From contig OW285197.1 of assembly GCA_935421135.1 (NCBI GenBank), forward strand, positions 14,017,223-14,081,222: DNA of 64,000 bases, read 5' to 3'. The first letter of the stretch is position 1. Each line of letters begins with the position of its first letter. This stretch comes from Bugulina stolonifera (lineage: Eukaryota; Bryozoa; Gymnolaemata; Cheilostomatida; Bugulidae). Positions 1-64,000 of this stretch are shown here, piece after piece. The notes beneath the pieces were generated by a model. That model did no database searches. It was not told the DNA's origin and saw nothing but the letters and a program-made list of their open reading frames with translations. The position numbers were made by a program, and so were the translations under genes.

Positions 1-3000
1 TTAAAGGATTAGGGTAAGTATTGTACACATGGCTGTACTCACTGTCACCACACTGTTTACCACACAGTTTAATATACTAATACCGCCATACACTACTATT
101 CTCTCATGATACTCCTAGATGTCTGCGTATACTGTATGGGTTGTATATATACATTTTATGCTGTAACATGGGGTGTACAGGTAGATATTCTCCCATCAGT
201 TGGCCTACAGTTGTGATAGCCTACATGTACTTATACTGTCTGGTAGTAAATTATAAATTGTTAAATGCTGTGTGTCACCTGACATAGTGTACAAGTAGGA
301 AGGGTATAGGCAGGTTGTAGCAAGTGCTACCAGGTGCTCTCTGGTAGACAGGTTACACAACTCTGTGTTGGTTTAATCACAGTGCAATATGACTGTTCAG
401 TTGCAAGGTGGCCCCTCCCTCCCGTTACCACATCTGTCAGGTTTTGTGAGATCTAACAGTTTACAGTCGGTTAGATACATGGGAGATCCAGTACTGTATC
501 TCACAATCAACTGATTCACTCACTTGTATCACATGTCCATGTAGGAACCCCACTAAGTGGACACAACCATGCTGGTCTAGACAGCAATTGGCATAAATTA
601 TGAAAAACTGTCTTATCGTATGGTACGATAGATGCACGGAGGAGTGATAGACGTAGATGTCTAGATTATCTCCTCCTGGTTGGAGAGTATTATGCACATG
701 TAACTGTGTAGGTATATTACTATGACTGTGTAGGTATATTACTATGACTGCTCTCCATTATCTAGTATTCTAACAATCATTGCTCTGAAATTCTAGTGTT
801 TACTGAAAGCTCCTCCTGTAGATAATCTGGGGAGGCACCTGCAGGCTCGTGTCAGACTCGACCTCATAAACAGAGGTTAGTCTTGATCTATTGGGGGATT
901 AGCTAGGGCTTAAGTTAAGTGCTGGAGTGGATACAGTCAGGGGAGGGGTGGATGCAGTTAGGGGAGGGGTGGATGCAGTCAGGGGAGGGATGGGTACTGC
1001 CAAGGTAGAGTAGAGGATATGGAAAGAACCAAGGTAAGGTAAATGCAACGGTGGATGTGAGGGGCACTGTCAGAGGGGTTAGTGCTAGATTTAGCCAGGA
1101 GTGGATCCAGGCAGTGCTGAGTGATGGATGTTTTGTCTGTTTGTAATCTGGATCATCAAATTAATTCTATATGTGTAGTTAACAATATAATATAGACAGC
1201 GTGTAGATAACATTATTATAATATAGACATTCTAGTCGATTACTCTATGCAAGGGTGACAATCCCTGACCTGTTGGTAGGAATTTCAGCTGAAGACCAAC
1301 TGATGTTTGCAGAGAATGATCTCTTACATAATACTTGTGTCAATGACCGTGTACACTTGATATTGATTTGTCAACCAAGAGCTCTAAAATGGTGAGGAAT
1401 CCATACAAACGCATCTTGGAGATGAGAGATGACCATTTGAACTGGATGTACATGACATTCATTGGTGTGAATGACTCCAATGTCTACACTTAGTGTCTCT
1501 GGCAGCTCTGAAGTGGATGCAGAGTCTAGATAGATAAGAACCTGCCAGACGAAATATTCAGAAAGAGGCTGAACCCCCCAACTGCATGTACCCGAGGCAC
1601 TAATCATCTTCCTCTTGCAGATTCTAATAAAATACAAAATCATTTCAGTTTTATGGAATATTGCACTTCACAACTCTCCAGACTTCCTGTGTGATTAGAG
1701 AGTTCACCAGAACAGGAGACCTAGCCAATCATGTAGGTTTATTTACATGCAGTTACTCCATATCATCAGCTGATATCTGTACCACTGCACCTATTACCCT
1801 ACTTTCATCATTGGCAACAAGCAATAGGTACACGGATGGCTCTTTGTGTTGTAATTAAGTTCTGTGCCAAACCAGAGTGTGAACCAGTTAGAGTAGAGTA
1901 GCTACTTGATTCTCCATAGCTCTGTGTCTTCACAGATGTGCATACCAGTGCTGGAGAGAGATTCTGTCATGTATGCTTTGTGAGGGGGTGTGGTAAGGCC
2001 GTAGCTTCAAGCCCATTCATGTGACGTCAATGTTGTACAATTCTGGTGTGGTTGCCACAGAGCAGAGTCAATGATTATACAACAGGTAGTCTGCTTCTTG
2101 GTCGTTAGAGGAAACACTGGGCAAGGCAAAACTTAAACCCTCTTTTAGTCTTTCTTTCTCATCTAACACAAACTATAGAAAGTACACATGAATAATATGT
2201 CCTTACGCTAGCCTGTGCTCTATACTCTCCAGATAAATAGGTGAGGCTGACTAGATTTTCAGCCCAGACTCTACAATAACTCGCGACGTATTCAGTTAAC
2301 CTGCAGGAGTGCAAGGAACCGAAGCTACTAGCATACTATGAGCTATCTAATATAATGTACATACAACAGTATATTGTATATTAGGTATTGGCCTTTCTGC
2401 TCAGGAACAAACATGTATTTGAATACACAAACGGAGAGGCTGTTTGACCAGAGCATATTTCTGTCAACCCTCCAATAAAGTGGTAGACTATCCTAGACAT
2501 ATAAATCACTCCTATACTATGGTATGCAGCCAGCTCCATCTATCCTGTTCAATCACTCGCCACTTCATATTTACGGGTGCTCCACTTGGACACCCCTAGT
2601 TTCATAACACATTTATCACTAAATAAACGTCTTACAGGTCTTACAGGAGAGATAAATCCCAACCTTCAGCTATAAATCACATGGTTTAACACAGACATAC
2701 GTGGCACCATACTACTCCCCATACTCTTCACAAACAGGCAGTTATAGTACTGCTATTTGTTCTCCCCTCTTCATCAGATTTTATCTCCTTTTAGGAATGA
2801 AAAATGGGCAATAATTAATTAAATAAATAATTAGTTTACTAATTTAAATAATTCTGAATCATCACAAACACATTGATGATTAACTGAAGTTTTCTTAGCC
2901 AGCCCTACTTGTATTGCGACATTGCATGGTTTGGTACTTTGCTGGTCATTTCACCAGCCATCAGTGATCCAAATGCTGTGCTCTGACTAAGCCTATAGAG

Positions 3001-3600
3001 ATAAGACATCCGTTATTATTTCTCAATTCATTCACCCCCATCTCCATCCTACCATAGGGCACCTGCATCACTATTCTATATGGCACCTGCGCTACCTTTC
3101 AAGCACCTGTGCTGTCAGGTCTACTGAAGTCATGTTTTAGCCCAGTATCAGTTGAGAGTTATTCTATCTCGAATATTATATTATACATGTTGACTAACCT
3201 ATTTAGTAATGTGTATCTTTGGTTATAATTAGTAGTACACTATGATCAGAGTATATCATTATACTTGTTCTAGTTTACATTCGACTAATGCCCTCGAGTG
3301 TATTCACATTGCTGTCTCAGAGTAGCCCCTCCTGATAGTATGTCAGATCATTTTTGTAAATAAATGAATTAGTGGGCAATTCTTGTAAGAAGCCACTTTT
3401 CTTTATTAAATCAGTTGTTCATTGGATCTCAATAAAGACACATTTCACTCTGCTTGCTCTAGACTATTCTACGAGTTCTCCACGGAGCTCGGGACGTCGT
3501 AACTAGAATAGTTAGAGCCAAGCATAACAAGAGGTTACACTCATGAACAGATTATATATTATCAGTTAGCATTTGCTTTCATAACAATAAGACTAGGTAC
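1..3600. other. No gene recognised; AT-rich non-coding DNA
   Basis: Only short ORFs without recognisable domains occur here. A few direct repeats are visible, such as a 20-bp duplication near 700-745 and a short purine-rich repeat near 925-990. The stretch could be intergenic or part of a long intron; I see no convincing exon chain. Confidence 0.6.
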
Positions 3601-3617
3601 TCTCTCAGCATTAGGAG

Positions 3618-3782
3618 TTAGGTGCAGAAGTGGAGAAATTTGAGATAGCCTTTGTTCTTCGCCAAAAATGAAGCAGGAGAAGTTGTCTTCTCTATACTTT
3701 GCTGGTTGACCGCTCTTACCCCAAACCCCAACCACAAACAAGGAACTAAGGCTATGCAAATTTCTCCACTACTGCACCTAAC
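3618..3782. mobile_element. Short MITE with about 25-bp inverted ends
   Basis: The left end TTAGGTGCAGAAGTGGAG is mirrored by CTCCACTACTGCACCTAA at the right end, and the similarity continues inward into the GATAGCC/GGCTAT words. Diverged or truncated relatives occur near 20203-20265 and 53119-53145, so this is a dispersed family. No coding capacity. The superfamily is not clear because the target duplication is ambiguous. Confidence 0.7.
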
Positions 3783-4237
3783 AGAGCATTGGAACAGTAG
3801 ACAGGTCGGTCCATCGACTCAATTACAGTTCAGTGCATGTAGAGTGCTGAGTCAGGCCCTACCCTTGGTCCCAAATATTTACAATATTATGTTCTACCCT
3901 CAATAGGTATGAATACGGTTAGCAGACGCTATGAACATCGAGGGTCCGCTTCAGCTTCTAGAATGAACAAACTTTCTAATTTCACTTTTATGGAAGGTTT
4001 AAAATACAGGATTATTGATTAAAATATTTTTAATTAAAGTTTTTGTAAGTTTAAGTATTTTAACAATTTAAACAGTAATACCAAAACATTAATCTACTGT
4101 ACATGTACATGTATGTCTATATGATGTGTCCTTGGGTAAGTGTCATAGGAGTAAATGTGCATATCAACATGTATAAAAGTGATGTTTGGTTTTAGTATAG
4201 TATTTCACACTGAATATTGCCAGTGACCATTTATATA

Positions 4238-4409
4238 CAGTGGAACTTGTTCAATTCAATCTCAGATAATTCAAATGTTAGGTTAGTTCAAACTATTAGC
4301 CTTGGTGCCTGCTGAGCACTATATAAATGGCTTCAATTAAGTGAAGTGATCTTACAATTCAAACCAATTATGGCGGTCCCTTGGAGTTTGAATTAAACAA
4401 GTTTCACTG
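4238..4409. mobile_element. Tigger/pogo-like MITE
   Basis: The element begins CAGTGGAACTTGTTCAATTC and ends with the imperfect inverse AAACAAGTTTCACTG. It is flanked by TA on both sides, as expected for Tc1/mariner-pogo transposition. It is about 172 bp and non-coding. A second, right-truncated copy begins at 32133 in the LRR region. Confidence 0.75.
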
Positions 4410-4716
4410 TACTATAGTTTAGCCTCCTGTCGATGACTTCATGAATGACACGGAGATATAGTTAATACTATAGTAGGGCTACTAGTAACTACATTGTACA
4501 TGTAAATGTTGTATTTCCTCACCTTGTGTAATATTATAATTATATTATATTGAATGTTACAAACGTTTAGCTGTCACAGTTTGAATAACTTAGCATAATA
4601 TCATACCACATTAACGGGTTGTTCATAATAACTGGTAATACAGAGAAATCCACTTGCAGATGCAGGCTGGGAAATTCTAAGTGAATAAAATATCAACTAA
4701 AACAACTTGTTGGGTA

Positions 4717-4731
4717 CCCCCCCCCCCCCCC
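4717..4731. repeat. Poly-C run of 15
   Basis: A homopolymer of 15 C residues in otherwise AT-rich DNA. Its length is likely to vary and to be error-prone in sequencing. Confidence 0.9.
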
Positions 4732-5516
4732 TCTTGAAGAATAAAATATACTCACCATGTAGGTACATGGTCTATAATGTCCGTAATTAAGCTGGAGGAG
4801 GAAAGGTTGGTCACATGGATTTGGACATCCCTATGTGCAGCCTACTGGCCAGACATACTCAAACTGTGCCTCAAGTTCCAAGAAATATTTGCATTTTGTT
4901 GTAAGGTGGTTTCTGGGAGAGTATAATGGTATAATATAAAACTACATTGTGGTAACATGTAGTTACATATTGTACGATGTGGTGCTACTAATACACATGG
5001 TGGAACTTCCTGTGGTATTTCTCATAACCAGTAGACTGTTTGCTATTCTGTTTCTGTCCTTAGAGCCATATCTAGCAGGTAGCCCTAGAACCAGTGAGGT
5101 CCTTAGCTATGTGTATGTGTAGGCATACAGTCATGTAGCAGTAGATAAACCCACTTCCCTAATGGTAATGAATCACATGACTTCCACATGAATACATGAT
5201 TTCATATTGTAATCAAGTGTCCCTCCTACTGTAGCATCTGATCTACTTCCAGTAATAGATGAGTATTATATACCTACTGTTAGCCTGTGAGTCCTCCCAC
5301 AGCCTTGTCCAAGCTTCTTCCATAGTATGAGGACCAACTCGACCATGTGATAGTTCGTTTGTTATTACTTGTATATCTGTTAAAGTAAGGGACGTATCCC
5401 AGACAGCCTGAACCCGCCCAGTAAGTTTTATTGTGCCATGGTTAGGCCCATGACAGCAAATCAAAAAACCACTGTTTAGATCGAGGGAATTGTATTCAGA
5501 CACCTTGATACTATTA

Positions 5517-5784
5517 GTGTCTTCGCAACCTACATTTCAGACTCGGGCTAATTTGCGAAAATTTTTTCCGGCACACATCCGTCACAGAGTCGCGAACACA
5601 TTGGCCTGGGCCAAAAGCAAAATCCTCATTTTCGCACAAAGAAGTCAGATGTGCCAATGAGCTGGAGATGGTTTCATCCGGCCAAGCAAAATCTCTGGCC
5701 AATAGCCCTTCTGGCCTAAGTCAGACGGCCATCTTGTGATTCTAATTTGCCATCTGGGTCTGTCCAAGAGGTCGTGAAGACACC
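5517..5784. mobile_element. TA-flanked MITE, copy 1
   Basis: The ends are GTGTCTTCGCAACCT and AGGTCGTGAAGACACC, with TA on each side. The interior matches the element at 44165-44433 in reverse orientation, including words for AAGATGGCCGTC and GGCCAGAAGGGCTATTGGCC. It is 268 bp and non-coding, so the small ORFs inside it are not genes. Confidence 0.8.
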
Positions 5785-6000
5785 TACAGAGTAGCTTGAA
5801 TAATCATATCATTCATCATGTTTACCTGTTACAGTAGGGTAGGTGATAGTGTATGCTGACCCTGTGATATGTCTGTCGGACCTGTACTGTAGATATACAA
5901 GTAGGGCATAGTTTTGTAGTGCAAGACAAGCTTCACTATTGCCATGCATTACAATCATCACAGTGTGCATATCTTGGCCTAATACAACAGTCATATTAAT
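5785..6000. other. Non-coding spacer
   Basis: Short AT-rich stretch between the TA-flanked MITE and the 18-bp tandem array. No feature recognised. Confidence 0.5.
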
Positions 6001-6215
6001 ATGTATCTACTGTATATAATATATCTACTGTATACAATGTATCTACTGTATATAATATATCTACTGTATATAATATATCTACTGTATATAATATATCTAC
6101 TGTATATAATATATCTACTGTATATAATATATCTACTGTATATAATGTATCTACTGTACTATAATATATCTACTGCATATTATGTATCTACTGTATATAA
6201 TGTACATAAATATGG
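6001..6215. repeat. 18-bp minisatellite (CTACTGTATATAATATAT)
   Basis: About 12 tandem copies of an 18-bp AT-rich unit, degenerating toward the right. The unit is a multiple of three, which explains the open reading frame through it; this is not a protein gene. Confidence 0.9.
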
Positions 6216-6289
6216 GATCATTTATAGATTATATACGTTCCATTCTACTTGATGCTATTGATACCAACACAGCCACATGAATCTACTAT

Positions 6290-6548
6290 GTAAGTGTACT
6301 GTACTACATACACATAGCTGGCTCTATACTGTACTATATACACATAGATAGCTGTATACTGTACTATAATTATACACATACATGTAGCTAGCTGTATACT
6401 GTACTACACATAGCTAGCTGTATACTGTACTACTGTATATAAACATACATGTAGCTAGCTGTATAATGTACTACATACACATACATATTATAGCTAGCTG
6501 TATACTGTACTACACACATATAGCTAGCTGTATACTGTACTACACATA
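6290..6548. repeat. Imperfect repeats of TAGCTAGCTGTATACTGTAC
   Basis: Seven or so irregular copies of a block combining TAGCTAGCTGTATACTGTAC with TACACATA spacers of variable length. Non-coding. Confidence 0.8.
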
Positions 6549-9500
6549 GCCAATCTCTAGTTATCCCTTTGGTACCAGATGAATGATTATCACATGTTGA
6601 CGTCGAGTGATTAATAGGTATATATTACTTTATTATTCAGTAGAACCTTAAAACTGGCAGATAAATTGTTTGTTAACTGGCCAACAGGTGGAGAGAGAAC
6701 GTGAAGCTAACCCAAGGGGGCTCTACACTGTATTGGTGTCATCACGTCCCCCTTGTTAGATTAAACTCGCTGCCGGTTTATTATTTGTCATTTGTTATTT
6801 GCCCAAAATTATATAAACATTATGTTTTACATAAATCATCATTTTTAACACGCCAAACTTGTTTCCTTCTAAATCCGTCACTGATAGTTGACTATGTAAA
6901 ACAGTTTTTCTACATCACCCTGTTTGTTGCTTCATACATGACTGGGCTGGTGATTACAACCCACAAACTAATCCTCTACCACTTATAACAGGGAGTAAAG
7001 CTTGCCACGTATGCAACCAGCCATCCTAGCAACGTAGAGAGAGCGGTGTTAAGGTAAGGCAGGGTCCACACTCGCTATCCCACACTACACCAGCTGTGAC
7101 GTTGGTATGGTTAACCACAGCATTAATCCTTACAGCTTAAACCTGAGCAATACAGACCGTCTGTTCATTCAGAGCCGGTAGGTTGGTGGAGCAGGTTGGT
7201 GCTGGTGGAATTCTTCAGAACTGCTTCATGGCCGGTTGAGACCCAGAAGGAAGGTTAGTACAAGAGAGACAGAGGGGGCTGAGAGAGAGAGTCCAGATTT
7301 GTATATGCAGCTACCCATGTATATTACACAGATTATAGTAAATCAATACTGTTTAGATTTTGCAGACGTATTTTGTCTACAGTTACTTTGGAAAAGCTGT
7401 CATTTTGGACTGCTCTAGTTTTTCACACCATCCTACATGCATATCTGGTTATCTCTCTGGCTAACTCTGCAAACCTAGCAGGTTTGATTACTGTATCGTC
7501 CATCATCGACAACATAGATATCGTAGGAAGCTTAGACATCCAAACAGTGATTGTCCAAACGCAATTCTTGGTTATCATGTGACTCACAAGAACTGTGTAT
7601 GGACATCAGTAATTGGAGTGTCGGCACCGACGTAGCACACCTGGATGTTCAGATGCCGTAGCACACCACTTTCAACGTCTACAGCAGCACAAATCTATTC
7701 TGGATATATAATAGACACCTCGTCCTATCTGATGTCATTTGATGTGTAGTTGGAGACAGGTTAACAGCCTCATTTAGATATTAGGCAAGTGTTTTTCTTA
7801 CTGTAGCCTTAAGCAGGTCTACTGTATTTGGAGATCCACTCTAGCAATATGTTGGTGCCATGATATGTTATACATGCCTAGGACTAGTCGACTGGCTTAT
7901 CTAGTGCCCCCTGTGAGAGTAGGTGAATATACATCTATACACTCACACATGCTCAGTGTAAGACATCTACAATCTATACATGCATTCACTATAAAGTATC
8001 TCGTATATTAATATACATGTAATAGTTTACTGTTTTGAAGGCTAAACCATCAGGCACACATGTCGCCATGGACAATGAATTAACATACTATTATATTAAA
8101 TGGATGTAACTGTGTGATATCATCCTCTACTTGGCAGACAGTTAATACAGAGATTTTGTTTAGTAACGTTAGTACTTCTTCGTGACGCATTAATTCCATT
8201 TTTTAATCCATAAATAACTCATTTCATCCATCCTTGACTATCGACCAATCAGAGAGAGGGTGGCACTATGCACATGTGAATAACATATTCATGACCTTTT
8301 CACCAGATGTATATCGACATTTCATACTAACTGAAGGTCAAACTCTGCTAGCAATTTCATTGGTGGAGCTGTCATAATCACTGACCACTCATAGCCTCAC
8401 CAGATAACTGACCACTCATATTATTTATAAGAATAGTGTCCATCACCGCAGAAACTGATATTAGAAAATTGCCAAATTTCTGGTATATATTATTTAATTT
8501 TTAGAGGTGCGTGTGTGGATTTTATCTACCCAAAGGTTTTGTGTAGAATATAGAATATTGCATGAGTGTTTGGATCATTCTATTATGTATTGTTTATTGA
8601 ATAATAATATAGAATGTTAACACTTTGTGATCAGTGTACTTACATGCAGATGTCTGTGTCTTGTATAAGTGTACTTGCTCATACAGAGTGGACTGCTGCT
8701 GGTAGTAGTGTAGTTATGTATAGCTACAAGATTGTACAGTGTAAGCAGGAGCTATCGAGGTCTCAGGTGTAATTATACAGTCTACAGTCTTGTAGCATCA
8801 TGAGTCTATAGTTGAGGCTGGTGCTTGGAGCGAATGTCAATATTATTCATCTTAGAAAACCTTTTATTGGATTTATCTACCCTTATAAATGGTTCCACAC
8901 TAAAGAGTTGAATTACATGATAATTTGTTACTGTATCGTACAAGGTGCTTAAACCAGACTTGCATCTACATGTATTTAATATACACTGTATATAGTAGTT
9001 ATTAGTAGAACAATGCTATCATACTCCTTCTTATTCAGTAAGATCATCAGGCTATCCCACGATTCTACCTCAACCTCTTCACAGTCTTTACTGTCTAACA
9101 ATGAGTTGGGTCAACTGTAGAGGTCAAATGAAGGCCAGAAGGAGCTTAAAATCATGGAATAGGATAAATACACCACCATATAATAGGCATATTTTAAATT
9201 ATGATTCAAGTTGTTTCAACCTGTTATGTGACACTTGCAGGGATTTTGAAACAAATTGAACGTTTTACAAATACAAGTCAATTGCCTCGATACTAATTCA
9301 GTTTAAATAAATTGTCTTGTTTTAAGTTGGTTTGAAAGTGCTGATACTTATAAAAGAGCAGTAAGACACGCCTTCCCTGTCCATAAGTCATGCACTCCAT
9401 CTGATGCAGTAGCCAGCACTAGTACTGTACATACAGTAGAACCCTGAGCCTGCTGCAGGTGGTTATTATGGCATGTCATTGCAGGTGCTACCATACATGT

Positions 9501-10250
9501 CAATGCTAAAATGCCATATATGATCTTGCAGTTGAAGCATGAGCAGACATTTTCTGCAGATACTTTGAGAATTATCTTCACCAAATGGTTTACCAAATAA
9601 ATTCTGTAGAACTATGAATTGGAGGCAGTATTGTAACCAAGTAAAGGAATGATCAAACTGTGTTTCTGATTTCTTATAGGGAAGATATACAGTCTAGCTG
9701 TACATTCCTCAGAAGGGAAGTGAACATGATGAAAGGGAAGTAATCATTGGTACACCCAAAGAGTAGTAACCAATAAAAATGTGTCTCTCACTGCTACATC
9801 ATCAGTTGAAAATAGTTGGTTGAAAATCAGATTGAATTTAATAAAGTTCTACAAATACAGAATTTGTCTTTTCAAAACTATCTTTTTCCTGAAATTTACT
9901 AATATGGAGTTACATTCTCTTTGATTTGAACTGTGTTCAATATTTCCACAACTCTGCAGAAGGCAAGACAATTCCCAAGTGCATGTTTCTACTTGTATAA
10001 AAACAGTTTAGCAGTTTAGAAGGAGGAAGCAACTCTTAAATGCCAAGATTTTGCTGCTTTGTACAGCCTTAGCCAACAAAGCACGCCTAGCTGGCTGGCT
10101 TTGTTGTCCATCAGCCTGGCTCCATGGACCAGGTTTAGTTGCCTTGTTTCAACCAATGACAATTACAATCTGTACAAAAGGACTAGTCGTATCATAGCAG
10201 ATAGAAAAGGCATAAACCCATACAAAGTACAGTAACTAGCTCTGGGAATA
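6549..10250. other. No gene recognised
   Basis: The small ORFs here (for example 6701-6988 and 9348-9596) show no domain, no plausible splice partners and no codon signature. The possible donor GTAAGG near 7052 could mark an untranslated exon, but I cannot support it. Confidence 0.5.
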
Positions 10251-10253
10251 GAT

Positions 10254-10256
<3 letters not shown>

Positions 10257-10312
<56 letters not shown>

Positions 10313-10318
10313 CACACA
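10257..10318. repeat. (GACA)n microsatellite with a CA tail
   Basis: An uninterrupted tetranucleotide run of about 14 units followed by a short CA run. It produces an artefactual VCLS-type ORF on the minus strand. Confidence 0.95.
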
Positions 10319-10614
10319 CCATAATATGATAAGTTGTGAGATTCAACAGTCATTAATACACCCATTATAGGGAAAGTAAGCCAAGCCTGGCTTATATACA
10401 TCAGTTTTAGTTTGATTGGTGAACCTCGATATTCAGTATATTGTTTGCAAACTTTCCGTCAGCTTTCACTTTGTTGTATTCATTCTTTATGCAGCTTAAT
10501 TCAAACTTATTATGATTGGATGTTTCATGGAGGTGGTGGGCTGGAGTCCCACCTGGTCGATTCTTTTGTCACTTTAGTTTTTGGTCTAAACTAACCAATA
10601 CTGGTTAAATAATA

Positions 10615-11095
10615 AGTTTGAATGCCAACTTGCAGACGTGACTTGACTTGGACATCAATGTGACTTGACTTGGACATCAATGTGACTTGACTTGCAGACG
10701 TGACTTGACTTGGAAACATGAATGACTTGTAACCCCAAACCCCAAACCCCGTGCCCGCACCCCATCCCCCGCACACCCCTCCCACCCAACTTTCTGCCTC
10801 CCCACTCGATATTTCTAACCTACGCCCCTGCATGTACATGCACAACTACACATTGGAATGGCCTCACATGGCTTAGAATGTCTACTAAAGAGAGAAGGTG
10901 ATGTTTTGGTAAATGTAAAGTCTTCTGAAGCTGTTTCCCTCTTGACTTGCCTTTCTACTTGACTTGATTTGACTTGAGGTTTTCATTGCGTGCAAACTTT
11001 ACTAGACTTGACGCATGACTGACTTGACTTTGACTTGACCTGCCTCGAAAACTTTAGAAATGACTTGACTTGTTCTGAATTGAAATTGGACTTGG
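10615..11095. repeat. Degenerate TGACTTGACTTGG repeats
   Basis: Two stretches (about 10625-10720 and 10940-11095) carry repeated GACTTGACTTG-type words with 33-bp blocks of GACTTGGACATCAATGT. Between them lies a C-rich segment, 10730-10820. It could be a decayed repetitive element; no coding content. Confidence 0.55.
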
Positions 11096-11099
11096 GCCC

Positions 11100-12108
11100 A
11101 GCCAATAAATTACATGCATTGAATTATGCTCGGACTAGTAGCTACAAATTTGGCAAAAATCTGGAGAAAGGGCCATGGGTTCTGGGAGTCCAATTAATAT
11201 TACTCCTTTACAACAATGAGCCGTGGGAAAAATGCTAATGCAAATAAACTTGGTTTCATTTTTTCTCCTAGAGCAAAAGTGTAACTGAGACAAATAGTTT
11301 CACAAAACTTGTCACCCACTGATCTAACAGAAATGGAAAAACCCAGAAATATAGTGGGAATTCCTGCATCTACACCGGAAACTGAGTTGCATAGCACGTG
11401 AGCAAGGTTTTTTGTGATGTTATGGCCGCCTAATAGTTATTACTATATGATAGAAATAAAGAAATGTAAAACAATGTGTGGCGCTGAGTCTGGAGCCTGT
11501 GGCGACTCTAGTATTCTTTTTTGGTTAGCCCGATATCCCCGCCCTCTAGTATTCGTCTTATGTAAACACGAATCCTGTCATAACACCGTCACCCGCTTTA
11601 GGGCTGAAGGTCGCTGCATGGGCGGATTCTTCCTGGTCGACATATTTTTTTTGGAAAGCAGCAAGATCAGCTTTGAAAGCAGTTTTTCTAACAGGTTGTA
11701 GATATGGTTTCAGCCTTCAGCGTACCTTTTCGATAAACGAGGACTGATGATCTAGGTAAATTTAACTAAAATTTTATTTTTACTACAGTCTAACAAACGT
11801 GAAAATCTTGAAATTTAATGCTAGAATAACTTATGAGAACGTTCATCAAAACCTTTTTCATTTCTCTTTCAATTTTTATTTATTTAATTTTTATTGTTTT
11901 TTATAATTATTTATTATGATTATTATAAAAAGTTACTTCAAATAATTAAAACAAACATTTAAGGCGGGGAAGAATATTTATTGAAATCTTTATACAATTT
12001 AGAATTTATATTTTTGAAATAAATACACAATCACAATGTCAATGTGGGAAATGCTGTTGTGACAAGGATTGAAAATAGTCTGACAATAGTTTCATAATAG
12101 TGTTTTAC
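11100..12108. other. No gene recognised
   Basis: Contains only ORFs under 100 codons. The 11780-12010 part is very AT-rich. Nothing else recognised. Confidence 0.5.
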
Positions 12109-12569
12109 CAGGGCTCTCAAGTTGCTCAGTCAAAAAATCCGAGCCGATACACAATGTACTGCAGTGTGAGCAGTGTAGCAGTATTACTTTATTAGTAGGC
12201 CTAATTGGTCAGACATATAAATAAAGCTGTTGGTCACCTACATGTACATATCTATTGCTCTATGGAGTTAGCCTAAGTAATTTCTCACAGCCTAATAACC
12301 CCAGTACATACATGTAATTTAGTCCTTGCCCTTAGAAAGTAATAAAATCAGTAGCTTTTTCCTAAGAATTCCTAAATAACTCACAAGCTATGAGATAAGC
12401 TGAAGATCAATTTGGAGATTGTAAAGCATTTCAATTGAAAATATAGCTAATGTGAGAAAATCTCCCAGAATCCAAGCAAATCATTAAATATGGAAAACCT
12501 CCCGAGCTCTCCGAGCAAGCCCTGGAAATACGAACTGCTCGGGGAAAATCCGAGAACTTGAGAGCCCTG
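12109..12569. mobile_element. hAT-type non-autonomous element
   Basis: The ends CAGGGCTCTCAAGTT and AACTTGAGAGCCCTG are perfect inverted repeats of 15 bp. GTTTTAC lies immediately outside each end, consistent with a hAT target duplication, seven bases of which still match. The interior is about 430 bp of non-coding DNA. Confidence 0.8.
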
Positions 12570-12727
12570 GTTTTACTATTTAGAGAACAGAATGCGCATT
12601 CTTTGCCTACTATTATTTAATGCATGAGTGGCAAAGGTGATAATTGTTTTGCCACTGTTGCTAAAATTGGATTGACCTTCAATGCCAAGTCTATCTTCAA
12701 TCAGTCAGCAAAGTCCACATCCCAAAC

Positions 12728-12818
12728 TACCATAAGAGGGGAGGACCACTACCATAAAGGAGAGGACCACTACCATAGAGGGGAGGACCACTATCATAGA
12801 GGGGAGGACCACTACCTA
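12728..12818. repeat. 21-bp repeat, four copies
   Basis: Four tandem copies of a 21-bp unit built on GAGGACCACTACCATAGA. In-frame by length, so it falsely extends an ORF. Confidence 0.85.
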
Positions 12819-12829
12819 AGATAGGAGTC

Positions 12830-13620
12830 ACATCCTGTGATTGCTAATTTACCAACAGGAATTTTCATCTGGCAACTCTAGGTATAGGCTAAGCCCTACA
12901 ATTTGTTATTATTGCGATTCTGTTATAGTGAGATTATCATTATGATTAGAAAATATTAGGTTTTACATCGCTGTTGAAATAAAATAAATGACATATTAGC
13001 GTCTGTTAAAAAAATATCGGATAGTTACTAATACAAGTAAAAGGTTAATACAGAGATTCATCTCCAGATCAGTTGAGTGAGGCCAGTAGATGGCTGACTG
13101 TCTACCTCACCTCTGGTACGCTTGGGCTTCTTGGGAACTTGCATTCAGCAGGAACATGATTAGGGTGAAGAATATACAAACTGGTATATGTTTGTGAGCT
13201 TAGGGTTGAAGTGGATATAGAAGGATCTGGCAGCAAACAGCGAGTTGCCCCACAACTACTCCAAACTACTCCGAACTCATGGAGGAAAGGAGAATTCTCT
13301 CTATGGAAGAGCATCGCACTGTATCAGTGTATCTGGATACTCTTTCAGGCTCCCGGGGTCTTTCCAAGCAAACAGTTGATAGTATATCAACAGTTTATCA
13401 ACAGTATATTATCAGTTTATTACCAGTTTTGGTCGGGGTTTTGAACATACACAACAGTCTACATTGCTAAACAAAAGTTACTATGAGGCGCACTCTCCCC
13501 TGGATGGTCTAGTGCAACAAGGTCTACAAAGGTAGTTGAAGTAAATACTTAGAGATAAGGTGATACACACTTATAGTTTAATTGAGGTAATCCAATATGA
13601 AACTACATTTTTATTGGCAT
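12830..13620. other. No gene recognised
   Basis: Overlapping ORFs near 13100-13470 are open on both strands but carry no recognisable domain, and I could not link them by splice phase. Confidence 0.4.
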
Positions 13621-14030
13621 CAAGTAGAAAAATCATTTTTGGTGGCCCACTTGAGTTTTGTGTAAAACTCAGTATTTTTAGTATTTTTTATTTTGTGCAG
13701 CAAACAAGATGAATTTGCAACAGAAACCCATTAATTGTGTCTCAAGCATCATAGAGCTCTGCATCATGCAACCTAAATAGAAATTGAAAGTGTGAAAAAA
13801 GAATTTGAAACACGCTTTGGCCAGTTCAGAAACTTACATTAAGCTAATTGACCTAATTAAGTGTCCAATTCAGGCTTAACTACATGGGGTGCGAAAGGGT
13901 TACGTTGAACATGTGTGCAAAGAATGCAGTGGAATTATGTAATTTCAAAGCAGCAGAATTCGAAACAGTCACCATCGAAGAGTTTTTTGACAAAGGCTAC
14001 TACTGCGGATGAGTACCCTCAGCTGACAAG

Positions 14031-14156
14031 TATGAAAAGATCTACTCACAGGTGGTTGCAGTAACCTACCATTGCAAATCTGCTTTCTCAAACCAAAACT
14101 TCATAAGAAGTAAATTCAGATCAAGTCTCAATTATCAATCCACAGCACTTGCATAA
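14031..14156 (+). pseudogene. hAT transposase C-terminal fragment
   Basis: The frame starting TAT at 14031 and ending with TAA reads through AFSNQNFIRSKFRSSL. This resembles the dimerisation tail of hAT transposases of the ZBED/EPM2AIP1-like type, where F-S-x-x-N-x-I-K-x-K-x-R-S-x-L is characteristic. A further short coding-like stretch at about 13910-14010 (ending in EFFDKGYYCG and a stop) is in a separate broken frame. No intact gene remains. Confidence 0.5.
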
Positions 14157-14239
14157 GCTGCTAAGGATGTCATGTACACACTTACATGTAGAGCCAAACT
14201 ATGAGGCCATAATGACTAGTAAATGAGAATCTCATCCGT

Positions 14240-14412
14240 CACCTACAGCTACACTTACACATACAACTACAGCTACACTCACACCTACAGCTACACTTAC
14301 ACCTACAGCGGCACATGCACCTACATATACAGCTATACGTGCACGTACACCTACACGTACACCGACAATTACACCTACATGTACACCTACACATATACAC
14401 ACATACACATAC
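14240..14412. repeat. CTACAC/CTACAG hexanucleotide array
   Basis: Degenerate 6-bp repeats giving ORFs in several frames on both strands. These are Tyr-Thr or Cys-rich low-complexity shadows and not genes. Confidence 0.9.
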
Positions 14413-14754
14413 ACTTCTCAGAGCTTGCATATACGATGTACATGTTATTAAACCAAAGTACATGTACTTATAGGTCACATGTACTTAGAAGTACTTTATA
14501 AGTAGCTGTGTAATTAGATAGAGGTTTTTGTCTGTGACTATTTTTAAATACTAGCAGGTCAAATTATATTTTAAATGCTGATTCATTAGCTCTTTTCCCT
14601 TGTCCTCTGTTGAATGAACACACAAATGTCAACAATGTCAATCACCTATTTTCATGTTCAACCATATTTAATTGAAACAAGAATAAAGTGGCCCACATTC
14701 AAGTGTGAGAATTTTATATGTGGCCCACTTCAAAAAAAACTTTGGCCAGCCCTG

Positions 14755-16057
14755 GTCTATACCAGACAACACGTACTGTTAGTCTATACCAGACGTGTCA
14801 CATACTGTTAGTCTATACCAGACATGTCACATACTGTTAGTCTATACCAGACATGCCACATACTGTTACTCTATACCAGTCATGCCACATACTGTTAGTC
14901 TATACCACACATACCACATACTGTTAGTCTATACCAGAGATACCACATACTGTTAGCCTATACCAGACATACCACATACTGTTAGTCTATACCAGACATG
15001 CCACATACTGTTACTCTATACCAGTCATGCCACATACTGTTAGTCTATACCACACATACCACATACTGTTAGTCTATACCAGAGATACCACATACTGTTA
15101 GCCTATACCAGACATACCACATACTGTTACTCTATACCAGACATGCCACATACTGTTGGTCTATACCAGACATGCCACATACTGTTAGTCTATACCAGAC
15201 ATGCCACATACTGTTACTCTATACCCAACATGCGACATACTGTTACTCTATACCAGACATGTCACATACTGTTAGTCTATACCAGACATGCCACATACTG
15301 TTACTCTGTACCAGACATGCCACATACTGTTAGTCTATACCAGACGTGCCACATACTGTTAGTCTATACCAGACATGCCACATACTGTTACTCTGTACCA
15401 GACATGCCACATACTGTTACTGTATACCCAACATGCGACATACTGTTAGTCTATACCAGACATGCCACATACTGTTAGTCTATACCAGACATGCCACATA
15501 CTGTTAGTCTATACCAGACGTGCCACATACTGTTAGTCTATACCAGACATACCACATACTGTTAGTCTATACCAGACGTGCCACATACTGTTAGTCTATA
15601 CCAGACATACCACATACTGTTAGTCTATACCAGACATGCCACATACTGTTAGCCTATACCAGAGATACCACATACTGTTAGTCTATACCAGACATGTCAC
15701 ATACTGTTAGTCTATACCAGAGATACCACATACTGTTAGTGTATACCAGACATGTCACATACTGTTAGTCTATACCAGACATGCCACATACTGTTACTCT
15801 GTACCAGACATGCCACATACTGTTAGTCTATACCAGACGTGCCACATACTGTTAGTCTATACCAGACATGCCACATACTGTTACTCTGTACCAGACATGC
15901 CACATACTGTTACTGTATACCCAACATGCGACATACTGTTAGTCTATACCAGACATGCCACATACTGTTAAGTCTATACCAGACGTGCCACATACTGTTA
16001 GTCTGTACCAGACATACCACATACTGTTAGTCTATACCAGACATGCCACATACTAAC
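14755..16057. repeat. 29-bp minisatellite, about 44 copies
   Basis: The unit is CATACTGTTAGTCTATACC followed by AGACATGCCA. Variants (GTTACTC, GAGATACCA, CAACATGCGA) recur in blocks, showing segmental duplication within the array. It begins where the hAT remnant ends. Repeat ORFs of 63-111 codons are artefacts. There are no unique spacers. Confidence 0.95.
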
Positions 16058-16480
16058 AAAGTTTCACTCTGCACCTTGACCAGCTGTAGTGCTGTGGCTC
16101 GCTTGGGCCTTGACAGTCATTTTCTACCTTCTTTATTTTTGTCGTTATGTAACCCTTATGATGAACTAAACCAAACAAAATAATATTCTGTATCCATACT
16201 GAATATTTTTATCGAATATATTATTTACTTTTATTATTTTTATTGAATTGAGTAATGCATGATTGCTGGTATATCCTTCATGTAAGACACCCACGAAAAT
16301 ATAACCAGCCTACTATATAACTATATATTACAATATATATAGTAAGCATAACTTGGAGTTATCTACCTTCTGGTATATCAGTGTTTGATTTAGATGGTTA
16401 CTATGGGGTTGTCTTCTCTCGCCCAGTCAGACTACGCCTTACCTTGCAATTATGCAGCCCTCTTAATAGTGCTGCCTACC
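16058..16480. other. Non-coding spacer before the large transposon
   Basis: AT-rich unique sequence between the 29-bp array and the repeat array that opens the DNA transposon. No exon recognised. Confidence 0.5.
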
Positions 16481-16482
16481 AG

Positions 16483-16998
16483 TGAAGAGCTATCACCCCC
16501 TGTTTTACAAAGGTCCGCAGACCCGCAGTCCGCAGTTTTTTGAACTACCTTTATATAGCAGGGGTCCACTATCCGCAGTCTCTACCACCCCCTATTTTAC
16601 GAAGGTCCGCAGACCCGCAGTCCGCAGTTTTTTTGAACTACCTATATATAGCTGGGGTCCACTATCCGCAGTCTCTACCACCCCCTATTTTATGAAGGTC
16701 CGCAGACCCGCAGTCCGCAGTTTTTTTGAACTACCTATATATAGCTGGGGTCCACTATCCGCAGTCTCCACCACCCCCTATTTTACGAAGGTCCGCAGTC
16801 CGCAGTTTTTTTTAAACTACCTATATATAGCTGGGGTCCACTATCCGCAGTCTCTACCACCCCCTATTTTACGAAGGTCCGCAGACCCGCAGTCCGCAGT
16901 TTTTTTAACTACCTATATATAGCAGGGGTCCACTATCTGCAGTCTCTACCACCCCCTATTTTACAAAGGTCCGCAGACCCGCAGTCCGCAGTTTTTGA
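16483..16998. repeat. About 91-bp tandem array at the transposon's left end
   Basis: Roughly six copies of a unit containing GGTCCGCAGACCCGCAGTC, TTGAACTACC, TATATAGC.GGGGTCCAC and CACCCCCTATTTTAC. One inverted copy exists at the right end (24640-24738). The unit therefore belongs to the transposon terminus and has expanded on one side only. It generates a 146-codon repeat ORF that is not a gene. Confidence 0.85.
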
Positions 16999-17398
16999 TG
17001 GACCTGTACACAATGGGTAGGCAATTCTATTATTATTGGGATTATGCATTACTACTATGTATAAGTAGGTCATATAATGGATATTCCTAGGATTCAAGTG
17101 GCAGGTCTGGTTCATAAGTCAACTGTTTAATAGAGCTGTTGATATACTTTTTATATTATAATAATTGTAGTATTATAATACTACATTATAATACTTGTAG
17201 TATTGTTGGTTTATCACAGACCTGCCAACTCTGATGGCAACATGCATGTATTCTTCATTATTTGGTCAAATTGGTGCCTAACATTTGATGTTAGACACAG
17301 ATGTAGTGCTATTTTCTTATAATATTTCTACCTAGCCAGTGCAGTTCTGCTATATAGCCCAAAGTTTAGCTTATTTTTACATTTCAATATTATTGGAG
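16921..17398 (+). repeat. Left terminal inverted repeat
   Basis: Pairs with 24264-24722. Differences include a small block at 17150-17195 (additional TATAATA and AGTATT words) and a short change near 17281-17300, so the copies have diverged by indels and substitutions since insertion. Confidence 0.85.
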
Positions 17399-17399
17399 T

Positions 17400-18207
17400 A
17401 GCATGGGCAGGCCTGCATTTCTATTCAACACTGCATAAAGTATGTTCAGTGCCAGCAATATGCTAAAATGGCAAATTAAATGATATTGTAGCGCAAATTG
17501 TTGTCTGCATAAACTTACGTTATTGTTAGTTGTATTCCACAGTCTTTGCATGATAATCTGCTAATCACAGTTTTTTCTATTATTAATTATGACTTGCAAA
17601 GCAACATAGGTGTACTGAAATATACTTGTTTATAGGGTGGTGGTAGTCAAATTGAATATTGTTCTTATCAATGTACATGTAGGTCTACACAAGTTACTAT
17701 TGTATTGCTGACTGGAATCTGCTATTGTAGATTACTGCAATACTATACATGTATAAATATATGACAAGTCATGAATATAATATTTGCGTGCTCCAATTCT
17801 GGGTCAAAAATGTGTTTGTAGAATGGTATAATAGTAATTTATTATAAGCGAATGTCTATATAAGCATTTATTTTTGTAACGCCTTATCATGTACATGTAC
17901 ATTGTAGAATAGTATAGTTACAAAACTTTTCATGCAATGATGACATTCTTAATAGTGTAACAATATAGTACAACATGCACTTGTAAGTCAAATCTCATTG
18001 GTGTAAGTATATAACATCTGGATTATTCAAATAAGGCTTACAGATTAAATAATTGTGGTACAGCATATAACAGCGAAAATTGTAACACAAAAATGCCTCC
18101 ACATAATTATACATACATGCACTATAACAGATAAGATTGAATGAGTAGCCTATGTATTGAATGCAGCTAGCATACATGTAAGTTGTCAATGGCACATAGC
18201 AAAACTG
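17400..18207. other. 3' flank of the transposase gene
   Basis: Non-coding, AT-rich DNA between the left inverted repeat and the transposase stop codon. An AATAAA-type word on the minus strand near 17870 could serve as a distal polyadenylation signal. Confidence 0.5.
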
Positions 18208-21200
18208 TCACTCTGTATGGAGGAAACTGAGCAAGCCAGATATTGATTTTACAGACTTGTCACGAAGGTTGGGATCTTTCTTACTAGAAATGATATCAGT
18301 ATAAATAGAGTGAACAAGATTAGGATTAATCTTATCGCTTCTGTCAATTTCCAGCCTATTGAGAGCATCTTTTATGCAATACAGCAAACAACGTTCTTTT
18401 ACTGTACTTGCCCCTAGTTTTAGTGCAGCACCCATATCCTTGAGGTAACATTCAGAACCTGTATGTGAATAGCTGGAATGTGTCCTCTTTCGAGGATTGA
18501 TATTTTGAGTCTGAGTAGTCTCAACGCGGCTAGTGGTATTTGTGTCAGTATTTCCACAGCCTTTGCAACTACATCTATTGGTACAAAAATATTTGTTACG
18601 GAAGCAAGGACACCTTGTTTTACGTTGATTATCGCTACAAAATATTTTTGAAAAGTTTAATTCACCTTTCTCACTTTCCCCGCATCTACATGAGATTGAT
18701 ATAGTACCATATCTTTTTTCTGAGTGGATATTACTTTGCTTTTCCTTCAGGCATATGTCAACAACAGCATCATAGTGACCGGGGCCCTTCTGATTGTACG
18801 CTACAACTAATGGCTTGTCAGTCACTAGATTTTCAGGAAAAATTGATAATACTGGGGTATCTTCTAAAGATGTGATAACAACAATTGGAGCAGCTAATAA
18901 ATCAGCCATTATAGACATCACTAAATCTCCCAACTGTCCAGAAAAAATTCCAGGAGTTTCAAATTTCTGGACTTCATTTAGGAATTGGATTTTGGTCAGT
19001 GTTGTTTTGCTAATGAATTTCTCAGTTACCTCTGGCTTGCACAAAAAGTCCACAAAGTTCCATCTAAGTTTAAGAGCCAAATTTTCTAACGGCCCTAACA
19101 GCAAATCCTCTGTTATGTTCAACTCTTGTCTCAAATGTTGCCAGTGAAGATCATCCAAAACAGGATGCACTTCAAGTTTAATGCCATAAGCCAGGCTCAG
19201 GAAAGCACAATCATTGTTTTCAGCCATAAGAACTTTGCACTTTTTATATTTTGACAAATTTGTGCTTAACCTGATATCATCTGGGGAGCTGCTACTTTGT
19301 GCTTCATTTTTCAAGAGATTGGATTTTATAGTGGCGGTCTTACCAGAGCTAAATCGGACTGATGAGATGTCAATAAAGTTATTTTCTAGCAATCTGTTTA
19401 CAGTTACCACCATTTTTGTACAATACTGATAAATGTTGTCTAAGATATCATCGTTCAATGATTCTTCAAATCTTAAATATTCACTTGATAATTTGGCCGC
19501 AATCAACTTGGGAAACCTGCGAGACTGAATGTTTCTCCTTCCATTGCCATCCAGTTTTGATGTGAAGTAGGTTAAACATGAACCCGGTAACTCTTGAATC
19601 CCTAGACGCTTCATATTGTAATTAAAAAACAAAATAGTTAATACAGCATAAGCTAATTCTGGACCTATTCGGGTAGCACCGGTGAGCATACTTCTGTTTA
19701 ACAACCTGTGTAGGTACTCATTTCTGTTGGTTCCACCTCCTGGCGGAATGAAGCTTAAACACCCTTTCTTCACATGTATCTAAAATATTCAATTGAACAC
19801 AGATTATAGTTGTAAAATACATGTACATGTTGTATACAAGTAATCAAGTAATCTCTGAGCTCAATCAATATATTATTATATGACAAATATTGCTGTTTTG
19901 TACAGGTACAAAATCCAGCTGTTTGACTTACTACACATCTTGTACATTTACATGTATCTAAAGTTGCATTGATCTCACAACATAATTATGTAGGCCTAAT
20001 AATTGCTGTCAATGACTTATTATTATTATTGGTGGCGATGAAGATAATTTGTGGCTGGCTGTGAATCAATTAGGAATAGATCAAGGATGCAGTTGTTCAT
20101 AGGACTTGTATTTTGTTTAAACAATCAATAATCTTGTTGTATGTAATGGCAGTCTAGTACTCACTCCAGTAACATTGACCAATAATGTGTTTTTGGTCAG
20201 AGTAGTTGCACCTTAGAAGTGCAGAAATTTAGATAGCCTTAGCTCCTTTGTTCTTGGTTGGGCTTAGACATGTACATGAACATCAATTGAAAAGAAACTC
20301 TTTCTCATACAAGCTTGTACATGTAGCCATACTCAAATAACATTTTCCTAAATTTCGCTGCTATTAATTAATGAGTGGATAATTCCATATACAAGCCATA
20401 CATGTTGTATTTAGGAAAAAACAGACTTACATGTACATGTAAATGCTAGTTTGATATCTGGTTGTTCTGTTAACTTTAACATGCATACATTTCAGATTAT
20501 TGTAATAATCCAACTGGGTATCACTTACTAGCTTGCTCCATTATGCGTAGTGCAAAGGTAAAACAATGTTCATAGTTCTGGTGCTGTAATGTGCGTGATT
20601 ATCTACATAAATATTAACAATTTAAAGTCAAACTTACCATCAGATTGTCAATTTCTTTTGCTGTATTTTCTGTAAACGGTGTGAGATCTTTGTCGGCCCA
20701 TTTAGTAAAAAACATGTTGAGATTTTCTTCTATAATACTGGGAGCAGGTGTGGTCTCTTCTCTAAACTGGCTGTTATTAGTTCTGCTTCGAACAATTAGC
20801 TTCAAGTCATCCATGCAACTCCTTGATAATTTGTGATGTTTTTGTACAGTTTTGGTAATTGTTTGAAGTGCGTGAAAAATATCCAACTTCACTTCTAAAC
20901 CAGGTCCAAAGATGCCTTGTAGTAAGGATGCCCATTTGCAACAGTTGTCTAAACATGCATGGGTGATACATAGGCCTTTCTTTAACAAGCGATCCCGGAT
21001 ATCTATCAGCAACGGAGATATTTCAGCAAACTTCTCGTTGGCAGTAAACGCCCAGTTGAGCACCAGGCCCTTTTCATTTAGCACAATGAAAAGTCCATTG
21101 TATTGTTGAATCCACTTTTTATCCGTTGATCTAATTACTCCAATGTTTTTACTAACCTTAAATGTGTGATCCATTGAAATAGAGTTTGCTTCTACGCTTT

Positions 21201-22156
21201 CCATATGCAGTTCATAAAATTGTTTACGGCTATTGAAAGTCTCAAGAAAAATAGTTTCCAAAATATACCTTGATGGAGTTCTCAAAATTTCACAGTTTGA
21301 ATATAGAGCTGAAACTCCTTGGGCATACTCATTAAAGTCTTCTATTTGATGTGTGGATTCTAATCCATAGCCTAAGCACTCCAAGTGAAATGCCCTTAAA
21401 GTAGTGAAGACATCTTGAAATGTTTCACCATGCGATATTTTTGTCATTATGAAATCAGCTAGCTCTCTTAGCCATCCACATTTGTGACGAAGGTGAAAAC
21501 AACACTTATTCCTTTGGGCAATGCTCAGTTGTTTTAGAAGCTCAGGATCTGTGGAAAGGATCCTGTGACTTTTTCCATTACTCTCTCCGCCACAAAAATA
21601 GTAACGTTGGATTAAAAAACTATTAGTAACCATACCATATAGTAGCCTTGGACAATGCTCTGCCTTATAAATCCAATGTGAAAATCCCAAAATTTTTCCA
21701 TGTTTAGGACATTTTAGTAAGAAGTTGAACCTTGATTTAGGACACCAAATTGTTGCTGCATAGGTAATTTGGTGATCTTCTATTGGTATGTAAAGTCTCT
21801 GGGGGAGATCATACATGTGCATGGATGTCCTATCATTCCCCTTTTCACAAGCTTCTGTGTATAGATCAATCAGATGCTCCACCTGTTTTACTGCTTCCTC
21901 AGGTATTTGTATACAACTGCTTGGAGTCACAATTAGCAGCATTATTCCAATTACTACACCAATTACATGTAAGTCTGTAATTGCTGAAACAGAAGAAAAT
22001 ACTGTCGTAAAGTACAAGTAAAATCAATATTATGTATGTATTTATTCATAAACAATTATACACCAACCCAGATAATACGTTCTGATCGCTAAACTTAGCA
22101 CATCCATTATAGCAAAATTTCTACTTACCAGTTTGTACGATTTTCACTGTCTTCAT
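18208..22156 (-). CDS. DDE-like transposase fused to OTU protease and CXC domain (3 exons, about 981 aa)
   Basis: I join three minus-strand exons: 22156-22129, 21983-20638 and 19779-18208. All junctions are GT-AG and phase-compatible (phase 1, then phase 0), giving 2,946 nt. The N-terminal half has a Cys/His cluster (CPKSRFNFLLKCPKHGK near residue 100). It is followed by an RNase H/DDE-like core with MDHTFK (about residue 280) and CLDNCCKW (about 354), each carrying a candidate catalytic Asp. Exon 3 opens with the PGGGTNRNEYLHR motif. It then has an OTU-type protease with ENNDCAF (catalytic Asp/Cys, about 649) and GHYDAV (catalytic His, about 793). Next is a CXC zinc cluster (CPCFRNKYFCTNRCSCKGCG, about 850-870). 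The frame is intact, so the element may still be active. Start: ATG at 22156; the hydrophobic segment after exon 1 is odd, and another first exon is possible. Confidence 0.85.
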
Positions 22157-22159
22157 TTT

Positions 22160-23500
22160 AATTATTTTTAGTTGGTGATCTATTGAATATCTGTCTATAT
22201 TATAATGCCTCCCAAACAACACAAGACCAAACACACATTACGCCAGATTATAACATGTAGAACAACATGAAGCCATCTGGTAGCCAAATTTACACAGATT
22301 TGGACATAATGATGCAACAGGAAAATTATTCATTACTAATAATTTTTTTCCTGCAAGAAGAACAGCTCCCTTGGATAATGTTTTTGTAAAGAAACATACA
22401 TTGTACTTTGTACGTGTCATCAACAAAAAATCAGAAAATATCCTGCACACTTGACACTATTGTGGTTTGTGGTTAATACATGTAGTTGCTATGTCATAAA
22501 TAGGTTTTTGCAATCCAGTATTAGAATCAGCATATGAAACAATAATGTTCTAAGCCCATCCTTGCGGCTTTGGTAGCCAAATGCACTGCGTTTTGGCATA
22601 ATGTTGAAACAAGAGAATTATTCATTGCTTTTGGTTTTCTCCTGTGAGAAGAATCAACTCCCTTGAATAAACTTTGTATGTGTCATCATTAAATAATCAG
22701 AAAATACTCTGCACACCTTACACTATTGTGGTTTATGGCTAATAATTATTATGCCATAAATGTAGGTTTTTGCAATCCAGTTTGATAGAATCAGCATATC
22801 TAAAGATAATAACCTAAGCCCACTTGTCTCGCTGGTAGATTGAACACACAGCATTTTGGTATAATGTTGAAACAGGAAAAATATTCATTACCTTCACTTT
22901 TCTAGTGTCTACAGAATCGGCTCACTGGACAATATTTTCAAGCAAACATATTCTGTAGGTTTCATCATAATTTAACAGCTAATTACTTCGCATAGCTGAG
23001 TCCATATTGTTATATGATATGAGATCCTCTCTCCAGATCACCAGACCTTCCAAAACAATAGTAGGAATATTAACTTTCTCACCAATCTGTATGAACCAGG
23101 CATGTTCAACAGGAACTAATTAGGCATCTCCTTACCTTAAAATCCCTCTCTGAAAAGTTCGACAATTTTGCTGATGTTCCTATGTGTAAGTTAAACAAAA
23201 TCACGCAGACCAAATGTTGAAAAATTTGTTTCTTATTCACTTTGTTACTGTAATGACACAACATGTATTTTTATCTGGTTATATTAATATTTTTACATAA
23301 CTGCAATACTGTTACTCGTATATATAATTAGAATTAGATAAAATTGTAGTAGTATAGTAAATTAGACCTTTTCATTAGTACACTGCACTAATATTCGAAC
23401 CTTTGGTTCTCATGTAAATGGAGAGTAAAACTGGACCAGTCTAATATATTACTTTGCACTATAAATAATTATTGGCACGGCTCAGTCGAATTCTACCCTT
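22160..23500. repeat. Transposase 5' flank with three diverged repeats of about 290 bp
   Basis: Blocks starting near 22315, 22610 and 22870 repeat words such as TGAAACAAGAGAATTATTCATT, CTCCC.TTG.ATAA, CATCA..AAATAATCAGAAAATA and CACTATTGTGGTTT. They lie upstream of the transposase start, inside the transposon. They could be promoter or transposase-binding repeats, or an older internal duplication. No coding region. Confidence 0.6.
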
Positions 23501-23504
23501 AGAT

Positions 23505-23983
23505 CAATCTTTTTTAGCCTAAGTACCGCTTAGCAGTCATGTAGCGGACAACGTACCCCTTTGTAGAAAAAACAATGTACCCCTATGTAAAACTGTGTTT
23601 AATTAAGGATGTATTATTAATTGGTTTAATTCAAATAGTGTTAGGCCTACATGTATACATTATAAAAATTTGTCACTTAACAGGTAAATGAATGCAGTAT
23701 GGTATGGCATTTTTACTTATCAATTATTTTAATGATGACTACGTAATATAACTTTTATCGATTGTAGTGTTTTATAGCTTTCACACTGGTTTAGCTCAAC
23801 TTCTTTGCATCAGTGAGCCATTCGATGTTCAGTTCCTTAATAGATAATGCTATTACTCATAATTGATAGTCTGTAACTGAAAATCACTGTCAAAAATGTG
23901 TTAAATTGGTAACTGGTTTTGTACCCCCTAGATTACTAAAATGTACCCCCAGGGGTACATGTACTCCCAGTTGGGAACCCCTG
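23505..23983 (-). mobile_element. hAT non-autonomous element inside the large transposon
   Basis: Ends with AGTTGGGAACCCCTG, a hAT terminus. CCTTAGAT lies to the left and CCCTAGAT to the right, an 8-bp target duplication with one difference. The left terminus has lost about 13 bp of its inverted repeat. A truncated relative in the opposite orientation is at 36165-36449. Confidence 0.75.
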
Positions 23984-24263
23984 CCCTAGATGGTGATTAA
24001 TTGCAATATTCAACATACAAAGCAGTGAACGATGTAACTTTCCTACACTGTATGTAGTGTGACATTATCTTACCTGAACCCTCAAAAATTTAATCATGAC
24101 ACTGCCACAAAACTTTGCTGTAAAAAATACAAACCCACAAAAACCACATGCTGCAACTAGCCTTTTAGTTCAGGTAAGTAAATGTAATGTTGAATTTGGT
24201 AATAGTGAAATAATTGAGCAGTTGCGATTTGATTGCACATCGTTTTGGTCCCTACTAGATGCT

Positions 24264-24738
24264 GCTCCAATAATATTGAAATGTAAAAATAAGCTAAACT
24301 TTGGGTTATATAGCATAACTGCACTGGCTAGGTAGAAATATTATAAGAAAATAGCACTACATCTCATGCAAATGTTAGGCACCAATTTGACCAAATAATG
24401 AAGAATACATGCATGTTGCCATCAGAGTTGGCAGGTCTGTGATAAACCAACAATACTACAAGTATTATAATGGCATTAAATATAAAGTATATCAACAGCT
24501 CTATTAAACAGTTGATTTATGAACCAGACCTGCCACTTGAATCATAGGAATATCCATTATATGACCTACTTATACATAGTAGTAATGCATAATCCCAATA
24601 ATAATAGAATTGCCTACCCATTGTGTACAGGTCCATCAAAAACTGCGGACTGCTGGTCTGCGGACCTTTGTAAAATAGGGGGTGGTAGAGACTGCAGATT
24701 GTGGACCCCTGCTATAAATAGGTAGTTGAAAAAAACTG
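24264..24738 (-). repeat. Right terminal inverted repeat of the large transposon
   Basis: Inverse of 17398-16921, followed by one terminal unit ending near AAAAAAACTG at 24738. Carries the same short ORF as the left arm (mirror image), which is a shadow. Confidence 0.85.
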
Positions 24739-24761
24739 TGTTGCATATTTTAATCAGTCAT

Positions 24762-25130
24762 TAACACCATAATACATAATACATAACACATAATACATAA
24801 TACATAACACATAACACATAATACATAACGCACTACGCACAACGCACTACACACAACGCACAACACATTACGCACAACACACTACGCACAACACATTACG
24901 CACCACACATTACGCACAATACATGACACATAATACATTACACATAATACATTACACATAATACATAACACATAATACATAACACATAACACATAACACC
25001 ATAATACATAACACATAACACCATAATACATAATACCCTACATAATACATAATACCATAACGCATAATACATAATACCATAACGCATAATACATAATACA
25101 TAACACCATTACACATAATACCATAGGAAA
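24762..25130. repeat. ACATAATACATAACAC low-complexity array
   Basis: Irregular tandem ACATAA/TACATAAC/CACTACGCACAAC words directly abutting the right end of the large transposon. Non-coding. Confidence 0.9.
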
Positions 25131-26045
25131 GCTTTATGGTGTGAGCTACTGCAGACCAACTCTAATTTAACACTTGTTGATATTGCCACCTATTTGTCAG
25201 TTGTCTCTATTCTGTTGCTCTCACCTTTTGGTGTTTTCCACTATTTCATACATATTCCTACTACATTGTACATTTAAAATTGTCTTCTCTATGTATTCCT
25301 GAATAAGCCCTTTACTCCACTATTTAACCTGCCGTGTTCCAGGCTTTAGATTTCCCCGGGAGCCATCATTGTCTAGTCAGCCAGCTGTGGACTAATCACA
25401 AACACATACATGTATATACATGTATTTAGTGTTTCAGATGGAACTGTCTTTTGGTTCATATATCCCCCAAACCCCAACTCCACATGCAACTCAATGCATT
25501 GAACTGGTCCTATTGAATCCTTACATCTCCTTTCTACTGTTTATTGCTGCTTGTAAAAAATTTTTCATTTTCATTATCTGAGGACTAAAATGAATTATGG
25601 TACAGAACTCTATATTGGAACTGATGTGTGCCCTAACATCCAACTGATGTTAGAAATCTTGGTCTGAAATCCAGTTCTGTGTGGTGAGGTTTGAGTTTTG
25701 TTGTCTTCACACAATATTACCTATTCATCCTTATTTCCTTGCTTGGTTCATACTAAAGGTGTAGCAGTGTGTATGTGTCTAGAAATTTGATTGGTCAGTT
25801 AGAGATTAGAGTTTGGTATTTCATAGGTTATAAGGGTTGTAGTAAGTTATCTCACAGGTAACAAGGGTGCTAATGCTCTGCCCCCATGTTACACTAAGGC
25901 CATGGCACTTGAGTGTCACCAGCATCGTCTAGGGGCCCTTTCTATGGAACTAAGGCTAAGATCATAATTTTCAGAATAACAAAATTCGGACCATACAGAG
26001 TCGGACCATACAGAGTCGTACACCGAGTTTGGTAGCCTCAGTATT
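25131..26045. other. Intergenic flank upstream of the ROCO-caspase gene
   Basis: Unique AT-rich DNA without a recognised exon. It may contain the promoter or a 5' untranslated exon of the downstream gene; no core-promoter element is convincing. Confidence 0.45.
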
Positions 26046-26049
26046 ATCG

Positions 26050-26306
26050 TGGGTGTACAGAGCGTGGGTGTACAGAGCGTGGGTGTACAGAGCGTGGGTG
26101 TACAGAGCGTGGGTGTACAGAGCGTGGGTGTACAGAGTGTGGGTGTACAGAGCGTGGGTGTACAGAGCGTGGGTGTACAGAGCGTGGGTGTACAGAGCGT
26201 GGGTGTACAGAGCGTGGGTGTACAGAGCGTGGGTGTACAGAGCGTGGGTGTACAGAGCGTGGGTGTACAGAGCGTGGGTGTACAGAGCGTGGGTGTACAG
26301 AGCGGC
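26050..26306. repeat. 15-bp minisatellite (GAGCGTGGGTGTACA), about 17 copies
   Basis: Nearly perfect repeats; one unit carries GAGTGTG. The unit length is divisible by three, so frames encoding Val-Tyr-Arg-Ala-Trp and Gly-Val-Gln-Ser-Val repeats stay open. It lies about 200 bp upstream of the proposed ROCO-caspase start codon. Confidence 0.95.
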
Positions 26307-26500
26307 TGTTCGGGTGTCCCCTCAGTCTCCTAGGCTGGAGCTACTACATTAGGGCTATATTTTACCATCAACTGAACATCATGGAATACAGAGTAGGCTA
26401 ATATAACACATATATTAATATTATTTCTCATAGAAACACGTGATAGAGTACCATCTGTGAGTAGAATCTGGTAGAAGTGGATACACCAGAGGTTTACAGG

Positions 26501-26570
26501 ATGTCTACAGGTATGACATCATCAGAGTCTGGTAACATACAGTCAACTGAGAGATCAACTTCTCCACCAG
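26501..26570 (+). CDS. ROCO-caspase exon 1 (start)
   Basis: ATG opens MSTGMTSSESGNIQSTERS, a Ser/Thr-rich start, and ends in phase 1 at CACCAG/GTAGTC. The leftover G joins AT of the exon at 29279 to give GAT. Another ATG, 12 bases in, shares the frame. The 2.7-kb intron that follows could hide a further exon. Confidence 0.6.
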
Positions 26571-29500
26571 GTAGTCTTACTAGTGTATATGGTAGATAGT
26601 TAGTAAATCAACAAAACATCACCTGATTGGCTGATTGAAAATTCTCACTGATTTCACTCAACTCCTGAAAGGTTCTCCACTTTGTGACACTCACAAAAAT
26701 AGCTACAGCCCCAAACATATTTATGACTTGTTTAGGTAGTTACAAATGGAATGAAAGTTTTACATGTACCTTAGTTTGCAATTGTTGTATAACAGACAGC
26801 CTTCTTTGTTTTGGAAATCCCAAGTTTCTCGTACAATCAAAATAATATAGGTTTTCCAACTAAACGACGACCATAGAGCACGCTGTACTATTGCTGTGTG
26901 GTTGCTTGGATATGTGTTATGCAGGTGATGAATCATGTCTATTAGCTCAGGGGTGTCGGTTGGAGAGTTATCTATCATAGTTTGTTATGGTACATGGTAC
27001 ATTGATATGTTTTCTAAATGAGTCAAATTTGCGACTGTTCGAAAAAGACAGTTCAAAACAGGACAGTTCGAAACCAAACAGTTCAACACTGGACAGTTCG
27101 AAGCCCCAGATCTCAACTACTTTTCATTTTTGATATTATTTTTTTTTATTCAATTAATTAGATTAATTAATTAAACTTGATTAGTTGTGATTTGTGTTCT
27201 ACTAAATGTAATCTGCACAGTCTGGTTGTGAAACGTCCAGTTTCGAACTGTCTTTTTCAAAATGTTGATATGTTCCTTTACCACCAGAGTCACGGTTGTT
27301 ATCTCAGCCTGTACAATATGAAGAGTTGAAATCATGGAAATTGACCTTAATTAGAAGTCACTCTCTCAATCTGTCCTATTCTCCCAGGATGTGACACAGT
27401 ATTCACTACTCTTACTAACCAAATAATTATTTTTATAAAACTAATCAATATAAGCATACATGATGTTCATCTCTCTGCTCAATGAATAACATTAAAGTGT
27501 CTCTAGTCAAAGTGGGGTTTTCAAATGGTGGTATCTCCCTATTACAAGGATTCGGGATTTCAAAATTATTTTAAAATTCTTACTTTGAATTGTATAATTT
27601 TGTAACAAAAATATTTGTCTAACTAATTCTGAGGAAAGTGTGCCAAATCCTGAGGGAAGGAGAAGAGGGGATAACTTCTAATTGTGCGTTGTTAAGTACC
27701 ACCTTATTACTCTGATATGGTATATAATATGCAGAATGATATTTTTCTGGGCTAAAAGGTAAGTCTGGGGATGGTCAAGATGCCCTCAGGCTACATAATA
27801 TACTGTGTAGACCACAGACTACATAATATACTGTGTAGACCACAGGCTACATAATATACTGTGTAGACCACAGACTACATAATATACTGTGTAGATCACA
27901 GGCTACATAATATACTGTGTAGATCACAGACTACATAATATACTGTGTAGATCACAGACTACATAATATACTGTGTAGATCACAGGCTACATAATATACT
28001 GTGTAGATCACAGGCTACATGATATACTGTGTAGACCACAGACTACATAATATACTGTGTAGATCACAGACTACATAATATACTGTGTAGATCACAGGCT
28101 ACATAATATACTGTGTAGATCACAGGCTACATAATATACTGTGTAGATCACAGACTACATAATATACTGTGTAGATCACAGACTACATAATATACTGTGT
28201 AGACCACAGACTACATAATATACTGTGTAGACCACAGACTACATAATATACTGTGTAGACCACAGACTACATAATATACTGTGTAGACCACAGGCTATAC
28301 ATGTATATATAGTTACAAGGTTATGTTTAGTTAGTCTAACTGATTCTTACTAATAGCTTGGTTACATATAGCCCTGTGGAAGGTTTGTCGCACACATATA
28401 ATAACTCAAGGGTAAGAAAACAACCACCACCAACAAATATAGACTTGTCTGGAACTTCTGTCATTTCTCTCTTCTCCCTTTTTGACAGAACTAATTGGTG
28501 GTGTCTTGCATGTCACATACTCACACTATATTTTATGTAGCTAGTAGAACCGTTGTATGTTACATGCTCACCATATGCTGGTAGAACAGCTAGAAGGCAA
28601 CACCAAGTCCAAGTCTGACTCCCAACTACATGTTTACACTATACCAACTAGTTGTAGCGTTTACACTATATCAACTAGTTGCTGTGTTTACACTATACCA
28701 ACTAGTTGTTTACCACAATCAATTAACTGCCAGTATCCGCAGCAGCAAGCTAATCCTAGATTTGTAAAATGGCTGGTAGTTATAACCTTAGCTATTAGAA
28801 TTTATACTTCAAATTACAAATTTTGTAAGTATCACTTTGAATAGCTAATGCTAGGGAAGGTTAGTTTATCCAGAGTCTATCCTAGATTTGCAAAACAGAT
28901 GCTAGCTACGTATAATTAAAATACTGCTTTCTGATTGGTCAATACACCCAGCTGTTTGGACTGAGCACTGTTGAGTTGCTCAGATGGAGTTGGTGTAATG
29001 TAAATGCACCTTATAGCTGATGGTAAATAACACTGTGAAGTGTGTTACATGAATTGTTTTTAACTGACAACCATATTACGTACTTACTATCATGGTAGTA
29101 ACTATTATGTTATTATGTTATCAGTATTACATCATCTCCATAGACTTAATTCTATGAGTTTTTATTACCCCACACTAACAATACATGTAACTAGGGCTAG
29201 TTTATAGCTGATAGTATACAATACACTGTGAGTGTGACACGAAGTGTTACTAATATACATGTATATATTCTACTTTAGATAAATATAGGATATGGTTCAG
29301 ACATACTGGACAGCCTTCTATTAAAGGTACTGGCTGGATGAATAACCGAGTAAAGGCGTACACTGCTGAGGAGATCACGAAAGAAGTATCAGTTCATACA
29401 ATAACTCACCTTATACTGGAAGGAGATGTACCTGTGAACATTGCAGAGTTGTCTCCTCATGTCACAGATATATGTGTGAGAAATATCAGGAATAAGAATA

Positions 29501-32500
29501 GTCTAGACAAGTTAGTATTTATCTGTTATTTCTTATCATACTGAATGTAGTGTAATGGTACACATTTCACATACCTGTATTGTTATTACATAATACTGTA
29601 TTTCTCAATCTCTATCATTGATATTATATTATAGTAACATAGTAAAGTGTAATAAAATGGCGTATACATCTCTCTGCATGCAGTGTATATAATAATAGTA
29701 AATAGAGACTTCAGATACTGTTAGTGGTATATAAATCAGTCTATTGTTGTATGTATATAATGGATATGTGGGGAGGCATAGTATAATAGCCAGGAATTTA
29801 TGAAATATATGTCTAATATTGTACTATTATTAGGCTCTGTGTACACAACTGTAATACATGTATTATAGTCATATCATTATATAAAGTAAAACAGTGTAGC
29901 CTGTGTTCCTAGTAGTCATATAGATACTGTATACATTCTTATCAAGTATGGGTTAGTAGTGTAGTGGTACTTAGGCTAAATAATTCAGACCCCCTCATCA
30001 GTGTAGACTGGTGTCTAGGTTGGTTCTACAAGACCTGGGATGTTGGTTCATTAGTCTCATTAGCTACATACATATTATATAGTTATAAGTATTATATAAG
30101 TATAACTGAATAATGTAACACTAATAACTATAATGTGTTATATACTTTCTATTACAGTTTATGTCAGCTGACTAACCTACAGAAGTTATACATATATGGT
30201 AACTCCTACCTCCACACAGTACCTGATGTTGTATGTTCATTCACATCACTTACAGAGTTATATATGAGTAAGTGTGGACTATCTACTCTCCCCAAGAGGT
30301 TAGTTATATATTTACATTTAGGTTGCATATAATGTTAATCATGTTGTTAGTATATTCACAGGTAAGTGTATAATTACTAGTGTTAATTACCAGATAGTCA
30401 TGTAGCTAAACAATTATAGCTTATACTTGGATGATCCCCATGTTACTATAATCTTGTACAGGAATTTATGAAATATATGTATAATATTGTACTATTATTA
30501 GGCTCTGTGTACACAACTGTAATACATGTATTATAGTCATATTATTATGTAAAGTAAAACAGTGTAGCCTCTGTTCCTAGTAGTCATATAGATACTGTAT
30601 ACATTCTTATCAAGTATAGGTTAGTGATGTAGTGGTACTTAGGCTAAATAATTCAGACCCCCTCATCAGTGTAGACTGGTGTCTAGGTTGATTCTACAAG
30701 ACCTGGGATGTTGGTTCATTAGTCTCATTAGCTACATACATATTATATAGTTATAATTATTATATAAGTATAGCTGAATAATGTAACACTAATAACTATA
30801 ATGTGTTATATACTTTCTATTACAGTTTATGTCAGCTGACTAACCTACAGAAGTTAGACATACAGGATAACTACCTCCACACAGTACCTGATGTTGTATG
30901 TTCACTCACATCACTTACAGAGTTAGATATGACTCAGTGTGAACTATCTACTCTCCCCGAGAGGTTAGTTATATATTTACATTTAGGTTGCATATAATGT
31001 TAATCATGTTGTTAGTATATTCACAGGTAAGTGTATAATTACTAGTGTTAATTACCAGATGGTCATGTAGCTAAACAATTATAGCTTTTACTTGGATGAT
31101 CCCCATGTTACTATAGTCTTGTACAGGAATTTATGAAATATATGTATAATATTGTACTATTATTAGGCTCTGTGTACACAACTGTAATACATGTATTATA
31201 GTCATATCATTATATAAAGTAAAACAGTGTAGCCTGTGTTCCTAATAGTCATATAGATACTGTATACATTCTTACCAAGTATGGGTTAGTGATGTAGTGG
31301 TACTTAGGCTAAATAATTCAGACCCCCTCATCAGTGTAGACTGATGTCTAGGTTGGTTCTACAAGACCTGGGATGTTGGTTCATTAGTCTCATTAGCTAC
31401 ATACATATTATATAGTTATAATTATTATATAAGTGTAGCTGAATAATGTAACACTAATAACTATAATGTGTTATATACTTTCTATTACAGTTTATGTCAG
31501 CTGACTAACCTACAGAAGTTAGACATATGGGGTAACTCCCTCCACACAGTACCTGATGTTGTATGTTCACTCACATCACTTACAGAGTTAGATATGAGTA
31601 GGTGTGAACTATCTACACTCCCAGAGAGGTTAGTTATATATTTACATTTAGGTTGCATATAATGTTAATCATGTTGTTAGTATATTCACATGTAAGTGTA
31701 TAATTACTAGTGTTAATTACCAGATGGTCATGTAGCTAAACAATTATAGCTTTTACTTGGATGATCCCCATGTTACTATAATCTTGTACAGGAATTTATG
31801 AAATATAATGTATAATATTGTACTATTATTAGGCTCTGTGTACACAACTGTAATACATGTATTATAGTCATATCATTATATAAAGTAAAACAGTGTAGCT
31901 TGTGTTCCTAATAGTCATATAGATACTGTATACATTCTTACCAAGTATGGGTTAGTGATGTAGTGGTACTTAGGCTAAATAATTCAGACCCCCTCATCAG
32001 TGTAGACTGGTGTCTAGGTTGGTTCTACAAGACCTGGGATGTTGGTTCATTAGTCTCATTAGCTACATACATATTATATAATTATAATTATTATATAAGT
32101 ATAGCTGAATAATGTAGCATGATATGCATGTACAGTGGAACTCGCTTAATTCAGCCTCGGTTACTTCGAAAACTTGGATAGTTCAAACTACTAACCTTGG
32201 TCCCTGCTGAGCACTTTATAAATGGCTATATATAACTAGGATTTATTATGTATAATTCAAACTTCAAGTTAAAATTCTTGCAATGTGTGTTATTGGAGCA
32301 TGTGACCGTGGCTCTATATATCAGTGCCTTTGAGGTAGACAGTTTCCGTTTATAAGTTGTAAATGCGTTCCTATGCAGTTGTTTCTATATTGTTCATGTT
32401 TTGGGTTATTATGATGTCTAAAAATTGCAGTCTATTGTTGATTTCTAGGGATTGTATTTTTGTGTGAAATGTGTTACGGATGTTTAGGTAAAAGTTTGTT

Positions 32501-35500
32501 TTCCAGCATTTATTGCAGTCACTGTGTCGCACCTGTACCATGGTAGCCTGTGTTCATTCATTTGTGGAAGTACTGTAGTTGGTTCTCGAGTTCTGTCATG
32601 GAAGAGTTCTGTCAAGGAGATACCAGCGATTGCTGGTCCTAGAGGAATCCCATAGCAACACATCATTCTATGTGTCGGAGTTGTTACCAAAAATGAAATG
32701 TACATCTTTGGTACCTGAGTCTAGTAATTGTTTAAGTCTTATTACTTTTTCCTTTGTATATTTTTTCAATATTATGTTTATTGTCAAGTCAAGTGGTATG
32801 TTGGTGAACTGTGAAACTACGTCAAAGGATATGAGTTTAAGGTTATACGGTGTGATTGTGTCGTTAAAGTGGTCGGGGAAATCCAACTTAGGTGTATTGT
32901 GTATTGTGATGTACGTAGTGGTGCAGGAATTTTGCCAGATATTGCTGTGTTGTATGTTGCTGTGCCTACCTATGTTGGGTACCGTTTGTTAGTTTGTCTA
33001 CATCATCATCTTTGAATTTGTATATTTTTGTGGCTCCATAAAAATTTCCTGATGCTAAGCCTGTGGAATATAATGTTTCGTATTCTGTTTTAGTTATTGC
33101 TTTTTTATTATTCCTCAAGGTATGTTGGTTTTTTGGTTTTGTTTTAGTCATTTTCAAGTTCTTTTTTAAATTGGTCATTGTTAAGTATTTAGGTGCACTT
33201 TTGCATAAAAGTATTGAGGTGGAAGCAGAATAGCCAATTGACGGTGGAGCGACAGGGCATCATCACATCAAGCAAGAATTAAATATTTTACGTTTTTCAC
33301 TCTGATAATGCTGGCTTCTAATAGGCCAGCAATGTTTTTGCCGACTCCAATCCCCAAGTTTGTCAATAAACAAAAATTCCAAATTGAATTGCTGTTATAA
33401 TGTGATGTGCACGAAGGAGACATTAAAATAATTCCCTGCCTATGCACACATGCTCAGACTTGATAGCGTTCATGGACAATACATCACTACTGTCTGTTGT
33501 TCAGTGGGAAAAATTCGTCACTCTGGCAAAAACGTTATGGAAAGGCAGGAAATATATTCGCTGATCTGTTTGGGCCTTTAGTGTCAAGAGTTACTACTCC
33601 TTTACCTTAGTCAGTGTTTGGATTACATATATCTTACCTTGTGACGATACCTCTGTAGTTGTGGTCGTATCATGTATAGCATAGCAGCATAGATCAATCT
33701 TCCTAAATCAACTTCCAGTTCATCCTGAAGTCGTTTAAAGTGATCATGCACCCTAGGCTTATCATATAACTATCGTTGCGCTCCATTTTTCAAGGCGAAT
33801 CAACTGATTTTTAAGAGTTATCTTTTCAATGGAGCCATTTATCACTAGATTTAATAGCAAAATGGCTCTGTAATTCAGAGTTATCTTCCACAAAAATTGT
33901 TTTTTGGCTGTGCATGTAAAGTTGTCATCTCTCTACTTTTGTTAAAAAAAATTTGTACTAAGAACACAAACCACAAGAATGCAATAATATGACCAATGTC
34001 ATAAGGCTGCTCTGCCCTGACCACAATGATAACAAGAGCTGGTATACTGAGTGGCTTGCTAATTATTCTACACTCAACAGCCTAGCAGCCACCTACATGT
34101 ACATGGATTGGTCCATTTTCTATATTGCAACAAAAGCAAGTTAGTGGCTAGGCTACTGTTCTGCTCACTTAGGATGTGTCATGCATTATTGAAAATAAGA
34201 ATTTCTACTGAAGTAGTCCTACACTAGGTACTTTATAAGTAGCCTCCTCCCAACCACACTGGCTAATCAATGAGCCACTACGCATATCACTGCCAGCCCA
34301 AGAAGGGATCTGGTGAAGACATCTGCCATTAGCACATGCGTGTATAACTGAATGGGCGTGTTATGCAATGTACATGTATGTGCATTACTTATTATAGTTA
34401 CTATAGTTATTTATAATAAATTAGTGTACATATATCAGCTTTACAGATGTATAAAAATCATAATGTTGTATAGGTGTACATACATGTGCATCTTACTTAT
34501 GGGGTACAGACATGAGCTATACACTCATGTAGTGCATGATAATACATTTTTATGTGTATACATGTGGTACATGATTTTCATAATACATGTAATTGAACAT
34601 ACTGTAATAGTTTTGTAATATGATTCATAAATAACATTATACATGTTATGTACAGATACTGTCAAATAGAACATGTAGTGTGCAGTCTTATACATGATAT
34701 ACATGTACATGAACGCAAATTACAGAATATTTAAATTGTATATAAAATATTATTAATATATGCTATAGATAAGCAATTATACCTTTGTACATTGCAACCA
34801 ATATTAGCTCACAAGAACATGTGCATCCCTCTGTTGTTTTGCTCATACAACATTGAGTGTCTATATTACTAAATTGTTGTTTTTGACAGGGTAGATTCAC
34901 AATCTCTGGTTTGGGGGCAAATATGTACACAAAAGAAATTTTTATCACCAATAACTCACTACATGTACATTACATGTATTATGAGCCCACTGGATGGAAG
35001 AAGAACAAGATCATCACTGACCACTAAACCATTTTGTTGGTGCTTGTTTATAAGTTGGACACCATTGAATAAACATTAGAAGTATTATTATTTTATGTGA
35101 TGACCAAATCTGCTGTCTCTGCAGGTACACTATAGGTTAGCTAGCTAGTCTGTACGCTATGCCTGTAGCCATATAGAATGTTATAAGAAAGAAGTCAGAT
35201 TGTATTTCTTCTATCGTGACTGTGTTAGTGAACATGTGCCATCATCATGCTACTTGATCACTCACTATCAGTATAATTTTGGTTACAGAGGATAATAATA
35301 TTCTCCGTTCCTAAAACATAGGCAGAAGGAAGAAAGTGTTTCCTAGGATCATATGTTGTGGTGTAACACCTGAATTTTTCACTTCTGCAATAGTATTCAA
35401 ACTTACCAGTAGTACTATTTATGTCATTATAATATGCCAAATGAAAATGAAAAACTGCCCTTTTATTTATAGGCCTATGCAATCTAAATAACAAATGCTA

Positions 35501-38500
35501 TGCTCTACTATCAGGACAATTTTTCCAGCTGCTATTTGGTTTATGGAGTGCAACTTTTGTAGAGACTGGCTTCCTGATATGCATAAATATAGTGTTTTTT
35601 CACTAGCCCATGTGTGTTTCTACTAAACATCCTGATGGCTGCATGCCATTTGTTTCATATTTATTGCCCGCATAGGTGTTGGCAAATGCCCCTTCTATTG
35701 TGAAGGGATAATCTATGCGCTGCCACACTGAAATGAATGCTAATATTGTTATTTACTCGAATCATCTGTAGCCAGCATAGTCACAGGAAGATTTGGCTTG
35801 AATCACTCAATACTTGTGGCAATGTTATTTTGTTATTGATCACATTTTATTCTCATTAGTGGTTGACCTTGTGGTCAAAAGTCAACAACCCATCAAGTGC
35901 AAAGTAATGGTGGATTTCAGTTGTGAAATATTGGGAGTTATCTGACACCAAAATGCACGAGAGGACAACATGCAATAGTCCTCCAAATAGTCCTCAGCTT
36001 CTGCTTCTATGCTTCTTTATCACTAAATTGGCCTAAAAAACACTCAAAATAGCTGCCTGGGGCTCGATGTTTCCTTTAAAACGATATAAAACACCCCTAG
36101 GCTGCATGATCACTTTAACTTACTCTGTTTGTAGTGCTTGTTCTACTGCTCAGTGTTTAGTGTGAACAGAACAGAACTAAACATCAAATGGCTCACTGAT
36201 GCAAATAAAGTTGAGCTAAACCATTATGAAAGCCATAAAACACTACGATAGATGAAAGTTATATTACTTAGTTGTAGCTAAATAATTGATGAATACAACT
36301 TTCACACCATACTGCATTTATTTACCTGTTTACCTGATGCATTTTGATAATGCATACATGTAACATTAATCGAATTAAACCAAAGGGTTATGTTGTTTAC
36401 CACATGACTGCTAAGGGGTACTTAGGCTAAAAAAGGTTGGGAACCCCTGATCTATAGAGTAGTCCTTCATATTTCCTAACTTTGTCAAGTTTCCCTTGCC
36501 CATATAGTGTTACCTGCAGTACACTACCCACAGTCTATAATATTCAGTCTGTGATATTATTATATACTGATTAAATATTCCATCGAGTATTGTGATGTGA
36601 GGGAGCAGTACTTCTATAATATAACTCTGTGTATAACATGTTGTGTATTATTTACAGTCTCTCAGCCCTCTCCAACCTACAGAAGTTGAACATATCCTCC
36701 AACTCACTCACACACTTACCTGATCATATCAGTCAACTGAAGAACCTCCAGTATCTAGATATCAACTACAACAAACAGTTGAAAACTCTCACCTCAGAGA
36801 TTCTCAACATGCCTCTCCTGTCACGTATTGATACAGATGAATGTAACTCACTCACTTCACCTCCAATAGAGGTGTGTATGCAGGGAGTTACTGCCATCAG
36901 GGTATACTACACTGATCTCTTACAGAGTGATAGTGTAGACGTTTCCATAGCAACCATTGCTGTGATTGGACAAACATGTTCCGGTAAAACGAGTCTTATT
37001 AAAACCCTGCAGAGCACAGAAGGTGTCCGAGTTCTGACGAATAGAGATGAAAATGCAGAGTCTGATGAAACGACGAGAGTTTTTAAGATGGAAGAAGTTG
37101 TGGTAGAGAACGACACGCTACAGTTTATTGACTTTGGTGGAAACTCCATCTACCAGTCTACGTATCAGTTCACTCTGAAACAGAATTGTATCCCTATCGT
37201 TGTCATAAGCATGGAGATGTACTCCAACCTATTTCATGAAGTAGGTGGGAATGAAGCAGTGAGACAGCTCTACTTCAACTGGTTGTCTCACCTGTACTTG
37301 TCCTACCCCGACCTTGGCCCATCCAAACTTGTGTTTACCCACCAAGACAAATTCAAGGACACCGATGAATTTGCTGAACTTGAAGACAGCTTTATGCACC
37401 ACACCAAGTGCGTTTTTGAACAAATTCGTATCGACGAAAGTGCTAAGTGGAAAGAAGAAGGGAAATTTGCAAGAATTCAACATTTTGAACATGCCGAGAT
37501 GTTTAATGGAATGGACATATACAGAATAGGTGACACCTACAGCGACACCTTCAATCAGCTGAAGAAATGTCTCGTCGTGGAAAGTAAGAAAGTCGTGAAG
37601 CGGATACCTAAGCCTTGGAAGAAAGTTGATGAAGCTCTCAAGTCCCTAGAGGATGGCTACAGATCGTTTGATGAAATTCACCAAATGCTGACAGTAGAAC
37701 ATGCTATAACCCAGGAACAGCTAGAGGTCATCTTGATGTACCTACACAATAGTGGAAAGTTACTTTGGTATAAAGGCCACAAAGAGCTACGTTCGTATAT
37801 ATTCTACCGTATTCCTGTAGTCACAACTCTCCTTGAGGTACTCTTTACCCATGATGACACAGTGTGGCAGCATCGTCTATCTACAGACAGCAACCCTTCA
37901 CCTGGTGACTCACACCTTCTCTCTAAAGAAGAGTTCACACGGTTGGCTGACCAGTTCCAATCAACAGGAACCATGCATTCTACTCTACTACATCACCTGC
38001 TGAGAACTGAAACTCTTTTTACTATGGGTTCTTCCTCCAAGGTAGCTGTTGACATTCTCAAGTCGTTCCGATTGCTATACGTTCCTAAAGGGAGTGACAG
38101 CAATCACTATATCATGCCCTACTTCTGCAAGGAGTTCCTCGACAGCCCTCCTACTAGTGAAGACATGCCCATCAGCCTTCATACTGACCTACAGTTTGAA
38201 GGACTGCCACTACCACAGCACGTGTTCCACCAGATTACAGTGGAAATGTTGAATTCGCTCTCAGTCAGCAAGGAGGCTGTCGTGAGGAACAATGGAGCCA
38301 GAGTGAGCTATGAAGGTCAAGTGGTACAGCTATCACATGACTACAGGTCAGGGAGAGTGAGTGTGAACATAGTGACTAGTGTGAAGAGAGTCCCAGAAGC
38401 ATGGCAACGACTCGTCGACATAACAAACAAGTCGATAAAATATGTGGAGGAAGGATGGGAAGCAACAAGAATGAAATGCACCTTCTTTTGCCCCCATTGT

Positions 38501-41500
38501 CTGCTGAAAGAACACCCACACCCTGAAAGGAAAGTCAACCCCTCTTGGTGCCAGTTTCATGGAAGGAAACCATCCAGAGACCATCCTGATACCAGAACCA
38601 CAAAGGTGTGGACTTGTAAGAAAGATTCCAAAGCACCAGCCTGTCTCACAACTCCATGTAAGTATATATTATACACTTACATGCTGATATACTTACACTA
38701 CACATGTGGTTATTATTATATATTACAGTAGTTTAGTAAGTATACCCTCAGTATACATTCTGTGTATACAACTAGAGTATATCATGTTATATAATTAGTT
38801 TACTGTACCTTGACTTGTATCTATTCCATAACATATATAATTAGTCTGTGTTTTCATAGCTAGTGTCTTGTTTATTATTGTACAAAGTAAGTATGTACAC
38901 AGTACTGTATCTTCTATACTACATATATATACATGATACACTACTATTACTATTTACATGTATATATAGACTTGTATATTTTAGGTTACAGTTTATCAGA
39001 TGAAGAACTGAAGAGTCTGGAAAACTATGTATCTGTTACAAGGACTCCCAGGCCATCAGGTAAGATAACATAATTATGTATATATGCAGAGATGTGTGCA
39101 AGTTTTATTTTGGAAACTCAAGTTTCCATGACCAACTCTTAGTTGTGACTCTTCAAGTTACAAATAAATTCTTTCAGTGACAGATCAAAACTTTCAAGTT
39201 ACGAGTTAAATATTTACATGTCCTCAGAAACTCAAGTTTTTGTCAAGTTATCCAAGTTAACTACAAGCAAGTTTCAATTCAATTCTTTGCCTGTTTAACT
39301 CGAGTCTTTTTATAGAGTTATTGGGTTATTGTTTAGCTTATGGTGAAATTTTGTTAGGAAATGGTGTTAGAAGTTCAAATTTCAAAGCAAAATGTCACAG
39401 TTTTAGTGTAAAATGTGTTATAATTGTGGTTGTGGTTGGTGGTTATAAGTTATAACTGTGGTTATTTGTATTTATTACAATTCACAGCTGCCCAATGAAA
39501 ACTCGAGTTATTGAATATTTCAATATAATGATGTGCAAGTTGAGAGTCTTTGATCATAGCCATAATTGAATTACAATTCAAGTTACAAGTTTTTGACAGC
39601 TGTGTATTCAAATTACGAGTCTTTGTAATAAGCCATAAAATGTTGCTTGAATTAACTCGAGTGAGAGTCTTTAACTCGAGTCTGGCATCTCTGTATATAT
39701 GATATGTGATATGATATACAAGAGTAAACAACTCCTATATACTGATATATGTTTCCATCTCTATTGTATATATATTAGTTTATTTACTCCGCGTACAACT
39801 CTACTCGTTATTCTATACTCATTATAATGGTGAGTGTTACTATATATAATAATATATACTTTTATTATATAATATTCTAGTATCTACTGAGAGATTAGCT
39901 CCGCCCCCTCAAACTCAACACACAGATGATGGTGATAGTGACATCTCAGATGTAGAAGATTTTCCTCCAACAAATATACATATGCACAGGGAACCAGTGC
40001 TGACTACCAAAACTACAATCAAACAGATGTTTGATGACCCTCAGGTATTTATTACTATATGTAGGTTTAGCATTGTCTAGTCTCACCTGAATATTACACC
40101 AACTATATTATTGTATGTTCATGTATATATTATTATAATAATTATGTTAGCGTCTTCATTTTTCTTGTGTTGTGTCGTCTGGCACCAACCCAAAATCTAA
40201 TTGGAGGATGGCAGATCGCAGACCAACTGTTCGTCTTTTTATATACAAGACCTTCAGGCTTGGTCTGCAAGTCTTTCGCTCTACTCGCATGACTTGTAGC
40301 CATGTACAGAGGTACATGTGCATGACCTCTGGTGGTGCAGGCATGTTACAAGGATTCCGTAAGGAGTTGTGTTCCCTTACACCAAAGAGATAACTCTAGA
40401 TCCAGGAGGGTCTCCGCTACTTGTATAGCCCGAGTTCCAACGCTGTTGAGGGCCTAAGGCGACTGCTCCGCCCCGGTTTTAGCACTACCCGGAGCCAAGA
40501 TCTCGACCGGCAGCATTGTATCGTATTTCAGTCGCGCAAAATTTCAACCCCAAATCCAATTGCAGGACGACGAACCGCAGACCGTTTCGTCTTTGGTTAT
40601 AGGATGATGATGTGATGGTCTGGCACATTGCCAGTACTCCGACATTGACCTATTTACTGACCCCCATGAACACACGCTGCTGTCAGTTTAGTCAGTTATA
40701 TTATTATATAATATTCAGGTATACAAGATGTCTGAAACTATGAGAGGAAGAGCTTTGATTATCAATAACATGACATTTGACGGTGCCCCTCATCTCACCA
40801 GAGTAGGCTCTGATAGAGATGTACAGAATATGTTTTATATGCTGAGAAAGCTTCACTTTGATGTGGAGGTGAAACATGAGCTACCAGGGAAGGTAACTAC
40901 TTCCATATGATAAAGTTTTGTTTAACTACAAGTTGTACTTGATGTATTTAGTAGTACTTTACAACTAGCTGCACACGATAATGCAGCAGTAAGTGAGAGT
41001 TATACTCTCTCTGTTGTAATACTACCACACTTATACTAACTACAGTATCAGAATATAGGAGTTATGATCTCTCTGTTGTACTACTACCACACTTATACTA
41101 ACTACAGTATCAGAATATAGGAGTTATGCTCTCTCTGTTGTACTACTACCACACTTATACTAACTACAGTATCAGAATATAGGAGTTATGCTCTCTCTGT
41201 TGTACTACTACCACACTTATACTAACTACAGTATCAGAATATAGGAGTTATACTCTCTCTGTTGTAATACTACCACACTTATACTAACTACAGTATCAGA
41301 ATATAGGAGTTATACTCTCTCTGTTGTACTACTACCACACTTATACTAACTACAATATCAGAATATAGGAGTTATGCTCTCTGTGTTGTACTACTACCAC
41401 ACTTATACTAGCTCAACTGTGTCATAGAGGTCAAAGGTTAAGTAGGGAATAGAAACCAGAATGTGTGAAAAGAAAAGCGAAAAACAATTTATCAGTTAGA

Positions 41501-43363
41501 AAACCTCTCCGGTTGTCTACTTACTAACTTACAATATGCACTAATATAATGTGGAGAAGATAGTGAATTATGAAAGTACAAGATTAATCTCTGCAATTTT
41601 GTGTTCAAGCTACAAAATCTCCAGACAGCTACATGTATATTTACACTTGGAGATTTTTGAATGGATCATGAATCCTTTCAGGCCATTTGTAGCTGAAAAT
41701 TTATATTGACTTTGTGCCTTGGCCACAAAACACCAGATAATTAATCTTGGAGATTTTCTGTCTACACTGGGAGATTTATCGCTCTGGTGATAAATCTCCC
41801 AGTGTTCAAACGCTACTTAATGGCTCATGTCAGTGGATATAAACATCTCTACAGAGTCACTTGACTTATCTCCTACTCTACTCTGGTTTAGTGCAACACA
41901 AGGAGTTGGAAAGCTCTATTTAGTTTTCCAACACGTATAATTTCTTCCTTGCTCGGTCCTTCCTGTAGAAGATGGCATGTTATAACTAAATACTGTAAAC
42001 TCTGATAAAATGTGTTTATAGGAAATCCTGTCTGCAATCAAAAGAGAAACTAAACATCGTGAACAGAGAGATTTTGGAATGCATGTGACAGTAATTATGT
42101 CTCATGGTGCAGAGCAAGGAGTTGTGTACGGTACAGACAGAGTAAAAGTAAAGCTAACAGATGTCTATCATCTACTTTCTTCCAAAAAGTTTGTCAGAAT
42201 GGCTGGGAAACCTAAAGTTATCATAGTACAAGCTTGTAGTGGTAAGTGTTGTGGTGTCTAATATAGGATGGGTGTCCATAACTACCCCCATAGAGTGTAT
42301 CAATCTATAGCGCTTAGGTCCTCAGTCTAACATATTAAAGAGTCAATGAGTCATACTTGTGACATAACAGTCTCTACAACAACAGGAAGTAGTCTATTAT
42401 TATTTATAGTTCGTTTTACTGACTTTATGTTTATACTCAGCTGCACCAGAAACCAAACAATCAGATCACCACCTCAAAAGCAGAAGGGAAGGACTCTCTG
42501 TAGATGACTTGCTCATTATTCAATCCTGCTTTGAAAGTAAGTTTCATCAGATGGCTAAAGGGGGAGTCTAGTCTACTCTTCTATGATACTGAACTACTGG
42601 GTCAGTTCTGGTGTTGATCTTCATGTCTTGTATACATTTATACGGAGTTGCACCCTCACTACATGTCTGTATATATTTACAGGGAGCTACCCCCTCACTC
42701 CATGTCTGTATATATTTATAGGGAGTTGCCCCCTCACTACAAGTCATGTCTGTATATTATTTACAGGTAACTCAGCTATGAGACATCCTCAGTTTGGTTC
42801 TCCATTCATTAGAGTTCTGGTAAAGACGCTGTATAAACATGCCTGTCACCGTGACCTCTACACTCTGTTTGATATTGTAAGTATTATAGTAGACAGTTTT
42901 ATAGAGATCAATGTAATATATACCATATACATTGTACATGACAGGTTAAGCACCCTTTACTATTATAGTAAGAATCACATTTAACAATATATATACTAAC
43001 TGCTTTATGCTGCAGGTACAAGAGAGAGTGAGAGTTCTCAGTAAACGACTGGTAGAAAGAGATCCCACCGATCACATAGAACAGACACCAGTAGTCACCA
43101 AAACCCTGACTGGATACAGAAAGATTTACCTGTTTCCTGGGTTTAGAATAAATGAGAACTACGATAGAGATGAAAGTGACAGTGAGACAGACACTGAGAC
43201 AGACGCTGAGGTAGACGTTGAGATAGATGAGGAAGAAGGCATGAAGCGTGAAGTACTAGACTATCATTGGACAGTCAGACAGGCAGGCTGGTTGGCTGTC
43301 TGGTTGGTTGGATTGCTCACTTGCTGGCTGATTGGCTGGTTGTACAAATGGTTGGCTGAATGA
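26501..43363 (+). CDS. LRR-Roc-COR-caspase protein with C-terminal membrane anchor (13 exons, 1,301 aa)
   Basis: Exons: 26501-26570, 29279-29510, 30158-30298, 30826-30963, 31491-31628, 36658-38657, 38985-39059, 39881-40044, 40719-40892, 42022-42241, 42441-42536, 42767-42876, 43016-43363. All introns are GT-AG, every phase matches and the sum is 3,906 nt. The ATG follows an in-frame stop at 26462. Order: short Ser/Thr-rich N-terminus, leucine-rich repeats (about 100-320), Roc GTPase (about 335-500), COR (about 530-850), Cys/His-rich segment, acidic linker, caspase p20 (about 990-1117), caspase p10 (about 1125-1230), second acidic linker and hydrophobic tail. Roc has P-loop GQTCSGKTS, FIDFGGN and THQDK. 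The caspase has RVGSDRD, SHG (His about 1072) and QACS (Cys about 1116). ROCO proteins are GTP-gated scaffolds and caspases are cell-death or inflammatory proteases. The fusion suggests a self-contained, GTPase-controlled caspase at a membrane. The fold assignments are strong; the role is inferred. Confidence 0.88.
27033..27262. mobile_element. MITE with CAGTTCGAAA sub-repeats, copy 1
   Basis: GAAAAAGACAGTTC at the left is mirrored by GAACTGTCTTTTTC at the right, with several sub-terminal CAGTTCGAAACAGGAC-like words and an AT-rich core (TTAATTAATTAA). A second copy in the other orientation is at 45715-45995. It lies in intron 1 of the ROCO-caspase gene. Confidence 0.75.
27787..28301. repeat. 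28-bp minisatellite, about 18 copies
   Basis: Unit CTACATAATATACTGTGTAG plus AYCACAGR. Variation alternates between GACC and GATC and between CAGA and CAGG. Located in intron 1 of the ROCO-caspase gene. Non-coding. Confidence 0.95.
28632..28712. repeat. 24-bp repeat, three to four copies
   Basis: Copies of GTTTACACTATACCAACTAG followed by TTG and a short spacer, within intron 1. It keeps a short ORF open but I see no exon signals around it. Confidence 0.7.
29791..32111 (+). repeat. 665-bp tandem duplication units, each with one LRR exon
   Basis: A block beginning CAGGAATTTATGAAATATAT recurs at about 29791, 30459, 31123 and 31788. The first three copies each contain a phase-2 to phase-2 LRR exon (141, 138 and 138 nt). 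The fourth is cut at 32111, just before its exon, by the sequence carrying a Tigger-like end. The intron parts are nearly identical, so the duplications are recent. Each exon encodes about two LRRs built on LCQLTNLQKL and LTSLTEL. Confidence 0.92.
32133..32280. mobile_element. Truncated Tigger-like MITE
   Basis: Begins TACAGTGGAACTCGCTTAATT and matches 4238-4330 for about 90 bp (AGTTCAAACTA, CTTGGT.CCTGCTGAGCAC, TATAAATGGCT), then diverges. It marks the point where the fourth LRR unit is interrupted. Confidence 0.6.
32450..33200 (-). pseudogene. Penelope-like reverse transcriptase fragment
   Basis: Read on the minus strand, three short frames carry ordered reverse transcriptase motifs: GNFYGATKIYKF, then SFDVVSQFTNIPLDLTI (motif A with its Asp), then YGIPLGPAIAGI (motif B). 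The catalytic double-Asp motif region is damaged (WYRCDTV) and the frames are shifted relative to each other, so this is a dead fragment. FYG-x-x-KI-K and SFDVVSxFTNIP are typical of Penelope-like elements. It lies in the 5-kb intron between the last LRR cassette and the Roc-COR exon. Confidence 0.7.
33739..36114. mobile_element. TTAA-flanked element with short inverted ends
   Basis: AGTGATCATGCA at 33739 is mirrored by TGCATGATCACT ending at 36114. TTAA lies directly outside both ends, and CCTAGG follows just inside both. This is the footprint expected of a piggyBac-type insertion. The interior (about 2.4 kb) shows no long ORF, so it would be non-autonomous or decayed. It sits in an intron of the ROCO-caspase gene. 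Confidence 0.5.
36165..36449 (+). mobile_element. Truncated hAT non-autonomous element
   Basis: Shares AAATGGCTCACTGATGCAAA, AGTTGAGCTAAACCA and the terminus GGTTGGGAACCCCTG with the inverse of 23505-23983. The other end is missing. Confidence 0.65.
36658..38657 (+). CDS. ROCO-caspase exon 6: last LRRs, Roc and COR
   Basis: A 2,000-nt exon with acceptor TTTACAG and donor GTAAGT. Residues run from SLSALSNLQKLNI through two further LRRs into the Roc domain. The P-loop Gly is near residue 344, DFGG forms the switch-II-like motif and THQDK the base-recognition motif. COR follows, containing the winged-helix-like ITQEQLEVILMYLHNSGKLL and ending in a Cys/His-rich segment (CTFFCPHC ... PSWCQFHG). 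The last feature is common in ROCO proteins of invertebrates. It is the largest uninterrupted coding block in the window; the two opposite-strand ORFs are shadows. Confidence 0.95.
39087..39693. mobile_element. hAT non-autonomous element with perfect target duplication
   Basis: Bounded by CAGAGATG and CATCTCTG and flanked on both sides by TATATATG (39079-39086 and 39694-39701), an exact 8-bp duplication. The interior is filled with CAAGTT/AACTCGAGT words. Inserted in the intron between the COR-side exons and the caspase exons. Confidence 0.85.
40186..40602. repeat. Element-like segment with direct repeats of about 58 bp
   Basis: Two direct copies (about 40186-40243 and 40544-40602) share CAACCC.AAATC.AATTG, CGCAGACC and TTCGTCTTT. 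The enclosed DNA is clearly richer in GC than its surroundings. It could be a small terminal-repeat element or SINE-like insertion in the intron before the first caspase exon. Identity not established. Confidence 0.5.
40719..43363 (+). CDS. ROCO-caspase exons 9-13: caspase catalytic domain and anchor
   Basis: Exon 9 gives RGRALIINNMTFDG and the HLTRVGSDRDVQNM region, where the Arg corresponds to the caspase S1-pocket Arg. Exon 10 contains the catalytic His in MSHGAEQG and the catalytic Cys in VQACS. Exons 11-13 give the small subunit, with MRHPQFGSPFIRVL as the substrate-groove segment and YRKIYLFPG as the terminal strand. The residue after QACS is Ala across the exon 10/11 junction, where caspases normally have Gly. 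Exon 13 then encodes an Asp/Glu-rich linker, about 23 hydrophobic residues rich in Trp and Leu, and the stop. AATAAA follows at 43386. Confidence 0.9.
40960..41410. repeat. 62-bp tandem repeat, about seven copies
   Basis: The unit runs CTCTCTCTGTTGTACTACTA through ATAGGAGTTATG, with spacing of 62 bp. It lies in the intron between caspase exons 9 and 10. Non-coding. Confidence 0.9.
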
Positions 43364-43385
43364 CTGACCATCTACTGAGTGACTG

Positions 43386-43391
43386 AATAAA
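43386..43391 (+). terminator. AATAAA signal of the ROCO-caspase gene
   Basis: A canonical polyadenylation hexamer 22 bp after the stop codon. Confidence 0.6.
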
Positions 43392-43399
43392 CTATTCAA

Positions 43400-43980
43400 T
43401 ATAATATATCATATACATGTATTATAATCATTAGCTAATGGCTGCATACCTGTTAGTTGGTTGGTTTACATGTTCACTGTATATGTATATCTACAAGTAC
43501 ATGTAGGTGTAAATGTAATAATGATTATATAGACCACATTATACTGATTACTGATTATGTAGTAATTAACATGGTATTATATATATATACAGTATATATT
43601 ATATAATAATAAATATACTTATTATTGTATAATTATAATAAACAGTTACTTTGTCTATAACATGTATATATATTAGTAATCAGAGGTAGAACTAGACACT
43701 AAGCTTATTTAGAGCGCGTAGTGTACTGTATATATTCAGGAGTTGTCTGCTCTGTTATCTTAGAATGTTCAAAGAGAGGATAACTCTGGGTATCAATTCT
43801 GATACTGCAGTTCTTTACAGTTCCATACAGTAAACGTAGCTGATACTTGACAAATCTCTCTGCTGAAATTTCTTTATTTCTTCCAGATTCTCACAAAATT
43901 TATGGTTTCTAGCACGAAAGCTAAGTAACCCAATAAATCTAATCCCCCAGTAAGCAAAGCAATGGCCCTTTGTGACCAGA
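43400..43980. other. Intergenic, very AT-rich
   Basis: Between the ROCO-caspase polyadenylation signal and the 20-bp minisatellite; includes TATATATA-rich stretches (43570-43680). No gene recognised. Confidence 0.5.
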
Positions 43981-43984
43981 TAAC

Positions 43985-44785
43985 TAGTATTGTGTTTCAC
44001 CTTCACTATCCAATGGTGACCTTCACCAGCTAATGGTGACCTTCACCAGCTAATGGTGACCTTCACTATCTAATGGTGACCTTCACTATCTAATGGTGAC
44101 CTTCACTATCTAATGGTGACCTTCACTAGCTAATGGTGACCTTCACTATCTAATGGTGACATTAGGTGTCTTCGCGACCTCTTGGACGGACCCGGGTCGC
44201 AAATAAAATTTACAAGATGGCCGTCCGACCAAGGCCAGAAGGGCTATTGGCCTAGGATTTTGCTTGGCCGGACGAAACCATCCCTAGCTCATCGGCACAC
44301 CTGATTTCTTCGCACGGAAATGAGGATTTTGCTTTTGACCCAGGCCGGTGTGTTCGCGACCCTGTGACGGATGTGTACCGGAAAATATTTTTGTAAATCG
44401 GCCTGGGTCTGAAGTTGAGGTCGCGAAGACACCTACTAGCTAATGGTGACCTTCACTAGCCAATGGTGACCTTCACTAGCTAATGGTGACCTTCACTATC
44501 TAATGGTGACCTTCACTAGCTAATGGTGACCTTCACTAGCTAATGGTGACCTTCACTAGCCAATGGTGACCTTCACTAGCTAATGGTGACCTTCACTAGC
44601 TAATGGTTACCTTCACTAGGTATGGTGACCTTCACTAGCCAATGGTGACCTTCACTAGCTAATGGTGACCTTCAATAGTTAATGGTGACCTTCACTAGGT
44701 ATGGTGACCTTCACTAGGTAATGGTGACCTTCACTAGCTAATGGTTACCTTCACTAGTTAATGGTGACCTTCACTAGCAAACTGA
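43985..44785. repeat. 20-bp minisatellite, interrupted by a MITE
   Basis: About 25 copies of CTAATGGTGACCTTCACTAG, split by the TA-flanked MITE at 44165-44433. Confidence 0.95.
44165..44433. mobile_element. TA-flanked MITE, copy 2, inside the minisatellite
   Basis: GGTGTCTTCGCGACCTC and GAGGTCGCGAAGACACC are perfect 17-bp inverted ends, with TA on both sides. It corresponds to 5517-5784 inverted and keeps better-preserved ends, suggesting a younger insertion. Confidence 0.9.
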
Positions 44786-44789
44786 TACC

Positions 44790-45635
44790 AAAGTTGGTAT
44801 AAAATCAATGTCCAGCCAAGGAGTAAGCTGATTACAATGACTTAATTTCTGCTGGACTGCGGTCAAGTCAGGACAGATATTTGGGTAAGCAACAGGGCTA
44901 CCCATCACAACTACCTAAATATCTGAATACTTTAATGGATGATTTTTGTGACATTTTCATAATTTGTAGCAAATGATTCCCCAAGTGAGAACTAGAGAAA
45001 CTAGAAGTAGAAAATTTACCAATAGCCATCAGGTTGTTGATAAACAGCTCTCCAGTCATACTAGGCTATTGTAATGAGGCTGGGAACAGAAAGCTAGCAA
45101 CAAGCTACTGGACTAAAGATATCGAGCCTGGGTTCCAGCAATAAATTGGTAATACATGATGTAGGATAGAGAACGGTGGAACCATATTCTATCTCAAAGG
45201 CTAGTCAGTGGTTGGTGTTTAATCATTTACACTAACTATCATAACTAAATCCATCTGGTGGATTCCACAAGGAGACTTCTGGCTCTAGCTAAATGTTGGT
45301 TTGAAAATACTTACACTATAGGTTAGCCGGTTTTATATTTACAAGAGTAGTCTGACAAATAGGCCTATTACATGAATTGTCAATTATTTATGATATGATG
45401 TTTTTATGCAAGAAATTTGTCTATTGAACAGTCCTTGCATGAAAAGTATAAATTACAGTATAATATGTATAGTAATGGCCAAACCCCATACACATGTACA
45501 TAATACGTATTACTAACTTACAAATCTAACCTATATATTATTTTGTAGGTTAACAGCGCTTTACAGCTTTTATAGCTTTGTGAGTTAGCAAGCTACACTG
45601 TACATGTAAGTTCTCATGCCTATCTAGAAACCGTA
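44790..45635. other. Intergenic, no gene recognised
   Basis: Unique AT-rich DNA between two minisatellites. No exon or RNA gene recognised. Confidence 0.5.
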
Positions 45636-45639
45636 GGCT

Positions 45640-46275
45640 AGGTGAGCGGTGAGATCACAGGCTAGGTGAGCAGCGAGACCATAGGCTAGGTGAGCGGTGA
45701 GATCGGTAAAGAGACATTTCGAAAAAGACAGTTCGAAACAGGACATTTCACAACTGGACAGTTAGAAACAGGATAGTTCGAAACTGTGTAGATTATATTT
45801 AGAAGAACACAACTTACAGATAATTAATTCTAATTAATTAATTTAATTAATTAAATAAAAAAAGTAATACTAAAAATAAAAATTAGTTGAAATCTGGTGG
45901 TTGGGGTTTGGGGTTAGGCTTTTCGAACTGTCCAGTGTTGAACTGTCCACTTTCGAAACGTCCTGTTTCGAACTGTCTTTTTCGAACAGTCGCACATTCG
46001 GTGAGATCACAGGCTAGGTGAGCGGCAAGACCATAGGCTAGGTGAGCGGTGAGATCACAGGCTAGGTGAGTGGTGAGACTACAGGCTAGGTGGGCAGTGA
46101 GACTACAGGCTAGGTGGGCAGTGAGATCACAGGCTAGGTGGGCGGTGAGATTACAGGCTAGGTGGGCAGTTAGATCACAAGCTAGGTGGGTGGTGAGATC
46201 ACAGGCTAGGTGGGCAGTGAGACCATAGGCTAGGTGAGTGGTGAGACCATAGGCTAGGTGGGCAGTGATACTACA
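45640..46275. repeat. 24-bp minisatellite, interrupted by a MITE
   Basis: Units of GCTAGGTGAGCGGTGAGATC plus ACAG, about 14 copies in total. The array is broken by the MITE at 45715-45995. The 156-codon minus-strand ORF with TAHLACDL-type repeats is a product of the array. Confidence 0.9.
45715..45995. mobile_element. MITE with CAGTTCGAAA sub-repeats, copy 2
   Basis: Left TTTCGAAAAAGACAGTTCG is mirrored by CGAACTGTCTTTTTCGAA at the right. Internal CAGTTCGAAAC and AACTGTCC words and the TTAATTAATTTAATTAATTAA core match 27033-27262. Confidence 0.8.
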
Positions 46276-46539
46276 ATCACAAATATCTTTGCTAACAACT
46301 TTGATAGACAAAGTTGCTGACACTTTAGATAGGAGAATAGTGAAATCAAACAATACTTCAGTATTAAATAGTTATGGATAATGTTATTAATTAGTAGTTT
46401 ATGAATCAGTAGTTGTGTAGGAGACCATGTTGTTTATTACATCATCACTTCTCGTGAAATAACACAGTGTTCCCTACTCTGATTGATTCTGTAGTGAGTT
46501 ACTCTTCCTTACTGCCGTGACAGTCAGACGACGTCAAAC

Positions 46540-49500
46540 ATGTCGATGGAGAGTGCCGAGGAGCCCGATTTGAGAGAAGTCATAATCGCTTATGTATACC
46601 AGACGTAAGTTGTAGACTATCAGCAGTCTCTTATCAGTACCAGACGTAAGTTATAGACTATCAGCAGTCTCTTATCAGTACCAGACGTCAGGTATAGACT
46701 ATCAGCAGGGATTCGTATTATTAATCTTCTTATTAATATGGTGTGTGACTTCCTACAAGTATGTTTATCATGTACCCATGCCCGTTTAGTCATACTGCTG
46801 TTAATTTGACTGAGAACTAATACATCTGACTACAGTGAGTGTTACATAGTTACAGGAATGGTGGAACTTCATATTGTATTGTACGAAACTTTGCTAAGAA
46901 TTCGTTTTTGGTGCAAATGATTTCCTGTCGTTCATGCACCACAGTACAGAAGCATTAACACAGACCAATGAACTGCTAGCAATGACCTCTTCAGGCTGTT
47001 ACTATTGTAATGGTTTCTGTGATTTGGTGCGGTCGTCCTTGGACGACTATCGACCCAGAAATGAAGTGCCTATGAGTGGTAATAGGACTTCGCATTACAT
47101 GAAAGATCGAGCGGTCTCAGTAGCCCAATAACTACCAGAAACGACCCATCTGGTCCCAAGTCTGACCTTCAGACTATACGTTGAAAGAGAGTGATCCGAC
47201 CTAGTAGGCGGTTCGCTAAGCGAATGACCTGACAAAAGGAAGTGAAAGTCTCTGTATCAAGTATAGATGTGTCTTTATTGAAAGCCTACTGAAGACTGAG
47301 ACAATGAACAGTAAAACAATGCCCTTTATATAGTATAAGGACTTCCGGCCGACGTGGTGTCGGGAAAAGACGACGTGAGGTCGTCCGGAAGTTGCGCAAC
47401 AAGATGGCCGCCGGAAGCCCGACGGCCGACCCAAAATAGGTCGGGTTATACAAAAGTTGCTTATAATGGTCCAATTCATGTACAAAATGAATATCAATGG
47501 ATTCTGAGAGGTCGGGCCTCTGTACATGGGTATAAAAGGCATTAAAAGACTTAGTAATAATCATGTAACTATATACAATAATATAGGAATAAAGTACAAG
47601 CAGATATATACAATTATGTGCACACAAGAATGAGTGTCAGATGTAACATACGACTGGGCGTACCATTACACTATTATGTTGTGTGGAATCCATAACATGG
47701 CCATACTAACTCATATAACCTACACTAAATATTACAGTATAGAGGAACATGGGCATAAAACTAGTACCTACCCGCAGCTAGTGAGCATCAAACTAACCGT
47801 ACGAGATAATGATGCTAAGAAGTATGCTGACATAATTGTACAAGTTCGTAAGTTGTCTTCTCTCATTCTTACTGTTTCATGTATGAGTACATTATAGTAT
47901 GTGTAGGGCAACAGCATGAGTAGCTGCCTTCTAGGGGCATGTTAGTGTGAGTTCTCATAACAGCGGAACTCCTTGCTCTACTTCAACCTAGTAACCTGGG
48001 AGGAACCCTGTCTCCCACTCTAACCTAGTAACCTGGGAGAAACCCTGTCTCCCACTCTAACCTAGTAGCCTGGGAGGAACCTTGTCTCCCACTCTAACCT
48101 AGTAACCTGGGAGGAACCCTGTCTCCCACTCTAACCTAGTAACCTGGGAGGAACCCTGTCTCCCACTTCTCCCCCGACTCACGGGATCAATGACGTTGTG
48201 ATGTAAAGACATTTTGTTACCAGAACACTCACTCAATATTCTATGGATCAAGTTTAACTGACCAGAGTTGAGGTGCACTAACTACGTCCACTCGCTACTC
48301 TAACTCAATGTCTACTGCTCACATAGTGACCAACTACTTCCTATAGCTATATTGCTGTTTACCGACTATCCTTGACCCATGTACTACCTCTTCTCCACAG
48401 TAAGTGACACATTGCGTATGTTACTCTACCTGTTGACAGGTGAGCAGTTATTTACTGGCTGCAAGGCCAGGGAAGAAAGGCAGAAGGAGTCGTTGATAAT
48501 GAGACCTTCTCTGGACAGACAGAGGGGACACAACTACTTTGACTCCATGTTGGAGTATCTAATAGAAGATGGAGAGCTTAGTTATGGCAGACTGCTCAGG
48601 GTGAGTGTAATCTGTAGTACATACAACGGGAAGTGGAGTGTAATCTGTAATTTTAGTTTAGTTTAGTTTAGTTTATTTATTTTACCATACATTATCAGTC
48701 AGTAACAGGCACTGATGATAGAATTGATGGTATATGTACATATACATACTCTCTATTCAATATTCACATAGTGTAGTTATTACCATTGTTAAAAAATTTC
48801 ATAAAAATATTGAAAAAACTGTTGGATCGCTTTGCAGTTCGTGCTATTACAGGCCTCTATAGAGTCTTTGAGCGAGAGGTTCTTCTGCAGTTATTAAAAA
48901 AAATAGCACATGCAATAGGAAGTAGGGTGTAATCTGTAGTACATGTATATACAACAGGAAGTTGAGTGTAATCTGTAGTATATACAACAGGAAGTTGAGT
49001 GTAATCTGTAGTATATACAACAGGAAGTAGGGTGTAATCTGCAGTATATACAACAGGAAGTCGGTTGGACGGCAGTACTACTATGGTCTGTTTTATGATT
49101 TCTGTGCCCTTATTTTCTATACTAGTATTCTACTAAATTCAGCCGAAGCTAATAAGAAATTAGTGGTGCAGTCCATAAAACTAAACCAAAAGTTATGGTT
49201 ATTACGTTAGCTTACATTGTATTACATGTTTAACCTCTACTCAGTGTATTAAACTATCTACATGATGTATTGTAATTAGAGGTGGAACGAGACTCGAGAT
49301 TTCTCGAGTCTCGTATCGAATTGCCTTGTCTCGAAAGTCGTCTCGAGATGGTAATTAGTATTCGAGACTGGAGAACAAATAGCAACTAATAATATTTACT
49401 TATAATAAATTAATAATTATAATACAATTAATTGCTAATCAGCAATAAATCTATCAAATAGAAAATTATTATTCAAATTATTTAGTAATACTACCTACAT

Positions 49501-50622
49501 GTACATTCACAGCACTGATTTTCTAGTAATAACATTGCAGCTAACGCTGAGCTACTAGTCGATCACTACAAGTCATACAGAATTACTAACGACTGTCAAT
49601 CACTACTCCCATAATGCAATGTTATGTACTTACCAAAAGTTGTCTACTCATGAGATTATTTCATTAAAGGAAACATAACTCCATACTAATTTGTCAAATT
49701 ACATTATTATTTTAGTGCCCATGTACATGCAATGTAATGTACATGGAATACATAAGCAATATATTTCACACCTTATTGAAGTGCATAATGATAAAATACA
49801 GAGTTTGCAGAGTAGCAATTGAAACTATTGGAGTTCAAACATGCAGATATATTAAATTTGGCAAACATTTTAGGAAAATTCCCTTGAAACCTAAAACCCA
49901 GTCTCGTCTCGTCTCGAAGTTTTTAGAAGTGGTGTCTCGAATCTCGTCTCGAAACCAAAAATGCTGTCTCGTTCCACCTCTAATTGTAATGCAGTGTGAT
50001 CTACATACATTCACATGAATTGTTAGGCTGCCGGTTCCTGCTGTACTTGGTAACCCCTTACTCTAGCTTTAACTGAGCAGAAACAACGGCTCTTCCCTTC
50101 ATATTCTAGATAATCATATCAACTGGAGAGCTGGCCCGCAATGCTATGTTTGCCAGCAAACCTGACAGAGTTATTGACCTCATAGCCTGGTGTCTGATGT
50201 TCTTAGAGAGCTCAGGCTATGATGCATGGCACAAGCAGTCACAGAATGGCTGGGTAGGTTTGATACAATCCAAACTATACCGTGAGTTTGTCCGCTCTGT
50301 TGTCATGGCAACAGGCTCAAACAGATGGTTGGCGGAGTGCATAAACTTGTACCGTTAAGTTGTTGATGACTAAAACAATATTGTCACGTTACTCTCCCAA
50401 ACATTGTCAAAATTTCAAACACTCAATCCGATTGGTTACATAATCAGATATAATACAATACTCTACTTCTGCCGTCCATAGGGCCAGATGATGAGCGCTT
50501 ACTCTGTCGAGGGAAAGGGTGACAAGGCTAAGGAAGAAGAGATCGTCGAGAAGGAGGACCAACTAGAAGCTCCAAGTGAAGGGGAAGACTTAAAAGTGGA
50601 AGAGGAAACAGTAGCAGCATAA
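46540..50622 (+). CDS. Bcl-2 family protein 1 (5 exons, 219 aa)
   Basis: Exons 46540-46604, 47738-47847, 48401-48600, 50110-50253 and 50482-50622 join with matching phases to 660 nt. The first helix is DLREVIIAYVYQT. SDTLRMLLYLLTGEQLF occupies the BH3 position but lacks the Gly-Asp pair. BH1 is DGELSYGRLLR followed across an intron by IIISTGELA. BH2 is YDAWHKQSQNGW, with an intron directly after the Trp. Bcl-2 proteins control mitochondrial outer-membrane integrity and caspase activation. This one ends in an acidic Glu/Lys-rich tail with no membrane anchor, so it is probably soluble or peripheral. Anti- versus pro-death function cannot be called. It lies 3.2 kb downstream of the ROCO-caspase gene, on the same strand. 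AATAAA at 50694. Confidence 0.75.
46590..46700 (+). repeat. Duplicated splice-donor region of Bcl-2 gene 1
   Basis: A 49-bp unit containing TACCAGACGTAAGTTRTAGAC follows exon 1 twice and a third partial copy starts near 46679 (AGACGTCAGG). The first two copies both carry a GTAAGT donor. Use of the second donor would add 49 nt with an early stop. Confidence 0.8.
46705..47737. other. Intron 1 of Bcl-2 gene 1 with a CG-rich insertion
   Basis: Contains a CG-rich segment (about 47000-47530) with self-complementary words such as GGTCGTCC/GGACGACC, GCTAAGC and CGTCGGGCTTCC-like stretches. This suggests a foldback or MITE-type insertion. ORFs on both strands over it are open but have no recognisable domain. 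Confidence 0.45.
47965..48172. repeat. 37-bp repeat, about five copies
   Basis: Unit CCTAGTAACCTGGGAGGAAC followed by CCTGTCTCCCACTCTAA. In intron 2 of Bcl-2 gene 1. Confidence 0.9.
48905..49065. repeat. About 36-bp repeats, GGAAGTNGRGTGTAATCTG
   Basis: Four or so copies of a GTAATCTGTAGTATATACAA plus CAGGAAGT unit. A related single copy overlaps the region just after exon 3 (48600-48650). Confidence 0.8.
49277..49982. mobile_element. hAT non-autonomous element with perfect target duplication
   Basis: Ends TAGAGGTGGAACGAGAC and GTCTCGTTCCACCTCTA are perfect 17-bp inverted repeats. ATTGTAAT flanks both sides (49269-49276, 49983-49990). CTCGAGA/TCTCGT sub-terminal words are abundant. Inserted in the intron between BH1 halves of Bcl-2 gene 1. 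The 93-codon ORF inside has no recognisable domain. Confidence 0.9.
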
Positions 50623-50693
50623 ACTGTATTTCATGTCAATTGTCGGGTTAATAACAACATACTATTACATGTGTAGAGAACTGGTGTAGAATT

Positions 50694-50699
50694 AATAAA
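50694..50699 (+). terminator. AATAAA signal of Bcl-2 gene 1
   Basis: Canonical hexamer 72 bp after the stop. A second AATAAA at about 50934 is an alternative. Confidence 0.55.
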
Positions 50700-51800
50700 A
50701 ATGTGTAAATCGTCACACTGAAACCATTAATACGGTAATTAATACACTCTAAATTGAGAGTGTGCCGTACCTAAGTTAAACCAAATGAATTTATGACAAG
50801 AAATGCACATTTCTGGAATAACACGATGCTGGCCAACCAATAGCCTGTGTTAGTAGTGTACTTAACAATTGGAGTCTTAAACCCTACCACCTCTATTGTG
50901 GGTGCACACTAATTGTTAACCGTGTACCCTGTAAATAAAGAGACAAGTAGACACTTCTGTGTATCTTTACTTTAAACACTGGATGGCATCAGTTGAATAA
51001 CAAGTATGTGTGACTGTATTATACACGTGTGACTGTATTATACACATGTGACTGTATTATACACATGTACCTGCACACACCAAACTGTTTGGTAGAATGT
51101 AATGTTTTAGTTGATGTTGTAAGCTGTACGCTAGGACTGTATCATGAATGTATCCATCGGCTAAAGAAGATGTAAAAGTTAACATTATTTTACCTTTACA
51201 TGTCAATTTAGAACGTTAAAATGGGTTTACTACATCCAGTGTCGATAAAAAATAGGAATCGTGGAAACTAGCTTATGATCCTACAGGAACTTAGCCTATG
51301 GTCCTACAGAAACTTAGCTTATGGTCCTTCACAGCAGTTCTACATGTAAATTTTTTATCAAAACTCAGCTATTATGTGTAAATTCCACCAATTATGTTGA
51401 GCAAATGATGAGTCATATTATGTGATAGCTTCCATGTCGATCCCATCATTTCTGGTTCTACTAACCTACTCAAGTCACAATCATTAATGATATTATAATA
51501 TAATTGCAACATAATATTACTATAATTTTGTTATATCATCAATATATTTATTATAATATTATTATTATTATTATTATATTGTAATAATATAATTTCTGTT
51601 AGTTATTCAAAAATTATTGCAAGAATTTTAAACACGATTTAAACCATTTAGATTAGCTGAGATCTATGAAGAGCCTTAATTCCATACTACTTACTGTGTA
51701 GATGATACCATACCGCTTACTGTGTAGATCATGTGGTGCAGTTTAACTGTTTAACAGCATTGGCATCTTACTGACTGCAGTTGATATAATATACTGCAGG
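50700..51800. other. Intergenic between Bcl-2 genes 1 and 2
   Basis: AT-rich, with a short 19-bp repeat (GTGACTGTATTATACACAT, 51008-51066) and a TATTATTA-rich stretch (51480-51600). The promoter of gene 2 should lie here, but no motif is decisive. Confidence 0.5.
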
Positions 51801-51808
51801 AACCGGAT

Positions 51809-54235
51809 ATGGCTCACGAGGTCCACCCACTGTCCACTCGTAATATTGTCATGCATTTCGTTCAGCAAAGGTACGAATATAAAGTTATTCCTCTTGTTTA
51901 TATGATAATATAGTAACATCCATTGAGGAACACCACAATTATAGCACGAGATGTACAATATTTCATGTTTCTACGTTTTCATTATATGCGGGAAAAATTG
52001 TTAGCTACATGACTGTAATATACTTGTGCAAAATGACGATCTAACACTTGGGACCGTGCACACACCTGCACACACCTGCACCCACCTGCACACACCTGCA
52101 CACACCTGCACCCACCTGCACACACCTGCACCCACCTGCACACAGTAATATACAATGCAATGTTGCTCTATATTTGCTTACATTGTAGGTTGCTGAAAGC
52201 GGCAGGGTTCGGCAGTGATTGTTTCAAGGTCATCGCTAAGGCGATAGACGAGAGATTTAATGTGTCACCAGGTTCTACGACTATATCGCTGTGCAGGATC
52301 CTCACTAATAAAGGTGAGTTATGAGTTAAGTATTGCGTGTAATTTATGTTATGTAATGTATGTTATGTAATGCATGTTATGTAATGCATCTTATGTAATG
52401 CATCTTATGTAATGCATCTTATGTAATGCGTTGTTCCCATCAACACTGGTAAGCCTGAATAATATTTATTTCCTTTTTCTTGTGACAATGGTCTGCAACT
52501 AGAGCATGTCATGCAATGAAACATCTACACGTGAGTCACGAAACACATATATGTATAAGCAGCTTCAGAAAACATAACATCTTTATTAGAACCATGAATG
52601 TTTAGCCTGGATGCATACATAACCTTTTGTTACTAATGAACAATTAGCAAACCATTTTATGTTACTATTATATTATTATTACAATGATAAATTATTATAA
52701 TATTGCCGTCTCATTTGACTACATTTGTTGGCAAGTCTGTGTTTGCTACTTTTGAAAAGCCAAGAAAAAGGAACAAAAATTGCTGATAGAATATGTATCA
52801 CAATTTTTGGCCTGACAACGTGTGAGACTGCAAATGATGATATAAACATGGATCTCACCCTGCTCTGTGGAACTTGATTGCAGAAATGAGGCTAATCGGA
52901 GATGACCTGCTGATAGGTAACCGACTCTGCTACATCACCAACTCCATTCCTCCGTCTCTACCTGCACAGCAGGCGTGGAAACTGTACAAGATACCTCTAG
53001 ACGTTATGTTCTGTGATGGCCAGATATGCTGGGGTCGGGTCTTCATGGTACGTAAGAGAGGGGTCGAGTTTTCATGGTACGTGTAAGAGAGTGGATGTAG
53101 ATGCAGACTGAACAGTGATAGTGAGATAGCCTTTGTTCTTTGCCGCGTGTTCATGATATCCATTATTTTCCTGGATGTAAAACTATAGGCTAATCATTAT
53201 GGAGAAGTGTAGGTAGCCTGTGGTCATACTACACATAACACTGGATTACACAAGAGAGGTATATTAGATTTTCAAAGTGAAATTTGCAGCCAAAACTTAC
53301 AATTCTGTCTCAATCAAGGCATGCTGCAGGTTTGGTGGTTAGTTGAGTCAACTATTACATGAGGGTGAAAGTGGGCATTAGATAGACTGCCGGATAGTTG
53401 CTATGGGAACAGGATTAGCTATTTGTGTGTATATAAGACTGTGAGCTTACCATATCAGACCTCTTGATAGCCAGGGATTGATATTTCTGACTGCTCACTG
53501 CTTGTAGTCTATGCTATGACACTATGTTCCAATGAAACACTGACAACTTTCTGTTATATAATGTAGGTGATCATATATACACATGTACTGTGTCACAGCG
53601 CACTAGAGATCGGCTATATGGGGAGAATAGCTGAGCTCATTGAATGGTGTACGGACTACATCCAGGTGTGTGGTATCGAGACTTGGATACAAGGTCAAGG
53701 TGGCTGGGTGAGTTATACATACACATAGTTAATCCATCTAGCGTAGACTGTATACATTGTGAAGAAGCTGTACAGTACAATAATACGGCAGCATTTAAGC
53801 ATTACAGTACGACAGCATTAGAGAGAAATCAAAATCTCTAAAGCATAATATTCACACTTTGTATTGATGACAAAAACTAAAATAATAATCTGGCATTACA
53901 CACATGATTGTAATAACATTCCAATTCAGCGTTCAATTCGTACAAAGTTAGTTCGAAAACATGTCATCCTTTTGGTGCTTGTCTAGCAGCCAGTCTATAG
54001 ATTTATATGTAAGAGCTTCACTTAACCCTGTGTTACCGCCCAATAGGAGCACATCACTAGGCGTAGGAAGATGGGAAATGGATGTGGAGATCAAACAGAT
54101 CTCCCAATTCAGGAGACATCTGGAGAAGCAACGGCCATCTTGAATTCATCGGGAGCAATGTTGAGAGCGATGGCTGCCAGGTTACACCTGACTGATCATT
54201 CTAAGCCCGATCAGCCTCACTCTGATGATAAATGA
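51809..54235 (+). CDS. Bcl-2 family protein 2, Bax/Bak-like (5 exons, 226 aa)
   Basis: Exons 51809-51870, 52189-52313, 52884-53047, 53567-53707 and 54047-54235 join in phase to 681 nt. Helix 1 is STRNIVMHFVQQRL. The BH3 segment MRLIGDDLLIGNRL keeps the hydrophobic-x3-Gly-Asp core of Bax/Bak. BH1 is CDGQICWGRVFM, continuing as VIIYTHVL after a phase-0 intron. BH2 is ETWIQGQGGW, followed directly by an intron, as in the other two Bcl-2 genes here. Within the family this combination points to a multidomain, possibly pro-apoptotic member. The last exon (EHITRRRKMGNGCGDQ...) is polar and has no C-terminal membrane anchor, which is unusual for Bax/Bak. That exon is supported only by acceptor and open frame, so an alternative 3' exon with an anchor is possible. 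Confidence 0.85.
52058..52145. repeat. CACACCTGCACC repeats
   Basis: About eight short CACACCTGCAC/CACCCACCTGCA units just upstream of exon 2 of Bcl-2 gene 2. Intronic. Confidence 0.85.
52335..52435. repeat. TGTAATGCATCTTA 14-bp repeats
   Basis: Six or so units directly after exon 2 of Bcl-2 gene 2. Intronic. Confidence 0.85.
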
Positions 54236-54239
54236 ATTT

Positions 54240-54245
54240 AATAAA
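54240..54245 (+). terminator. AATAAA signal of Bcl-2 gene 2
   Basis: The hexamer lies five bases after the TGA. Short, but it agrees with the proposed last exon. Confidence 0.5.
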
Positions 54246-54249
54246 TTAT

Positions 54250-55400
54250 AATATTATTATTCTAATATGTAGCCCTTCCGCTGTTTTATGTAAATATATG
54301 AGTGGATAGAGATGCATTGTTGTCATTGTTAATTGAGGGAAGCAACACTGTTCCTGGCCTCGACTCATAGATCAATTATAGCAACAGAGTAGCTACTTTG
54401 GTAAAATTATATTTGCCTGCCTGTATCTATCTATTATTTGCTGATGGTGTGGCAGATGTTACTGTCGTATTTCCGTCATCGTTATGGCGTTTGTCGTTAT
54501 GGACATTGTGTCGTATGCAAGTAGCATGCTACTAATGCAATGTAAAGACCGATGCGGTTAACACCCTCCAATGATGTACTATAATCTTGCTTGTTCAAGT
54601 TACCACACATAGTCAGTGGTGGTGGTCTGTGGTTGATGGTGGTGGTCTGTGAGCTGATACCAGAACTAAGATATCAAACTCATGGTAGTGTATTCTGATA
54701 AGTTTCAGTGATTTATTTGGATACTAATTGAGATAAATATTGGAGGGAATGGGTGTGTAGACAATGTTATAGTAGTTGTTTGATTGGATTTACATATTTA
54801 GAGTCAAGAGAAGTGTTCATGCTTATGACGTTATCTCTATAACAACTGATATTGTATTGTAGTGTTCAGGGGAGCATGATTTCCTTTACAGATGAGACAG
54901 CTAGGGGAGCCAGACATACATGTAAGGTGTGACATCATCACATCTCTCTGTTGATGATCTTACAAACTGTTAATATGGTATATGGTAATATAAATTATAC
55001 TTCATACTGTGAGGCTGCATACTGTATCACAATATTGCAGCTGTAATATTGTGGCAGCCATCTTGTCCATGCAAACTAGAGCATAGGATGCCCTAGAGTA
55101 AACCCGTAGAGTTACCTTCCCCCTGGTATCAGTACCAAGTGTCATATTACTATATAATCATTATGTATTATGCACATGTACACCATGTAACTAGGCCTAC
55201 ACTTTACTATGACTCATCTAATGCATTGTGTACTGATGCTCTACACTGTCATTACCATAGAGTTATCCCCTCCAGTTATCTGGGAGAAGATAACTCTATG
55301 GGACTACAATATGCTCCTTTTCAAGCAAGACATGATTACAAAGTTTTGTGTATTTGTTTCACATGGTTATTTTTATGAAAATATAATGTAACTTGTTTAA
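54250..55400. other. Intergenic between convergent Bcl-2 genes 2 and 3
   Basis: AT-rich DNA without a recognised gene. The two flanking genes point toward each other, so both 3' ends should fall near the edges. Confidence 0.5.
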
Positions 55401-55408
55401 GTTTGCTT

Positions 55409-57987
55409 TTATTCAACTCTCTGATCAACTCCTCTTCGATAGTTGCTGAGTTCTTTTATATAGTTACTTTTGCTTAGGTCTATTGTGCCTGTCGTCCCAA
55501 CCAGACAGTACTGCAAACACAGAGAACACAGGCTATTAAATTGTGCCCAAGCAATTGAAATTCTTTTTTCCCCACCCAGGAAGCTCAGGAGTTATTTATT
55601 TACTGTTGAGCATAAGCTAACTAGCATCATAACCAACTGACTGAAAGTGGGCGTGTCCATTCGACTCTACTACAAATGGGCGTGTCCACTCTACTCTACT
55701 ACTCTATGAAGCACATATTACATGACACGGTAGCTGATGAGAGTGTTCAAAAACCACGGATGAATGTTTTCGGAACGTCCTGTTTCTAACTGAAATTTTC
55801 TAAATACCCTTTCACCATTTATAATATACCCCTATACCATTTATAATATACCCAGGGCCACCGGTGCTATCATGCATACTCATGAAATGAAAGTATAGTT
55901 GTTAACAGTATTGACAAAGATTGGTTAGCTTTATATCTACTTCTAGTCTGTAGAATGATGTGCTACTGGAGTGGGGGGGGGGGGGGGGTTACCTACCCAG
56001 CCACCGTGCTCTTTTACAATGTCTTCATAGTGAACCCTTGCATGATCTAGAAGTCTCTCTACCATCCCCATTATGGCCAGTCTGTGTCTGTTGCCGTAGT
56101 TGGACATGCGTGATATCAGGAAAGCAGAATCTCCAGTTACAAAAAGAGCCTGTAATCCATGGGCACTCATAGGCTATTGATTGTAATTAGAAGTTGTCCT
56201 CTCTCAATTAAGAGAGGGCAACTTCTAATTGCAATCAATATTTTATTGATTGCTCATGCGGCAATCACAAAGCATTATAATTTATAGAGCATGGAGAGGC
56301 AGCATCTAATTTTTTATAACTACATGTAGAAGTAAATTCCTCTTGAACAAACTTAATTGAACAGCTGGTCAGTCAGCTGACCGATCACGTTTGCTCAAGA
56401 GGAATTTACATGTACTTTTGCATGTAGTTATAAAAATGAGATACTGCCTCTCCATGCTTTATAATACACAATGCAAGAGTGTCTTTGATTGGACAAACAC
56501 TGAAGGAATAAATGATTGGCTTCTATCTTCACTGAACATATTATACATAAATACAGGACACATATGATGCAAAGCCGAGTGAACTGGTCACTAAACCAGT
56601 CACCAAGTCTGTGGATGTACAGTTCAACTGATTATAGCTGGCACACACTCAGTCAGCACTGTCTGTATAGTCATACTAACCCTCATAAAGTGATTGACAG
56701 ATCGGTCCCTCCTCCTACGTGGGTGGAGCCATCTCCCTTCATTCAGAACTTTGCTGTAGTCAGCCAGGAAGGAGTTTGCAGACTGGGAGTCTCTGAAGAG
56801 GTTAACAATGTGTTTAGTGAAGCACAAGGCATGGCCGTCTTCACTGATGACTCTCACTGCAAAGTCATGGTGGATCACAGGATGAAGAAGAGACCTCAAT
56901 GGAATGCAATATCCTAGTGACACGTGCAAGCAGGTGAAAGTAAACTAGCATTAGTGACATGTGCAAACAGGTGAGAGTAAACTAGCATTAGTGACATGTG
57001 CAAACAGGTGAGAGTAAACTAGCATAGTGACATGTGCAAACAGGTGAGAGTAAACTAGCATTCATATTATACTAGTATTACCATGTTGTTACTATATATA
57101 ACCTGCCTACACTTAGTTATACACAAGACTCTCCGTAACCAGCGTAATATAACTATAAATATTATAACAATTACACGTATATTCAACACTCTGTGTAGGA
57201 CGTACTGTACTCATGGATGGCGTCTCGTAAAGCATTGCAGTCTTTTGGTGGAGGAATTACGTGCTCACTGTCTTCTGAACTTTCTAGTGACGCTGACAGT
57301 GATGGGTCACCACAAACCATGCTCATGTTTTCAGATGCCGACATCTGGGTGTTTATGGCCATTGTGTAGATCTGTGAAGGTCGGTATTGTAGCTGCTCAC
57401 TGATCACTTCAAGCTCGGCATTCACTTGAGCCACAAAATTCCTGTCTGGGTGCGGTTCATTCTCGTATTGGATGTGTCTGTCTCCAGAGCTTCTGGTCGG
57501 GAACAGGGCAGCCATCAGCTTGCATCCTTCATTGCACCTATAATAGAATAGAGTATTCTATCTACAGTACACCTACAGTACACCTGCCAGTACACCTACA
57601 GTACACCTGTTAGTCCGCCTACAGTACATCTACAGTACACCTACTGTTCACCTACAGTGCACCTACAGTACACCTAATGTACAGTGCACCTACAGTACAC
57701 CTACAGTACACCTACAGTACACCTACAGTACACCTACAGTGCACCTACAGTGCACCTACAGTACACCTACAGTGCACCTACGGTAGACCTACAGTACACC
57801 TACAGTGCACCTACAGTACACCTACAGTACACCTACAGTACACCTACAGTACATCTGTATGTAGTTACATGTACAAATAATGTATATTATATTCATCTTA
57901 CAGGACGGAGATATAGTCTGTGATGATCTGTATAGTTGTGACCTGCTTTCTCCTCCTCCCAGACACTCTACCGGCTCTCAATGCCAT
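55409..57987 (-). CDS. Bcl-2 family protein 3, divergent (5 exons, about 309 aa)
   Basis: Minus-strand exons 57987-57902, 57537-57206, 56913-56681, 56173-55997 and 55510-55409 join with matching phases (930 nt). Helix 1 is TTIQIITDYISVL, like that of the two neighbours. An extended Ser/Glu-rich loop (SLESSEDSEHVIPPPKD) follows. The BH1 position has DRSVNHFMR, then a phase-0 intron and a segment with LQALFVTGDSAF. BH2 is YEDIVKEHGGW, with the intron directly after the Trp. BH1 is degenerate: the usual Trp-Gly-Arg is absent. Intron positions match the two plus-strand Bcl-2 genes exactly, which is the main argument for homology. The last exon rests only on an acceptor (TTTGCAG) and 33 open codons. 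A plus-strand ORF over exon 3 also stays open but lacks splice support. The convergent orientation argues for a separate regulatory unit. Confidence 0.55.
55972..55988. repeat. Poly-G run
   Basis: About 17 consecutive G just inside the intron donor of Bcl-2 gene 3 (C on the gene's strand). Length uncertain. Confidence 0.85.
56200..56470. repeat. Imperfect palindrome
   Basis: TAGAAGTAAATTCCTCTTGA near 56327 is mirrored by TCAAGAGGAATTTACATGTA near 56393. GCATGGAGAGGCAG at 56287 pairs with CTGCCTCTCCATGC at 56444. This is a small foldback element in the intron between exons 3 and 4 of Bcl-2 gene 3. Confidence 0.75.
56920..57062. repeat. About 38-bp repeat, four copies
   Basis: Units of GTGACATGTGCAAACAGGTG followed by AGAGTAAACTAGCATTA, in the intron between exons 2 and 3 of Bcl-2 gene 3. 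Confidence 0.85.
57555..57852. repeat. 11-bp minisatellite (CACCTACAGTA)
   Basis: More than 20 copies with GTGCA/GTACA variants, in intron 1 of Bcl-2 gene 3. It yields repeat ORFs in two plus-strand frames that are not genes. Confidence 0.9.
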
Positions 57988-58230
57988 CCTAAGGTGAAGG
58001 TTCTCTAAGGATCTGATGCTCACACTAACAATACCAGCTTGTGGTGAGTAAAGGATCTAACTTCACTAACATTAGGATAATTCCTTACATACTTCTCTAT
58101 GGCAACGCAGTAGTCCTGGTATTCTAAACATTTCTGAAATCGTCTCAATACTCAGTAGTAGTACCATAGACTCTGTCATGAAATCCACTACAACTCAGGT
58201 ACAGCTGCAGTGCAGTTTGTGTTACCTGAT

Positions 58231-58950
58231 AGTAGTATAGTCAGTGCAGATCTACACAGACACCCGGCCCTTTCCGCGTCGTATTAGCCCTAGATCCAAA
58301 AACTCCCCGGGCGGACGACCACCCCACCCGTCCTCTCGCCCCTCCTCTCCCCTAAACCTCACTCTATGTGCAAAGCCCTAGAACCTACTCCCCCCCATCG
58401 CGGGTGGGGTTTCAAAAACCTCATCGGCTGTTCCGTAGAACCCAGTCTAAAGAGCAAACCCCTCGCCCGGTCCCACGGCTCGGGCGAGGGGGCGCGCGTA
58501 CGCGCGCGCCCCCCCGCCCCGCGAACCCCACCCGTCCTCCCTCCACCCGTCCCCGCCCCTCCCCACCCCTCCCCACCCCAAACCCCTCCGCCTCGCCCTC
58601 CGCCTCGCGGCGGTTCTCGTTCGCGAGTCCAGCCGTGGCCCCACGCCGCCGTCCCCCCGCCCATCCCCCGCCCCTCCCCCGCTCTCCCGCCCCAACGACC
58701 CGTCGCGGCCCTCGCGGGCGGACCGTCGGCTGGAGTAGGGTGAAGCGAAGGAAAATACGGGTTAGAGTAATGATATCCCGCTATGAAAAACGTGAGCGAG
58801 GGTAATGGTACACGAATTTGTTTTAAATTTCAATACGTTTGAGAGTAATAGTACGGTGAAGCGAAGAAAAATACGGGTTGGAGTAATGATAGGGTACGCC
58901 CGTGCGGAGTGCCCGTGCAGAGTTTACGACGCTGACTATACTACTATAAG
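58231..58950. repeat. GC-rich cassette, copy 1
   Basis: Strikingly GC- and CpG-rich DNA (especially 58470-58720) in an AT-rich region. It is bracketed by AGTAGTATAGTCAG at 58231 and its inverse CTGACTATACTACT near 58935-58948. A 37-bp word (GGTGAAGCGAAG.AAAATAC and following) occurs twice, near 58739 and 58855. The first approximately 178 bp reappear at 63823-64000. Overlapping GC-driven ORFs on both strands show only Pro/Arg/Gly-rich low complexity. It does not match rRNA sequence I can recall. Confidence 0.7.
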
Positions 58951-58958
58951 AAACTTAC

Positions 58959-59110
58959 CGAGTGGTGGTGGTGGTGCTTCCGGATGATTTCTTCGCCGGG
59001 GACTGTTGAGACTGAACTGGTCGGGGTGACACCGCACTCGCGCGCTCCTCCGTTCGAGCGCCCCCGGACCTCCGATGAAAGACTCGCGCCTTAACCCTCG
59101 TTTCCCTGGT
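58959..59110 (-). CDS. Possible exon, Ser/Thr-rich, unknown function
   Basis: On the minus strand, a frame reading SAVSPRPVQSQQSPAKK and then a Thr run ends at an excellent donor (CACTCG/GTAAGT). I cannot place its acceptor or partner exon. It may belong to the same gene as the polymerase-like exon upstream on that strand. Confidence 0.25.
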
Positions 59111-59404
59111 TTGGCGAGGTAAATGGTTTTTAATGTATTAGCTAGTGTTTTATTGCTCGGTTTTAAGGTTACAACCGGTAAACCCTCCGTTTTGAGGACG
59201 GAGACCCCTTACAATAGAGAGTGAATGTGAAGAAAAATATACGGGTATATGTACAAGGGTTATGTTGCACTGTTCGTTTACTCTCCAATTTATCGAATGA
59301 AGTAGTCTCATCTCCGAGAAATCAGTACTAGCATTCTATAGGACTCGTACTCACCCCGTCTTCTGCAACCTTCCGCTTACCATAGAGGTAGGTGAGTCCG
59401 GTCT

Positions 59405-59552
59405 TTAGCTGGGTGTAGCTATACGTTTGGTTTCCTCTTCTGATAAATTTTTATCTTTTCGGATGAGCGCATCTATACTACGAGCACTCAGGGCCATGTA
59501 AGCGCTATCCGTGTCCATTTCTACGTACTCAAACTCCTCTCTGCTGACGAAT
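59405..59552 (-). CDS. Family B DNA polymerase fragment (DTDS motif exon)
   Basis: The minus-strand frame after acceptor TTATTTTCACAG reads FVSREEFEYVEMDTDSAYMA, then continues for about 28 residues to a TAA. Y-x-DTDS is the catalytic motif C of family B DNA polymerases, and E-x-DTDSAYMAL wording is typical of the protein-primed polymerases in Polinton/Maverick-like and related elements. No other polymerase motif, integrase, ATPase or protease is visible nearby, so this is a fragment or the last exon of a gene whose remainder lies in sequence not recognised here. Confidence 0.6.
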
Positions 59553-59639
59553 CTGTGAAAATAAAATGGACGGGTTGGAGGGTGCTGACACCGAAGAATA
59601 AATAGAGAAGGATTTGATAAAATCTTTGTGTAGTCTAGT

Positions 59640-61300
59640 TCTACTCATCTATCCATATGTGTACACATGTTAAAATACCTTTATATAATAGTTCAAACAC
59701 AATTGAATGAATAAAAGACACATATCTAAAGGAGTATGTCATAGCTATTATTAGCAAGAAAAGACTGTGTGCATGTGTTAAGTCAGCATACATAATACAT
59801 TAAATAAGCTTTTCACAATAGTAGCGATAGAATAAATAAAAGGTTGTATGCATGTGTTAAGTCAGCATTATGTAATTCATTAAATAAACTTTTCACAATA
59901 GTAGCAATAGAATATATAAAAGGTTGTATGCATGTGTTAAGTCAGCATTATGTAATACATTAAATAAACTTTTTACAATACTAGCAATAGAATGAATAAA
60001 TGTGTACACATGGTAAAATACCATTATATAATAATTTAAACACAATTGAATGAATAAAACGCACATATATGTAAAGGAGTATGGCATACCTATTATTAGC
60101 AAGAAAAGGCTGTGTGCATGTGTTAAGTCAGCATATATAATACATTAAATAAACTTTTCACAAAGTCAGCATAATATATAATACATTAAATAAACTTTTC
60201 ACAATAGTAGCAATAGAATAAATAAAAGGTTGTGTGCATGTGTTAAGTCAGCATTATGTAATTCATTAAATAAACTTTTCACAATGGTAGCAATAGAATA
60301 AATAAAAGATTGTGTACACATGTTAAAATACCATTATATAATAATTTAAACACAATTGAATGAATAAAAGGCACATATGTAAAGGAGTATGACATACCTA
60401 TTATTAGCAAGAAAAGGCTGTGTGCATGTGTTAAGTCAGCATATATAATACATTAAATAAACTTTTCACAAAGTCAGCATAAGATATAATACATTAAATA
60501 AACTTTTCACAATAGTAGCAATAGAATAAATAAAGGGTTGTGTGCATGTGTTAAGTCAGCATTATGTAATTCATTAAATAAACTTTTCACAATAGTAGCT
60601 ATAGAATAAATAAAAGAGTGTGTACACATGTTAAAATACCTTTATATAATAATTTAAACACAATTGAAAGAATAGGCTGTGTGCATGTGTTAAGTCAGCA
60701 TATATAATGGATTAAATAAGCTTTTCACATAAAATACCTTTATATAATAATTTAAACACAGTTGAAAGAATAGGCTGTGTGCATGTGTTAAGTCAGCATA
60801 TATAATAGATTAAATAAGCTTTTCACAATAGTAGCAATTGAATAAATAAAAGGTTGTGTGCATGTGTTAAGTCAGCATTATGTAATTCATTAAATAAACT
60901 TTTCACAATAGTAGCAATAGAATAAATAAAAGATTGTGTACACATGTTGAAATACCTTTATATAATAGATTAAATAAGCTTTTCACATACCTATTATTAG
61001 CAAGAAAAGGCTGTGTGCATGTGTTAAGTCAGCATATATAATAGATTAAATAAGCTTTTCACAATAGTAGCAATAGAATAAATAAAAGGTTGTGTGCATG
61101 TGTTAAGTCAGCATTATGTAATTCATTAAATAAACTTTTCACAATAGTAGCAATAGAATAAATAAAAGATTGTGTACACATGTTAAAATACCTTTATATA
61201 ATAATTTAAACACAATTGAAAGAATAGGCTGTGTGCATGTGTTAAGTCAGCATCTATAATAGATTAAATAAGCTTTTCAATAGTAGGTAGGTGTCACTGT
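59640..61300. repeat. Left arm of a long palindrome, made of sub-repeats
   Basis: Irregular repeats of modules such as GTGCATGTGTTAAGTCAGCA, TTAAATAAACTTTTCACAAT, AGTAGCAATAGAATAAATAA, TGTACACATGTTAAAATACC and TATTATTAGCAAGAAAAGGC. From about 59954 the arm has an inverted counterpart ending at 63821. No coding region. Confidence 0.9.
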
Positions 61301-61599
61301 TTTAGTCTCCCTATAATAAATATAAAGTAGCAGGGTGTAAGTAATTTTTTAGCTTGATAGCATTATATACAATAAACACTTCACAATTGCTGCCAATTAC
61401 CCTATTTAGCACTAACCTTATGTTCTACTTGTTGAAATCTCTGATCAGGTGCTGACTAGTAGGTAGCTGTCTCTGTTTTAGTCTCACTCTGTTGACTAGA
61501 GGCTGATTGTACATACTGCTAGAGTGAGAAACTCATACCTTAAATAGTAGTATTCAGTAGGCGGAGTCTAACCATTTCCCCACCCTTTGCAATACCACC

Positions 61600-62096
61600 C
61601 CGATGCGTCCCGATGTGAATCCGAAGCCTCCCGATGCACCCCGATGCGAATCCGAAGCCTCCCGATGCACCCCGATGTGAATCCGAAGCCTCCCGATGCA
61701 CCCCGATGCGAATCCGAAGCCTCCCGATGCACCCCGGTGTGAATCCGAAGCATCCCGATGCACCCCGATGTGAATCCGAAGCCTCCCGATGCACCCGATG
61801 CGAATCCGAAGCCTCCCGATGCACCCCGATGTGAATCCGAAGCTTCCCGATGCATCCCGATGTGAATCCGAAGCTTCCCGATGCATCCCGATGTAACCCG
61901 ATGCACCCCGATGTGATTTGACACATCGGGGCACATCGGGATGCATCGGGAGGCTTCGGATTCGCATCGGGAAGCTTCGGATTCACATCGGGACGCATCG
62001 GGAGGCTTCGGATTCGCATCGGGGTGCATCGGGAGGCTTCGGATTCGCATCGGGGTGCATCGGGAGGCTTCGGATTCACATCGGGACGCATCGGGG
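61600..62096. repeat. 31-bp minisatellite at the palindrome centre
   Basis: Units of CCCGATGCACCCCGATGTGA plus ATCCGAAGCCT run forward to about 61910 and then inverted to about 62096. ORFs of 130-183 codons with HREASDSHRG-type repeats on both strands are by-products of the array. Confidence 0.95.
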
Positions 62097-62139
62097 TGGT
62101 ATTGCAAAGGGTGGGGAAATGGTTAGACTCCGCCTACTG

Positions 62140-63821
62140 AATACTACTATTTAAGGTATGAGTTTCTCACTCTAGCAGTATGTACAATCAGCCTCTAGTC
62201 AACAGAGTGAGACTAAAACAGAGACAGCTACCTACTAGTCAGCACCTGATCAGAGATTTCAACAAGTAGAACATAAGGTTAGTGCTAAATAGGGTAATTG
62301 GCAGCAATTGTGAAGTGTTTATTGTATATAATGCTATCAAGCTAAAAAATTACTTACACCCTGCTACTTTATATTTATTATAGGGAGACTAAAACAGTGA
62401 CACCTACCTACTATTGAAAAGCTTATTTAATCTATTATATATGCTGACTTAACACATGCACACAGCCTATTCTTTCAATTGTGTTTAAATTATTATATAA
62501 AGGTATTTTAACATGTGTACACAATCTTTTATTTATTCTATTGCTACTATTGTGAAAAGTTTATTTAATGAATTACATAATGCTGACTTAACACATGCAC
62601 ACAACCTTTTATTTATTCTTTTGCTACTATTGTGAAAAGCTTATTTAATCTATTATATATGCTGACTTAACACATGCACACAGCCTTTTCTTGCTAATAA
62701 TAGGTATGTGAAAAGCTTATTTAATCTATTATATAAAGGTATTTCAACATGTGTACACAATCTTTTATTTATTCTATTGCTACTATTGTGAAAAGTTTAT
62801 TTAATGAATTACATAATGCTGACTTAACACATGCACACAACCTTTTATTTATTCTATTGCTACTATTGTGAAAAGCTTATTTAATCTATTATATATGCTG
62901 ACTTAACACATGCACACTGCCTTTTCTTGCTAATAATAGGTATGTGAAAAGCTTATTTAATCTATTATATATGCTGACTTAACACATGCACACAGCCTAT
63001 TCTTTCAACTGTGTTTAAATTATTATATAAAGGTATTTTATGTGAAAAGCTTATTTAATCCATTATATATGCTGACTTAACACATGCACACAGCCTATTC
63101 TTTCAATTGTGTTTAAATTATTATATAAAGGTATTTTAACATGTGTACACACTCTTTTATTTATTCTATAGCTACTATTGTGAAAAGTTTATTTAATGAA
63201 TTACATAATGCTGACTTAACACATGCACACAACCCTTTATTTATTCTATTGCTACTATTGTGAAAAGTTTATTTAATGTATTATATCTTATGCTGACTTT
63301 GTGAAAAGTTTATTTAATGTATTATATATGCTGACTTAACACATGCACACAGCCTTTTCTTGCTAATAATAGGTATGTCATACTCCTTTACATATGTGCC
63401 TTTTATTCATTCAATTGTGTTTAAATTATTATATAATCATGGTATTTTAACATGTGTACACAATCTTTTATTTATTCTATTGCTACTATTGTGAAAAGTT
63501 TATTTAATGAATTACATAATGCTGACTTAACACATGCACACAACCTTTTATTTGTTCTATTGCTACTATTGTGAAAAGTTTATTTGATGTATTATATATT
63601 ATGCTGACTTTGTGAAAAGTTTATTTAATGTATTATATATGCTGACTTAACACATGCACACAGCCTTTTCTTGCTAATAATAGGTATGCCATACTCCTTT
63701 ACATATATGTGCGTTTTATTCATTCAATTGTGTTTAAATTATTATATAATGGTATTTTACCATGTGTACACATTTATTCATTCTATTGCTAGTATTGTAA
63801 AAAGTTTATTTAATGTATTAC
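62140..63821. repeat. Right arm of the palindrome
   Basis: Inverse of the left arm, ending at ATGTATTACA just before the second GC-rich cassette. The outermost left-arm sequence (59640-59953) and the polymerase-like exon have no counterpart on this side. Confidence 0.9.
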
Positions 63822-63822
63822 A

Positions 63823-64000
63823 AGTAGTATAGTCAGTGCAGATCTACACAGACACCCGGCCCTTTCCGCGTCGTATTAGCCCTAGATCCAAAAACTCCCC
63901 GGGCGGACGACCACCCCACCCGTCCTCTCGCCCCTCCTCTCCCCTAAACCTCACTCTATGTGCAAAGCCCTAGAACCTACTCCCCCCCATCGCGGGTGGG
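63823..64000. repeat. GC-rich cassette, copy 2 (cut by the window end)
   Basis: Direct repeat of 58231-58408, starting AGTAGTATAGTCAGTGCAG and essentially identical over the visible part. The offset is 5,592 bp, implying a tandem duplication or a repeated unit that continues beyond the window. Confidence 0.95.

What the first reader, a model, noticed from the sequence alone, without database searches (positions are those of the whole stretch)
26501..43363. LRR-Roc-COR-caspase fusion with a membrane tail
One continuous, phase-consistent exon chain links leucine-rich repeats, a Roc GTPase (GQTCSGKTS, DFGG, THQDK), COR and a caspase with its catalytic His and Cys. ROCO proteins are usually fused to kinases or death domains, and caspases to CARD or DED. 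Here a GTP-switchable, ligand-sensing module takes the place of the prodomain, so sensor, switch and protease would form one polypeptide. I do not recall this architecture being described, but cannot search.
Basis: partly seen in the sequence, partly recalled or inferred. Interest (0 to 1): 0.92.

Follow-up and report, generated by a model that had tools for sequence, protein, structure and literature searches.

The report
Bryozoan LRR-GTPase-caspase sensor gene family
A colonial sea animal (a bryozoan) carries dozens of genes that appear to join a variable ligand-recognition part, a GTP switch and a cell-death protease in one protein, a sensor-to-killer layout that does not seem to have been described before.

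Summary
Thirteen GT-AG exons at 26501-43363 splice into a clean 1,301-aa frame: N-terminal exons, leucine-rich repeats (LRR), Roc-COR, acidic linker, full caspase. It holds 63 related Roc-COR loci; 56 have a caspase exon hit within 7 kb downstream on the same strand. In 20 of 20 fetched paralogues the parts keep their order; the first caspase exon follows a phase-0 acceptor in 21 of 21 loci. Bugula neritina and Watersipora subatra have annotated proteins with the fusion. Roc-COR and caspase co-diverge (r=0.95) and a linker exon recurs, so a two-gene reading is unlikely. GTPase motifs, catalytic His/Cys and P1-Asp pocket are mostly intact. LRR-exon number varies, and residue changes gather at exposed positions. 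Most likely: a repertoire of single-chain, NLR-like sensors in which LRR binding and Roc-COR nucleotide state pair the caspase domains (inferred). The "membrane tail" is peculiar to this copy. No transcript was examined. Among papers listed by my searches none describes Roc-COR-caspase.

The parts
26501..26570 (+). exon 1: start codon and 23 residues, ends in phase 1
   Evidence: in frame with the chain; not tested in paralogues (the stretch fetched upstream of L017 stops short of its exon 2); least certain exon
29279..29510 (+). exon 2: about 77-residue N-terminal module of the family
   Evidence: 47 homologous exons in the genome including this one, 43 of them upstream on the same strand of 43 distinct Roc-COR loci; similar N-terminus seen by eye in Watersipora P0002 and P0004; no Pfam hit
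30158..30298 (+). LRR exon 1 (two LRRs, phase 2-2)
   Evidence: Pfam LRR_4
30826..30963 (+). LRR exon 2 (two LRRs, phase 2-2)
31491..31628 (+). LRR exon 3 (two LRRs, phase 2-2)
36658..38657 (+). large exon: last LRRs, Roc GTPase, COR, CxxC-containing Cys/His-rich end
   Evidence: Pfam LRR_8 and COR-A above cut-off, Roc and COR-B below; 73 homologous hits in the genome including this one
38985..39059 (+). linker exon B (CYSLSDEELKSLENYV...)
   Evidence: in frame; alignable with Watersipora
39881..40044 (+). linker exon C with acidic motif DSDISDVED and ...TTKxxIKxMF...
   Evidence: related open stretch in 17 of 21 loci and the motif in Bugula and Watersipora proteins
40719..40892 (+). caspase exon p20a (S1-pocket Arg, LTRVGSD)
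   Evidence: Pfam C14 34.9 bits; phase-0 acceptor in 21 of 21 loci
42022..42241 (+). caspase exon p20b (catalytic His in MSHG, Cys in QACS)
   Evidence: Pfam C14 43.3 bits
42441..42536 (+). inter-subunit linker and start of p10 (SVDDLLIIQSCFE)
42767..42876 (+). caspase p10 (SAMRHPQFGSPFI; Arg at the SWR position)
43016..43363 (+). end of p10 (LFPGF), acidic tail, hydrophobic stretch private to this copy, stop; AATAAA at 43386

Best explanation
This is one gene of a large bryozoan family that encodes LRR-Roc-COR-caspase proteins in a single chain. Shown from sequence: gene anatomy, recurrence in the genome and in two other bryozoans, intact GTPase and caspase motifs in most copies, variable LRR-exon arrays with variation at exposed positions. 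Inferred: the LRR array binds pathogen, damage or non-self ligands; binding changes the nucleotide and dimer state of the Roc-COR pair; this brings two caspase domains together, which activate by induced proximity, cut at Asp (including their own linker) and trigger cell death or inflammatory processing. It would do in one polypeptide what an NLR or apoptosome sensor plus a recruited caspase do in several.
Against: No transcript was examined. 7 of 63 loci had no caspase hit in the listed set (some of the 63 are fragments). Linker stretch not found in L031, L032, L033, L035. Pfam sees Roc above cut-off only in P0004 and P0001, and no COR at E 0.001 in the Watersipora proteins scanned. Watersipora P0020 and P0022 (models of unknown quality) stop just before the caspase, so caspase-less forms may exist. 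L035 has lost both catalytic residues; L032 has an in-frame stop. For the LRR signal: the exposed-position set was fixed after the sequences had been seen, only nine unique exons were used, and one of three exon pairs has pN below pS and the upstream flank differs about as much as the exon in two pairs. Nothing here tests ligand, GTPase or protease activity.
Confidence: 0.72

Rival explanations
1. Two neighbouring genes, an LRR-Roc-COR gene and a caspase gene, that duplicated together and are wrongly read as one.
For: No cDNA seen. The caspase exon carries a Met at its fourth residue (VYKM) that could be a start. One + strand AATAAA lies at 39163 between the parts. Watersipora models P0020 and P0022 end before the caspase.
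Against: Linker stretch with acidic motif in 17 of 21 loci and in two other species; an AG acceptor in phase 0 right before p20a in 21 of 21 loci; the Met is missing in L032 and in Watersipora P0005; the family N-terminal exon occurs once before each of 43 Roc-COR loci; joint proteins annotated in two other species. A lone AATAAA in an AT-rich intron is weak: the window holds 166 of them on both strands.
Confidence: 0.06
2. One gene, but its main role is developmental or regenerative remodelling (polypide degeneration, metamorphosis) and not immune or non-self recognition; the caspase is triggered by endogenous ligands.
For: Bryozoans undergo cyclic degeneration and metamorphosis with much cell death (recalled, from no call). 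Roco proteins elsewhere are not all immune (recalled).
Against: Dozens of copies, separate expansions in the Roc-COR tree, variable LRR-exon number and amino-acid change at exposed LRR positions fit a recognition repertoire better than a developmental switch.
Confidence: 0.2
3. One gene, but Roc-COR acts mainly as a scaffold and the caspase is a decoy or regulator, as in pseudo-caspases.
For: L035 has lost His and Cys; three paralogues have EAC in place of QAC, one QTC.
Against: 20 of 21 copies keep the catalytic His and 20 of 21 the Cys; p20b differs little between the window copy and L017 (3 synonymous and 4 non-synonymous differences, pS 0.061, pN 0.024).
Confidence: 0.07

Closest known systems
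Roco proteins of group 1 (LRR-Roc-COR: human MFHAS1, Chlorobium tepidum Roco, Methanosarcina Roco2)
   Same: LRRs, Roc GTPase and COR in this order; profile hits 4wnr, 3dpu, 6hlu, 8r4b; model matches; several Watersipora members are named MFHAS1 homologues by their source
   Different: a complete caspase follows COR through an acidic linker; a 2019 review lists three Roco groups, none with a caspase (PMC6337361, passages read), and the search listing counts 'caspase' 0 times in it
LRRK1/LRRK2
   Different: the output enzyme is a protease, not a kinase; no kinase found by Pfam
Animal caspases (C14A; caspase-3/6/7, CED-3, caspase-9)
   Same: p20 and p10, His/Cys dyad, Arg-Gln-Arg of the P1-Asp pocket in this copy; the 60 PDB hits shown, best 4e-20, bear caspase or CED-3 names
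   Different: no CARD, DED or death domain found; a Roc-COR module stands in place of the prodomain
Amphioxus LRR-caspase and TNFR-caspase hybrids
   Same: receptor and caspase in one polypeptide, the 'shortcut' idea (PMC2575513, passages read)
   Different: no GTPase switch is mentioned there (0 occurrences of 'GTPase' in the main text); the present family has an LRR-Roc-COR core and dozens of copies
NLRs and the apoptosome
   Same: LRR or repeat sensor, nucleotide switch, caspase output (general knowledge, from no call)
   Different: Roc-COR instead of NACHT/NB-ARC, and the caspase is covalently attached

Membership tests
Roco (Roc-COR) | Roc GTPase domain with P-loop, DxGG and THxD | tested here: met
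   Roc 24.5 bits in the window (below the 27 cut-off), 28.2 in P0004 and 29.7 in P0001; motifs in 20-21 of 21 loci
Roco (Roc-COR) | COR directly after Roc | tested here: met
   COR-A 36.5 bits in the window, above cut-off; 30.5 in P0001, below; none in the Watersipora proteins by Pfam, but the model of P0003 matches CtRoco and LRRK across COR
Roco (Roc-COR) | nucleotide-dependent dimerisation | not testable with these tools
   needs biochemistry
Caspase (C14A) | p20 and p10 with catalytic His and Cys | tested here: met
Caspase (C14A) | P1-Asp pocket (Arg in p20, Gln before the catalytic Cys, Arg in p10) | tested here: met
   LTRVGSD, VQAC and SAMR in the window copy by alignment; in 21 loci: p20 Arg 21, EAC in 3 and no QAC in L035, p10 Arg in 18 (8 by motif, 10 by eye)
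Caspase (C14A) | cleavage after Asp | not testable with these tools
   needs an assay
Initiator caspase with death-fold prodomain | CARD, DED or death domain | tested here: not met
   no such Pfam hit in 7 translated stretches of the window gene or in 8 Watersipora and Bugula proteins
LRRK / DAPK | kinase (LRRK, DAPK) or death domain (DAPK) | tested here: not met
   no such Pfam hit
NLR | NACHT or NB-ARC domain | tested here: not met
   no such Pfam hit; the GTPase is Roc

The most novel reading that the evidence does not exclude
Bryozoans have evolved a rapidly diversifying repertoire of single-chain 'inflammasomes': dozens of LRR-Roc-COR-caspase receptors whose LRR-exon arrays expand and whose exposed residues diversify, used for pathogen recognition or colony allorecognition, with the Roc-COR GTPase (the LRRK2 switch) directly gating a caspase. 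This would be a fourth structural class of Roco proteins and a nucleotide-switched death sensor independent of NACHT and NB-ARC.
Probability: 0.5. Interest if true: 0.9.

Novelty: new variant of a known kind. Interest (0 to 1): 0.8.

Why it matters
A Roc-COR GTPase wired to a caspase offers a direct readout of what Roco switches do when they change nucleotide or dimer state, an open question for LRRK2. It also adds a nucleotide-switched cell-death receptor family outside the NACHT and NB-ARC classes, in a colonial phylum whose immune and allorecognition genes are hardly known. The genes are already in public assemblies, so expression, activity and polymorphism can be tested at once.

Tried and rejected
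Two-gene reading: weighed with linker recurrence, intron phase, co-divergence and database proteins; judged unlikely. Membrane tail as a family feature: rejected, it was seen only in this copy. Prokaryotic promoter and terminator scan of 38600-40800: not informative for an animal gene. AATAAA scan: one + strand site between the Roc-COR and p20a exons at 39163, and one at 43386, 22 bases after the stop; suggestive only. phmmer of the single Roc-COR sequence against PDB found nothing; the family profile then found Roco structures. Protein search with the caspase part alone returned only two Watersipora proteins. The profile search scored only the 8,000 candidates with most shared words, so fusions in other phyla are not excluded. 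Searches of the own genome with families and with the LRR exon scored only the best candidates, so counts are lower bounds. The exact-motif search for the p10 Arg gave no hit in 13 of 21 loci; reading those 13 by eye shows Arg in 10, Lys in L023, His in L036 and none in L035. The motif that looked for tails found none in 9 of 20 paralogues. No chance control was run for the linker motif. The list of VIA-align rows is filled by Roc-COR and GTPase chains and shows no caspase; Foldseek does. Pfam on two RT-like fragments in the large intron gave nothing. The caspase part of the fold model is of middling to low confidence (pLDDT about 52-76 for p20, mostly 40-66 for p10) and was not folded alone. 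The literature search on bryozoan allorecognition gave a listing only; nothing was read. Scripts only waited.
Full report
Where it is. The window lies on contig C11 of a 235-Mb genome in 27 contigs. The host is therefore a cheilostome bryozoan, not a sponge or cnidarian.

The gene. Splicing 13 exons with GT donors and AG acceptors gives one 1,301-aa frame: a 23-residue first exon, a family-specific second exon, three two-LRR exons in phase 2-2, a 2,000-base exon with further LRRs, Roc, COR and a CxxC-containing end, two linker exons, and five exons covering caspase p20, inter-subunit linker, p10 and tail. Pfam supports LRR_8, COR-A and C14 above their cut-offs, Roc and COR-B below. No CARD, DED, death domain, kinase or NACHT was seen in seven translated stretches or in eight Watersipora and Bugula proteins.

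Recurrence in the genome. Pfam Roc gave 112 hits and C14 gave 139 exon hits, both lower bounds. Among Roc hits in open frames of at least 230 aa (a threshold set after seeing the table), 28 of 30 have a same-strand caspase hit 2.7-6.7 kb downstream; 0 of the 82 other Roc hits do. Within 8 kb no Roc hit has one upstream on the same strand or on the opposite strand. A search with the window's own Roc-COR exon found 73 hits, merged to 63 loci, some of them fragments. Of these, 56 have a caspase hit within 7 kb downstream, and 85 of the 139 caspase hits lie there. I fetched 20 loci; all 20 hold Roc-COR, Cys-rich end, p20a, p20b and p10 in that order on one strand.

One polypeptide. In 21 of 21 loci (the window and 20 paralogues) p20a and p20b each start right after an AG acceptor in phase 0. 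An acidic linker stretch (S-D-x-S-D, then ..KI..LF.N..KV) is found between COR and p20a in 13 of 21 loci by a strict motif and in four more by a looser one made afterwards, 17 of 21; it was not found in L031, L032, L033 and L035, and no chance control was run. The same motif stands between COR and caspase in Bugula and Watersipora. Distances of Roc-COR and caspase among the 21 loci correlate at 0.95, with 0 of 10,000 permutations as high, and at 0.72 over the 172 more distant pairs. The family's N-terminal exon occurs 47 times; 43 lie upstream of 43 distinct Roc-COR loci, at 1.5-89 kb; 16 of 47 also have a Roc-COR on the other side within 100 kb, since loci cluster.

Other species. Protein searches returned named relatives only from Watersipora subatra and Bugula neritina, plus unnamed metagenome proteins (some close, E down to 1e-220) and three weak LRR or Roc-COR hits (P0007, P0037, P0038). 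Watersipora P0002-P0005 carry LRRs and a nearly full C14 domain in one chain; Pfam sees Roc above cut-off only in P0004, and no COR in them. Bugula P0001 has Roc (29.7 bits), COR-A (30.5, under its cut-off) and C14 (53.9); its model lacks the first caspase exon and p10. In a midpoint-rooted Roc-COR tree of 39 rows the nine Watersipora sequences and one metagenome protein (P0025) form a group (support 1.0) apart from the Bugula and Bugulina sequences, so the family grew separately in these lineages.

Activity motifs. In 21 loci: P-loop GxxxxGKTS 21, DxGG 20, THxD 21, S1 Arg 21, catalytic His 20, catalytic Cys 20. L035 lacks both His and Cys; L024, L029 and L036 have EAC for QAC; L033 has QTC; L032 has an in-frame stop. 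The p10 Arg is present in 18 of 21, Lys in L023, His in L036, absent in L035.

LRR variation. The three window LRR exons differ by 6.5-8.0%, the downstream intron by 1.0-2.7% and the upstream flank by 2.5-7.3%, so in the two pairs with the first exon the upstream flank differs about as much as the exon. Non-synonymous and synonymous changes are 10 and 0, 9 and 2, 6.5 and 2.5; per site pN exceeds pS in two pairs and not in the third (0.063 against 0.080). With ten more exons from the L017 gene (13 in all, 9 unique), pN/pS is 3.0 at the exposed positions of LxxLxLxxN and 1.05 elsewhere; the position set was fixed after seeing the sequences. Roc-COR between the window copy and L017 shows pN 0.040 and pS 0.145. 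Of 114 LRR-exon hits in the genome (150 of 433 candidates scored), 90 lie within 40 kb upstream of a Roc-COR locus, 14 before L017 and 3 in the window copy. Symmetric phase-2 exons can be gained or lost without shifting the frame.

Mechanism. From these parts the likeliest function is a one-chain sensor: LRR ligand binding, Roc-COR switch, caspase pairing. The anatomy is shown. The ligand, the gating by GTP and the outcome (cell death or processing) are inferred from what is generally known of Roco proteins and caspases. The acidic linker may serve as a hinge or phosphorylation site; this is a guess.

Known or new. A Roco review sorts Roco proteins into three groups, none with a caspase (PMC6337361, passages), and holds the word caspase 0 times (listing). 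Amphioxus has LRR-caspase and TNFR-caspase hybrids (PMC2575513, passages); novel caspase architectures there are also treated in PMC3196919 (passages; 0 occurrences of LRR or GTPase). Searches for Roc or Roco with caspase, for bryozoans or Bugula with caspase and for NACHT with caspase domains gave 1, 6, 266, 1, 0, 39, 50 and 3 papers, of which 1, 6, 15, 1, 0, 12, 12 and 3 were listed; none of those listed describes Roc-COR-caspase in its title or the start of its abstract. PMC8195603 and PMC7159879 hold Roco only in their reference lists (passages). Most subscription papers and all bioRxiv preprints are outside the library. I file it as a new variant: a Roco protein with a new kind of output enzyme.

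Noticed in passing
window 18208-19779 (-) and 20614-22023 (-): Two neighbouring open frames of 523 and 469 aa; the first has a weak CXC-domain hit (MSL2-CXC, 19.4 bits, below cut-off), the second none; they look like parts of a DNA transposon (by eye).
   Followed up: partly
window 32484-33259 (-): Short open frames that look reverse-transcriptase-like by eye, inside the large intron before the Roc-COR exon; no Pfam hit for the two scanned.
   Followed up: partly
window 41000-41410: Tandem repeat of about 60 bases in the intron between the two p20 exons (seen by eye).
   Followed up: no
window 59560-61376 (+) and 62318-63810 (-): AATAAA is about twice as frequent in the window as in shuffles (166 against 81); many hits lie on the + strand in the first stretch and on the - strand in the second, which hints at a large inverted repeat.
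   Followed up: no
L035 (G000:C4:7785018-7794918): Paralogue with both catalytic residues of the caspase lost (MTCG, THTST) while Roc motifs are kept: a likely pseudo-caspase.
   Followed up: partly
L024, L029, L036: Active-site pentapeptide starts with Glu (EAC) in place of Gln, which may change substrate choice.
   Followed up: no
P0019, P0020 and P0022 (Watersipora subatra): P0020 and P0022 end just after the linker, before the caspase, and P0019 after the first caspase exon: truncated models, broken genes or short isoforms.
   Followed up: no
L037: The LRR-exon array before L017 holds the same four exon sequences twice, 2,661 bases apart: a very recent block duplication or an assembly artefact.
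   Followed up: no
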